A stretch of 64,000 nucleotides of DNA from Rhodamnia argentea (lineage: Eukaryota > Streptophyta > Magnoliopsida > Myrtales > Myrtaceae), in NCBI RefSeq assembly GCF_020921035.1, contig NC_063156.1, positions 25,096,283 to 25,160,282 on the forward strand. Reading direction: 5' to 3'. The notes beneath the pieces were generated by a model. It was not told where the DNA came from. It saw only the letters and a list, made by a program, of their open reading frames with translations, and made no database searches. Below are positions 1-64,000 of the stretch, piece after piece; the first letter of the stretch is position 1, and each line of letters opens with the position of its first letter. A program made the translations under genes and the position numbers.

Positions 1-2774
1 ACAGCCAGAATCAAAATCAAGTACCTGTCCACCACTCTCATTTTGTTGCTCTATCTCAAGTCTGTCCAAATAACCTCAATGGAGTTTTCCTCTCGTAAGT
101 ACAATGCTCATCGTCCATCTTCTTTCCTTTGTGCAAGACAAGATGTAATAGGTTTATTCTTCATCTTTTAACATGAGCCTAAAGTACATTTTCCCCCTAT
201 CTGAAGACCTTTTGATCTCTGCGAAACAACTGCTCCCCCTGTGTATCAAGGTTCTCAAGCTAGTAATCTTTCATTATTAAACCAATGTGCTGTGCCACCG
301 ATGCTTGCTACATCTGGGGAGAATACATCTGGAGAAATTTCATCATTACATGGATCGAGCAGTATGGTTCTTGGTCCTAACTTCTTGTCATCTACTGATG
401 CACTCACAACCTCTTGCAGGTAATTTACTATGCGTGAGTGAGCATGATGTTCTTCTCCAATAATTTGATTCTCATTTTTTTGGTCTCCTTTCTTGACAAT
501 GCATTTTCTCATGGATGCTAGATTTAATTTTCCGAGAACATTATCCATGCTGGTTGATCAGCAGAATAAATCTCCCATGAACATTCAACAACCGAACCTA
601 TCTGTTTCTGGATCTCTCTCTATGACTGATTGTGATGTCCGTACGAAGCCTGGTGGAAACGGTGTGGTTGTGAATAGTGGGACGAACGGAAGCATGCCAA
701 TGTCTCCGGCAGTGATTCATGGAATGACCTCGTCATCAGTGCTGAGTACTAGCAGCATGGTGGGTATGCCAAGTCCTGTAAATATGCACCCTCGACCTGA
801 TTCTGCACAAGGAAACACAACCTTGCAACGTCGTGAGGCTCTGCATACGGTGAGGGTGAGGTTTAATATTCATTTATAAACCGAAAAATCATGCGTATTT
901 ATCTATTTCCTTTACATGAATAGATTGTGCTGGTAAACAATCTTGAATTTTAGAAAGGCTGGTAGTTAAAAATTGGAGTGATATGTGAGTTCAATAGCAT
1001 ATGAAGTTTTATGATTTCTATGTCCATCACAGAAATCATAATAAGATGGACATTATTGTCATTATCAGATTGTGCCTTCATTCTTCCGTAAATTACTACA
1101 CGATGCATCAATTCTGGTAATTTATAGGAAAGCTGCCTTTTTTTATACCAGCCTGACCGTATCTCAGAGCAGCAAACCCAAAGGTTGGTTCCGGGACTTC
1201 AGAAGCAGGTCACTCAAGGGAATATTCAAGGCATTGCTCCTCTTAATGGGTTGGGTTCTGCATTTTCTAATCGGGCAACTCCAACTCAGATGTATCCAGG
1301 CCATTCCCAGCAGCAATATCAGTTGTCCTCTCGACAACCTCATCTGCCTAATAGTCCTCATTATAGCGCTAATATTCAGTTGCGGAATCAAGCAACTGAT
1401 TTGCCACAGCAAACATATGCAATCTGTATTGCCAAGGAAAGGCAGCTTCAGCAGCAGCATCTCCAACAGCCTCAGCAGCAGCTTGCTGGATCTAATAATC
1501 CTGTCACACCGCATGTGCAACCACAACCTCAGTCTCCCGTACCGTCTTTGCAGAATAGTTCCCTGCAACAATCACAGCCAATGCCTGTGTCACCACAAAC
1601 ACCCTCTTCACCAATGTCGCCAATATTTTCTCCTCAACATCCTCAGAATTATCTGCTCCAACCTCATGCTCTTGGCCTAAATCGTCAGAATAATACTATT
1701 AGTGGCTCGACTAATCAGACTGGGAGGCAACGTCAACGTCAACGTCAGCTGCAGCAACAGCAGCCTCAACAATATAGCAGGCCCCCTCCTAATAGGCAGC
1801 AACCGAAGCAGGCTACAAAGGGAATTGGGAGAGGAAGTAACTTGGTGAATCAGAACCTGTCTTCTGAACCTTCTCATCTGAATGGTCTCTCTATGGCTCC
1901 AGGAAGCCGGGGGGTGGAGAAAGGTGATCAGGTGATGCAGTTCTTGGAAGGTCAAGGTTTTAGGAACCCTGGGTCAACAGTAAATAACCCTGTCGGACCA
2001 CCTAAATCCCAGGTTCCTTCCGATCCCAATCCTCCCCAAATGCAGCAGATGCTGCTTTCTGGTCCCACATCTCCTGTGTCAAGGCAAATGCAGCAGATTC
2101 CTTCTAAGTCTGATAGTTGCTCTGATGAGCATGTGTCATCCATTCAAAACAAGGACATTATATCTCCACTGACAGCTTCCAACCATCTACAGGCACTGCA
2201 CATACATCAACCCCCACAAAAGCAGGTTAATCCCATTCAACTACCGTATGCTGTCTTTCAACAAAGCCATCCAATGACATCCAAGCCATCTATTGAGTCT
2301 CAAACCAACCAAGCTCAACTTGACCAGAGACCTGTGAATAATATTACTTCTCGGGAAAATACTGCTGTGCCTCTAGCCTCTGTTGATCCAGCTCATGCAG
2401 CACCTGGTAAAAAGTCTCAACCATTATATGGTTCTCGTTTTTCAGCTCCACTTCCTTGTGTGGGTTTTGTTGGAAGACCACTGGCCCGAAATGAGTCGAT
2501 ACCATCCGTAGGCCAGAGCACGGAGCGATGTCGAGAACCAGGTAGCTTGTCTTCTCACGGTCGTAGCATTGATTGCTTAGGGACACATAGGGGGCAGAAG
2601 CAGCCTCAGCCAATGATGCCACCCCTCATGCTTCGGTCGTCACCCAAGCAACAGTATCAGCTGCAAGAACAGTTTCTAAAGTCTGGAGAGCAACAAGAAG
2701 CACTTCAAAAACCACTGCCAAAGGTGCCTCCTCAGCAACAAAGGCAGCATTCACAAGCAGGACAAGGAAATTGA
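1..2774 (+). CDS. EAF1: EAF1-like NuA4 histone acetyltransferase subunit, C-terminal part (5' end outside window)
   Basis: Glutamine/proline/serine-rich C-terminal region of a plant EAF1 protein, the platform subunit of the nuclear NuA4 histone acetyltransferase complex. Four exons can be placed with phase-compatible GT-AG borders: 1-94, 207-419, 522-849 and 1152-2774 (stop at 2772). Seen: an exon-1 segment reading VALSQVCPNNLNG, then VYQGSQASNLSLLNQ, MVGMPSPVNMH, LVPGLQKQVTQGN, AFSNRATPTQMYPGH and HLNGLSMAPGS. I recognise this order as the tail of plant EAF1A/B. The catalytic-scaffold part (HSA, SANT) would lie upstream of the window. Poly-Q runs at about 1450-1480 and 1745-1775 are typical. 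The protein stops a few residues earlier than I expect for EAF1 and its last about 100 residues match poorly, so a slightly truncated paralogue is possible. All visible exons are open, so I do not call it a pseudogene. Confidence 0.85.
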
Positions 2775-5540
2775 CTAGCGATGCAAGAGATTTTTTTCCT
2801 TTTCCTGAAAGCATGATGCTAGATCTTGAATTCGAATGGTCAATTCATTAGACAAAACAAGGTATTGCTCGCCCTAGTGATAAATGAGCATGTCCTTGTG
2901 ATAACTCTTTAAAAGGTTAGTTTTATTGCAAATTGACATTAGGTGATATTGGATCTTCATTGACATTTCCTTCCTTGTCTCATTGTACTTATGTATCATC
3001 CAACAGGGATTGATGCTGATTTTGTGAGCATCCATGCAAATGGAGCTGGCTACTACAAAAATAGACTGCAGAAGTAAGAACGGCTAGGAGTTATGACCGT
3101 TTACTTCAAGCTTATGAAAGGTTAATTGAAGGATTGTAGCAGATTGTTTATTGACTTTTTGGAATCATGTATAGTAACACTTCAGGTCTTCATCGAGAGG
3201 AGGAGACAAATGTAGAGTTTTTTGTACAGAGGTCTCATCTCTCCTTTCCTTCTCCTCTAGGTGTTTTTTTGGTTCTCTTGGCTAAGTAGACTGGTGCATG
3301 TGTAATTACACTTTTAGATCAAGTGGGTAGCAATTATTGTCACAGGCAAAGGCTTAGAACATTCTGTGAATATAACGGTTCCTGGTGTATAGACTGATCA
3401 TGTCAATGCAGTTATTTGGCCTCACCATGTTCCTCAGTGGACTTATTGCCTTCTCTCATTTTGTTGTCGATTTTTGCACTGCATGGAATATGATTGTGAC
3501 GGGGTAGCTTCTGTGGCTTATATTCTCCGGTGGTGAGGAATTCATATGAGAACCAGGGACATCATCATGACCTCTGGTCAATATAACTGTTTTATAAAGA
3601 TGCCATATTGATGCCTTCTAGTTTTTTTTTTTTTGGCACGATGCCTTGTAGTTTAACGAGTAACAAAAGTTTGAATTGCTCAGAAGCTTTTACATGCTGA
3701 GCTGCTAGAGACTGTCATCAGCTTGTCTAAACATGCATGCCACTCTGTAGACGGATTGCATTTTCTGTTCTCGGTCCTCGGAGAGACTCAGCTTCGAAGT
3801 TGAAGAGTTGCAGTTTGAAGTGAACAAAATGGCATGAGCAATTCTCGAACAAGCAAGGTCTGTGGGCATGAACTCTGACCATGTTTGAACAGAGGTTTGT
3901 GGTTCTAAATGAGAGGCTTTCTGGACTTTGCACTTCTCCTGACAGCTCCCATAGTAAGCGTGAGATTTACCTGAGTAGATAATGAGTACTAATAGTATAA
4001 TTTCTGATGTGTCAGGAGAATTATGCAGATGAAGCTGGTTATTTAAATAGGGTGTTCTAGAAGTTGAGGATGGATGCAGAAGCTACGATAGTTTGCTGCA
4101 TGTTCTGGTTAGTAGAATACATGAATATGAGCGTATCAATTGTTCTTTTAGCGCTTGGAATCACTTTATTGCAATTTTATTAGTTCTTCGGAAGAGGCAG
4201 GTGAGTCATGAATATTTTCTTTTTCTGCTCCATTCCTGCATTATTTCTCTCTTTTTCCCCTGGTAAGCGACCGCACTTCTCATGTAATTGCCGGTAAAGT
4301 ACATTAACATAGTTGTCATTTGCCATGTTCATCAGTGGGTTATTGCTGCTTCTAGTAGATTTGAAACTGATTGGCTTAAAGCGTAAAAGCTTACGATTAT
4401 CTTCTACTTCAGTTATAGGAGAGATCATCTATCTCTTGAAGCTTTCCGGTGTTTACCTCCTTTGGAATCTTCGAAAAGCAGGGGCCTGATGTCACGATCG
4501 CGTGCGAACAATTTGGCAAAACGTTTGTCACGTGGTCGCATCTTAGGAGGATATCATGGCTTAAAAAGAAACAAAACGATGCTCTCTCTCTCTCTGTTCT
4601 ATCATCCACTCAAATCCACAGATGGTATAAGAACCCTTCTAGATACGCCGGCGCCTGGGTCCTGCGACTTAGGTGACCCCCGACCTCAGGTGTGGCTAGC
4701 CAGGGCCATACTGGCTTGCCGGCAGCCAGATTTGGCCTTGCCCGTGCCGTGAACCCTAGCCGTTGAGGTCACGTCATGTGAGGACATTTCTGGAATTATA
4801 AAAGTTGGGCGAGAACAAAGTTGAAGAAAAAAGCTGTGTTTGTATTCAGGAAATGATCAAAGCTCGAAGCACCTCCGCCGTGGCTTTGGCAAGAGCCTAA
4901 AGGCCTCTAGAGGCCTTTTTAAATGTAACTGCATTTTCTTAAAAACTCTCCCAAAAGTTCGCTAAATGTCATCTGAATTTTCCTAGGGGACTTTTCTTTT
5001 TGGTCGATAACCTAGGGGACCCTTTTGGAGCCTCAAAGAATTTGGTAAAGTCGGACCAAACGCACCCTAAATTCAGCGAAGAAGGCATTTACTATTTATT
5101 GATGCCTGGGAACTTAATTTTTTTCATATGAAAAATTGATAAAGTGTACACGGTTATTTTTCACCGTAACGATCGGCTAATTACTTTGGAAGAATTGCTG
5201 TTAATAAACCATGGCAAAATTACTCAAACATAGTAGCCATCGACTGCTTCATATATCGGGTCATTCCTACATTCGACAAGAAAAATGAAGCCATATGTTT
5301 TTATTATATTTCAGGATTTAATCCCAGTAAAAACACTACATTTTATATGCAATAACTTCTCATGGTCCGGTAGCTTCAACAAATTTTTATTGAATGATGA
5401 CAGACAGACAAACCACAAACGGAGCGTAACGTCTTCGGCTAACACTATAAAGAAAAAACAAATGTCAAAATAATTATAAAATAAAAGGGGGAAAAAAGAA
5501 GAAGAAGGAAGAAGAAGAAGTCAAAGTCAAAGTCAAAAAG
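2775..5540. other. Intergenic region downstream of the EAF1-like gene, with a decayed coding fragment
   Basis: 2775-3400 is probably 3'UTR of the EAF1-like gene (T-rich, no open frame of note). 4440-4760 holds a GC-richer stretch with a CT repeat and no recognisable domain. 4960-5060 looks like transposon-derived filler. The rest shows nothing I can name. A possible exon relic at 3881-4100 is listed separately. Confidence 0.5.
3881..4100 (+). pseudogene. Possible decayed coding fragment of unknown family
   Basis: A 33-codon open stretch (3881-3982) reads as ordinary protein (begins MFEQRFVVLNERLSGL, then a serine/proline patch). It is followed, after a plausible acceptor at about 4017, by ENYADEAGYLNRV and then an in-frame TAG. 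A diverged copy of the second piece (ATGCA, GGAGCTGGCTAC, AAAATAG) occurs at 3030-3075. I do not recognise the family. It could be UTR sequence that only happens to look coding. Confidence 0.25.
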
Positions 5541-6456
5541 TCAAGAATGGAAGCAAAAGGCCTTGGCAATGGCGTCGAGGATCTTGGTCTGCGACTGGGC
5601 GATGAGGTCCATCCTCTTCCTCTCCAGCTCCATCCTCCACCTCTCGCTCTCCCTCATCATCTCCATCTTCACGTTCTCCATCCCCACGTACCTCTCCGCG
5701 AACCCCCTTATCTCTCCCGCTATTTCCCACACCGCCCTCCTCTTCCTACCCCTCCTCCTCCTCTCTCCTCCCTCCTCCTCCTCCTCCTCCTCCTCCTCCT
5801 CTGCTTCCCTCTTCCTCTTCCCCCCTCCCGCCCCCGCCGACGCGCTCGGGAACCGTTTCACCATCGCCGGCCTCCTCAGTATGTGGTTTATGCTCCTCGA
5901 CTTACTGTAATTGGCATCGTAGTCCTCGTCTTCGTTGTCGTCTTCCGCTTCTGCTTCCTCTTCCTCTTCTTCCTCCTCGTCTCCTCCTTTGACAACGGCC
6001 CTCCTGGTGGCACTGTACGGCACCGCGGCGATCGGCCGCGCCGAGATCGGCACGGGGCCGCGCTCCAGGCGCTCCATCAGCTCGTAGTACGGCCAGCCGG
6101 ACGCGGCCCCGGCGCGCTGCTTCTCGGAGCGGTAGCGCTTGCGGAGCTTCTCCATCTTGTGGCGGCACTGGGTGGCGGTCTTGGAGGGCTCGGCGTAGGA
6201 GTAGCCGCAGCGGGCGGCGACGGTGACGGCGACCTCCTCCCACTGGCTGGACTTGAGGGGGCCGCGCTTGAGGGCGTACCACTTCTCCTCGTAGGCGCGG
6301 ATTAGGTTGACCGTCTCCTCGTGGGTCCAGGGAACGGGGTGGGGCTTCTTGGCGGTGGCGGTGGCGGCGGCAGGCGGAGGCGGTGGCGGAGGGGAGGGGG
6401 TTGTTGTTGGGTGGGGAAGGGGAGGGGGAGAGGGAGGACGAGGAGTGGGTGGCCAT
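5541..6456 (-). CDS. Trihelix transcription factor (ASIL/ENAP-like), intronless, with an apparent +1 frame break near the N-terminus
   Basis: DNA-binding trihelix (MYB/SANT-like) nuclear factor. From about 6350 down, the frame reads KKPHPVPWTHEETVNLIRAY, then conserved tryptophans in WYALKRGPLKSSQWEEVAVTV, then the third helix KTATQCRHKMEKLRKRYRSE. The rest has acidic runs (about 5945-5995 and 5780-5810), a basic patch RRRRGRKRR that could be a nuclear signal, and the C-terminal helix ERWRMELERKRMDLIAQSQ typical of ASIL/ENAP proteins. Stop at 5541. The natural ATG is 6454-6456 (MATHSSSSLSPSPSP), preceded by a TATA box. That ATG is one base out of register with the trihelix domain (6456 minus 6155 is 301). 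The shift falls in the proline-rich stretch. One base fewer in the G5 run at 6396-6400 would join both parts. It is either an assembly error in a GC-rich homopolymer or a real disabling indel. Confidence 0.85.
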
Positions 6457-6532
6457 GTTCCGAAGTTTTTTAGGGTTTTGAGATCGCGACGGACGGGCAG
6501 AGAGAGAGAGAGAAAGAGGGGTGGGTGGTTGG

Positions 6533-6540
6533 TTTAAATA
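6533..6540 (-). promoter_or_regulatory. TATA box of the trihelix gene
   Basis: TATTTAAA on the minus strand, 77 bases upstream of the ATG at 6456, with a CT-rich leader (GA repeat on the + strand at 6500-6514) between them. Spacing fits a plant TATA promoter with a short leader. Confidence 0.5.
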
Positions 6541-7926
6541 GGGAGGTGGTGGCGAGGCGGTGGTGGCGGTGGTTGAGTTTTGCGGGGCGATTAGTAGGTG
6601 GGGGAAGGGGCGGGTGACGGGACATTGCCGGCGTGTGCCCCAGTTTAACTCTGGTTCAGGGAATGGTGGGGGCAGCGTCGGTTTTGTAATTTCTTGGGTT
6701 GGATCAGGGTCATTGTGGTCCAATCAATTTTGCCACTTTGCAGCTTGGTAGTTGCCTGATCTCTTTGGACTTTGACCTGGAAATTAGAATTCTCTTCGTC
6801 CGCGTAAGGAGAAAGTTTAAACCCGGAACAAGGAGCAAGTCTCATCGGCCGGTGATGGATCGTATTGATACACAAACTAGCGCGTATTCGACCCCGAAAT
6901 TGATACTCTGATAGTACGATTCCAAGAATCCAGCCAAGAAAGTATTTTATGTCATCGGCCTAGTAACGTACCAATTGATCAGAGTCGCTAGGATTTGAAC
7001 TTGAAAAAAATCGGTTTTCTTTAGTGTGATGAACACTCAAGATGCACCATAAATGACAACCCCCTATTAACAGTCCTGAACCTTAAAACCAACTCACATC
7101 AAACCTTCAACTTCCCCTCGAGGCAGCATCCGTCACAATGTTCATAATCTTATCCTTTTCACTCGACAACAGTTCAAAGCGTAAACCCGACAGTGGTCTC
7201 TTTACACCGACCCTGCCAGGGGAAACAGAGAGAAGAAACATTCACATTCAAGACGTGTGAGGAGGACTGCAACACGGCACGCCGCTTAGCGGGAGCTAAT
7301 AAACCAGCTCCTCCGATTGCCAGAGAAATAGGGAAGAGAAAAAGAAACTTGGTATTAAAGCACGACCACCGACCTAATAGCTCGACTTGCCTGAGAAACT
7401 GTATATACACTGCCAAGAGAGGGGGTAACAGACACACCTGAAAGCTCACCCCGGCAAAGGCTATACACATCACCATGGGACATTACAAGCGACCATACAC
7501 AGTTTCCTCACCACCAAATTATCCAAAACATGAACCCAATACAGAAGCCCACAGCTTTTTTACCCTTTCTGGCGATTTTCTTTTGCTACGTGCTCTCTTG
7601 CGTTTCCCAATTCGCACTCGGCGGCTGCATGTCTTGGATCTTCACCTTCACCAGAGGGAAGGACGACAGGGTCAGAAATGCACAGCGAGTTTGGCAAAAG
7701 AAACTAGCAAGAGGATTAATATGCTACACCGCAGACACTTTCTTCATGGAATGGAAAGTTCCCTGTCCAGTGCAAATTTACTGGAAAGTTTATATCTAAC
7801 GACTTAAGCCCATGTTACTATATTTCTCCCTCTTTTGTCGGTTGATCGATCACAATAATTTGGCATTGCAACACTGCTAAGAATGAAGCTGAACAGACGA
7901 ACAAAATGAGAGCAAAAGAGATCAAA
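6541..7926. other. Intergenic region between two minus-strand genes
   Basis: Upstream region of the trihelix gene (6541-6720, GC-rich, TGG/CGG-rich) and downstream region of the GTD-binding gene. An open frame at 7530-7799 (+, 89 codons, hydrophobic start) has no family resemblance I can see. 7800-7926 is probably 3'UTR of the minus-strand gene. I see no transposon. Confidence 0.5.
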
Positions 7927-10179
7927 TTAACACACATCATCACACTGCAGTACCTGATCAACATTCATCATGCTGAGGGGCGAATTGTGTGTTCCACAAA
8001 ACTCAGATGACATCGGTTGAACATTAAGTGGCAATACCTTAGATAATACATTGGGTAAGGAAGCGTGCCGCATGGGCCCCCTTAGCCGTTGAATTTCCTC
8101 AAGCTGATGTTGTATATCGTCTAACAGTTCCAACTGGTTTGTCTCTCCTTCCCTGTTTATTCCAGATATTCTCAACTTCTCCTTTCCCTCTTGAACAATT
8201 CGTAACATCTCTCTGAGCCATTCAACTTCAATGTCAAGCTTTAATCTTTCATAATGAACTGCCGACAAGGAAACCCTTTCAGAATCATGTACCATTGTTC
8301 TACTCCGTGAGTCAACCAACAATTCTAATACGTCATCGATATTAGCATCGCTGACATGACCTTTCTGCCCCATTTCTTCCTCATTTGTGCCAATCTTCGG
8401 TTGTTCTGGTTTATCATCAACCACATGAACATCATGAACTATCTGTTGCATGTCATGCACAGTTTCTCGAAGGTTGCCACATTCTTTATCTCCATTTTCC
8501 CTATATTCCTCCGCCCCTTCTCCATCATGAGAGATACATCTCTTCACGCTTGTGCAGTACTGGGTTGGCTCCATTACATAATCATTAATAACTCCACCAT
8601 TGTTGATCTCTGGTGCCATGGACTGTACATGCTCACCCGGGTGAAGCACAGGACGGCTTTTCCCGTAGCTATCCTTGATGTCTTGCACATGATCATCCCT
8701 GATTTGATCTCCGGAAGAAATTTGTCTATATGCTTCAACTTCATTCTCCAGGAAAAAATTCTCCCTCTCCCTCCTAATTAGGATCTCTTTGAGAATACTC
8801 ATTTCCTCTTCGTCATAGGCAAACTTTTCTCCCATCATCCTCTCATTCTGCCTAACTTCCATTTCTATCGATGCCTTCTCTTCTTGCAGGCGAAATATCA
8901 TGGCCATAGCTTCATCAGCAGCAGTAGCAGAAGCAGCTCTCTCTTTCTCTAATTCCAGGTAAAGTGCAGCATGAGCAGCTTTCTCTTCAGCAAGTGCTTG
9001 TTCTAGCATTCTGATTCTACTTGACTCGGTTCTGCAAATCCCTACCTTGTCTGAAGCATCAGTGATATAGCTGTCAATAGAAGATGAATCAAAATTCACA
9101 CCTTTGCTCCCATCGAAAGATCCACTCAGCTCATAGCTATGGCACGTTCTTTCACCCTCAGCAACGTCTATGGGTTTTCTTTCATCTGTAATTGGCAGTA
9201 CCACAAAATTAGCATGCTATATATACTGCAGCATTTGCATAAAGCTCCAAATAAGATATATTGACTTTTCAGATTTCTGCTAAAAATCTCATAGCAGGTT
9301 TGCAATGACTCAACCAAAATTTAGAAACCTTTTTCTTTCCTGGGTTTGATATACCTACCATACACAGCATCATTATCCATATCATCGACAATTGATTCAT
9401 AAATAATGGGAAAAACCTAGTAGCCCAGATAAAATAGATAACTTATCAGGATTTCTACATATGATGCAAAGCTGAGAAAACTACGGATGAAAGTACACAC
9501 GCAAAACAAATCGCAAAATATGCTCACCCAGGACTTGACCATTAATCCCGCTAACAAGGCCCAAACTTTCTGCAATTTCGCTTCTCATTTCTCCATTATC
9601 AGGACGGTAGGGGCAAACATTACCAGCGGCTGACTTCAAATTCTTACGCCTAAATTTCCCGTATGCAAGGACAGCTCTGCTTCTTCTTCTCCGAATTCCA
9701 AGTCCAGACCTTTGCTTCTGATTTACCACAACACCCTTTCCTTTAACATCATGGTCAATCTCCCCGTCATTCGAATTCTGCGATGCCGCCCCCGATAAAG
9801 AACTAAAGAGCTTTTCGCCACTCAAATTGGTAACACCATTCTCAACTTTCTTGTCTCCGACTAACTTCAAGTCTGAATTACGTGACTCGTCTTCAGAAAC
9901 AACAGCACCAAAAGGGAATTTACTCCTCACCAAGCTCTGAACAGAGTAGATCTTCCTTGTGGGTATTTCAACAAGCAGCTTGTGCAAGCAGATGCTACTA
10001 CTTCGAAACCCTAACACGCCCTCACACGGACAAGGAAGATGGATCCCGAAAGTATGGCAGAATCTTGAAGCAGGAAACACAAAAGCCGCCACACACAGCA
10101 GGAGATAAGCAAGAGCGAGATCAAGGAACGCCCCGACAAGACCAACCAAAGTCCAAGAACGGACCCCGCGAGAAACCAT
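7927..10179 (-). CDS. GTD-binding (DUF593) domain protein, probable myosin-binding protein
   Basis: Two exons: 9528-10179 and 7927-9185, total 636 aa. The donor reads GTGAGC at 9527 and the acceptor CAG ends at 9186. The junction codon becomes Asp followed by ERKPID. Start chosen at 10179 (MVSRGVRSWT) because a membrane span follows at once (about residues 10-40, LVGLVGAFLDLALAYLLLC), then a Cys-containing segment FCHTFGIHLPCPCEG. Residues about 275-371 form the long coiled coil that defines the GTD-binding domain: MLEQALAEEKAAHAALYLEL, ERAASATAADEAMAMIFRLQ, EKASIEMEVRQNERMMGEKF, then FFLENEVEAYRQ. Plant family members anchor in vesicle or ER membranes and bind the globular tail of class XI myosins, driving organelle movement. 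The last residues (after MMNVDQ) could instead be spliced, because GTACTG follows directly. Confidence 0.85.
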
Positions 10180-10828
10180 CTTCCACACGAGATTCAGAGA
10201 CCCCAGAGCTTCGCTCAAGGTAAGAACTTTTGAACGAAAACAAAAATCAGCAGAAACTATCACCCATCAAGAATCTCGGGTGGAAATCAAGGAAAAGAGT
10301 AAAAGATGAGTATAAAAAAAATGAAGGATGTCTGAGGTCGATCGCCGTCGTCGTCAGCAATCATTCTTCGCGAATAAGGAAATCGTTTAGCCGATCTGAA
10401 CGAAGCTGACGTGGGGCCCTGCGGAACACAAAAGGGAAGAGCCGTGAGCAATTGTCAGATTGAGGAGTTGTCTGCTTTTGTTTTTGCATGGCCCCCATTT
10501 CCATCTTCTTCTCACTGCTACTGGTAGACGAGTCAAAATGGAAGGGAGGGAGAGGGAGAGGGAGAGGGAGACAGAGAGAGATTCCATTGGTTTTGACTGT
10601 AAAGAGTCACAAGCACCGCCTTCGATCTTTACCTTGTTGGAGTCGACGCAGTTAATGGCAGCACAAGATCGGCGGTGGAATCCAGTGACGACTCACGGAT
10701 AAATCGAATCTCTTGATATCCCATTAATGCCGTACCAACTACTAAGCTCGTACCAAATATTTAACCACCGAGTTCCCCTTTTCCTTCCTCTTATGGTGAT
10801 GGTGACGTTGGTTACTTTCGTGACCGAG
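10180..10828. other. 5' flank of the GTD-binding gene
   Basis: Probable leader and promoter of the minus-strand gene. It holds a GA-rich microsatellite at 10546-10580 (CT on the gene strand), a common plant leader/promoter feature. No other gene seen. Confidence 0.5.
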
Positions 10829-10970
10829 AAAATATTGGGTGGTCTTGGAGTGCCAACGCATCTCTAAGACCATCCATACAAAAATTGACACATGGCCCTG
10901 CGGGTCCTACTGTCAGCTAAGTTTGTAAAACCCTCTTTTCTCCTTTCCGTCTTCGCGAAGACACCAGGAC

Positions 10971-13712
10971 TAAAGGTGCCATTTGAAACTGTGGGCCCGA
11001 AATCGGCCCTTTGACCGGGCCCACGGTTTCATAATTTTGGGAATCGGCCCGGAACCGACGGTTCCGAGCCCGTTTCGACCGGTTATTTAGTATTTAAAAA
11101 AAAAGATATTGTGAATTTGTGGGGTAACTTTGCCTCACGGGCCACCACCTCCCCCCTCCCACCAACAGGGCCACAACGGCCAAATTGGCCGTTACACATG
11201 CACATGCAAGTGATGCAACGGCCAAATTGGCCGTTGCCTAAAAAAAAAAATATGATGAAATTTTTAATTCTTGCCTATAAATATCTATCATCTCCCTTTC
11301 ATTCTCACAAATTCTCTCAACAATTCTCTCAATTCGCTCAAATTCTTTCAATTGCTCAATCCCACCTATTCTCTCAATCGGTTTCGATCATTCTTCAAAA
11401 TGACAAGTGGAAGCGAAATCGACGGGCAAGATGACTATGGGAGATTAGTATCCCATTCTGAATATGATCCTCGTGAGTATGCATGTTGGGAAGACAACGA
11501 CAATAATATCACTATGTCCGATTGAACATCGAGCACATCCAATACAGAAAGTCTTCATCCTTCCCGGTGTCAAAGAACGTCAACGGCAAATGAGTGGCGA
11601 AATGGCCGAGATAATACATTCGACTTGTGGCTACACTTCAACAAGGTACGTGATGAAGGCGAAGGTAAATATAATATAAAATGTAAATATTGTTCGCAAA
11701 CATATAAATTTACAAAGGAGACGGCTACGGAATATTGTCGGCATTCGAAAAACATCCAACGCAAGGGGATCGCAATATGCAACAACAAATTTACGCCACT
11801 TCTAATCCTCATCCTATATTCGTTACACTAATACACTTTATAAACAAACATTAGTGAATATGTTGCCCTTGATCATGTCGTTTAATCGGTGAAAATTTTA
11901 ATATGAAATATTTGATAAATATTGCGTTGGTTGAAACACCAACTATTAAAAATACTCTTAAAGCAGTTTTTATCTTTATAAAAAAAAAAAAATCTTTAGC
12001 AAAATTTTTGAATTCAATGGACATGTGCATATACGTAGCGATATTTGGAGTGATCCTTAGCAAATTCATTCTTATATGGGTGTCACGTGTCATTGGATAG
12101 GTGATGGTTTGACCATTCAAAAGACTTATTGCATTTCAAGTTTTGATGAAAGACATTCGGCTCATAATATTTATAGAATAATTAAGCAAGTTTTAGAAGA
12201 ATATAATTTGATAAATAAAGTATTTTCAATTGGTTTTGATAATGCCGTCGACCTTCCGAATTGAAAATATTTGCAACCCACTTTTGCGGACAATTTTTAC
12301 ATTAGATGTGCTTGCCATGTTTTAAATTTATGTGTACAATATGGTTTCGAACTCTTGACACTTCCTCCCAATAAAGGATGCAATTAAATTTTTATAGAGT
12401 GTCCCTATTTTATGAAATCATGGGGAAAATTTTGTAAACAACATGAGAGAAGGGCAAAAGATTTCCAAAGATATTTGATCGTTGGAATTCTACGTCGTTG
12501 CTGGAACTTTTGATTACAAAGATTTATTATGTATGTTTATTTCCAAAATATTCCGAAATTACTTTACTTCTTCAACATTGGGACGTTTACAAAAAAATTT
12601 GATTTTTGAAAATTTTTAATGATGCTACTAAGACTTTGTGGTATTTATTATCCTACCATGCATTTATTTTTAATAGAGTGTGTTAATATTGGCGGTGTTT
12701 TTAGTGAATATGAAAATGATCTGAATTAGCTCGAACTATTTTAGAAATGCAAGAAAAACGGTTGCATTATTATTGGCAAATTCCTATTGTCTATTTAGTT
12801 GGTATTGTTTTTGATCCGCGGATTAAATTAGACGGTTTACTAGATTATTTGAATGTGTATTATCATGATTGTTTACATTTGGAAGATTCAATAGATATTT
12901 CAAATATACAAGGAGATGTTAAAGAAACTATAATAGTATTATATGGAGAATTTTGTAGTAGATATGATTTAAGTGATTCTGGATCTTTACAATCTACTGC
13001 CTTATGTAGCGAAGGTGGTAGTTCACTTAGTGAGGGTATAGTATGCTCAAGAGTAGGCAAAAAAAAAAAAAAAAAAGGCACGGGTAGTATTTCGAATTAG
13101 AAAAATATTTAACCACTCAATTTGAGTTTCGGATGCGGGTAGATTTGAAATCTAAGTGGTGGAAGAGTCACCAAATCGATTCCGTCGCCTCATGCTCGCG
13201 GATATTAGCAACCCATTCTTACAGGTTGTAGTTGAACAAGCATTTAAGTGGAGGATTAGTTTTGGACTCTGCGTTTAAGTTAAGAAGTCGTGGAAGCTCA
13301 AGCTTGTGTCGCGATTGGACGGGTGAAATTTGACACCAAGGTGGATCGAGAACACGAATTTTTTAGCGAGGATTGTGGAGATACCCGTACACAGGGGGGG
13401 GCGATTGACGATGAGATAAGTTGGGGTTATCAAGGTAAAGCTATGGATTTTGATTCCCAAAAGATATGTAGGCGCTTAATGATAATTATTAAGTTAGTCC
13501 ATTCTCTCTTTTTTTTTCATTTTATTACATGTACAATTTGATTATATTTTATAATTTATAATTTATTTGTTTATTTTATTATTTATTATTTTAAAAATTA
13601 AAATTTAAAAGGAAGGAATGAATCGGCGACCGGTTCGGGTTAACCGCGGTTCGGTTAAACCGGAACCGGTTTTAACGGCGGTTGATTACTTTGTGGCCGG
13701 AACGGCCATTAG
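10971..13712 (+). mobile_element. Decayed hAT transposon inserted in the left arm of the inverted-repeat element
   Basis: A 2.7-kb segment that interrupts the left arm: the arm stops at about 10962 and resumes at 13721 at the equivalent point of the right arm. Terminal and subterminal regions are rich in CCGG/GGCC motifs. Two near-perfect palindromes (AACGGCCAA/TTGGCCGTT) sit at 11175-11193 and 11217-11235, as expected for transposase-binding subterminal repeats. The 8-bp duplications are too decayed to prove (ACCAGGAC against CCGGTGAC). Confidence 0.65.
11400..13440 (+). pseudogene. hAT transposase pseudogene (BED finger, RNase-H-like core, C-terminal dimerisation remnants)
   Basis: Remnants in order: start MTSGSEIDGQDDYG (11400), BED-type zinc finger WLHFNKVRDEGEGKYNIKCK with CKYCSQTYKF (11625-11750), catalytic-core part DERHSAHNIYRIIKQVLEEY and NKVFSIGFDNA (12130-12250), CACHVLNLCVQYGFELL (12310-12355), DPRIKLDGLLDYLNVYYHD (12810-12870) and the C-terminal region with KWWKSHQID (13155-13180). 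Each segment is in a different frame or ends in stops, so no transposase can be made. The family is the plant Ac-like (RICESLEEPER/DAYSLEEPER) group. Confidence 0.85.
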
Positions 13713-13944
13713 CCGGTGACCCAAGGAACGAGGAAGGCCCTCTCTCTCTCTCTCTCTCTCTCCTTTTCACGCAGTCAACAGACTCAACACTCCTCCAGTT
13801 TCAGCAATGTGGCCATGGATGAATTATTAAACACCAAATCTTTCCTGTGCATTCACCGCCCGCCGCCGCCGCTTCCACGATGAGCCCCGAAATCCACTCC
13901 TCCCAAAACCTCTGACCACCCTCGTCACCTCACAAACCTCCCAA

Positions 13945-14516
13945 TGCCCAAGAACCCGCACCGCCCAACGCGTCGCCTGAACTCTCCATTACCGCCGCGG
14001 CCGCCACTCCCGCTGCCTCAGCCTCCAAGAAGCTCACCCTCGTCCCGCTCATCTTCCTCATCAACTTCGAGGTCGCTGGCGAGCCCTATGGCGAAGAGCC
14101 CGCCGTGCAAGCCACGGGGCCCTCTTGGGCTTCTCCATCTTCCCCTTCATATGGAGCATCCCGGAGGCCCTCATAACCGCTGAGCTCTCCACCGCGTTCC
14201 CCGGCAACAGCGGCTTCGTCATCTGGGCCGACCGTGCCTTTGGCCCCTTCTTCGGCTCCCTCATGGGCACCTGGAAGCTCCTCAGCAGCGTCATCAACAT
14301 CGCCGCCTTCCCAGTTCTTTGCATCAACTACTTGGAGAAGATCTTCTCCGCGTTCGAGTCGGGCTGGCCCCGATACCTCGCCCTCCTGTTCTCGAACTTG
14401 TCTCTCTCCCTCCTCAACTACACCGGCCTGAACATCGTTGGGGTCGCCGCGATCGTGGTCGGCATCGTTTCTCCGATGCCCTTCTTATTAATGTCCCTCA
14501 TCGCCATCAAGATTAG
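13945..14516 (+). pseudogene. Captured fragment of a polyamine (LAT/PUT-type) transporter gene
   Basis: The N-terminal quarter of an amino acid/polyamine-cation symporter, APC superfamily. From about 13950 one frame reads [43 protein letters not shown]. The frame is then lost at about 14110-14120 and recovered from 14125: [55 protein letters not shown]. The reading ends at about 14516 (KIRPHR) where a GA repeat and the inverted-repeat arm begin. Plant PUT proteins are about 480 aa, so more than half is missing. It sits between two inverted arms, so capture by the element is the likely origin. The frameshift and missing C-terminus rule out transporter function. Confidence 0.8.
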
Positions 14517-14747
14517 GCCTCACAGGCGCTTGAGAGAGAGAGAGAGAGAGAGAGTGAGAAAGTCGGCCTTCGTTCCTTGGTCACGGCGTCTTCACGGAGA
14601 CGGAGAGGAGGCAAGAGGGTTTCGCAAATTTACTGACGGTGGGACCGCAGGCCACGTGTCAATTTTTGTATGGATGGTCTCAGAGATGCGTTGACACTCC
14701 AAGACATGACCACCCAATATTTTCTGGATTTCCTCTTCGTGACCGAG

Positions 14748-15119
14748 ATGTGGAGCTAGAGAGTTGACAAAATGCCACGTCGACCGCACGACGGATGGAA
14801 CGAAAAGAAGGAATCGAAGAAATGTTAGAAAAACACGGGTTCTCGGTTCCTTTCTTTCTTTTACCTACTCTTGTTCGACTCGACACGCGGCCCTATGTTT
14901 GGGGCCATCAGGGTTGTTTCCTCGACAAGTCGCGATCCGGCTCGTCGTTCGGAGCAGAACGACTAATCTTGGCTCTAGCAAAGGGTGTGATCCAATTGCA
15001 TATCCAAGTCATCAACCTTAACATTAACGAATGAAATGGATCCCGTCGGGATCAAAAACCTTGCGGACTTTTCCGTGAAAGATAGATATCAATAATCTCC
15101 CAAACGAAACGCGGAAACC
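14748..15119. other. Short intergenic stretch between inverted-repeat element and tRNA
   Basis: I see no gene, domain or clear repeat here. Composition is ordinary. Confidence 0.5.
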
Positions 15120-15201
15120 GTCGATATGTCCGAGTGGTTAAGGAGACAGACTTGAAATCTGTTGGGCTTCGCCCGCGCAGGTTCGAACCCTGCTGTCGAC
15201 G
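15120..15201 (+). tRNA. tRNA-Ser (anticodon UGA)
   Basis: 82 bases. Acceptor stem GTCGATA (15120-15126) pairs with TGTCGAC (15194-15200) with one G-U pair, and the discriminator is G15201. Anticodon stem ACAGA/TCTGT encloses loop CTTGAAA, giving anticodon TGA at 15153-15155. A long variable arm (TGGGCTTCGCCCG) marks class II tRNA-Ser. The T arm GCAGG-TTCGAAC-CCTGC is intact. A T-rich stretch at 15211-15216 can end Pol III transcription. No intron. Decodes UCN serine codons, mainly UCA. Confidence 0.95.
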
Positions 15202-15482
15202 TTCTCTCTGCTTTTCCTAGTACTTGTTTTTTAAGTAGTGATCAGGGCGGGGGTAGTTGAAATAAAGCGCCACCCCAACCTCTCCAACCTCCGACCTTCC
15301 CCTGTCAAATCTTGATCTGCTCATCTCTCTCTCTCTCTCTCTTCTTCGATTCAGTTCAAAACCCACACTCATTGCTCGCTCCTTATCAAGGAGTCGCCTT
15401 GCGAATTTGCAAAAGCCGGTGTTGATCTCTTCTCTCTCTCTCTCTCTCTCTCTGCTTCCCCCTGTTTTGGCAAGATTCGGGC
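15202..15482 (+). promoter_or_regulatory. Promoter/leader of the cytochrome b5 gene
   Basis: Short interval between the tRNA and the cytochrome b5 ATG. It holds two CT microsatellites (about 15324-15342 and 15428-15452), the second within 60 bases of the start codon and so probably leader. I found no clear TATA box. Confidence 0.45.
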
Positions 15483-16823
15483 ATGGGTTCAGAGAGCGAG
15501 GTCTTCACCTTGGCCGAGGTGTCGGAGCACAGCATCCCCAAGGACTGTTGGCTTGTCATCGAGGGCAAGGTATCGTTCCCGTGTCGCTACTCGTTCGTTC
15601 CTCTTTAAAAGCCTCGATTTTGCTTGATATGGACGACGGCCAGCTTACTGGTTTGTGTTTGATCAGCCTGTATGCGAGTTTATGTTGGGGTTCATCTCTT
15701 AGGCAAGTATTCACAAAGCAATTGATCATATGCACAGTATTTTGACATAGTTCCTGGGAGGGGAATAGAAGTTGAGTGTGCTTATTTAGTTATGTCAGAA
15801 ATTATTTCTCATTCTCTGCTAATTTTTAGCATTGTCTGTATAGGCTTAAGCTGGACGATGGCGGGTTTCGTTCTATGGTCTTGACTCGTAATCGAATGTT
15901 AGGCGCTTATCCTCAGCTCTTGAGCTGTACAATTCTCTGACTTGGCAATTGGGAAGCATGAACTATTTGGTCATTTCCCATTTATCATCTCGTTTGTATC
16001 TTTTGGTTGCTTGATCTTTATCATCCACCTTTAACTCAGAGTCTTGGCTTTTCAAGATGTTTGTATTCCGCCCACTTACGTTAGCAGATTCACGTTTTGA
16101 ACAGCATCCTTTCACTGCCTGGCTGGATTGAGTTTCTTCAGTGTGAATCTGTCACGACATCCTTTAGGCGATAAGATTGAAAAACCTACCACGACTTACT
16201 TTTGGGGTCTGGTTTTGTGCTGTTTTGCTTTGAGTTAGTCCACCATGCGCAATCTTTGAACGGATCATCATCATTTGCCCCAAAGTGGTTTTGCTGATTT
16301 GAAGTATCGCCGTTGCCGGCTTTCTCACTCTATTTCGATGGAGCATCAAATGAAGCTTCTTTTCACAGATTTAAACTGTCAGAACAGGTGTACGACGTGA
16401 CTAAGTTTTTGGAGGACCATCCGGGCGGTGATGAAGTGTTGCTGTCCGCCACAGGTATCTGTTATGTGTAAGACGGTTTTGAATCAAAATCTTGTTCGAC
16501 CTAGTAGTAACTATGTTCTCTCGTTATTAACTACCATGCCATTTACTGATTATCATATGCGAGTGATTGTAGGGAAGGATGCCACTGATGATTTCGAGGA
16601 TGTTGGACACAGTAGCACCGCTAGAGCAATGATGGCCGAGTTCTGCGTCGGTGAGATCGATACCTCAACTGTTCCCACCGAGACCAAGTACACTCCTCCC
16701 AAGCAGCCTCACTACAACCAGGACAAAACTCCCGAGTTCATCATAAAGCTTCTTCAGTTTCTAGTCCCTCTCCTAATCTTGGGTTTGGCTGTTGGCGTCC
16801 GTTTCTATACAAATTCAACTTAA
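15483..16823 (+). CDS. Cytochrome b5, ER-anchored
   Basis: Small haem protein that passes electrons to fatty-acid desaturases, hydroxylases and P450s on the ER surface. Exons: 15483-15569, 16388-16454, 16573-16823 (134 aa, the usual plant length), all with GT-AG borders and matching phases. The N-terminal part reads VFTLAEVSEHSIPKDCWLVI. The haem-binding loop is FLEDHPGGDEVLL (first axial His in HPGG). The second axial His is in DVGHSSTARAMM. A single C-terminal span (LLQFLVPLLILGLAVGVRF) with a short polar tail makes it a tail-anchored protein. The start ATG opens the first exon, and intron 1 (818 nt) lies after Lys29, a common position in plant cytochrome b5 genes. No defects seen. Confidence 0.95.
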
Positions 16824-18938
16824 CGTTCAAGAGCTGTTGAAGGAAGTTGTACTTTAAGAATAAGTCATATTTATCATCATTCCTTCCTCAAATTTTCCCC
16901 TTCTTTGATGGTCATGGTTGTGATTTAATGTCCTCGATTCCCTCTTTGCAAGTTCTTTCTGAAGGATCATAGATGAGTATTGTACTGCAATGAAGAACTA
17001 TATTTTCCTCATCTTTGGCTGCTTCGTCGTGTTTTGTCTTACCTTAAACTCCGTGTCTACAACTCAGTAATGGGCCCTGTTGCTTCAATGTAGTCCTCTA
17101 AACCTTTTTCCAGATATTTGGTCTTTTTAGAGTTACTAATTCTTCCTAGGCTCAATTCGATGGATAGTATTCGGCGTCTTGTAATCATTTTCTGGGCTCG
17201 ACACGAATGGTTGATCTTTGCGCAACGTGATGAGACTGGTGTCGGGAGTTACTTGGGATCGTCTCTGGTTAATTGTATTGCAGTTCTGATCCATCCTTTT
17301 GCATGATTCGGGGATCTTTTTGGTTTTGTCTAGCACAATGTCTTCTTCTTCCCGTTTAAGGCAATGGGAGTTACAACTTTAGGAAGCGACAGGTTAGTCT
17401 GGTGCCGGATGGAAGGCGGAACTTGGCCAGCCTCAACGTTGCTCACGTCAATTCTTCTGTTTTGGGAGATTCATGAGCATAAAGTTTTCATGTTTTTCCA
17501 ATCTGTGGGACACGATATAGGACCCGAAAGGGATTCTTGTGGAGCAAACATTTTTCTCATGCCATGTTAAGGAGTTTCCTTCCATTGTTCGACATTTTTG
17601 TGGCAAGAAAGTTTGTCAGCGAGTTAGAAGTGTCTGTTCTTCCACTCCTCCTCCTCACTGCAACTTATATTTCCCTCCTTTTTCTGCTGAAATTTCAGTC
17701 GTCTTACTTAATTTCCCCACTTTTAGTTAGAAAAGGTCCTCGAATTAGCCGAGTAAGAACCCAATCTGAGGTCTCGATTTTCTAGAGGCACGAGATTTCT
17801 TTCGCCGTGCCAGTCACATCAGCGGTTGCCGTTCTTTCCGAATTACGCGGACACTTAAGAGCGGGGAATTTTAATCTCTCCGATTTACTTGCCAAACTCA
17901 AGGTAGTAATAGCTATGAACTGAAAATACCAGACAAAACTAGCGGAGCCAAGATGCTGGAAATTGTGGTAGATCATGTTATTGTCGTTTCACAATAGATG
18001 GAAGGATTTTATCCTATGAATTTCCCCTCAAGTGTACAGCTGAACACTTCCATTCCATGCAAGAAAAAGGAAAACGGGCTAACTTTGGCAAATTATCTAG
18101 ACTAAATGCATTTAAACAGGATCAATCCGTTTTAACATCTCGGAAAGGTTCTTCTACAATATTTGGAAAGATGGACATAATCCCGTTGACTAAAGTCAAT
18201 GCCAAGCACGTTGTCTCAAACGAAATCTGTCTTCGGTAGTTGTGTTCCAGGCCGTGCTATTACAGCTCTCTCCATTTTGACTTGTCATTGACATTGTCCA
18301 ATCCTAGGGAAACAAGAAAAATTCATCCTTACAAGGATTTAAATGTTGGACTAATGAGCAATAATCGAATGAGATTAATTTTCAGGAAGGTTCGACCGCA
18401 AAGCCATGCCTTTTGCAGGGACCAAGAGCAAAAGAGAGAGAGAGAGAGAGAGGGAGAGAGAGCCCCAGTTTGGCTCTTTCCCTGAAATTTCCAGGAAGGG
18501 CAAAAGATACAAAATTGTGAACTTGCAAGTGATTATCCCTCCATTCTCTCTCATTCCCACAGGGCCAGAGCCAAAGCTTTTTGGCAAAAACAAGGCAAAA
18601 GACAACGGACGACTGCTGCAATTCTCTTGCGAAAGACGATGAATCGGACTAAGCATGCCTATCCAGCCGCCCCGGAAAGAACCGAGATCCTTCTGAGAGG
18701 ATGACTCTGGCATCTCCGTACGATGCTGCGGACTCAAAATGCCAGAAAAACTGAAACAAGAAATGATTAGCTGATAAGAACAAGCAGTCATGTTTCTCGA
18801 AGATGCTTCTCTTGAACTCTCCTCCAGTTTTTGTCACATTGTGCAGCAACATGGGCTTACAAGTAACAGAGCTGGGACTCCGCCTCAATCTCCCCTCCTC
18901 AACTTCACCTTCATCAAGCCGCTGAAAGGAACGATCCC
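16824..18938. other. Intergenic region, cytochrome b5 to PADRE gene
   Basis: 16824-17000 is probable 3'UTR of cytochrome b5. 17100-18400 has only short open frames with no family resemblance. A GA microsatellite lies at 18434-18464. 18500-18938 is the probable promoter and leader of the PADRE-domain gene. Confidence 0.5.
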
Positions 18939-19706
18939 ATGGGAGCATCGAGGAAGGACAAAGGTGTTCTGAAGTTGGTGCACCCGGGCAGATTCGTGGA
19001 GATGCTCACTGAGCCAATCACCGCGGCAGAGGTCATGCGGAAGAATCCCAGGCACAGCGTCACTCGGCCTGACGTGTTTTATTTCCCCTGGGTCGTGGTC
19101 AGGCCTGAGTCCCTCCTGACTCCAGGAGAGGTGTTCTTCATCGTTCCTAACCGGACGATCCATCAGCTATTGAAAGGCAAAAGCAGCCGTTACTGTAGGC
19201 CTTGTTCGCAACAAAGGGACCGTCCCCGCGACCAGGACCATCAGCAATTTAAGGCAGCTTCTCCTCTCAAGGAATGTGCTGGGATGACGCCTAAGCACCG
19301 AAACCAGGAAAGTTTTCCCAAGAGACTATTTCAGACCCTGTATCGTAGAAAGTCGTATCATGATGAGGATTTGAAAATGGAATTCCACAGTAGGTATAGG
19401 CCAGAATCTAGGACCCTGGGAGCTCCTCCGTATGGAGATGACCAACAAGTATCTGAAAGACTATCTCCAGGAGATTCCACATTGGAAAAGACATGCTTCA
19501 AAGCCATACATTTCTACTTGGGAAGCAGGAATATGAGCATGGAATTGCTAGAAAAAGATGCTGCAGCTGAATTAAACTGCCAGCGATACGGTACCGTGTT
19601 GAAATCATGTCTTAGGAAACCGGATAGTGCTCGTAAATCACTAAACCTTAAAGTGGCATTTGTCTTGCCAAACAGAGACGAGGAAGCAGATGCTTCAGTT
19701 TCTTGA
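18939..19706 (+). CDS. PADRE (DUF4228) domain protein
   Basis: 255 aa, single exon as read. The N-terminal domain (residues about 9-80) is PADRE: GVLKLVHPGRFVEMLTEPIT, AAEVMRKNPRHSVTRPDVF, then the hydrophobic YFPWVVVRPESLLTPGEVFF and IVPNRTIHQLLK. Plant PADRE genes are often induced by pathogens or stress and the biochemical role is unknown. The rest is low-complexity and basic, with a C-terminal NLKVAFVLPNRDEE, a conserved tail motif in longer members. Start at 18939 gives MGASRKDKG right before the domain, matching family N-termini (many begin MG, possible N-myristoylation). No intron is needed. Confidence 0.8.
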   Translation: MGASRKDKGVLKLVHPGRFVEMLTEPITAAEVMRKNPRHSVTRPDVFYFPWVVVRPESLLTPGEVFFIVPNRTIHQLLKGKSSRYCRPCSQQRDRPRDQDHQQFKAASPLKECAGMTPKHRNQESFPKRLFQTLYRRKSYHDEDLKMEFHSRYRPESRTLGAPPYGDDQQVSERLSPGDSTLEKTCFKAIHFYLGSRNMSMELLEKDAAAELNCQRYGTVLKSCLRKPDSARKSLNLKVAFVLPNRDEEADASVS

Positions 19707-19842
19707 GCAGAATCCGGTAGGTCATTTATTGAACTAGAACACCAACCTCACGTCTGCAATTTGTTTGTTCCTCGCTCAGCCGGGGTCGAGATTCTTCGCA
19801 TTTCCTCGTGATGGGCGGCAGCTCTCTCTTGAATATACTTCT

Positions 19843-22235
19843 TGTTGACACCTAAATTTTAATTTTAGAAAAATCATTCATAAAAATGAGAGTTATTCAT
19901 AATTCTCACAAAAAATAAATTTTCATGCATTGCATATTTAATTTTCGTCATGTCAACTAGGGCCAGAGATGAGTCAATTGAGCACGTTCCCAATGGACGA
20001 CCGAGTTAAAATCGACTCGAAAGTTACTAGAGAGGCTGCGGAATTTTTACTATAATTTTGGACTCAAAATAGCCCGTTTGAGCTCTTTAAATTGCAAAAA
20101 GGCCTTAATTAATTACCCATTTTATTAGTTAAGGTCCGGATGAGTCCGGAATCACAAAACGAGCCCATAAAACATTGAAAGATAGCCCATTTCACCCTCC
20201 TCATTCATTTGGCCGAAAATTGCAAGAGTTTAAGTCCGATAGTACTCCTCAAGATCAGAATTTTCAATCTAACGATCGATATCTAATTGGAGCTTTTGAT
20301 CTAACGGTTCAAATAAACCCTACAACTCAAAGCCCTAATTTTCTCTATAAATACATCTCTATGCCTAGGGTTAAAGGGGGGTCGGCAAATTTTTTTTCTG
20401 CTCATACACAGAAATATTCATGAGGAAATAGAGAGTGAGAGAGAAAAATTTTTGGCGTCAAGAGAGAGAGCTTTGAGAGCGGAAAATTGAGGGGTGTCTC
20501 CTGAGTTGCTAAAGGCGTCTAATTTGTGTCACTGGCCGCCCTTCTCTTCCGTCACTAATCAAGCATCCCGACCGACCTACCAATCAAGCGTGTTTGGAGC
20601 TGCTGTCCGAGTTGTTTCCAGCTTTGTTCGTGTGCAAATTCAGCCCATACTCAGTGCGGAATTCGCTGCTGTTCGGACGGTAATTGATCCGCTATCTAGA
20701 GGAGTTTTCACATCGAATCAGTCCAAGTTTTGCGCTACGAATCAAGGTAACTTCGAGCATAATTGATGAGTACTTCAAGCATGTTTTCTGTGCAATTTGA
20801 TTACTACTTCAATGCTGTTTCCACACTATGTAGATGCTGTTTGGTCTGAAAATACTCGTTTTTTTTTGTCTATAATAATCAGCTTGTCAAGATCTTGGTG
20901 GAAGCTAAAAGTGTTTTTTTGTCTTCTTAGTTCTGATTCGCTGCATTTGATGCTGTTTTTATGTTGTTACACACTGTTTGCGTTTTTTATTCAATCGAAG
21001 TCATCTTTGCGTTTCATGGCTTCTAATCATGCAATTGAATGGGAGAGCAAGGTGAGCTCTTGTATTTTGATCATAGTTCTCCTGTTTTGATTGGAATATG
21101 TGCTGTCGTTTGATCTTTTGATGAATAATTCGAGTTATGTTTAACGATGGAAATCGTAGCTTTTGTCATCTAGCCTGGATCACAATCGAAGGTTACTAAT
21201 CGTGGGGGTGTAGATCTGACCTTTGTGAAGATAACTCGTCCATGAGATTTTTTTTTTTTTTATGATCTTGGGAATTGACTAAAGACGGCTTCCTTGAATA
21301 AAATCGTTCGTGATCTTGGTGATTTACATCGGATAAAATTCAGATTTTGGTCAAATTAAGGAACTAATTTTCGGCATTTAAATTCTATCATGGCCGGATG
21401 TGATATGCTAGATAAGTCCTTGGTTGAAATTCTCATGTGAGTTGGATAATATTTACATCTGCTATGAATAATCTTCAAATGGTTGGAATCTTGATCTCCT
21501 TGGGTAATGGGCGCATCTTTGATGTTTTGATATATTTGATGATTTAATCTTATCTTAAAGATATTATGCATATTGCTCGAAATATTCTAATTATCTCAAG
21601 GTTGAATCTGAATTTTTCTGAAAATCTGAATATTTTGGATAAGATCGCATCCCGATTGAAAATTTCAAACATATCTTTTAAATCTGGGAAATTATCTAAA
21701 AAATTCCTCTCAAATCTCAAGAGATAATCTTTCCTATTTTAAAGATATGAAATCCTTTGTGGATAGGGCTTATCTCCTTGAAATTTGATCCCTTAAGGGT
21801 TTTAAAATTCAATAAATATTTGCCTATAAATATGCTCCCTTGTGCCTTGTCGTCGGAAAATTAAATCACACGCCTTAGCACGATCTCGTGGAATGGGATG
21901 GTGATTTAAATATAAATTTTTTTTGGAAGGGATGTGATATTGGTAAATCTGCCGAATCTTCGGGACGAGAGGTTTATCGAAATCGGTTTAAAGGTATATT
22001 ATGGGCATTTTTGTTTAATCTTGTTCAAATTCATCTGTTTCATTCGAAATCCGAAAAAATAAAAAGATCACAAATCATCATCAGAAAGGCATTTTTGAAA
22101 TTTGGTCCGAAGGGTGTTAATTAAAATTAACATAATCAATCCCCGAACCCTAAACCTGCGGTTAGCGGAAATAAAGTATTCTCGTACTTTATTTAGGTTC
22201 TAATCTCCTACAAAAGATTAGTGGGGCTCTAATTG
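19843..22235 (+). mobile_element. Truncated LTR of a Tat/Ogre-like retrotransposon (solo or 5' part)
   Basis: Starts TGTTGACACCTAAATTTT at 19843, the same first 18 bases as the LTRs at the 59715 and 50502 ends of the retrotransposon further right. A TATA box (CTATAAATAC, about 20344-20353) and polymerase II-type leader follow. At 22165-22222 it again matches the other LTR: AAATAAAGTATT, ACTTTATTTAGG and GATTAGTGG correspond to 57040-57110 reversed. The expected LTR end (GGTCGCGACA) and primer-binding site are absent. Sequence becomes unrelated after about 22235, so the element is truncated. No coding domain lies inside. It begins about 140 bases after the PADRE stop codon. Confidence 0.65.
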
Positions 22236-23244
22236 AAATCAAATCTGTTGGTTGGTGGGCTGGGGTGTTTAGGTTGTTATCTTTAACCTAATATCCATTC
22301 CTAAATTAATTTTCTTCTTTTTCAGTTTTGGTTTGTTTTGTTTTCAGTTCCCTTCTTGTGAATTTGTCCAGCCCTTGGAAATATGATGCCGGATTGTCTT
22401 CATACAAATAAATCCATTTGGTCATTGATGCTGTCACATCTTAAACACCCTGCCCTCAGCGATTTCATATATGTAACTTACTGCAGCATAGTATTTTTCT
22501 TCACATGGAGGTCAATCTGATTCATTTTCTTCACCGTCAAAGTAAATTCAATTAGGAGCGTTCACATTCAAGAACAATTCTCTCTACTAGGGATTACCAG
22601 CAATTCCACAATATTCCATGTTTTCATCTTCTTACCAATGGTTCTCCATCACAGTCATAGCAGCATATTCCACGCTAGTAATTAATACCGAGGTTCCAAA
22701 TGAAAGATGAAAATGGTATCATCTGGCTGCCCGGGCCAAACAGGAACCAAAAGAAGGAAAGAGTCGAGCAATTGATTGGTGCGCGGGAAATTTAGATTAT
22801 AGGGCAATCTTTGTTGAGTGCACCAGTGAAATCTGAAACGAAATCTGACGAATGTAGTGAAGATAAAGAATTGATAATACCCTATTGACCATAACTCCGA
22901 TGGCTTAATCTTTCGAGAAAAGACGGTTTTAACTAGGCTCATGTATAGGCTCAAATTTTGGGCTCCATCTTTGATATTGTGTATCACATCATTCTAAGAA
23001 CACACTGAACCTCATGTCCAAGTTCTGCATGTAACGACAAATTCAAACAAAGAGGAGGAGCTGTATTCAATCAAAGCCACTTTCTTCAACACCTTTACAA
23101 TGAAAAAATGTCATTCTTTCAAGCTTGGCACATAGCGCTTCTGTTTATACAATGTGCTAAGAAGAAATGGCAAAAAGAAAAAGGAACAGGTCACCAAAAA
23201 GCAGACTCGGCATGTAACTCCCAAAACGACGGGCCTGATTTAAC
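22236..23244. other. Intergenic region downstream of the NPH3/BTB gene
   Basis: AT-rich, only short open frames. About 23040-23244 is probably 3'UTR of the minus-strand NPH3/BTB gene. I see no repeat or domain elsewhere. Confidence 0.5.
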
Positions 23245-26200
23245 TTAGTCTGTGCTTGCACAGGTTCTCTCGATCACCTTGGAGTCTGTTCTGTGAGAGT
23301 GCCTTGAGGGGGAGCTCGATCCTCTGGAAGAACTCTGTCCAAAGAGGCTCAACTTGCCTATTTTTTTCGAGAACGAACTCATGAACTTCCGGGAATTGGA
23401 TTTCGCCATGTCCCTCTTCATGCAAACATGTTCCTTTTCCAGATCATTGAGTCTCATCCTCAAACGGGCCAGCTCTAGTTTCAGTTCCCGATTCTCACGC
23501 CTCAGCGAGGCGTAGTTGTCTCGAGGAGACATGGCGGCGCTGAGCGCTCCACTGCTGATCCGCCAGGACTGGTGGTGCATCGGCTTGGGGTCTTCGTCGT
23601 TGTAGGAGCAGCACAAGGAATTCCTTAGCCTTATTTGCTCAAAGTAGAGGACCTGGACTATGGATTGCAGAGGAAGGCGCTCGTTCTGTGCAGCATGAGC
23701 CCCGGCTTCTTGCGAGAGCTTCTGGAAGTCAATCAGCTTGCAGAGCTTCTTCCTGTCTGACTCTGACAAAGACTGATGAGCCTGAAAAAATTGAGTTTTC
23801 ACAAAGATATCAGGTGCACTGAATTGTTATGGAACAATGAACACATCAGACATTACAATTTTTGCCCGAGCTAGTGTTGCCAAAATCTTTCATTTTATCT
23901 GTTATCTTTTCTCCAAAAAATGCCATTGTTCTCTTAGGATCGTGATTCTCATAAGGAGGTGACCGAACAGAATTAATTCGTCTGTTGAGTAAACATTCAT
24001 GCTAGTAGTACTGAGCTTGTTTCGTAATTAGCTTAGATCAGTGATCTCAATGCATTCTTTATATAAACTTACGCTTGTGAATGTACTAAAAGATCATGAA
24101 GTAAAGGATCAAAATGCGTACTTTGAGGTAGATGTCCACAGCTCGGTATAAACCATCATGGACGGTACGTGCATGTGCTGGTAAAGACTCGGCAATGACC
24201 ATGAACTTGTTGAGCTTGAGATTTGCGTCAGGAGCAATTTCCGCTAGGTAGTTATCCACTAGTTTCGCGACCTTAAACAGCGCGCTCTGAGAGGGAGAAC
24301 GAGGACCTTCCGATTCGAACACCGAGGCATCATCCTCCAATTCATCTTCATCGCTGTCATCTTGCTGTGAGAAGTTCACCAAGATCCTATGAACTGTGTC
24401 CACATCAAATAAAGTATCGCCGGCGTGCCGAAACAACGGGATCAGAAGGTCGTCGAGAGTGGCAACATCTAACTGGGACCCAATCTTGCGCTCCAGATCA
24501 AGCCTGCAAGCGACACTGCAATCGAGCATCACAGCGCTGCGTAAAAGCCCGAAGAGGAAACTTAAAGGCACGGCTTGTTTCTCAACGGGCAAGAGGCTTA
24601 TAATAGTCTCGACCACGATTTTCTCGTGCTCCATCGTGTTGGATACTAACAAATCGGCCTTCTGCTGGTTAGATAAATTCCATAAGCTGGATTTTCTCGT
24701 CAATTCCTTTTGAGCATAGTTCATGAGCGATGCGCCAATGCTTTCAGGACGGACCCCACGACACTTCATCGCCATTATGACTCGTTGGTACAAATCCACC
24801 CGGAGATTGGAGATGTCGTCTATCCACCAATCGCCCTCGCATTTTACCTGCTTGCTCATGTGAAGCCTCCCGGAGCTACTGTATTCTAGCCGTGAAAAGC
24901 TCGAAGCTATTTGCTCGGCGCACGCCTTTGAGGCTATCGCATCCACGCAACGACTCACTATTTTGAGCTCATCGGCTAGAGGAAGCAAGTTTTCACATTG
25001 CTGCAACACTTCGACGCTCATCTCAAGGTTCTTGCAGATGATTGTTTCGAGATACTCTTCAGCCCTTGAGCCAAGGTTGTCTTTGGAATATTCCTCGTTC
25101 ATTTCAAGGTAGTCGGAGACACAGCAAAGCTGAGCCACATTCAATGGGGTGATCTCGAAGTTAATCCCGTAGCAGAACTTTGCGGCTAGCTCAAACGAGT
25201 CGGCACCTCCCGGTAGGTTTAGAAGCTCTATTCTCGAGATGTCTGAGTCTCTGTGCTCGGCGACTAACTTTCGGATTTTTCCGCAGCGGGAAACGAGAGG
25301 GAACTGAATAGAAACCCAACGAGTTAGGTGTCATTGAGATCGTGATAGATGAAACTGCAGAAACTGATGCAACTAAAGCACAACAGAATAAGGAATGTCA
25401 TCGATGACAAAAGGAGTAAAAGTTTAAGAAAGAATGGCAAAATCTGACCTTGTGCAGGGCAAATGTTCCCCCTCCGACGTCCAGCGTGATATCGCTGGGA
25501 ACATCTCGGAAAATCCTACAGAAGAAACAGTCAAACACTGAGAAAACTGAAAAGTTATGGCACAAAATTGAAACCTAAGGTGACTGGTTCTAAACCATTG
25601 AGCTAATCATTCAAACAATACCCATCTGTGTCTTCCTATTGTCATTGGCAGATGTGAGAGTGGTTTTCATTGTGATGGTATTAGTATAATGTTTTTGTAC
25701 TGGACACTACCAATTGCAGTTCCATTCAGAGGATCACAATCGAGGCACAAAATGAAGCTATGTCGCAAAAGATTGGACAAAGAACTGTATCTCCGGATGG
25801 TAACAAGGTGAATTCATTCAAAATCACACAGGGTCAATAGATCTTCGGAATCTTATTGCGAAGTAAGAATTCCTCGGGAAAAAGAAAAAGACCCAGCAAG
25901 CTCTCTGCTACTGCATCCTCAAGCCCTGACATGGAGGAAACTTGTAGAACTAAACCCACTTAATTTAAACCAGACACAAACTCTGACCATGAACAGAAGG
26001 AACGTTCAATGCATGTTCTCATCGCACAGCCAAAAACATCAGCAACGATTTACAAGTCTTCTATTCAACAATTAGAACTACACGAAATTAACAAAAGCTT
26101 CCAGCATCGAGAAGGAGGAAGAAATGAACAAAAAAAACAAAACAAAAAAACAAAGGCCAAGAGGAGGAGAAAAGTGAAGGATACCATTCACTGTATCTTT

Positions 26201-26261
26201 GCCTTGAAGACTTGGCCAGTGACATCTGATTCTGCTGCTGCTGCTTGTCACCACGGTCCAT
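23245..26261 (-). CDS. BTB/POZ-NPH3 domain protein (NRL family)
   Basis: Four exons: 26185-26261, 25449-25515, 24122-25303, 23245-23781, 620 aa, with all GT-AG borders and phases consistent. Order: short poly-Q N-terminus, then RQRYSEWIFRDVPSDITLDV and FALHKFPLVSRCGKIRKLVA (BTB, about residues 20-130), FCYGINFEITPLNVAQL, then the NPH3 domain from WWIDDISNLRVDLYQRVI to AQNERLPLQSIVQVLYFEQ (about residues 205-490), including the signature FDVDTVHRILVNF. Residues about 534-570 form a coiled coil, followed by a basic amphipathic patch (FSKKIGKLSLF) like the membrane-binding C-terminus of NPH3. Family members act as substrate adaptors of CUL3 E3 ligases and in phototropin/auxin signalling at the plasma membrane. 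The sequence resembles the At5g67385-type subgroup. That subgroup call is from memory. Confidence 0.92.
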
Positions 26262-29200
26262 GAACGCAGATGAAACTCAAAGAAAGAAAGAAGCTAGAAA
26301 ATGCCAAGAACGAGGGAAAAGTGATAGAGAAAAGAAAAGAAAGTTGGTGGGTTTGAGTTGAGCGAGAGAGAGAGTGAGTGTGTGAAGAAGCAGAGGAAAG
26401 AGACAGAGCATCCAGTTGGAGATGTTTGCGTGATGGCTAGCTTCTCCTTTGGTCATCCTCATCAAGCAGGTGGTGCGCAAACACTCTTTCAAACTGTTGC
26501 GGATTGGCAATCTTCCGAGATCAAATCGGGCCTCCCCTTTTCCGCTTGGTGGGTCATCATGGTCAATCCCAAATCCCCATCTCGGAAGCGATCGCAAATT
26601 TCGTCCACGGCGTGGATTATTTTTCAACAGTGAACATCGCCTCGATTGCATGTATTCCGGGGTTGAACTTGAGGACCGTAAAGCGAGGCCGGAAGAAAGA
26701 CAGAGACATAAACATAGGCGGTGCTTGTAACTTTGTCCTTTTTATCAAGGGGAAAGTCAAAATCAAAGGGAGGATAAAGAACGCGGGAAAGGGGGAACAA
26801 AAGTGGTTATTATAGTTTGACAACTTTGTCATCTTTTACTTTTTGTTCCCCCCGCCCCCATCTCAAAAGAAAAAGGAAACAAAAAGAGTCAAAATTGGTA
26901 GAATATTTTATTGATTTTGTATATATTTATTTCCTTATTTTTATATATTCTCTAGATTGTTTCTTGGTATTTACACTAGATCATGCTTCATTATCCTTAT
27001 TTGTCCTGGCCTTGTGTTGGAAGACAGCTTTTCTTTCTAGATCTTACTTCTCTAACAAAAATAACGATACAATTTATACCATTCAGAATCCGCTACTAAA
27101 GAATCTTTGTCAATGGAAATGTGGCCCTATTGACAAAGGGATTGGATGGCTGGGAGCTAAGGTCACAAGCATGGCGTAATGTCCACATCTTAATTATGCC
27201 GATATGCAAAGAGGCGAGTCTTTGATGATTTCTTTGCATCTTAACCATGCCGACGTCAAATATAGATGATTACAACGACTAAAAAGGCATTAAAAGAATT
27301 ACTCGACACAGTCTATAATATTTCACCAAATGAATCCAAACCGAGAACGAAGGTGCTTGCATGATGGATTAAACACCTCTCTCCAGCTCTACTTCAATTT
27401 ATGAACGATTGATTTGAGATCTTCAGGCATGCTTAAATAAGCCAAACTCGTACTTATATTATTATTTATAATTATATTTTTCACGAAACAAATCCAGCTC
27501 AGCTTTTTTTTTTTTTTGTGGCCAAATCATAATGATCTTTTCAATTATCCTTTTCATTAAACAGTAGTTTTCCGCTCAATGTTCCGAAAAGGCACTGACA
27601 TTTCTATCTAATCCTTTTATGTCAGAGAAATGCATGAATTTTTTGCCTCGTATTCTGCAACCCTCAGTAAAAAAACGATACGAAAGTTTATTTTTTATTT
27701 TTTTTACTTTTGCATTACCTTTTTTTTTATCTTTAATTACCTCTGATTTCCAGGCACGCTTTTAGGGGCACAATGATTGTCTTTTGTTTTGGTCAAAAGG
27801 AGCACAATGATTAGTGCATGTCATCTTCGCCATGATTCCTCACCTTTCACCAATTTACCTTTGCCATGAAATTTGGATTCCTCCAATCTTTTGCCTTTTG
27901 GCTATGTTTGCAGCATCCGATGAGCAGAAAATGTAACGAAAACATTGAAAAAAGGTTGGAGTTTTTTTCATTTCTTTTTCTTCGTCTCGCGAAAAAATTT
28001 AGAGTTTTTAAAATTTGTGCTCGAATTTTCATCGCTTCGAATATGAATTCCAGACAAACTAATCCAAAATAACCTAATTGCCACACCCAAAAAGAATATC
28101 GCACCTTTCAACTTGTGGTTCGTAATTGGAACAAAACAACGAAAACTAATTTTGACTCAAATGAAACTGTTGTTTTTGCAGATGATGAGAAACGGCTTTA
28201 ATTTTTTTCATTTTTGTAAGCGATACAAGTAAATTTTTTTAACAAAAATAATATCAAAATTATTCATTTTATGCGGAAAAAACGCACCTAAATTAAACTC
28301 TGTGAATAACGTTTCTGTTTAGCCTTTTATCCGGTTGCCTTTTTTTTACATGGAGAAAAAAGGACCACAAAAAGGGTCCATAACGAAGGAGTGGAAAAGG
28401 GAAAGTGAATGAAACACCATGAAAAAGTATATTGGGGGGGTGGGGCGAACATACAATGTGACATTGATAAGTGGTGTAATTGACCGATCACCATTGCTCG
28501 TTGATTTATCGATCTTATCCAATTCTATTAACCATGACATATGCATCTCACCTTTCATTGATCGATTTTATCGAGTGTCGCTGCCATACGATCGCATCTG
28601 TCTCATTGAATAGCTTCTTAGATTTGGATGGCTAGCTACACCCATCCTTTTTCTCGAATAAGGTGTGGCCTCTTTTCCTTTATCCTTGCATGATTATCCA
28701 CCACAAAAAATTGGTGGGTCATGATCTTAGATTACCCATTCCCATAATTTACGTTATATGATATCATTTGAAATGATTTCCCTCCCACTATCACCTCAAT
28801 CCCTCTTTTTTTTCCCCATGTAGATAGAGAACAAAACCTTTGTGTTCAAAGTCAAAAAGGCCTCGGAGCCATTTTCAGCAGTTCAGTGCATGCTCATAAA
28901 GTGCGAAATATAAGGGGACCATAGCCTTTGCCAAATCGTCCCGAAAAAAATAGACCCCCGTCGATATCGGGTCGGACCGGTAAATAAGAAAGCACCGACA
29001 ACCCGGATCGATTGATTATGGTTTTGAGAAAGGAAACAAAGGTAATTCTAAGTCGGGTAGTTCGAAATTATGATCACGAAAACACCGGAATATGTCGGCT
29101 TTACCGGCTCTAGATAAACGATTGGTGAACGAGGTACCTTGACTTGTATCTTGCAAAACCATGTATCTGGATCCAGTCATTTCTTTTATATGCCCAAATT

Positions 29201-29290
29201 TCTCAAAGATAGTGGAATGAATGATGTTGCATGATCGATGAAGAACTTGATGGTTCTCCCACTTGCACGAGCAATGTGTGCGATGATCAC
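26262..29290. other. AT-rich intergenic region left of the chitinase array
   Basis: 26262-26830 is the probable promoter and leader of the NPH3/BTB gene, with a GA repeat at 26362-26378. 26850-29000 is AT-rich with many homopolymers and no gene or element I can name. Short frames around 28930-29300 on both strands have no family resemblance. Confidence 0.5.
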
Positions 29291-29560
29291 GAAGCATGAA
29301 CATGATAATCACAATCGGCCGGTTGTCCGACCCTTTGGAGAGATCAAGTATTGGGTTTCAAACCGGGAATTTCAACAATACCTTAAAACTTCCAAAATGA
29401 ATTTCAAGTGGGAAAAAACAAATCAAAATTCAAAGGTCACAATCACCCTAAACACGCACGGGATTGAATCATGGACCAAATGTTTATTAATGTATGGAAT
29501 GCGATGCATATAATTGTCCAATTTAATGAACCTCGTCATTAGAATGAGATTAGCACTTGT
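29291..29560 (+). repeat. Left-most diverged copy of the chitinase-array spacer
   Basis: Matches 35490-35760 and 60570-60860: CCCTTTGGAGAGATCAAGT, TTTCAAACCGGGAAT, GTCACAATCACCCTAAAC and TAATTGTCCAATTTAATGAACC, in the same order. It marks the left limit of visible array homology, about 4 kb upstream of chi1. Confidence 0.6.
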
Positions 29561-29607
29561 TGACGCTCGAGATGGAATGAACAGTGGATTGCTCGAGACC
29601 ACGAGGT

Positions 29608-29845
29608 AAAATTGTTCGTAAAGTCCTAAATATATTGCACTTTTGCCTATTCAATCTTAAGCATTTTAATTTTTCCAATCGAGTTAAGCCGATTGAGTCC
29701 ATCTAGCCGATTTTGGCCGACGGCTAGCGTCCACTTAAGCGATTCCCGATCAAAATTGGCTAAATGGATTCAATTGACAAAATTAAAAGGTTTAAAGCTG
29801 AATTGACAAAAGTGCAATGAATTTAGGACTTTTCGGATAATTTTC
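29608..29845. repeat. Fold-back repeat, copy 1
   Basis: Arms are inverted: AAAATTGTTCGTAAAGTCCTAA at the left and its near complement ending ATAATTTTC at the right, with AATTTTTCC/AATTGACAAAATT inside. It belongs to the family that recurs at 32430, 38059, 38850, 44618 and 61828. The form suggests a non-autonomous inverted-repeat element. Confidence 0.6.
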
Positions 29846-30570
29846 TCAGATTATGATGTCGGATCGATCGATCGAGCGTCCGTCTATTATTGCTTATCCA
29901 ATTATTATTTGAAGCAAGACAAAAAAGGTGGGCCTACCAAAGAAAAGAAAAAAAAAACACGTATGCTTGTCAAATATCAACGTCTGTCGAATGAAACTAA
30001 GCACATCTCCGTCGCCTATCATCTCAACCGCGAAGTGAAAAGGAAAGAAGTAAGACACCACCACGTGCTACGAAATTTGTATTCATTTGAGCTTTGTCGT
30101 TGAAGTTCTGATCGCGACGCCGCTAATTACTTTCGGATCGTTCGAACGGACGTAAACCCAACGCCCGGAACAATGATTTGTGCGGAACGCGAGCAAACCG
30201 TCGTGACTTTTGATCCGAGAAGAATTACGAGCCCCGTAATACGAATCCGAAAATGCTCGTTCGCAGTCGTTTCGGACGTCGAAATCCATCCGTGTTTCGG
30301 GGGCTTTCAATTTTTATGTCATTTGTCCGGATTATTTAGGCTTTTGTTTATCTTTCTGAAACCTTCACTGCTCAAGGTTAGTTTTAGGTTTTTCAACGTC
30401 GCCTAGGATTTTTATTTTTATTTTAATAAAAGAAAAGATGCTATTCATATATCATAATAGTACTCGAGAGTTACATCTGATAACTTTTGTCCTAGGGTTA
30501 CATCTAAAGAAAGATAACATTCATGTATCAATGTCGCCAATTTTTTTTTTTTTTTTTTTTTTTGCGTGGG
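29846..30570. other. Unassigned spacer left of the chi1 module
   Basis: No gene. 30110-30300 has a GC-balanced open stretch on both strands without recognisable protein. A T23-type homopolymer lies at 30541-30563, just before the start of the module shared with chi3. Confidence 0.4.
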
Positions 30571-31688
30571 TGCATACGACTTGGGAAGAGACAATAACAT
30601 GCGTTTTCTCCTAATGTAAGCCCAAAAATGAATGAGATGTGGCTTAAAGTCAAGAAGCTGGACTTCTCAACTCAAGCCCATCCTTTTGAGCACAAAAAAA
30701 AAAAATCAAGCCCATATCGTTGGTTATGATTCTTCTCTCTTTTGGAAAATGTCATATGGCATGCTTGGTTCAAGGGGAATCAGTCACGGAACTATGAACG
30801 TTCTTTTGTTCGGTAGAGATTTACAAGATTCGGAAAAAAAATCGAGACCGTGAATCGAACTGGCAGAAAGATTGTGTAAATTTCAGAGTTACCATTTTAC
30901 GGCGTAAGATTCTTTCTGTTGAATACAAGAATCGCTCTCCAAAGGGGTTGTGCCGGGTGTGCTTCCATGTCGACGCCATACCGAGCCGACCTTGGCGACC
31001 AGGCCCGTTCCGGATCTCAAATTGGCCGCTCCATTCCATGCACACTCGAGAGGAATTACTCTAAAGTTGTCATTTCGGAGCATATTGCATTTCGCCGTTT
31101 GAGGCCTTTCCCTTTTAAAGTTCAAATCATCGAACTGAAAAAAAAAAAAAAAAAACTGAAAACAACTGATCATATCTTCAATTATATCTCCCTTTCGTCT
31201 CGCCCCAAACGCAAGGGCAGAAATGTCGGCTCCACTCCGTTTTAGTACCCATTCTATTCCCCAATCAACTCCTATCCGGTCGCACCAAACGCAGCCTAAG
31301 GTCTTGTATTTTCTGTTCTAAGCAAATTATAATCGACCGTGTCCCTTTACAAACAAATTTCGTAATATTCGAATCTCGGCCTGCACCTTTAGTTGACCAA
31401 AACACCTATTGACTTTTGACCAACTCAGAGCAACTTGTTCCACGAAACATCATAGGCTGGCCACTGACATACGAACGCATTGAATCGGTCGTAGCACTTA
31501 GCATATTTCGGACACAAGCCTGCCATTTCAAAGTCATCGCCGGTCGTCTCTCTTGGTCGTACAATCACGGGGTAGATGATACAAAATAGGCCAGTGCACC
31601 GCCCAGTACGGCAGTGCACCGCCCAGTGCCCACTATATTAAAACCTGTCTCCATTAAATTGGAGTTTATATTTGGTACACTAACGAGT

Positions 31689-32378
31689 AGGGGTGTGCAT
31701 GGTTCGGGCCGGTCCGGTCCCGGCATGGAACCGGGGACCGGACCATAGTCCCGGTCCCGGCATGGAACCGGGGACCGGACCATAGTCCCGGTCCCCATAT
31801 TTTTGGGACCAAGGATCGGACCGGGACCGGCGGTCCCGGTCCAGGCCGGTCCCGGTCCGATCTCGGTCCCGGCCTAGTAGGACCGCTAACTATTAAAAAT
31901 CTAGTCAACTTAATAAACTATGCCATGATAAAAACATAGCGACTCATCGTGACTTTTATGATCAACGAACTTGACTAAAATGTTCAAATTCAATACCAAA
32001 AACATCGCCAACCGCACTCAAAAAAGCATGCAGAGAGAAAAGATGACCAAAAGCAAGATGAAAATTAAGACTAAAAAGAGAGTAGGAGAGTGCGACCGTG
32101 CAAGGTTGGGAAAAAAATGGGCAGTGGACTTTTATTATTCTGTTTTGTTTTAATTTTTTTTTTGCAATTGTATATATTTATATATAAATAATTATATATT
32201 ATTGGCGATCCGGTCCGGTCCCAATACAAGAAACTCGAGGACCGGACCTCCCGGTCACCGGCCCCACTTATTGGGACCGGGGACTGGACCATCCACCTCA
32301 AGGACCGGACCAACCTGGGCGGTCCGGGCCAATCCCGGGCCGGTCTAGGCCGGTCCAGGCCGGTTTGCACACCCCTAC
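31689..32378. mobile_element. Non-autonomous hAT-type element, GGTCC-rich
   Basis: Ends AGGGGTGTGCA and TGCACACCCCT, inverted. Flanked by TAACGAGT (31681-31688) and TAACACGT (32379-32386), 8-bp duplications with two mismatches. The sister module has a single TAACACGT at 44563-44570, a clean empty site. The interior is packed with GGTCC/GGACC motifs at both ends and AT-rich in the middle. No transposase. Confidence 0.85.
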
Positions 32379-32429
32379 TAACACGTTCAGAAACATCAAT
32401 TGTGCAAGGAGGGTTCAAGCGTGGACAAG

Positions 32430-32820
32430 GAAGAATTGTAAAAAAAAAAAAATTATTGTACTTTTGCTAATTTAGTTCTAAATCTATTAATTTTGTCAAT
32501 TGAATCCTAAACATTGTCACATTTTGTCAATTAAATCCATTCAGCCAATTTTGACCAAAAATCATCGATTTGGACCCCGTCCATCCTACATGGCAAGGCC
32601 GGCGTAGACGTGGGGAATTTTTTTAGTAGTATTTTAACATTTTTTTGAATTTTTGAATTTTTTTTTCCTTTTTCCTCTTCTTTTTTTTTTTATTTATTTT
32701 TTATTAAATTTTTAATTGACAATACATGAAAAGGTTTAGGACTCAATTGATAAATTACAATGTTCGGGACTGAATTAGTAAAAGAGCAATAGATTTAGAA
32801 CTTTTTGGACAATTTTCCCA
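32430..32820. repeat. Fold-back repeat, copy 2
   Basis: Left arm TTGTACTTTTGCTAATTTAG, right arm with GAATTAGTAAAAGAGCAATAG, in inverted register, around a T-rich centre. The sister copy is at 44618-45005. Confidence 0.65.
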
Positions 32821-33363
32821 TCGTTGATACGTATATGATCTTTAATTTCGGTAAACGGATTCATTCCATCGGTATAGATGAGTGTCTTGATTTCATGATT
32901 GCCTTTGTCAAAAATATGTTACACCGACAGTGTCCCTTGTACATTTACATAAATTAGATCATACTTACTCGGCATTTAATAAGAGTATGCCACGTAACTT
33001 AATACTGTTGGGTCGTGGTTCATACTTCCCAACGATAGGAAAGCACGTAGTTCCCGATCATGATTTTTACATTCATAGTTTGGGCTTGTGCCATAAATAG
33101 CTACTGCTACATATATTCTTTTTCACTTGTCATTAAGTGATGTAACGAAAGGCGCAATGTGCTAATTATTCTGAAACCTTCTGCCGGACGTAGCCCTAGT
33201 TTAAGGGTGAATCAGAATAAAATCTCGTATCTCGATTTTCTCTTTCTCACTACGCTTTACTTCATTATGTGTTAAATCCTAAAAAATACATTAGTCTTCG
33301 TCTTCGTATTTCCCACGTTATTTAACGGAGTATGTCCTCAAATTGCAAAGTCTAGGTCAGTCG

Positions 33364-33369
33364 GGTCAA
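33364..33369 (-). promoter_or_regulatory. Candidate W-box in the chi1 promoter
   Basis: TTGACC on the minus strand (GGTCAA at 33364-33369), about 95 bases upstream of the TATA box. W-boxes are WRKY binding sites common in defence-gene promoters. The equivalent place in chi3 reads GGTCAG. Confidence 0.4.
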
Positions 33370-33462
33370 CTCATTCTGCTCAGTCCACACGCACGTGGAA
33401 ATTTATGTCCTCATCCATCAAAATTCCTATTCATCAAAGGACTAAGTCACCCATCATTCTGC

Positions 33463-33470
33463 TATAAATA
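33463..33470 (+). promoter_or_regulatory. TATA box of chi1
   Basis: TATAAATA, 75 bases upstream of the ATG at 33538. The same box at the same distance precedes chi3. Confidence 0.75.
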
Positions 33471-33537
33471 CACCCTGCCCTTCTCTTCGCTCAGCATCGC
33501 AAAGTTAATACATTGTCCCAAACATACTTCTATCGCC

Positions 33538-34506
33538 ATGGACCGGAAGGCACTTACCGGCATCCTCGTCGCATGCTTCGCCGTCCTCGCCTTGGTCGTG
33601 CCGCATGTGACTGCCCAAAACTGCGGGTGCGCCGCTGGCCTCTGCTGCAGCCGTTACGGTTACTGTGGGACTGGCCGCGACTACTGCGGGCCGGGTTGCC
33701 AAGCCGGCCCCTGCGATCCCGCCGCAGCCCCGCCCGCCACTAACGCAGTTGTGGTCGGCAACATCGTCACCGATGCCTTCTTCAATGCGATCCTCAACCA
33801 GGCCCCCGCGAGCTGTGCCGGAAAGAGTTTCTACTCGAGGAAAGCGTTCCTCGATGCCATCAGTAGCTTCCCGAGGTTCGGCCGGGTCGGGTCGGTCGAC
33901 GACTCAAAGCGCGAGATCGCCGCTTTCTTCGCTCATGTCACGCATGAGACTGGACGTAAGTTAGACTTGTCTTGTTCTCTCCTGTTCATGCATGTTCTTA
34001 TTCTTGTGCACCATGCAACATTAGTTCTGATATATAAACGAATAATTTGCAGTTTAAATAAAATGCTTAGACATTTCTCCTTTGCAGATTTTTGTTATAT
34101 CGAAGAGATAGATGGGCGAACCGACCCGAAAAAGATCTACTGCGACCCCAACGTGCCGCAGTACCCGTGCAAGCCGGGCAAGAGGTACTTCGGCCGAGGG
34201 CCCCTCCAGATCTCGTGGAACTACAACTACGGCCCGGCCGGCCAGAGCATCGGGTTCGACGGGCTCAACGCGCCGGAGACTGTGGCAAACAACCCCATCG
34301 TCGCCTTCAAGACGGGCCTGTGGTTCTGGAGGACCAACGACGTCCAGTCCAAGCTCTCGGGGCAAGGGTTCGGTGCCACGATCAGGGCCATTAACGGCAT
34401 AGAATGCAACGGGGGGAACCCAGGAGCTGTTCAAGCCCGGGTCACGTATTACAACAATTACTGTAGGCAATTTGGGGTTGCACCTGGTGGTAATCTCAAC
34501 TGTTAA
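33538..34506 (+). CDS. Class IV chitinase chi1 (GH19 with hevein-like CBM18), type A
   Basis: Secreted endochitinase that cleaves beta-1,4-GlcNAc polymers of fungal walls. Exons 33538-33955 and 34088-34506, 278 aa. Signal peptide about residues 1-26 ([18 protein letters not shown]), then a short CBM18 domain starting [18 protein letters not shown] with eight cysteines (28-60), a Pro/Ala linker and the GH19 domain from about 72. The catalytic pair is E137 in HETG and E146 in HFCYIEE, nine residues apart as in class IV enzymes. The codon for H140 is split by the intron. Substrate-cleft motifs YFGRGPLQISWNYNYGPAG and the ending CRQFGVAPGGNLNC are intact. Start chosen at 33538 by the signal peptide and the TATA box, although the frame is open further upstream. 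Type A is marked by GRTDPKK after EEID. The intron is 132 nt and stop-free. Confidence 0.96.
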   Translation: MDRKALTGILVACFAVLALVVPHVTAQNCGCAAGLCCSRYGYCGTGRDYCGPGCQAGPCDPAAAPPATNAVVVGNIVTDAFFNAILNQAPASCAGKSFYSRKAFLDAISSFPRFGRVGSVDDSKREIAAFFAHVTHETGRKLDLSCSLLFMHVLILVHHATLVLIYKRIICSLNKMLRHFSFADFCYIEEIDGRTDPKKIYCDPNVPQYPCKPGKRYFGRGPLQISWNYNYGPAGQSIGFDGLNAPETVANNPIVAFKTGLWFWRTNDVQSKLSGQGFGATIRAINGIECNGGNPGAVQARVTYYNNYCRQFGVAPGGNLNC

Positions 34507-35844
34507 GGGTCTACGATCCGTATTAGCGAATGTGGGTACACACCTTCACAATAATGTGCCCTAGAGAACAGCCTTCCTCTGCCTAATGTAAGCTTGGTCA
34601 TCAGCATGAACAAATGGCCTCCTTGCACTAGTGATGTTAGAAAAAAAAAACCCTAAGGAGAAAGGAGACGATGAAATAAAGATATTTGCTTTTGTGAGAC
34701 TATTTGATTGACTTAACTGTTCATATGAATTTGACCACATACGAAACTTTTTGTCTGAATAAAAAACAACATGAAGATCCGAGTCAAATCATGACTTGAG
34801 CATGTTAATTATCCTTTAACATAGCCATGATGAGCTAACTAAGACATCTTGGGAAGCATATAAGTCCAAAAGTGGAATTACGTGATGTTCTTATCAAGTG
34901 GATCTTCGGTTTCGCCACAACCATTTGATTAAATTTTCGCCAAACTAGATGGATATCGAAAGCCGGAATTAAATTTGGATAACCTACGACCGCTCGATCT
35001 TTGGCTTTCATTCCCTTAAATATGTTTATGAAGGAGTTGGATGTCCCGGATCGCGAGTCTAATCAAAGGCAATATATTTATTAAATTGATTGGGAGATTA
35101 GCATAGAAAGGTAATATAAGGTACATAAATATTGAATATCAAATGATATAGCTAGGTTTATAAGAACCAGAGCACCAGAATGCAAAATTTATAGCAACGA
35201 TGCAATTAAATTCTAAAGTATTCAAATAGTGCAATCTAGACTCGATCATGGATCTGTCGATCCATAGGCCGGCTCAGCCCACATATGCCAGAAGGGCACC
35301 TTTTCGGCGGACTTGTGCAACGCAATTTACTTGTATAGTCCGGCTCAGCTTAGGCTCACCCTGAAAATTTTAGTTCTTTTCTTTTTTGTTCATGGTCAAT
35401 TTAGGCAATAAATTAGATCCGACCCAAGACCCACATTAATCATCTCTAGTGCAACCGATTCCTAGTGATAATGACATATGAACATGGTGATCCCGCTCAG
35501 ACCCTTTGAAAAATGAAGTTTTGGCTTTCAAACTGGGAATGTCAAGAATATTGTATGATTTTCAAAAGCGTCGTGAAAAAGTCAAAATGATTTTTAGTAT
35601 TTATTTTATACGCACATATTTTTCCAAGGTTAGCATGATTAAAAGCAAAATTCAAAAGTCAGAGTCACCCTAAACGCAAATGTTTATTAACGCCCGATGC
35701 GTGTAATTGTCCAATTTAATGAACCTGGTCATGAGAATGAGATCAACATTAGGCAATGATGAAGAAGGGGATAGTCGATCATTCAAGACCATAACGCCGA
35801 GTCAAGTCAAGGTCAACCAGCTGGTTGGAGTCATTTGGGTTTGT

Positions 35845-36465
35845 AGGGCCCGGAAATACTTCAGAAATTGCATTTCTCTGCCAAAAGCCCATCTAGCAAA
35901 AAAATGTGTTTGATAAAAACCCGATCGAAGTAGAAATCCGTTTGGTAAAAAAATTAACTTCTGATAGAATTTTTCACTTTTGGAAAGATTTTTCACTTCT
36001 AATAGGATTTTTGGCCAATTTTAAGAAATAAAAAATTTTAACTTCTCGACTCAAGAATCACTTCTTGGATTCGACTCAAGAATCACTTCTTGGACCACAC
36101 CCGCCTTCGCCGACCACCGTTGCTGCAATCGCCGGCTGCCGACCACGCCGGCCGCGGCCGCCGACCACCGCCCACCCACCGCCACCCGTCGCCATTGCCA
36201 CCGCCTACCGCCGACCACCGCCGACCATCGCCACCCACTACCGACCACCACCACCGCCGACCACCGTCGACCGCCGCCGCCGAAGATTTTGTTAATAATA
36301 TTTCAAAAGTAAAAATTTTCAATCGTTACCAAACGAATTTTTTTTATCAAAAGTCAATCTGAAGCAGAAGTAGAAAAATCAACTTCTACTTTTGAGGAGA
36401 AGTAGAGAAATCAACTTTTGATCAGAAATTAATTTCTCGTAGAGAAGTGTTAACATGCGCCCCCT
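35845..36465. mobile_element. Non-autonomous DNA element with CCG/ACC-rich core
   Basis: Present in spacer 1 but absent from its copy, where the flanks GGGTTTGT and AGGTGCTGATTTTGACG are joined by four bases (60931-60955). Ends are inverted: AGGGCCCGGAAATACTTC at the left, and the reverse complement of the right end reads AGGGGGCGCATGTTAACACTTC. Inside are repeats of (A/T)CTTCT and TTTTTAT-type, plus a CCACCG-rich stretch (36105-36285) that gives long chance frames on both strands. No clear target-site duplication, and no transposase. Confidence 0.7.
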
Positions 36466-38058
36466 AAGGTGCTGATTTTGACGTAGTCGGACAGATAAAA
36501 ATCCAACGGACGGATTTGAGATGACAATTTGCCCAGTGGGTGAGAAAATGACCATAATTTTGTATCCGTAAAGAGTTACGGGATCTATAATATCAACAAT
36601 TTTTAGCTATTAAAACGATGTATCTATAAAAAATAAAAAAAAAAGCAATAACAAGTTCATACAATCAAAGTAAGTCCAATATATAATATAGTCATAACAT
36701 TGTTAACAAATTTCTACTTGAAAAAAAAAAAAAACATAATCGCACGGTGACACCATCAAAAGTCCACAAAAGCTCGAATTTGCTGCGGGGAGAGAGAGAG
36801 AGAGAAAGAGAGAGCCCTGATTCAAACTAGGCCCATTTCTTTTCTCAGCTCAAAAGCTCCACCAATTCTGCTCGAGAGTTCTAATGATGCTACATGAGGA
36901 ATGTTCTAATCTTCAAGGAGTCTTTTGAAAAAGATTGGCAAACAAATGTTGTAATGCTGTAAAATAAGTACATATTAATCATGATAGCTCAGTTCAAGCG
37001 TCTATTTACTTTGCGGTAGTTTATTCACATTTACCATATGACAAGCTTATGGAAGATGCTCGTGATCTATGGTTGGAATTTCTATTCTAATACCTTAAAA
37101 CCAGTTAGGTTACAACAAACCACAGCTTAACACACAAGTTGTTTTGAGAGAACATTAATGCCTAGAACTTTCTGCAAAGTAGATTAGCAATGTAATTAAC
37201 AAGGAGAAAATACCAAGAACAAAGCAAATAATATGTCAATGTCTCTTGTCTAAATGAGGAAAAATACCAACCTAGCTTACCACTCATCAATCCCTCATAA
37301 ATCTAACTTCGGAAGCAACGATTCATGTAGATCTAGGCGAGGGCTACCATTGTCGGCATCAAACGAGGGTTGCCGACAAAGTTATATCAACTGACATTCC
37401 CAAACAAAGTTATATTCATTTTTTGTTCTTGAGAACAAAAGAATAAGAATTAAAGAATCTGGAGTGTTACCAAACAGACCCTTAAAGCAAAAAAGTTGGG
37501 CTTCTCAAACCAAGCCCATCCTTTTGAGCAAAAACATAATTAAAAAAATCAAGCCCATATTATTGATTTTATTCATCTCTTTTGAAAAAAAATGTCACAT
37601 GGCATACTTGGTTCAAGGGAAATCAAACATGGAACTATGAACATGATGATTTATTGATTCCGAAAATTCGGATTGGAAATCGAACCAACGCTGGTTCCTT
37701 GTCAATGTCATACCGAACTGATCATGGAGACCAGGCCAGTTCCTGATCTCAAGCTAGTCGTTCCGTTCTGAATACAGATGCCAATTCCGTTCATCCCATT
37801 ACCCCTTCTATTTTGTGACCAACTCCATCCCGTCCCCCTAAAAGTAGGCTAAGATCTTTTACATGACTAATTTGTTCTTAAATGCTTGATTTAAATATTC
37901 ATCTATTGTAATTGATCATAACCCTCTACAATAATTTTGTAATTTCGAATATCTTATGTTCTAGCTTCTCGAGTTGACAAAAATACCTAAAACTTTTGAG
38001 AAAATAGTAACTCATTCCACAAAATATCATAGATTGACCAATGACCTATATATATCGA

Positions 38059-38084
38059 GAAAATTATCTAATCAATTCTAAATC

Positions 38085-38121
<37 letters not shown>

Positions 38122-38384
38122 TATTCAGTCCTAATTTTTCCAATTCAGTGCTAAACTCATGCACAAAATTTCAATGTAATCATTATGACCAATTATCACT
38201 AAAAATTGCTTAAGTGGTGATACATACGTGTATATCGTCACGTCAGCGATTTCAAGCGAAAATTGGCCAAAAAAGCCACATTGGAATTATGCGTCAAGGT
38301 TTTAGGACTTAATGAGTAAAATTAAAAAGTTTAGAACTGAATTAGCATCCGTACAATAGATTTAAGATTGATTGGACAATCTCC
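38059..38384. repeat. Fold-back repeat, copy 3, with TA microsatellite
   Basis: Inverted arms (AAATTATCTAATCAATTCTAAATC at left, GATTTAAGATTGATTGGACAAT at right) around the core. A TA repeat lies at about 38088-38117. In the chi4 spacer only the right arm survives (61268-61370). Confidence 0.6.
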
Positions 38385-38849
38385 TCCCCGCTATATCGGA
38401 TTGATTGAGAAAGAAGTAAGAATGAAACGTCGGATCGGGGGCATAAAGCATATTCTGAAAACAAGCTTGGCATTTCAAAGTCCAAGCCAACGTCGGATCG
38501 GGCGTAGTGCCCTTCATAAAGTAATACATTGGATAATTGATTCTGCACTAACCCCGTTGGATGAGGCATAGTATACTTTGGACGCAAGATTGCCATTCCA
38601 AAGTCAAAGTCAAAGCTTTGGTAATCTCTCCAGATCCTACAATCAAGGGGTAGATCACAAAAAATAAAGCGGTGCCGAGCATATTATAACTAGTCTTCTC
38701 CACCAATTTGGGATTCTTCCGTGCGCTAACGGTGTAGAAAGATTAACTATTCGAGTAGGGATTAGGCGCTGCTACGTATTGCGTACACAAGTTTTTCTTA
38801 TTTCGGTAAATGAAATCATTCCATTTGCAGATGATAATTTCAGGACGAT

Positions 38850-39478
38850 TACGAAAAAAGTTCTAAAACTATAACAATCGGTTCAATTTAGTCATGAATC
38901 TTTTTTCTTTTGCAATATTGAGTCCTAAATATATTTTCATTTATATCAATTTAATTCATCCAGTCAATTTTTGCGAAAAATAGCATGCATGAATGTCGGT
39001 CGTCCCATGTGGCGCGGTCCGCACTAACGTTGACAACTTTTAATTATATTTTAATTTTTTTAATTTTTTAATTTATTCTTTTTTTTCTTTCTTTTTCTCG
39101 TTTTTTCTTCTTCCATTCTTCCTCTAGCCAGCCGAGTTGAATTTTTTATTTATTCATTTCTTTTTTCTTTTTTTCTTTTTTTTTCTTCCCTTCTTCCTTT
39201 AGTTCCGTTGACTGGCTAGAGGAAGAAGTGAAGACACAAAAAAAAGAAAAAGAAAGAAAGAAAGAAAGAAAGAAAAGAAGAAAAATATTAGAATTGTCCA
39301 TATCAGCGTCTGCGGACATTCATATGAGCGATTTCCAATCAAAAAATGGCTGAATTGATTGAATTGACGCAAACCCAAGAAATTTAAGACTCAATCAACC
39401 AAAAAAAAAAAAAGGAGACGGGTGTAGGACTGAATTCTCATAATTACAATACGTTTAAGATTTTTTTGATAGTTTTCC
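38850..39478. repeat. Fold-back repeat, copy 4
   Basis: Inverted arms (AAAAAAGTTCTAAAACTAT at left, GATTTTTTTGATAGTTTTCC at right). The centre is a T-rich then A/G-rich inverted pair (CCTCTAGCCAGCCGAGTTGA against GTTGACTGGCTAGAGGAAG). The copy at 61828-62450 is its sister. Confidence 0.65.
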
Positions 39479-39750
39479 TCCAGAATTTCCATTTCACGCC
39501 TGCCAGTATAAAAACTGATTTTATATGGACAACGTACTTTGTCCGAATCTACATGATCAATACATTCGGTAGTGACATAAACCGCATACGAGGGTATTTA
39601 TATATAAGACTGGAGTAATACCAACATCACAAGGACATCCCACTTTATTGAACAGAGTTACGCCCTCAAATTCAAAGTGCGACGGTCAGTCATCCTCGTC
39701 CTACGTAATTGTTCACATGCATGTGTAAAGTTTTTGTCCCCTCACTCCAC

Positions 39751-39758
39751 TATAAATA
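39751..39758 (+). promoter_or_regulatory. TATA box of chi2
   Basis: TATAAATA, 74 bases upstream of the chi2 ATG, as in chi4. Confidence 0.75.
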
Positions 39759-39824
39759 CACCATGCCCTCCTCTTCCCTCGACATCGCAAATCCATGCTT
39801 CGTCCGAACCATACACCTCTCGAC

Positions 39825-40905
39825 ATGAATCGGAACACGCTTCTCGCCATCCTCGTCGCATGCTTCGCCGTGGTCGCCTCGGTCGCGCCGCTGGTGACCG
39901 CCCAAAACTGCGGATGCGCCGCCGGCCTCTGCTGTAGCCGGTACGGTTACTGCGGGACCAGCCACGCCTACTGCGGGCCGGGTTGCAAAGCCGGCCCCTG
40001 CAGCACCACCGCGGCTCCGCCCGCCACTGGCGGGGTCGTGGTCGGCAACGTCGTCACCGCCGCCTTCTTCAACAGGATCATCGGCCAGGCAGCTTCCAGC
40101 TGCGCCGGGAAGAAGTTCTACTCGAGGCAAGCGTTCCTCAAGGCGCTCGGTAGCTTCCCGAGGTTCGGGCGGGTCGGGTCGGTTGTGGCCTCGAAGCGGG
40201 AGATCGCCGCTTTCTTCGCTCAAGTCACGCATGAGACCGGACGTAAGCTCCGTCCTTTTCATGCACGCTCTCATTCTTATACACCATGCAATATTAGCTT
40301 TGGATGCATAAAATTAAACTTTTAAAAATAAACTTTATTAAGATCTCCCTTTTCTAACCTTGTATACATTTATCATGGCATAACTATTTCCAAATCTAAG
40401 GGCACGTGTCATCCATCCAACCACCGAATGATTCAATAATAATTCAATACCACATGACTCAAAAGAATTTCAATACAATGCTTATACATGCGTTCTTGCA
40501 GATTTTTGTTATATCGAAGAGATAAATGGGGGCACCTACTGCGACCCGAGCGCGAAGCAGTACCCGTGCAAACCAGGCAAGAAGTACTTCGGCCGAGGGC
40601 CCTTCCAGATCACGTGGAACTACAACTACGGCGCGGCCGGCAAGAGCCTCGGGTTCGACGGGCTCAACTCGCCGGAGACCGTCGCGAACAACCCCGTCAT
40701 CGCCTTCAAGACCGCCCTGTGGTTCTGGACGAGGAACAACATGCAGTTCAAGCTCTCAAGCCAAGGGTTCGCTGCAACGATCCGAGCGATTAACGGCGGA
40801 GAGTGCAACGGGGGGAACTCAGCAGCTGTTCGAGCCCGGGTCGCGTATTACACTAATTATTGCAAGCAACTTGGGGTTACACCTGGCCGTAATCTCTATT
40901 GTTAA
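39825..40905 (+). CDS. Class IV chitinase chi2, type B
   Basis: Secreted GH19 endochitinase. Exons 39825-40242 and 40502-40905, 273 aa. Signal peptide about 1-26 ([18 protein letters not shown]), CBM18 starting [18 protein letters not shown], linker, then the GH19 domain. Catalytic E137 (HETG) and E146 (HFCYIEE) are present. Residue 133, His in the other three copies, is Gln here (AQVTHETG). The loop after EEI is shorter than in chi1 (NGGTYCDP), giving five residues fewer. The C-terminus [14 protein letters not shown] is intact. The 259-nt intron has stop codons in every continuation. The ATG after the TATA box and before the signal peptide was chosen over an upstream in-frame ATG at 39795, which would add ten residues and spoil the signal peptide. 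Confidence 0.95.
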
Positions 40906-41873
40906 GGGCTCTTGGTCGGGATTAATCAATGTGGGTTACAAACATTGACAATAATGTGCTCTAAACACAGCCTTTCTCCGCCAAATGTAGCTTGGTAATC
41001 AAGGATGAAGGATGATGAAATAAAGATGTTGCTTATGTTAAGCAATTTAATGACCCTTTTGATTATTCGATTTACGTTATCAGATATTCAGAAAAGTACA
41101 ACGTAAATCCAAATTAATGGCATCACACAGAGAGAGATCTTAGTCAAGATGAGCTAAGTAAGACATTTTGGGAAGCACACGAGTTCAAAAGTGACATCAA
41201 GTGCTGTTCTTTTCGAGTGGATCTTCAATTTTGCCGCCTCCAATTGATTTAATTATCACCAAATTAGATAAACATCGAAGCTAGAGTAATGGAAAATAAC
41301 ACAAATGATTCCTAAATTTTAGTTCGACATGCAATGTCATCTTTGGACCTTTGATTTATTCAATATGATCCGTGAACTTTGATTTAACGTACAATGTTGT
41401 TTCTAAACTTTTAATTTCTTTACTGTGGTCATTAAACTTTGGGAAAATTTCAAAAAAGGGCCCGAAGTGGCTCTTTTTCTCAAATAAGGGCATAGAGTAA
41501 ACATCGTTTCAAATGAGAGCCTGAAGTGCTCAAATTATTTCAAAAAAGGGTCTATTCAAAGGGCATTTTTGTCTTTTAATCTTTTTGCCTTTTCTTTTTT
41601 GTTTTTCTTTTTTTGTCCCCTCTCCTCCCCTCCTGTTCATCATCTCCCCAAGCACGACTTCTTCAAGGAATGTCACCGAAAGATCGCATCGCTCGTTGCC
41701 CACCGCCATCGCCACCGACTCCCCAAGCTCGCCGCTCCTTTGACCTCCCGCTTGGCACCCATCTTCACCCTCGGCCCGGTAGCCCACTCCTCTTCCTCCT
41801 CCCGCCGCCGGGCTCTCGCCGTTGACGAAGAGCTACTCTACAAAGCTCTCTCGGTCTCTCACAATCAATGCAT

Positions 41874-41878
<5 letters not shown>

Positions 41879-41938
<60 letters not shown>
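41879..41938 (+). repeat. CT microsatellite
   Basis: About 30 uninterrupted CT units inside the Pack-MULE, probably in the captured leader of the GH28 gene. Confidence 0.95.
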
Positions 41939-41942
<4 letters not shown>

Positions 41943-42220
41943 GTCTTCTTCTTCATCGGCTTTACTCTCCTCCAGAATTGCTCACATCTTCCTCTCATTA
42001 CTCTCCTTAGATCATCACCTCCATAAAAATGCTTCGTCCGAACTCTTCGCCACTGTCCTCCTCGGCTTGATCTGCCCACCAAATCCATCTCCGGTCCCCC
42101 AATCCCACCCCCTAAACCACCGATAGAATCTCAATCTTTCTCATCGTCCGTGACATCTTCCCTCTCGTCACGCCCACTCTTCACAACGTCTTACCCCGAG
42201 GAGCCGCCGAGAGCACGGGA

Positions 42221-42600
42221 ATGTCATGGTCGTTGGCTTCGGCCGTTGTCCCGTTCATCGCCATTGCGATGCTATTGGCCGGCATCTCGATGGCTGCGAA
42301 GGAGGAGGAAGTCGTCACGTGCTCCGGCGTGGTTCCGATGAGCGACCACATGGACAGGATCTCCATCGTGGACTTCGGCGCAGCCGGCGACAAGCGGACA
42401 CCGAACACCAAGGCGTTCGGGGAGGTCGTGTACTAGATTCGGCACCTGCACCGGCCCAGCGGCATGCTGCTGTACGTGCCTTCCGGGGTGCACTTGACGA
42501 AGAGCTTCAACCTCACGAGCCACATGATGCTTTACTTGGCCAAAGGCGCCGTCATGTGTCATCAAAGCCACTCAAGTAAATTCTACTCTTTGGTACGAGC
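42221..42600 (+). pseudogene. Captured 5' exon of a polygalacturonase-like (GH28) gene
   Basis: One frame reads a hydrophobic N-terminus (AVVPFIAIAMLLAGISMAA, signal-peptide-like) followed by RISIVDFGAAGDKRTPNTKA, FGEVVY, a stop (TAG, 42434-42436), then IRHLHRPSGMLLYVPSGVHL and TKSFNLTSHMMLYLAKGAV. This is the start of plant GH28 pectinase-like proteins (the FGAxGDGxTxNTxAF motif). After about 42590 the frame runs into the inverted repeat without a stop until about 42815. All catalytic motifs of GH28 (NTD, DD, HG) lie in missing downstream exons, so no enzyme could result. Confidence 0.8.
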
Positions 42601-43423
42601 AGAAGGCGACGGAGAGAAGCGGGCCGCTCGGCCGAGAGGGAAGATGGGTGCCGAGCGGGAGGTCGAAGGAGTTGAGCTTGGGGAGTCGGTGGCGGTGGCA
42701 GTATGCAATGAGCGATGCGGGTCTTTCGGTGACATAGAGGATGTCTTGGGGGAGATGATGAACAGGAGGGGAGGGAAAAAAAATAAAAAACAGAAAAGAA
42801 AAAGGCAGAAAGATTAAAAGATAAAAATGCCCTTCAAGTAGGCCCTTTTTTGAAATAATTTGAGCACTTTAGGCCCTTATTTGAAATGATGTTCACTCTA
42901 GGCCCTTATTTGAAAAAATGAGACCACTTCGGGCCCTTTTTTGAAATTTTCCCTTAAACCTTAGCTCATTTTTCGAGGTGATCCTTTAAGTTGACAACAT
43001 TTTCATATAGTCGAGGGATCTTATTGAATATTTCCCGATAATTTAGTGACCACATTTAAGAAATTAGAACTTTAAAAATGATATTACACATTAGACTAAA
43101 GTTCATGAATCATATTGCACAAATTAAAAGTTCCTGGACTAGTTGTGCTATTTTTCCAACAATGAAACATGAATAACCGGTGACTACCTGATCTTTGCTT
43201 TTGTTCCCTTAAATATTTTTTTGAAGGGGTTGATTGCCCCGGATCTCATGTCTACTCAAAGGCAATATATCTATCTACTTGATTAGGAGATTAGGAGAAC
43301 AAGGCGCTGTAAGGTACATAATTATTGAATATCAATGGCAAAATTATAAACAAAAGAGCACCGTACTAGGAGAGAATTAACACTCGCAAACCTATTATAA
43401 TGATGTCGATTTAGTCATAATGT

Positions 43424-43502
43424 AAGCCCAAAACATGTGTTTTCTCCTAATGTAAGCCCAAAAATGAAGGGGACCATAGGAGAAAACACATGTTTTGGGC
43501 TT
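43424..43502. repeat. Perfect 25-bp inverted repeat (hairpin)
   Basis: Arms 43424-43448 and 43478-43502 are exact reverse complements, starting AAGCCCAAAACATGTG, with a 29-base loop. The arm sequence derives from the neighbouring module start (TTTTCTCCTAATGTAAGCCC at about 43541 and 30606). It sits exactly at the left border of the duplicated module. Confidence 0.9.
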
Positions 43503-44617
43503 TCTGCATACGACTTGGGGAGAGACAATAACATGTGTTTTCTCCTAATGTAAGCCCAAAAATGAATGAGATGTGGCTTAAAGTCAAGAAGTTGGACTTC
43601 TCAACTCAAGCCCATCCTTTTGAGCACACAAAAAAAAAATCAAGCCCATATCGTTGGTTATGATTCTTCTCTTTTGGAAAATGTCATATGGCATGCTTGG
43701 TTCAAGGGGAGTCAGTCATGGAACTATGAACATTCTTTTGTTCGGTAGAGATTTACAAGATCCGGAAAAAAATCGGGACCGTGAATCGAACCGGCAAAAA
43801 GATTGTGTAAATTTCAGAGTCACCTTTTTACGGCATAAGATTCTTTCTATTGAATACAAGAATCGCTCGTTGTAAGAGCGTGCTTCCATGTCGCCACCGT
43901 GCCTAGCCGACCGTGGCGACCAACCTTGTTCCCAATCTCAAGTTGGCCGCTCCAGTCCATACACATGCGAGAGGAATTACTCTAAAGTTGTCAATTCGGA
44001 GCATACAACATTTCGGCGTTTGAGGTCTTTTCCTTTTAAAGTTCAAATTATCGAACTGACAAAACTGAAAACAACTCGTCATATCTTCAGTTATATCTCC
44101 CTTTCGTCTCGTCCAAATGCAAAGGTAGAAATGCCGGTTCCGCTCCATTTTAGTGCCCATTCGATTCCCCAATCAACTCCATCCGGTTGCACCAAACGCA
44201 GCCTAAGGTCTTGTATTTTCTGTTCAAACCAATTATAGTCGACCGTGTCCCTTTACAAACAAATTTTGTAATATTCGAATCTCCGCCTGCTCCTTGATCA
44301 GTTGACTAAAATACCTATTGACTTTTGACCAACTCAGAGCAACTTGTTCCACAAAACATCATAGGCTGGCCACTGGCCTACGAACGCATTGAATCGGTCG
44401 TAGCACTTGGCATATTTTGGACACGAGCCTTGCCATTTCAAAGTCATCGCCTGTCGTCTCTCTTGGTCGTGCAATCACGGCGTAGATGATATAAAATAGG
44501 GCCGTGCGCTGCCCACCTATTAGAATCGGTCTCCATAAAATTAGGGTGTACATTTGGTACACTAACACGTTCAGAAATATCAATTGCGCAAGGAGGGTCC
44601 AAGCCTGGACAAGGAAG

Positions 44618-45005
44618 AATTGTCATAATAAAAAATAAATAAAAAAACATGTTGCACCTTGCTAATTCAGTTCTAAACCTTTTAATTTTGCCAATTGAAT
44701 CCTAAACATTATCACATTTTGCCAATTAAGTCTATCCAGTCAATTTTGATCGAAAATCACCGATTTGGATGCCGTCCATCCTACATGGCATGAGCGGCGT
44801 AAACGTGGAGGATTTTTTTAGTAGTATTTTAACATTTTTTTTGAATTTTTGTATTTTTTTTTCTTTCTTTCTCTCCATCTTTTTTATTTATTAATTTTTT
44901 AATTGGCAATACTTGAAAAGGTTTAAGACTCAATTGATAAATTAAAATATTCAGAATTGAATTAGCAAAAGATCAATAGGTTCAGAACTTTTTGGATGAT
45001 TTTCC
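44618..45005. repeat. Fold-back repeat, copy 5
   Basis: Sister of 32430-32820 in the chi1 module, with the same arms and T-rich centre and scattered substitutions. Confidence 0.65.
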
Positions 45006-45531
45006 CATCATTGATAGGTATATGATCTTTAATTTCGATAAACAGATTCATTAAGTCGACATAGATGAGTGTCTCGATTTCATGACTGCCTTTGTCAAAA
45101 ATATGTTACACCAATAGTGTGCCTTGTACATTTACATAAATTAGATCATATTTACTCTGCATTTAATAAGAGTATGCCACATAACTTAATACTGTTGGAC
45201 TGTGATTCACACTCCCCAACGATAGAAAAGCATGTAGTTCCCACTCATGAATTTTACATTGGCAACTTGGGCTTGTTTCATAAATAACTACTGCTACATA
45301 TACTCTTTTTCGCTTGTCATTGAGTGATGTAACGAAAGGCACGAGGTGCTAATTATACTAAAATCCGTTGTTGGACGTAGCCCTAGTTTAAGGGTAAACC
45401 AGAATAAAATCTCGTATCTCGATTTTTTTTCTTTCTCATTACGTTTTACTTTATTGTGATTGTGTGTTAAATCCTAAGAAATACATTGACGGAGTATGTC
45501 CTCCAATTGCAAAGTCTAGGTCAGTCGGGTC

Positions 45532-45608
45532 TAGACATAGCCATATGGAACCGTGGGTCCGGAACCGGCTGTTCCACTTTTTTTAGGAACCGGAACCGGC
45601 CACGTCTA
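45532..45608. mobile_element. 77-bp mini-element in the chi3 promoter
   Basis: TAGACATAGCC at the left and GGCCACGTCTA at the right form 11-bp inverted ends (9 of 11 match). Perfect 8-bp duplications GTCGGGTC flank it (45524-45531, 45609-45616). The chi1 promoter has the site once (about 33359-33367), so this is an insertion. It lies about 105 bases upstream of the chi3 TATA box. The GGAACCGG-rich interior resembles other hAT-derived fragments. Confidence 0.88.
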
Positions 45609-45711
45609 GTCGGGTCAGCTCATTCTGCTCAGTCCACATGCATATGGAAATTTATGTCCTCATCCATCAAAATTCCAATTCATCAAAGGACTAAGTCACC
45701 CATCATTCTGC

Positions 45712-45719
45712 TATAAATA
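45712..45719 (+). promoter_or_regulatory. TATA box of chi3
   Basis: TATAAATA, 75 bases upstream of the ATG at 45787, with leader identical to that of chi1. Confidence 0.75.
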
Positions 45720-45786
45720 CACCCTGCCCTTCTCTTCGCTCAGCATCGCAAAGTTAATACATTGTCCCAAACATACTTCTATCGCC

Positions 45787-46755
45787 ATGGACCGGAACGC
45801 GCTTACCGGCATCCTCATCGCATGCTTCGCCGTCCTCGCCTTGGTCGTGCCGCATGTGACCGCCCAAAACTGCGGGTGTGCCGCCGGCCTCTGCTGCAGC
45901 CGTTACGGTTACTGTGGGACTGGCCGCGACTACTGCGGGCCGGGTTGCCAAGCTGGCCCCTGCGACCCAGCCGCGGCCCCGCCCGCCACTAACACGGTTG
46001 TGGTTGGCAACATCGTCACCGATGCCTTCTTCAATGGGATCCTCAACCAGGCCGCCGCGAGCTGCGCCGGAAAGAGTTTCTACTCAAGGAAAGCGTTCCT
46101 CGACGCCATCAGTAGCTTCCAGAGGTTCGGCCGGGTCGGGTCGGTCGACGACTCGAAGCGCGAGATCGCCGCTTTCTTCGCTCATGTCACGCATGAGACT
46201 GGACGTAAGTTAGACTTGTCTTGTTCTCTCCTGTTCATGCATGTTCTTATTCTTGTGCACCATGCAACATTAGTTCTGATATATAAACGAATAATTTGCA
46301 GTTTAAATAAAATGCTTAGACATTTCTCCTTTGCAGGTTTTTGTTATATCGAAGAGATAGGTGGGCGAACAGACCCGAAAAAGACCTACTGCGACCCCAA
46401 CGTGCCGCAGTACCCGTGCAAGCCGGGCAAGAAGTACTTCGGCCGAGGGCCCTTCCAGATCACGTGGAACTACAACTACGGCGCGGCCGGCCAGAGCCTC
46501 GGGTTCGACGGGCTCAACTCGCCGGAGACCGTCGCGAACAACCCCGTCATCGCCTTCAAGACCGCCCTGTGGTTCTGGACAAGGAACAACATGCAGTCCA
46601 AGCTCTTGAGCCAAGGGTTCGCTGCGACCATCCGAGCGATTAACGGCGGAGAGTGCAACGGGGGGAACTCAGCAGCTGTTCGAGCCCGGGTCGCGTATTA
46701 CACTAATTATTGCAAGAAATTTGGGGTTACACCTGGCCGTAATCTCTATTGTTAA
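45787..46755 (+). CDS. Class IV chitinase chi3, A/B chimera
   Basis: Secreted GH19 endochitinase. Exons 45787-46204 and 46337-46755, 278 aa. The promoter, signal peptide, CBM18, linker, intron and first part of exon 2 (to about 46425, including GRTDPKK) are type A, near-identical to chi1. From about 46432 onward ([46 protein letters not shown]) and through the 3' flank it is type B, like chi2/chi4. Catalytic E137 and E146 are kept. The intron-split codon 140 is Arg (HETG-RFCYIEE) where the other three have His, directly next to the catalytic segment, which may lower activity. The intron (132 nt) is stop-free as in chi1. Otherwise intact. Confidence 0.95.
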   Translation: MDRNALTGILIACFAVLALVVPHVTAQNCGCAAGLCCSRYGYCGTGRDYCGPGCQAGPCDPAAAPPATNTVVVGNIVTDAFFNGILNQAAASCAGKSFYSRKAFLDAISSFQRFGRVGSVDDSKREIAAFFAHVTHETGRKLDLSCSLLFMHVLILVHHATLVLIYKRIICSLNKMLRHFSFAGFCYIEEIGGRTDPKKTYCDPNVPQYPCKPGKKYFGRGPFQITWNYNYGAAGQSLGFDGLNSPETVANNPVIAFKTALWFWTRNNMQSKLLSQGFAATIRAINGGECNGGNSAAVRARVAYYTNYCKKFGVTPGRNLYC

Positions 46756-47440
46756 GGGCTCTTGGTCGGGATTAATCAATGTGGGTTACAAACATTGACA
46801 ATAATGTGCTCTAAAAACAGCCTTTCTCCGCCAAATGTAGCTTGGTAATCAAGGATGAAGGATGATGAAATAAAGATGCTGCTTATGTTAAGCAATTTAA
46901 TGACCCTTTTGATTATTCCATTTACGTGATCAGATATTCAGAAAAGTACAACGTAAATCCAAACTAATGGCATCACACACAGAGAGATCCTAGTCAAGAT
47001 GAGCTAAATAAGACATTTTGGGAAGCACACGAGTTCAAAAGTGACATCAAGTGCTGTTCTTATCGAGTGGATCTTCAATTTTGCCGCCTCCAATTGATTA
47101 AATTATCACCAAACTAGATAAACATCGAAGTTAGAGTAATGGAAAATAACACAAATGATTCCTAAATTTTAGTTCGACATTCAATGTCATCTTTGAACCT
47201 TTGATTTATTCAATATGATCTGTGAACTTTGGTTTAACGTACAATATTGCTCTTGAACTTTTAATTTCTTTGAAGCAGTCCTTAAACTTTGGTCCTTTGT
47301 TCGATGTGGTCCCCCAAGTTTGAAACATTTTCATATAGTTTAGGGATTTTAATGAATATTTACCAATAGTTTAGTAATCATATTGAAGAAATTAAAACTA
47401 TAAGAACGACATTGAATATTTACCAATAGTTTAGGGCTAT
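46756..47440. other. chi3 3' flank, type B
   Basis: Nearly identical to 40906-41440 and to the visible part after chi4. It has a poly(A) signal at about 46868 (GATGAAATAAAG) and the empty site for the Pack-MULE at 47282-47290. Similarity to the chi2 side continues to about 47400. Confidence 0.75.
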
Positions 47441-48060
47441 TGTATTTTTTTTTTTGTCCCAACTTGGTCTCTTGGAGTTCTAAAAAGCAACCAAATGTTG
47501 CTCGATCTAGTCTTGAATCGGAATATAAAGAGGCGGCTAATGTAGCTTCTGAATTGTTATGGCTATTACAACTCTTTCGAGATCATCAATACACTCTTCA
47601 TTGAACACCACTTGTTCTTTGTGATAATATTAGGGCAATATATCTGGTTGCAAACCCCATCTCCCATGCAGACCAAGCACGTGGAAATTGACTATCATTT
47701 TGTTCATGATTTAATCAATAAAAAGAAGTTAGCAGTTTGCGTCATTCATACACAGGTGCAAACGGTTAATATTATTACAAAGCCTCTATCAATATCCAGG
47801 TTTCTTATTATGCGTGACAAGCTCACAGTGATATTGCCACCGTTTCGCTTAAGGGGGTGTGATAAAGCAAATCCTCCATCATTTGTGTCGATTTCATTAA
47901 TTGAGTCAATCTTCCATGATTTGCGTTGATTCCACTAATATAACAAATCTTCCAAGAATTGCGATGATATTGTATATTCTTACCTTCTATAAAATCTTGT
48001 GTACATGTTATAAATATAATACAAATCGCTCTCACTTTTTAATCCGTAATCTTACGGTTA
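47441..48060 (+). mobile_element. Ty1/copia retrotransposon fragment: RNase H end plus LTR start
   Basis: After a T-run, 47515-47860 encodes the end of copia pol with a frameshift. In one frame it reads EYKEAANVASELLWLLQLFR, then LVLCDNIRAIYLVANPISHA. In another it reads TKHVEIDYHFVHDL and INKKKLAVCVIHTQ, then the terminal FLIMRDKLTVI. This is followed by a polypurine tract (TTAAGGGGG, about 47850) and TGTGATAAAGC, the probable 3' LTR start, which runs AT-rich to about 48060. 5' parts (gag, integrase, RT) are missing. Confidence 0.75.
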
Positions 48061-48199
48061 ATGGTTGAATTCAAATCCTTGCTCGTGTGGCAAGTTACGG
48101 ATTCGGAAAATAAAATTTTCCTAATCAACCTGTGCTCTTTTTTTTTTTTTTTAAGAAATCCATCTTTATGCAAGATAACACAATAAATGCTCTGATATT
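48061..48199. other. Short unassigned stretch between copia fragment and hAT-type element
   Basis: AT-rich, no feature except a T-run. It ends in the left copy of the element's target duplication (48192-48199). Confidence 0.4.
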
Positions 48200-48818
48200 T
48201 AGGGGTGAGCATGGTTCCAGGGTAGAACCGAGAACCTGGAACCGGAACCCGTAGGATACGGTCCGGTTTTAGGTTCCAATGTATGCGGGGTAGGTTCTAG
48301 GTTCCAAAAATTGATAAACCTGTTCCAACGGGTAGGTTCCAGGTTCCACTACATAGAACCCGGAACCTGGAACCTGGACCCTAGATTCTGAAATAAATTT
48401 TTATATTTTTTTTTTGTATATATTTTTGCACGATCATACAATGTTCTATGGCATCCGATGATGAATGTATGATTTGGAGCCAAAAATTTTTTTAGGTTTC
48501 GTGTTCCAATGGATTGGTCTCGGGTTTTAAATGTAACATGTACAGAGTCTAAAATCACTCACCTCTACTTTCTCTTAGATGTTATAGCATTCACTCTCAT
48601 TTTGCTTAATTAAAAATGAAAAAAATAAAAGAAAATAAAAGAAATTGATAAGTTCTCGGGTACCCTGGAACCGACCCTAGAACCTGTGACGGGGTAGGTT
48701 CCAGGTTCCAAAGTATGACGGGTAGGTTACATGTTTCGAAAAATAAGGAACCTGTTCCGACGGGTAAGTTATAGGTTCCAAGTGAAACCTGTAAAGAACC
48801 TGGAACCGTTCACCCCTA
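48200..48818. mobile_element. Non-autonomous hAT-type element, GGTTCC-rich
   Basis: Ends TAGGGGTGAGCATGGTTCC and GGAACCGTTCACCCCTA. Exact 8-bp duplications CTGATATT flank it (48192-48199 and 48819-48826). The interior has clusters of GGTTCCAGGTTCC at both ends and an AT-rich middle without transposase. It shares its end (AGGGGTG) and architecture with the element at 31689-32378 but uses another motif. Confidence 0.9.
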
Positions 48819-48826
48819 CTGATATT

Positions 48827-49200
48827 TGCAAAATATGCTCCAAGATATGCAGCATTCAGAATATGTAAAACATCCTCAAATTAATCAAATTTCGAGATAG
48901 AGAATGTACCTTGTCTTTCGAAGATTGCTTTTCTCTTTCCCTTTTTTTTACTTGCACGAAAATTGCAGCTCGAGCTAGGACCCTTTGAACGCGATCTATG
49001 GGGCTCACGTGCGGCGATGGTGAGAGTTGACGTGGGCGAGAGGCCAGAGGCTCAAACGTCTACGATGATGCTCAAGGTATTTACCGCATGCACCCCAACT
49101 GGACCTCTCTCCAAAGCTTCACCGAATGCAACCTCAGGATTCACTTAATCAACATATTAGACTTGTAGGTGAGTAGCAAAAGAATCTAAGTTTTAGACTC
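48827..49200. other. Unassigned segment
   Basis: A GC-richer open stretch at 48963-49148 (+) begins right after a polypyrimidine tract and CAG, like an exon acceptor. Its protein (begins MQLELGPFERDLWGS) resembles nothing I know. It may be a gene scrap. Confidence 0.35.
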
Positions 49201-50502
49201 TGTTGACCAAGCAAAAAGACAAAAATCACCAAAGGAGGTCACTTTTTGGGATGATGGCACTATCGCTTTCTTCTGAAGTTGGACACCACACTGGAAAGCC
49301 TTCAATGAACCCAGAACAGCAGATTTGCGGACAAGGATACCAATGTAAGAAGGCTCAGCTTATGCACGTCTGGACAGCGGCTCCATCGTCAAGAGTGGAA
49401 TTCACCTCAGTTTTGGCTCGATCGTGTCATGGCTGGGATCGTTGGAGTGGTTTGCGACAAGGATCACCGGGCCAGCAACGAACTAGGTAGAATCACAGGG
49501 AACACGGGACCGAGCCGTCGGCGTCGCAGAACACCGGGATTTGATTCTCGCCGAAGGGGCTTTTCTCGGTTTTGATTTGGCTAAAAATCGAGAAAAAACT
49601 TTCAAACTCGCTCTCACTTTTTGCCTCTCAAAATCTCAAGTGCATTTTTGGTGTTTCTGAATGAAAATGGATTCACTCCCACGTATACTCTCAAATGGTG
49701 GAGCTCTCAAAACCCCTTTCTCTCGCTCTCTGATCGTGGACCTCTCTGGACGACTCCTTTTTTTTCCTCCCAAAGGCCCCCCACTGGACGTAGACCCCTT
49801 CTACCTCTCTGATTTTTCTGCCCCCTCCACACTGGATGAAGCCCCTCACTTTTTGACTTTCCCGAACGAAGCTTCCCCCTTTTTGGTTTGTGAAACATCC
49901 TTCTTATAGGCGAGAGCTTTTGGGCTCCTGAGGAAAAGACGGGATCTCGTACCAGACTCATATTTTATAAAACCGAAAATCTTTGTGAATCATTCTCATT
50001 GCCGAAAATATATGGCCTTCTTAACTGCAGGAGATCTGAAGGTATGTATCCTCAACATCATTTGACTGAGTCTTGCTATACCTAAAAGCGACGAGGTTTG
50101 CTCTCTTCGTTTTATATTTGGTACCCCAATACAAATGTGCGCATAGGTTGATTCAAATTATTTCTCATAATCTATCCAAGTTCGGCACCCCACGTGCAAA
50201 AATTTCAACCATGTTAAATGATTAAAGAACCTTGCTATATTTTCAATTTGTGAGGCTAAGTTTAATCAAATTTCAAAACCACGTTGCCTATGTTCACCCA
50301 CCGTCGATCCGAATAAAAATGTAAATGCAATGTGATGAATGCTAAATTAAACCAATCTAAGTAAATGTGATGAATGCTAAGTTAAACCAATCTAAGTAAC
50401 AACTAAATGATTTTAATATTTTTGTTAGAGACTAATGTTAGTCCCTAATTTTTATGCAAAAACTAATGACTAAAAAGGATAGTTAAAATTTAGGTGTCAA
50501 CA
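49200..50502 (-). mobile_element. Probable 3' LTR of the Tat/Ogre-like element (incomplete)
   Basis: On the minus strand it starts TGTTGACACCTAAATTTT at 50502, directly after a polypurine tract. The first about 50 bases match the 5' LTR, as do blocks around GAAGCTTCCCCCT (49868 and 59027 on +). Elsewhere the two differ strongly. The end expected about 2.8 kb on (GGTCGCGACA) is not found, so it is truncated at about 49.2 kb or belongs to a related but different element. Confidence 0.5.
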
Positions 50503-50520
50503 GCTGCCCCTCTTTGAGTG
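50503..50520 (-). other. Polypurine tract
   Basis: On the minus strand CACTCAAAGAGGGGCAGC sits directly before the LTR start TGTTGACACC, the expected place of the plus-strand primer. Confidence 0.65.
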
Positions 50521-50947
50521 GAGGCTCGCAGAGGTTTCGCTCAAAGACAAAATTGAGCCTAAATTTTGACAATGCAAAAGATGAATGAATTTTTTTTTTT
50601 TTTTGCGGGGCTTTAATCCCAATTTTCAAATGCAGTGATGCATGATATGCAAAATGCAAGCAATAAGGAACGTATGCTAAGGCTTCTTACTTCATGCGGA
50701 GCGGTAAAAGAGCCTTACATACGGGTCACATACAAAAAGCGCCCAAGTGAGGGGAAGCTTTATAATGCTTGAACTCCCTTGATCTTCAAACTTCTATTCT
50801 ACTGGAAGTAAGGTTCTCAAGGTACATGGTTGCCTGTCTGTTACCTGTAATTTCCGACGGATGCGAAATAGCGCATGATATGATTTAAAAAACCATTTGA
50901 AGAAATGAGAAACGTGTTGCCTATACCATTGGGCAATCACGAAAAGG
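50521..50947. other. Retrotransposon internal region beside the 3' LTR
   Basis: Untranslated-looking AT-rich sequence between polypurine tract and tandem-repeat block. It has a T-run at 50590-50604. No motif. Confidence 0.5.
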
Positions 50948-51345
50948 ACCATGCCACCTATTCCACTGGATGAACATGAGGTTGGTTGTGCTGCCTATTC
51001 CACTGGGCAGACACGAAGAAATATGTCACCTATTCCACTGGGTGAACATATAAGAGGGATCATGTCGCCTATTCCACTGGGCGAACATGAGATGGATTGT
51101 GCTACTGTTCCACTTTGGGTAAACAAAAAATATGTCACTTATTCCACTGGGTGAACATATGAGAGGGATCGCGTCACCTATTCCACTGGGCGAACACGAA
51201 ATGGATTGTGCTACCTATTCCACTGGGCGGACACAAAAAATATGTCACCTATTCCACTGGGTGAACATATGAGAGAGATCATGTCGTCTGTTTCGCCGGG
51301 CGAACACGGAATGGATTGTGCAACCTGTTCCATTGGGTAGATACA
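50948..51345. repeat. Tandem repeat with a three-monomer higher-order unit
   Basis: Eleven monomers share CCTATTCCACTGGG(T/C)GAACA and are 34-39 bases long. They fall into three types by their ends: one with GGATTGTGCTAC, one with AAATATGTCA, one with GAGGGATCATGTCG. The order is fixed, and trimer starts at 50960, 51071, 51180 and 51290 give periods of 111, 109 and 110 bases. It lies in the 3' untranslated part of the retrotransposon. Confidence 0.92.
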
Positions 51346-54239
51346 AAAAGAGAAATAATGAAGAATAATTTAGGAGACGTACCCGAATTCTTCTTCTGCT
51401 ATAAAAAATGACAGAGCTAATTGTCTTGCACTTGTTTTTACCCGAGACAGGGTTAAAACAACACACGCACACAGGCAAAGAAAACAAAATTCATGAATCT
51501 GCTCGCATCACCAAGCTTCTCTGGGGAATTTATCAATGAGAAAACAGTTTCGTCCTTTTGATAATTTGATCACATTAAATGAGGGGCTTTCAATCAGAAA
51601 GGACTTTCCACTCGCTCTCAATGAAAGGCTTTAAACCCGACCCTTTATGCGGGTAAAAGAATCACCCAACCTCTCTTCATCGTGCTTGATGAGGGTCTGG
51701 ATATTCTCGAAATTAGTATGACCTAACCAATCCGAGAGGTCTTTTAAGGGACTGAAATGCAGGTTTGGTCAAAGTTTTAACAATGGGGACTCATGAGAGT
51801 CATGGCTTTAAAAGAGTTGACATCATACATTGCCCCGGGTTTACAAGTCGGGAACCCCGCAAAATGAGATAGAAAAATCTTGCTCGCACTTCTTCGAGCA
51901 ACATTTATAAGCATTTAAAACTCTACGTTAACATAAGTGCCCTAATCTAAAGAGACTTTAATAAGGGTTGTAACGTAGGTTTGGGTAGGTTTGAAATGAA
52001 TGGCCTATTTTCATCAAGAGGGTATCATTTGAGGAAACTGGGGATTGGTAATCATTTACCAGGCTTTCATCACGGATTTTCGTTACGGCAATTTGTGAAC
52101 TCCTTTTGGGATCCTTTCAACTAATTTCTTTCTGAGAAGCAATTTTGCACATCAAATTTTTTTTTCTTTTTAGAGAGAATTTTAATCTTTGAGGAGTTCT
52201 TTCTCTCTTTTCTTTTTTTTCAAGAGAATTCGGTTTCTCTTTTTTTTTTTTTTAGAGAGAGAGATCTTCTTTGAGAGAGAACTTTGCTTGATGGAGTCCC
52301 CTTGCGCCTTTTCTTCGACTTCTTCTAAGCTTCTTCCACTTGCCCCAAAACTTTTTGAGCTTGCTTTGAGCTACTTTCATTTGTTCACCATGGGAATGAT
52401 CACCAATCGGGTTGAAACGAATCCATCGCTCAAATTGTGTATGCAAAAGGGTATAGTGTGTAGGGAGATAGAAACAAATGCTCTTCGTCATATCGAAGGC
52501 ACTCAAGCTAACACAGAATTTGCATGCAGTAAATATGCTTGAAGATTGATGCAAGTGAAAGCAAGAAAAATTCTAACCATTTTTGAATTTCTGAAATATT
52601 GCCCCAATGTGGGGTTGTTTATGACAGGGATAAGAAATAAATCTCCGCTCAAAGGGGTTAAGCAAAGGATAACCTGTAGTGTTTAGATAGCAGAAATGAA
52701 TGCCCCTCATCACTTTGGTCATCATACTTTTCTCGAGATAACCCTTTACCTTGTCGGCACGGAAATTTTCACTCAACTCGCACTGGGGATTAATAATCTG
52801 GACGTGTATGGAAATGGCTTGCCTTTCGTCATCCTAATGTCTCTCATTTAATATGATCATTTCACAAGAACCAAACAGACTACATTATCAAACCTTTTCT
52901 TTCAATAAAACATGCATGGAATTTTGCATTATATGAGCATCTTTTAAGTATGCAAAATGTAGCAATTTGGATCAGCTTGTCATGTTTCATGAAAAACTTG
53001 TGCATTTTCTTAATTTGAACAAATTATGCAAGCATATTCAAATTTGTAAGAAAATCCTCTTGGATTGGGCGATCATAGATTGCCCCCGAACGAATCAAAC
53101 AAGTCGGTGAGTCTGTTCCTTGAGTCGAGAAGTAGCTTGCTCCTGAATCCGCCCTAGTATAAAGAGAAACATGCACGAAACAAGTCAAATGAAGACTTTG
53201 AGATGCCCTGGCTTGTTTAACAGTGACGACCATCATGGTCAGTCATATGCCCCCGTAAAAAAAGTAAAGTGTCACCTTCAAAATCGAGTAGGTTGAAGAG
53301 AAATATACTTCCTCTTTAAGGCCAGGGTTCACTGTCGATTTGCCCCATTTTTGTTGGGGCAGGCTCTGTCAAGTACCCATAATATGGAATTGCCCCCCAG
53401 TTATGCCCCACATTGAAAGTTTGACTTCCGGCTTTTAGCGGAGACTTCACTTCTGTTCTCGATCCCGCAAGAAGAAAACAAAATGTCATTTTCAGAATTT
53501 GTCGAACTCTGTAGAGATACTCCCTTTGAGGTCGGGTGGCCTTGGTTTTGCCCCGCCTTCCGTCGCCTAATACAGCACGATCGAAAGATTGGTTGAGGAC
53601 AAATCATGGATTGCCACAAGCGGCCAACAAACTAGGATTAGCCCGGGATTTCTAGCTTGCTTTAATGCTCGACAATCATGTGCGGGGTTGTCCTGGGATG
53701 ATCGAGCTTGTGCATAGTTAAAGTTAAAATATTCCCTTTTGCCCATAAACATATAGTAGATGGATCAGTAAAACAAACAAGGTTAGACCGCATGCCAGTA
53801 AATTTTTTTCAAAAAACATATATTTTTTTTCGAACACCTTGGGACGAAAATTCTTGAGAAGCCCAACCCTCGGTGCTTACCATAGATGACAAAATCTTCA
53901 ATCGTTGGTTATCGTCATCGGGTTGGTTTGAGATACTTCACCAAGATTTCAAAATTTAATGAAAAACTTCTGTAATTTTATTGATATCAAATCAACGAAT
54001 TACATCTTATTGAAATGGAAATCCTAAAGTGCAATAAGAAATAAAAAGGGAAATCCTAGAAAGCAGTAAAGGTTTCCACGTAGGGGAAATGAAAAGACTA
54101 AAAAATGATTGCTATTGAGGGCCAACGCCGTCTCCATCAATGACTCTTCAAATGTCGATCGAATGATTTAGTAGTGGGTTGTTCTGCACATTGGGTTTAC
54201 CAGCCGATTGAAATGCAATGCCCCGGTTTCAAATAGATC
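51346..54239 (-). other. Retrotransposon internal region without recognisable pol
   Basis: 2.9 kb between the tandem repeat and gag. Only short frames. T-rich, CTCTT-rich low complexity at 52155-52270. I searched both strands for RT (YVDD-like), integrase (HHCC) and RNase H signatures by eye and found none. Confidence 0.55.
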
Positions 54240-55538
54240 CTAGATGCGATGCTTGAGTACAAGACATTCATCGACCGAATGACCCATTTCGCCGGAATGA
54301 TAATCACACTTTTTCGTGGGATCATACCTAGGATACTTCGGGGGATTGGGACGTTGCGGCTCGGAGGACAATAGACCCTTCTTTCGTAAAATAGCCAAGA
54401 CTTGAGAAAGTGACATAGGGAGTGGAGTAAACCGGCGAGGTTTGCGCCGCTGGCGTAGGTTCCGTTGGCTTTGCTGCCCATAAGAGGTCGGCTGTTGGGC
54501 GGTGAATTGTAACTTCGAGCCCCGAGCTGGTGCCTTCTGTGCATAAGTCATGTTGACTTCGGGGACGGATTCCTTCTCCTTCTTACCGAAAAATCTCTTG
54601 CTAGATGCACCCGACTCACCGTACCACCCCTTCTTGAGCCCGGACTCAATTTCCTCTCCCATGGAAATGAGCTCACTAAACGTTCGGACCACCGTAATTA
54701 GCATGCGTGAACGGACTGCGTGCGGAAGAGTCGATACAAATATCTTCATCAAATCTCGCTCCGAAGGTTCGGGCATAATCTGTCCCGCCATGTTCCTCCA
54801 ACGAGTAGCATACTCCTTTAGAGTTTCGCCTTTCTTCCGCTCGGCTCTCTCCGGATCTTCCCGTGTAATGGTGACATCAAGATTGAACTTAAAATGCTTG
54901 ACGAAAAGGTTCGCCACCTTTTCCCATGAGTCCTTCCGGTTAATTTGATGGTTAGTGTACCACCTCATCGCAGCATCCTTCAAACTTGCTTAGAAAGTTT
55001 GGATCAAGAGAGGTTCATTAGACATATATCTGCTCATGTGCCCCTGGTACATCTTGATGTGTTGAATTGGGTTTGAGGTGCCATCATACTTATCAAAGGT
55101 CGGCATCTTGAATTTTTCGGGCACTTGAACCCGGGCAAAAATGGACAGATCAACAGGCGGAACACTTTGAGTTCCCTCTACTTCTCGCAACCTCGGGTCG
55201 AGCTTTGCCAACAACTTGACATTCTCATCATTTAAGTGCGGATGATGAACATGGGTTGCCGGAGATATACTAGTATCGATCAAAATGACATCATCCAAGT
55301 GAAAAGTTGGGTCAAGATTCACCGCATGAGCCTTGTCGGCACGACGACCTTGGCGAGCTGGAGGTGGAATCTCGGATCGAGAGCCAACATTGACTTGCTG
55401 CTGCTTGGCCATGAAATCATTCATCATCTTGGACATGGTAGCCGCAACATGTTCATTCATTGCATTCATGTGTTCCTTCAGCTTTTCATCGATCATGGCC
55501 GCAATCTCAGCCTGATTGGCCATCCTTCTCTTTGTCAC
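54240..55538 (-). pseudogene. Gag polyprotein of a Tat/Ogre-type retrotransposon, interrupted by an in-frame stop
   Basis: Reads on the minus strand from 55538. N-terminal part with a coiled-coil-like start (DEKLKEHMNAMNEH), then VPEKFKMPTFDKYDGTSNP, the capsid motif, ending at a TAA (54990-54992). The same frame goes on with LKDAAMRWYTNHQINRKDSW, FKFNLDVTITRED, TLKEYATRWRNMAGQI and a zinc-knuckle-like CDYHSGEMGHSVDECLVLK, and stops at a TAG (54240-54242). Family proteins continue past both points. Both stops differ by one C-to-T change from glutamine codons, as methylated-cytosine decay would give. The capsid part is otherwise well kept. Confidence 0.85.
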
Positions 55539-56861
55539 CGACCGAGTGTTATAAGAATGTAGAGGATCAATAGTAAATTACCTAAAAAAAAAAATTGATC
55601 AAAATGAATATAACAAGTAAAAATAGCGAGTCGGTCCATGACATCCTCTAGACCCCAAAACGAAATAAAGGACTAAATCAGGAAATTTCCAACTTCATCG
55701 ATCCTCACAAGAAAATTCATATCAATTCGAAAAGTGGTTGAAAGAAAAGGTCACATTTACGAACTTAAAGTCGAATTGATGATGAAATAAATCAATAACA
55801 TTCACATAAGACCGGAAGGTCGGTCCGAACAATAACCCATAAAATCATGAAATATAATTACAACTGGATGAAACTAACTAAGAACAAAACAATGACTCCT
55901 AAACATGGCAATCAAGTCGTTTTTCTCTTCTTTGTGAGGACACGATCTATAGACGAACGAGCCTCCAATTCTTTCCGAAGTCGTGCATTTTCCTTAGTCA
56001 AGGTCTCCATTTCAACTCGGCCTTCGGAACGTACACGAAACGGAGATCTGAATGCCCCATTGTCTATAGATCACGTGCCACAAACCTAAGTATCATGGAT
56101 CAACCCAAAAAAAATAACATAAGACAGGATAAAGTTCGGGAGCATGCATTATCGTAGGATAGGAAGATAAACAATCACATGGACATGCACATGATTCGTG
56201 AGTTAACCTTATTCTATCTATCCTAGAGGCTGACAAATTGAGGCGAAAGACTTGCGGCAAAGCGACAATCTCGCGCACATAATCAAGATTAATCGTAATC
56301 CTACGATGTAACCAGGATTAACCGGGTCATTTCACTTCGGCTTCTCGAGTTAAAAATCATAACTCTTGCTTCGGTAATCCTACCAGGCATGAGTTCTAAT
56401 TTTTGAAACTCATTTTTGGAAAAAGATTCGGGATTGAATTTGGACTAACTTTTGACCATGATCCCACGGTGAACGCTAGAACCAATCTCAACACCATCCT
56501 AAAACTAGTGGCTCGGGTCCAGCCACAGGTTATTGTGTGGTGTAATGCTAAAGCAATTAATCATGCACAACAAATAATATGCAAACACCGCTTCAAAAAT
56601 TGCAAGAAATAATCACAAAAATTCCAAACTCCAATCCTGCAAAACAAAGGGGTTAGCCACACACTCCACCCCTTATATCTCCCATCTGCAAGACCATCTA
56701 ACACAAGGTTAAGAACTTACCCGGAGTCCAATTGCCAAACAAAAATGCAGTTTTTTTTTTCATGAAATTGTCCGCCTAAGTCCACTAAGGTTCCTTTTAA
56801 TTCTTCCGACAACTAAAGTGATTAATCAATCAATTTTATTTCGAAAGAATTAAGAAACCAA
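55539..56861. other. Retrotransposon leader between primer-binding site and gag
   Basis: Untranslated leader on the minus strand. Short open frames without resemblance. No further motif. Confidence 0.5.
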
Positions 56862-56879
56862 TCTCCATTGGAGTCGCCA
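56862..56879 (-). other. Primer-binding site for tRNA-Arg
   Basis: TGGCGACTCCAATGGAGA on the minus strand, starting three bases after the LTR end. The first ten bases complement the 3' end of plant tRNA-Arg (GGAGTCGCCA), the primer known for Tat/Ogre elements. Confidence 0.65.
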
Positions 56880-56882
56880 AGC

Positions 56883-59715
56883 TGTCGCGACCTAAAAACC
56901 AGGTTTCTAGGCTAATGGATTATCAAGCTAATTATCTAATTAACTTAACTCGGACTCTCCCAAGTCCATACCAAATCGCAACTTATGGTTCACTATCTAT
57001 CAAACAAAAAGATTTTCAAATTGGAGTCGCCACTAATCATTTTATGGTAGGCTGATTAGTCACCTAAATAAAGTATCGGGAGAAATATTTTATTCCTACG
57101 AACCAGAGATTCATTGAGTTCGGGAACTTGGTTACGCTAATATTTCTATTAACGCCATTTCGGTACCTTTCATTTCAATGAAAATTATCTGAGTCGGCAA
57201 CTTGCGAGGATTGTGATTCAAAGTTCCAAAGGTGCAATTATTATTTTTTATTTAAATGGATGATACAATGCATGCATGTGATGGTATTCTGAGAACACAA
57301 TTATTCTAACGAGATGAAAAAAAGTGACGACTATTCTAATATGACATGAATGCATGAAGGTTTTTTTTTTTTTTTAAGTTTTTGAATCCTAATGACATGC
57401 AAAGCAACGTGAATTCTAACCTACACGTTATGCAAAAATGACATGAATTTAATCTAAATGACGTGTTATATTAGACTAGACTAATCTACTAATTTAAAAT
57501 GAACGAGCCTTATTCTAAATGACGTATGAATGCGACATGGCATCAATGACTTATCAAATTTATGACATAACCTATAATACGACACGTAAAAATAATATGA
57601 CAAAATGACATGCCGAACCATAGGATATGTCAAACTTTAATGACGTGGCAAAATATATGACATGACTAATCAATGCGACATGAAAATGACATAGTGATTA
57701 TGCGACTAGGCCTAAACAACGTGCATATGTAAAATGAATGTGTTCAATCTACATGAATAGAATGTTCTAAACTATATGCAATCTACATGAATGAGATATT
57801 TTTGGTGTTTTGAATGGATTTTTTTATTCTTTATTTTTATTTTTTACGTGACAAATCAAATCATGCATGATCATTTATGAAAATATCTTCCGATTCGAAT
57901 CAGATAACGGATTGGATGGAGGAATCAAATCTGGTGATTAAGATTAGATATCTCGATCCCCGTGCCATCGAGACAAATCTCGGGGTCGAGATTAGTCCGA
58001 ATTTGCACGTTGTTGGTAGGAAATCACCCCTCTAATTCGAAACGGTTTTTCTAATCTAAAAATATGCTCAAGACATCAATAAAATAGGCAATTATCACAT
58101 ACTACAATATCAACAAACAAAATCTTGCCTAAGTGAAATATCATCCAAAATTCACATCAATTCGAATAAGAAACGAACTTGAGCAAATCAAATTTACCTA
58201 ATCTGAAATATTTCAGATTTTTGTTTCTTGTATTCGAATCTTCTACGGATCGAGATGGCTTTCTGATCGTGATCAACGGAGGGGCGCACGACCAAGGCTC
58301 GAGATCGACGGATGGCACCACTAGGTTCACGTGCACAATTGATTTGCGGTGGATCAGCAAATAAGATCGGCAATAATGCTACGGGGTTCTGGAGCCTCCA
58401 CGGTTGGGCATGCAGTTTAACTAGACCACCACTAGCAGACGTTGGAATTCTTAATGCAATATCACTCGTGGATGAGGTATCATGGCAGCAACTTCATGGA
58501 CGTTTATGGGTGCATGACTAAATCCTCTTCTCCTTCGATTTTGAACACATGAGAAAGAGGGCAAGAGACAACTTACATTCCATAACTCTTTGAAATCTCC
58601 TCTGCGCTCAAACCGAAATCTCACGACATTTAGCATCCACACGTCAATGCGCCATAATGCATCAAGATTCGGCCGAAGACAATGAACTTCTCGTGTGTGC
58701 AGATAAAGACCGGCAAGAATGGTGATCACAGTTTTTGCTCCCTCATTTCTACGTGAGTTTCTGATTTTTTTCAGAGTATGAGTCGAGACCTCAGACTTTT
58801 CTCCTACTCTCTCTTTTTCACCCGCTCAAAAACTCAGGTGCATCTCTCTCGGGACTACACTAGACGAAGCTCTCATTTTTTCTTCTCTCGTCAGGTTCTC
58901 ACTTTTTCTTTATCTCTCTCTCTCAACCTTCCTAGACGAAGCTTTCACCTTCTCTCTCTGTGTCGCTCAGTTTGTGAAAACCCCCCTGTGACTTTTCTAC
59001 ACACTCCTCCTTTTCCAACGAAGCTTCCCCCTGTTCAAGTGAAAATTGCCTTCTTTTATAGACGACGCGCCTGTGCCCCTTTTAAGCTGTGGGAGAACTG
59101 ATTTTCGAAATGATCCCACTGAAATCTCTACGTTTGTTATTTTACCCCATTTTTCAAAACCACCAAATCGGCCAGAATCTTCTTTTCGTTCGTGCACGTA
59201 CGTCCTCCTCTTGGCGTTATACATGTGCCCAAAATATTATCTCGTAATTCCTTCTGAGGCGGGACCTCCCCCTCTTTTCATGCGATTGTGCAACCCTCAA
59301 ATCTCTCAGTTTTTTCTTTTTTTTTTTTCAAGTAAACTGTCATGCACGAACATCATGGGGCTATGCTGATTCCCTCAGATCTTAGTCAACAAACTCAAGG
59401 CTTCAAAAATTCAACTTCCACGTTTGATTTAATCCACCTAAATGAATTATGGGCTTATTCCAATTAATCGAATTCTAAGCCCATCAATCGTCGACCCGAT
59501 GGATATGCAAAACATATGCGGCCATGTCCGCACGACTAGCTCAATTCCATTTCTATTTTCGGTTCAATTAAATGCAAAATGCAATGCCTAAATGACAAAA
59601 TTAAATATGAATAATTAATTTAATTTTTTTTTCCTGAGAACTAAAAGTAACTCTTGATTTTTTTTTATGCAAAAGTTAATGACTAAACAGGATGGCCAAA
59701 ATTTAGGTGTCAACA
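56883..59715 (-). repeat. 5' LTR of the Tat/Ogre-like element
   Basis: 2833 bases on the minus strand from TGTTGACACCTAAATTTTGG (59715) to TTAGGTCGCGACA (56883), with TG...CA ends. Part (57040-57130) is shared with the truncated LTR at 19843-22235. Borders the chi4 spacer directly: the next base on the + strand starts ATGTTAGAAAA of a chitinase 3'UTR-like sequence. Confidence 0.75.
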
Positions 59716-61827
59716 ATGTTAGAAAAAAAAAAACCCTAAGGAGAAAGGGGACGATGAAATAAAGATCTTTGCTTTCGTGAGACTATTTGATTTGACTTAA
59801 TTGCTCATACGAATTTGACCACATACGAAACTTTTTGTCTGAATAAAAAACAACATGAAGATCCGAGTTAAACCATGACTTGAGCATGTTAATCATCCTT
59901 TAACTCAGTCATGATGAGCTAACTAAGACATCTTGGGAAGCATATAAGTCCAAAAGTGGAATTACGTGTTGTTCTTATCAAGTGGATCTTCAGTTTCGCC
60001 ACAACCATTTGATTAAATTTTCGCCAAATTAGATGGATATCGAAACCCAAAATTAAATTGGATAACCTAAGACTGCCCAATCTTTGGCTTTCATTCCCTT
60101 AAATATTTTTATGAAGGAATTGGATGTCCCGGATCGCGAGTCTAATCAAAGGCAATATATTTATTAAATTGATTGGGAGATTAGCATAGAAAGGTAATAT
60201 AAGGTACATAAATATTGAATATCAAGTGATATAGCTAGGTTTATAAGGACCAGAGCACCAGATTGCAAAATTTATAGCGACGATGCAATTAAATTCTAAA
60301 GTATTCAAATAGTGCAATCTAGACTTGATCATGGATCTGTCGATCCACCGGCGGGCCCAGCCCACATATGCTAGAAGAGCACCATTTCGGCGGGCTTGTG
60401 CAACACAATTTACTTGTATAGTCCGGCTCGGCTTAGGCCTACCCTGAAAATTTTAGTTCTTTTCCTTTTTGTAAACGGTCAATTTAGGCAATAAATTACA
60501 TCCGACCCAAGACCCACATTAATCATCTCTAGTGCAACCGATTCCTAGTGATAATGACATATGAATATGGTGATCCCGCTCGGCATTTGTCAGACACTTT
60601 GAAAAATGAAGTTTTGGCTTTCAAACTAGGAATGTCGAGAATATTGTATAATTTTCAAAAATGTCATGAAAAAGTCTAAATGATTTTTAGTATTTATTTT
60701 ATACGCACATATTTTTCCAAGGTTAGCATGAGTAAAAGCAAAATTCAAAAGTCAGAGTCACCCTAAACGCGAATGTTTATTAACGCGCGATGCGTGTAAT
60801 TGTCCAATTTAATGAACCTGGTCATGAGAATGAGATCAACATTAGGCAATGATGAAGAAGGGGACAGTCGATCATTCAAGACCATAACGTCGAGTCAAGT
60901 CGAGGTCAACCAGTTGGTTGGAGTCATTTGGGTTTGTCGCTTAGGTGCTGATTTTGACGTGGTCGGACAGATAAAAATCCAACGGACGGATTTGAGACGA
61001 CAATTTACCCAGTGGGTGAGAAAATGGCCATAATTTTGTATCCGGAAAGAGTTACGGAATCTATAATATCAACAATTTTTAGCTATTAAAACGAGGTATT
61101 TGTAAAAAAAAAAACAATAACAACGTCATACAATCAAAGTAAGCCCAATATATAATATAGTCATAACATTGTTAACAAACTTCTACTTGAAAAAACAAAA
61201 AACATAATCGCACGGTGACACCATCAAAAGTCCACAAAAGCTCAATCCCTCATAAATCTAACTTCGGAATTGCACGTAAAGGTTTTAGGACTTCATTAGT
61301 AAAATTAAAAAGTTTAGAACTAAATTAGCATCCGTACAATAGATTTAGAGTTGATTGGACAATCTCCTCCCGATACATCGGATTGATTGAGAAGTAAGAG
61401 TGAAACGTCGGATCGGGAGCATATAGCATATTCTGAGCACAAGCTGGGCATTTCAAAGTTCAAGTCAACCTCGGATCGGGCGTAGTAACCTTCATAGAAT
61501 AATACATTGGATAATTGATTCTGCACTAACCCCGTTGGATGAAGCATGGCATAGTTTGGACGCAAGATTGGCATTCCAAAGTCAAAGTCAAAGCGTTGGT
61601 AATCTCGCCAGATCCTACAATCAAGGGGTAGATCACAAAAAATAAGGCATTGCCAAGCATATTAAAACTAGTCTCCTCCACCACTTTGGGATTCTTCCGT
61701 ACGCTAATGGTGTAGAAAGATTAACTATTCGAGTAGGGATTAGGCGCTGCTACGTATTGCGTGCACAAGTTTTTCTTATTTCGGTAAATGAATTCATTCC
61801 ATTTGCAGGTGATAATTTCGGGCCGAT

Positions 61828-62450
61828 TACGAAAAAAGTTCTAAAACTATAGCAATCGGTTCAATTTAGTCATGAATCTTTTTTCTTTTGCAATTGAGTC
61901 CTAAATATTTTTCATTCATATCAATTTAGTCCATCCAGATAATTTTTGCAAAAAATCGCATGTATGAATATCGGCCATTCTATGTGGCGCGGTCCGCGCT
62001 AACGTTGATAATTTTTAATTATCTTTTAATATTTTTAAATTTTTATTTAATTTTTTTCTTTCTTTTTCTCTTTTTTTCTTCTTCCATTCTTCCTCTAGCC
62101 GGTCGAGTTGAATTTTTTATTTATTCATTTCTTTTTTCTTTTTTTCTTTTTTTCTTCCCTTCTTCCTCTAGTTCCGTTGACTGCCTAGAGGAAGAAGTGA
62201 GGGAAAAAAAAAGAAAAAGAAAGAAAGAAAGAAAAGAAAAAAGAAAAAATATTAGAATTGTCCATATCAGCATCGGCCAACGTTCATATGAGAGATTTCC
62301 AATCAAAAAATGGCCGAATTGACTGAATTGACACAAACGTAAAAAATTTAGGATTCAATCAACCAAAAAAAAAAAAAAAACAAAGGAGGATGTAGAACTG
62401 AATTCCCACAATTGCGATACGTTTAAGATTTTTTTGATAATTTTCCTCTA
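61828..62450. repeat. Fold-back repeat, copy 6
   Basis: Sister of 38850-39478, with the same inverted arms and T-rich/A-rich centre, slightly shorter in the GAAA repeat. Confidence 0.65.
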
Positions 62451-62655
62451 GAATTTCCATTTCACACCTGCCAGTATAAAAACTGATTTTACATGGGCAG
62501 CGTACTTTATCCGAATCTACATGATCAATACATTCGGTAGTGACATATACCGTATACGTGGGTATTTATATATAAGACTGGAGTAATACCAACATCACAA
62601 GGACATCCCACGTTATTGAACAGAGTTATGCTCTCAAATTCAAAGTCCGAAGGTC

Positions 62656-62661
62656 AGTCAA
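62656..62661 (-). promoter_or_regulatory. Candidate W-box in the chi4 promoter
   Basis: TTGACT on the minus strand (AGTCAA on +). The aligned chi2 sequence reads AGTCAT. About 60 bases upstream of the chi4 TATA box. Confidence 0.35.
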
Positions 62662-62720
62662 CCTCATCCTACGTAATTGTTCACATGCATGTGTAAAGTT
62701 TTTGTCCCCTCACTCCACTA

Positions 62721-62728
62721 TAAATACA
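62721..62728 (+). promoter_or_regulatory. TATA box of chi4
   Basis: TATAAATA, 72 bases upstream of the ATG at 62793, in the same context as in chi2. Confidence 0.75.
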
Positions 62729-62792
62729 CCACGCCCTCCTCTTCGCTCGACATCGCAAATCCAAGCATCGTCCGAGCCATACCTCTCTCGAC

Positions 62793-63873
62793 ATGAATCG
62801 GAACACGCTTCTCGCCATCCTCGTCGCATGCTTCGCCGTGGTTGCCTCAGTCGCGCCGCTGGTGACCGCCCAAAACTGCGGATGCGCCGCCGGCCTCTGC
62901 TGCAGCCGGTACGGTTACTGCGGGACCAGCCATGCCTACTGCGGACCGGGTTGCAAAGCCGGCCCCTGCAGCTCCACCGCGGCTCCACCCGCCACTGGCG
63001 GGGTCGTGGTCGGCAACGTCGTCACTGCCGCCTTCTTCAACAGGATCATCGGGCAGGCAGCTTCCAGCTGCGCCGGGAAGAAGTTCTACTCGAGGCAAGC
63101 GTTCCTCAAGGCACTCGGTAGCTTCCCGAGGTTCGGGCGGGCCGGGTCGGTCGTGGCCTCGAAGCGGGAGATCGCCGCTTTCTTCGCTCATGTCATGCAT
63201 GAGACTGGACGTAAGCTCCGTCCTTTTCATGCACATTCTTATTCTTATACACCACGCAATATTAGCTTTGGATGCATAAAATTAAACTTTTAAAAATAAA
63301 CTTTATTAAGATCTCCCTTTTCTAATCTTGTATACATTTATCATGGCATAACTATTTCCAAATCTAAGGACACGTGTCATCCGTCCAGCCAACGAATGAT
63401 TCAATAATAATTCAATACCACATGACTCAAAAAAATTTCAATACAATGCTTATACATGCGTTCTTGCAGATTTTTGTTATATCGAAGAGATAAATGGGGG
63501 CACCTACTGCGACCCGAGCGCGAAGCAGTACCCGTGCAAGCCAGGCAAGAAGTACTTCGGCCGAGGGCCCTTCCAGATCACGTGGAACTACAACTACGGC
63601 GCGGCCGGCCAGAGCCTCGGGTTCGACGGGCTCAACACGCCGGAGATTGTCGCGAACAACCCCGTCATCGCCTTCAAGACCGCCCTGTGGTTCTGGACGA
63701 GGAACAACATGCAGTCCAAGCTCTTGAGCCAAGGGTTCGCTGCGACGATCCGAGCGATTAACGGCGGAGAGTGCAACGGGGGGAACTCAGCAGCTGTTCG
63801 AGCCCGGGTCGCGTATTACACTAATTATTGCAAGCAATTTGGGGTTACACCTGGCCGTAATCTCTATTGTTAA
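62793..63873 (+). CDS. Class IV chitinase chi4, type B
   Basis: Secreted GH19 endochitinase. Exons 62793-63210 and 63470-63873, 273 aa, nearly identical to chi2. Signal peptide about 1-26, CBM18 starting [18 protein letters not shown], linker, GH19 domain with E137 (HETG) and E146 (HFCYIEE). Differences from chi2 include Met135 instead of the conserved Thr (HVMHETG), His133 kept, Ala118 for Val in FGRAGSV, and GLNTPEIV where the others have PETV. The change at 135, two residues before the catalytic acid, is unusual for the family. Frames, splice sites and C-terminus ([14 protein letters not shown]) are intact. The intron is 259 nt with stops. Confidence 0.95.
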
Positions 63874-64000
63874 GGGCTCTTGGTCGGGATTAATCAATGT
63901 GGGTTACAAACATTGACAATAATGTGCTCTAAAAACAGCCTTTCTCCGCCAAATGTAGCTTGGTAATCAAGGATGAAGGATGATGAAATAAAGATGTTGC
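63874..64000 (+). other. chi4 3' flank, cut by window end
   Basis: Same sequence as after chi2 and chi3 (GGGCTCTTGGTCGGGATTAATC, then GATGAAATAAAG with the poly(A) signal at about 63987). The array may continue beyond the window. Confidence 0.8.

Follow-up and report, generated by a model that had tools for sequence, protein, structure and literature searches.

Sequence comparison confirmed that chi3, the third gene of a four-gene array in Rhodamnia argentea, is a predicted class IV GH19 chitinase gene with an open frame that is of type A at its 5′ side and of type B from within exon 2. The array lies in the 64 000-nucleotide stretch analysed here (the window), on a 30 Mb contig (C7) of a genome of 346.7 Mb in 74 contigs, and it comprises four two-exon genes that all run in direct order on the (+) strand. 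These are chi1 (type A, 33538–34506, exons 33538–33955 and 34088–34506, a 132 bp intron, 278 aa), chi2 (type B, 39825–40905, exons 39825–40242 and 40502–40905, a 259 bp intron, 273 aa), the A/B hybrid chi3 (45787–46755) and chi4 (type B, 62793–63873, exons 62793–63210 and 63470–63873, 273 aa). Splice sites of all four were placed by hand from the alignment, and the spliced chi3 frame of 278 residues bore out the original prediction that this gene stays open. The chi3 intron is itself open in frame, with a length that is a multiple of three. A search of the plant's own genome found these four genes as the only near copies among 40 scored of 285 candidates, and the next gene matches in that scored set were 70–74% alike and located on contigs C1 and C10. 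Contig C1 carries a second tandem class IV chitinase pair, about 15 kb apart, with matches at 365140–366064 and 379975–380899 (L012 and L013).

To locate the switch we aligned the four genes with their flanks, an alignment that is gappy against chi1 beyond 46860, and took as diagnostic those sites at which chi1 differs from a state shared by chi2 and chi4, after removal of gapped columns and of sites with unlike bases in chi2 and chi4. Up to 46425, chi3 had the chi1 state at 110/122 diagnostic sites, as expected from the claim that promoter, exon 1, intron and exon 2 to this base follow chi1; from 46433 onward it had the chi2/chi4 state at 191/194. A strict count within exon 2 past the switch gave type B at 40/40 diagnostic sites. 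The 12 sites ahead of the switch at which chi3 departs from chi1 are scattered changes found in chi1 only, next to 10 found in chi3 only, and so do not look like patches of type B. The check proposed with the original prediction, a four-gene alignment followed by a recombination scan, returned a single break: MaxChi on 316 sites placed it at 46425|46433, and 0 of 20 000 permutations gave one as strong. Together with the trees described below, the site tally and the scan uphold the reading of chi3 as an A/B chimera.

On the (+) strand, the type-A portion of chi3 consists of a promoter-proximal region (45608–45786), which at 5/179 differences to chi1 is of type A as had been claimed, exon 1 (45787–46204) with the hevein domain and catalytic Glu137, the intron (46205–46336) and the first part of exon 2 (46337–46425) with catalytic Glu146 and a GRTDPKK loop. 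Seven bases that are the same in all four genes follow (46426–46432), and the type-B part of exon 2, carrying Thr182/Trp183, then runs to the stop codon (46433–46755). Type B had been said to begin with an AAG codon at about 46431; the codon is there, but it occupies 46432–46434, and the first base in the B state is 46433. The two sides had also been called near-identical to their donors, and this likeness proved uneven, with 24/507 coding differences to chi1 on the 5′ side but 0/132 in the intron, and 9/323 and 6/323 coding differences to chi2 and chi4, respectively, on the 3′ side.

The original prediction mapped the switch to about six bases. Diagnostic bases at 46425 and 46433 do enclose only the seven invariant ones, but the interval that is secure once states are polarised is wider. 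Using three paralogues from C1 and C10 as outgroups, we found the last A-side polarised states in chi3 at 46405/46406 (clear) and 46425 (probable), and the first B-derived states at 46453 (probable) and 46462 (clear). Because 46433 cannot be polarised with these outgroups, the secure interval extends from 46406/46425 to 46453/46462. Pooling clear and probable sites, and leaving out the unpolarisable ones (22/72 before and 13/40 after the switch), chi3 carries B-derived states at 0/24 polarised sites before the switch and at 14/14 after it, and A-derived states at 21/26 and 0/13, respectively.

Trees of the exon sequences, built separately for the 5′ and 3′ parts with outgroup paralogues, gave the two halves different relatives. 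A phylogeny grouping both halves with one type had been named as evidence against the chimera; instead, the 5′ part joined chi1 with 96% ultrafast bootstrap and the 3′ part joined chi2 and chi4 with 97%. For the 5′ part, placing chi3 inside type B was rejected (AU 3e-7), and a placement as sister of chi2+chi4 stayed unrejected (AU 0.059), which counts against the mosaic reading. For the 3′ part, chi1+chi3 was rejected (AU 0.023), and the nearest B gene to chi3 was left undecided among three placements (AU 0.68, 0.53 and 0.36). We also considered chi1 as the mosaic in place of chi3 and rejected this, as chi1 and chi2 are similarly alike in both parts (70/418 differences in exon 1, 47/323 in exon 2 past the switch).

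The 3′ flank of chi3 was predicted to be B-like for about 530 bases. It is B-like, but ordinary flank accounts only for 46756–47140 (+), and a dispersed transposable element begins at 47141. This element is present as a long copy of 1.87 kb with terminal inverted repeats behind chi2 (41291–43157), as a shortened copy behind chi3 (47141–47440, the right end at about 47440 placed by eye) and, again judged by eye, as about 60 bases of its two ends in the flank of chi4, at the same site in all three flanks. Of the other matches in the genome, ten were compared and 10/10 matched the transposon, with starts between 47133 and 47168, six of them between 47137 and 47143. The element is absent from both type-A flanks, that of chi1 and an orphan copy starting at 59716. 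Occupation of one site in three B flanks thus gives the chi3 flank a B identity that goes beyond point differences alone. B sequence continues on the 3′ side of chi3 without reverting to A as far as 47292, lies within the transposon to about 47413 and is followed by repeats. Between chi3 and chi2 the transposon part is more diverged (15/154 differences) than the flank before it (12/383, p=0.003); 11 of the 15 differences are transitions, as expected of a methylated transposon, and this excess therefore does not date the event. Convergence or constraint behind the B-like 3′ part was considered as well. At the start of the 3′ UTR, chi1 differs from chi3 at 30/103 bases and from chi2 at 31/103, and since this stretch is unconstrained and the shared transposon is noncoding, we rejected that explanation.

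The array is repetitive and the locus is known here from the assembly alone, as would suit an artefactual join of chi1-like and B-like reads. Such a join sits poorly with the coding differences given above between chi3 and each of its presumed sources, with the shortened transposon copy that chi3 has to itself and with a longest identity of only 23 bases between chi1 and chi2 or chi4 in exon 2. Nor did the 40 scored of 285 candidates include a further near copy that could have been the source of the reads, and we regard an assembly join as very unlikely.

Self-comparison of the region showed that a block consisting of a type-A gene, a spacer and a type-B gene has been duplicated in tandem within the array. 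The type-A upstream flank of chi3 (43505–45531) matches pieces of 30571–33367, 5′ of chi1, with 8.5% and 12.1% substitutions; the A 3′ flank at 34634–35844 matches an orphan flank of the same type that lies between chi3 and chi4 (59716–60937, 62/1210 differences to the chi1 flank); and the B gene with its flanks at 38283–41318 matches 61266–64286, of which the positions above 64000 lie just past the window. Overall, block flanks differ by 5.1–12.1%. A–B spacer sequence survives in both blocks, as the stretch from the type-A 3′ flank of chi1 to the chi2 promoter (34634–39700) and as pieces of it in 59716–62668. This bears directly on the event first proposed for chi3, one unequal crossover that joined neighbouring A and B genes and deleted the spacer between them. 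That event accounts for an A flank upstream and a B flank downstream joined at one switch, after which no A sequence is seen as far as 47292. It also predicts loss of the spacer, but A–B spacer sequence is found both between chi1 and chi2 and, beginning with the orphan A flank, between chi3 and chi4. To accommodate this, a since-collapsed third block, or re-joining of a fused haplotype with an intact one, would be needed, and we consider a spacer-deleting crossover rather unlikely.

The duplicated flank also bears on plain gene conversion, in which chi2 or chi4 sequence would have replaced the 3′ part of the second A gene at unchanged copy number. The greater likeness of the chi2 and chi4 3′ ends relative to the rest of their blocks agrees with conversion, and the accessible part of one rice survey reports converted tracts as long as 1237 nt (PMC2277409). 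However, simple conversion would leave a single copy of the flank, and the B flank of chi3 at 46992–47129 is homologous (82%) to the orphan A flank at 59907–60044, so that two copies of these flank positions lie downstream of chi3. The tract would moreover span at least 860 bases (46433–47292) with no far A-type edge seen; recipient sequence, which should border an internal tract on both sides, borders chi3's on one, although a later deletion could have removed the other edge. Plain conversion is thus an unlikely sole explanation.

The stretch from chi3 to the orphan A flank (47441–59715) is rich in repeats, including some that occur elsewhere in the genome. A copia-like fragment was called by eye at 47546–47926, for which Pfam matched no family, and a retrotransposon gag ORF lies on the minus strand at 54240–54989, scoring 27.0 bits against a cut-off of 24.1 (23.5 when read from the first start codon); Pfam gave no meaningful family for 54990–55577. 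Two LTR-like ends, at 50502 and 59715, share similarity across 54 bases only, and the orphan A flank starts directly after the second. Ends this unlike suggest that two retrotransposons have been joined with loss of the sequence between them. No type-A gene was found in front of the orphan flank: at E values up to 1e-3, 47441–59715 held no piece of the chi1 gene, and the upstream region of chi1 gave one 22-base match only. A dispersed 0.6-kb repeat at 48200–48820 has its partner, 86% alike and in opposite orientation, at 65494–66126 past the window, so that the two flank the chi4 block.

Divergence between the copies was compared for the two sides of the switch. For the 5′ coding part, dS was 0.138 between chi1 and chi3 (omega 0.17) and 0.107 between chi2 and chi4; in the 3′ part it fell to 0.055 for chi2–chi3 and to 0.041 for both chi2–chi4 and chi3–chi4. 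With 5′ values this similar and 3′ values lower, the simplest reading pairs the A half of chi3 with chi1 as block partners, in the way that chi4 pairs with chi2, and has the type-B 3′ ends homogenised later. Between chi2 and chi4, 3′ synonymous sites and flank differ at 11/488, compared with 29/503 for 5′ synonymous sites, promoter and intron (p=0.006) and 120/1399 far upstream (p=3e-7). Such excess similarity at the 3′ ends, with which the 3′ part of chi3 groups, requires more than one event. The two halves of chi3 itself are not separated in depth, either by synonymous sites (15/119 versus 4/76 or 3/75, p=0.14 and 0.07) or by synonymous and noncoding sites together (20/430 versus 16/459 or 11/458, p=0.40 and 0.10). 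On the 5′ side the likeness of chi3 to chi1 is patchy, with a near-identical intron and near promoter (0–1/232 for the intron and 100 promoter bases versus 115/950 in the upstream flank, p=1e-10 using 1/232) yet a coding dS of 0.138. Intron identity between chi1 and chi3 spans all 132 bases, compared with 26/117 aligned differences between chi1 and chi2, and may mark a conversion patch of its own. The visible switch may be no more than the border of a later conversion tract, with an older first exchange before that.

The persistence of spacer sequence in both blocks makes it most likely that chi3 arose by an exchange that added sequence. We suggest that an ancestral block of type-A gene, spacer, type-B gene and B flank was duplicated in tandem, giving rise to chi1–chi2 and to a second A gene with chi4. 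Within the second block, the A gene would have recombined with a type-B 3′ end in the conserved exon 2 stretch from KPGK to YFGRGP, and from there the B side extends past the stop codon and through the 3′ flank into the B-flank transposon. The exchange could have been a duplicating unequal crossover of the second A gene with chi2 carried by a sister or homologous chromosome, or else one-sided copying, by strand invasion and then joining. Gene conversion would afterwards have maintained the similarity of the type-B 3′ ends, and the sequence between chi3 and the orphan A flank would have been lost through transposon insertions and deletions. A crossover with chi2 predicts chi2 as the 3′ donor, but the trees leave the B donor undecided; a duplicating crossover also predicts an extra upstream region and A gene, neither of which was found in 47441–59715 at E values up to 1e-3. 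Duplicating crossover or one-sided copying followed by transposon-linked loss nevertheless needs, as we judge it, the fewest extra steps, and we give it a probability of roughly 60%.

Plant chitinases are antifungal enzymes, and domain and structure searches place the predicted chi3 product among those of class IV. Read with the in-frame intron, chi3 contains an N-terminal hevein domain (PF00187, 34.3 bits, cut-off 27.8) and a GH19 domain (PF00182, 146.7 bits, cut-off 25.5), and the best three PDB matches of the spliced protein, 4mck, 3hbd and 5h7t, are class IV enzymes. The first of these we take to be the maize class IV chitinase. As in these plant class IV GH19 (PR-3) enzymes, which include Norway spruce Chia4-Pa2 (3hbd), hevein and GH19 domains are combined in chi3; the three structures have Ser at the water-positioning site, unlike the Thr in the type-B part of chi3, and its A part has a longer loop (GRTDPKK) than theirs. 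The accessible text on BcChi-A gives a triad of Glu61, Glu70 and Ser102 and places Trp103 in contact with the −2 sugar (PMC7844276). In what is available of a second paper, the usual water coordinator in GH19 is Ser or Thr, the residue given for chitinases being Ser120 and that for endolysins Thr130 (PMC8547705). By motif and spacing, chi3 has both catalytic glutamates, E137 and E146, nine apart like E61 and E70 of BcChi-A, and a water-positioning residue, Thr182 before Trp183, in the place of Ser102. The motif FQITW, with Thr at the water-positioning site, occurs in the type-B genes and chi3 (40502–40905, 46433–46755 and 63470–63873); Ser stands there in chi1, in each of the three paralogues on C1 and C10 and in those class IV relatives of solved structure that were compared. 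The original prediction gave chi3 a type-B substrate cleft, which holds for Thr182, Trp183 and the remainder of the domain but not for the two glutamates and the extended GRTDPKK loop, which come from the A half. The cleft is thus a hybrid and not of type B. Judged by its sequence, chi3 is expected to encode a class IV chitinase that is secreted and to be driven by a promoter of type A, and the hybrid enzyme, with its mixed cleft, is plausibly active. A bolder idea, that the array is an active recombination factory joining A promoters and hevein/Glu halves to homogenised B cleft halves, with chi3 selected for a changed substrate preference brought about by its hybrid active site of A glutamates and B Thr182, strikes us as quite unlikely.

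The chi3 chimera is better backed than was first claimed. It is a well-resolved instance of something familiar, namely the non-allelic recombination by which plant tandem arrays form chimeric genes or change in copy number. In the available text on the soybean CHS locus (PMC6710647), exchange between tandem paralogues changes gene content, as in the chi array; unlike the case described there, chi3 is an open-frame coding fusion in a chitinase array with its event type partly resolved. Patchwise homogenisation of paralogues, including disease-resistance families, is likewise shared with the accessible part of the rice survey of interlocus gene conversion, but the B tract of chi3 runs past the gene into flank and transposon and is longer than the 130-nt rice average given there (PMC2277409). 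Among the papers listed in literature searches, neither the titles nor the visible beginnings of abstracts described a chimeric class IV chitinase. The value of chi3 is that its switch has been narrowed down to a few tens of bases, that a transposon marks the B flank independently of point changes and that the surviving spacer sequence discriminates between competing recombination models. It is a clean example of defence-enzyme diversity arising in tandem arrays, and, should the hybrid prove to be expressed and active, one could ask directly which GH19 half sets substrate preference and whether the A-type promoter sets the response of chi3.
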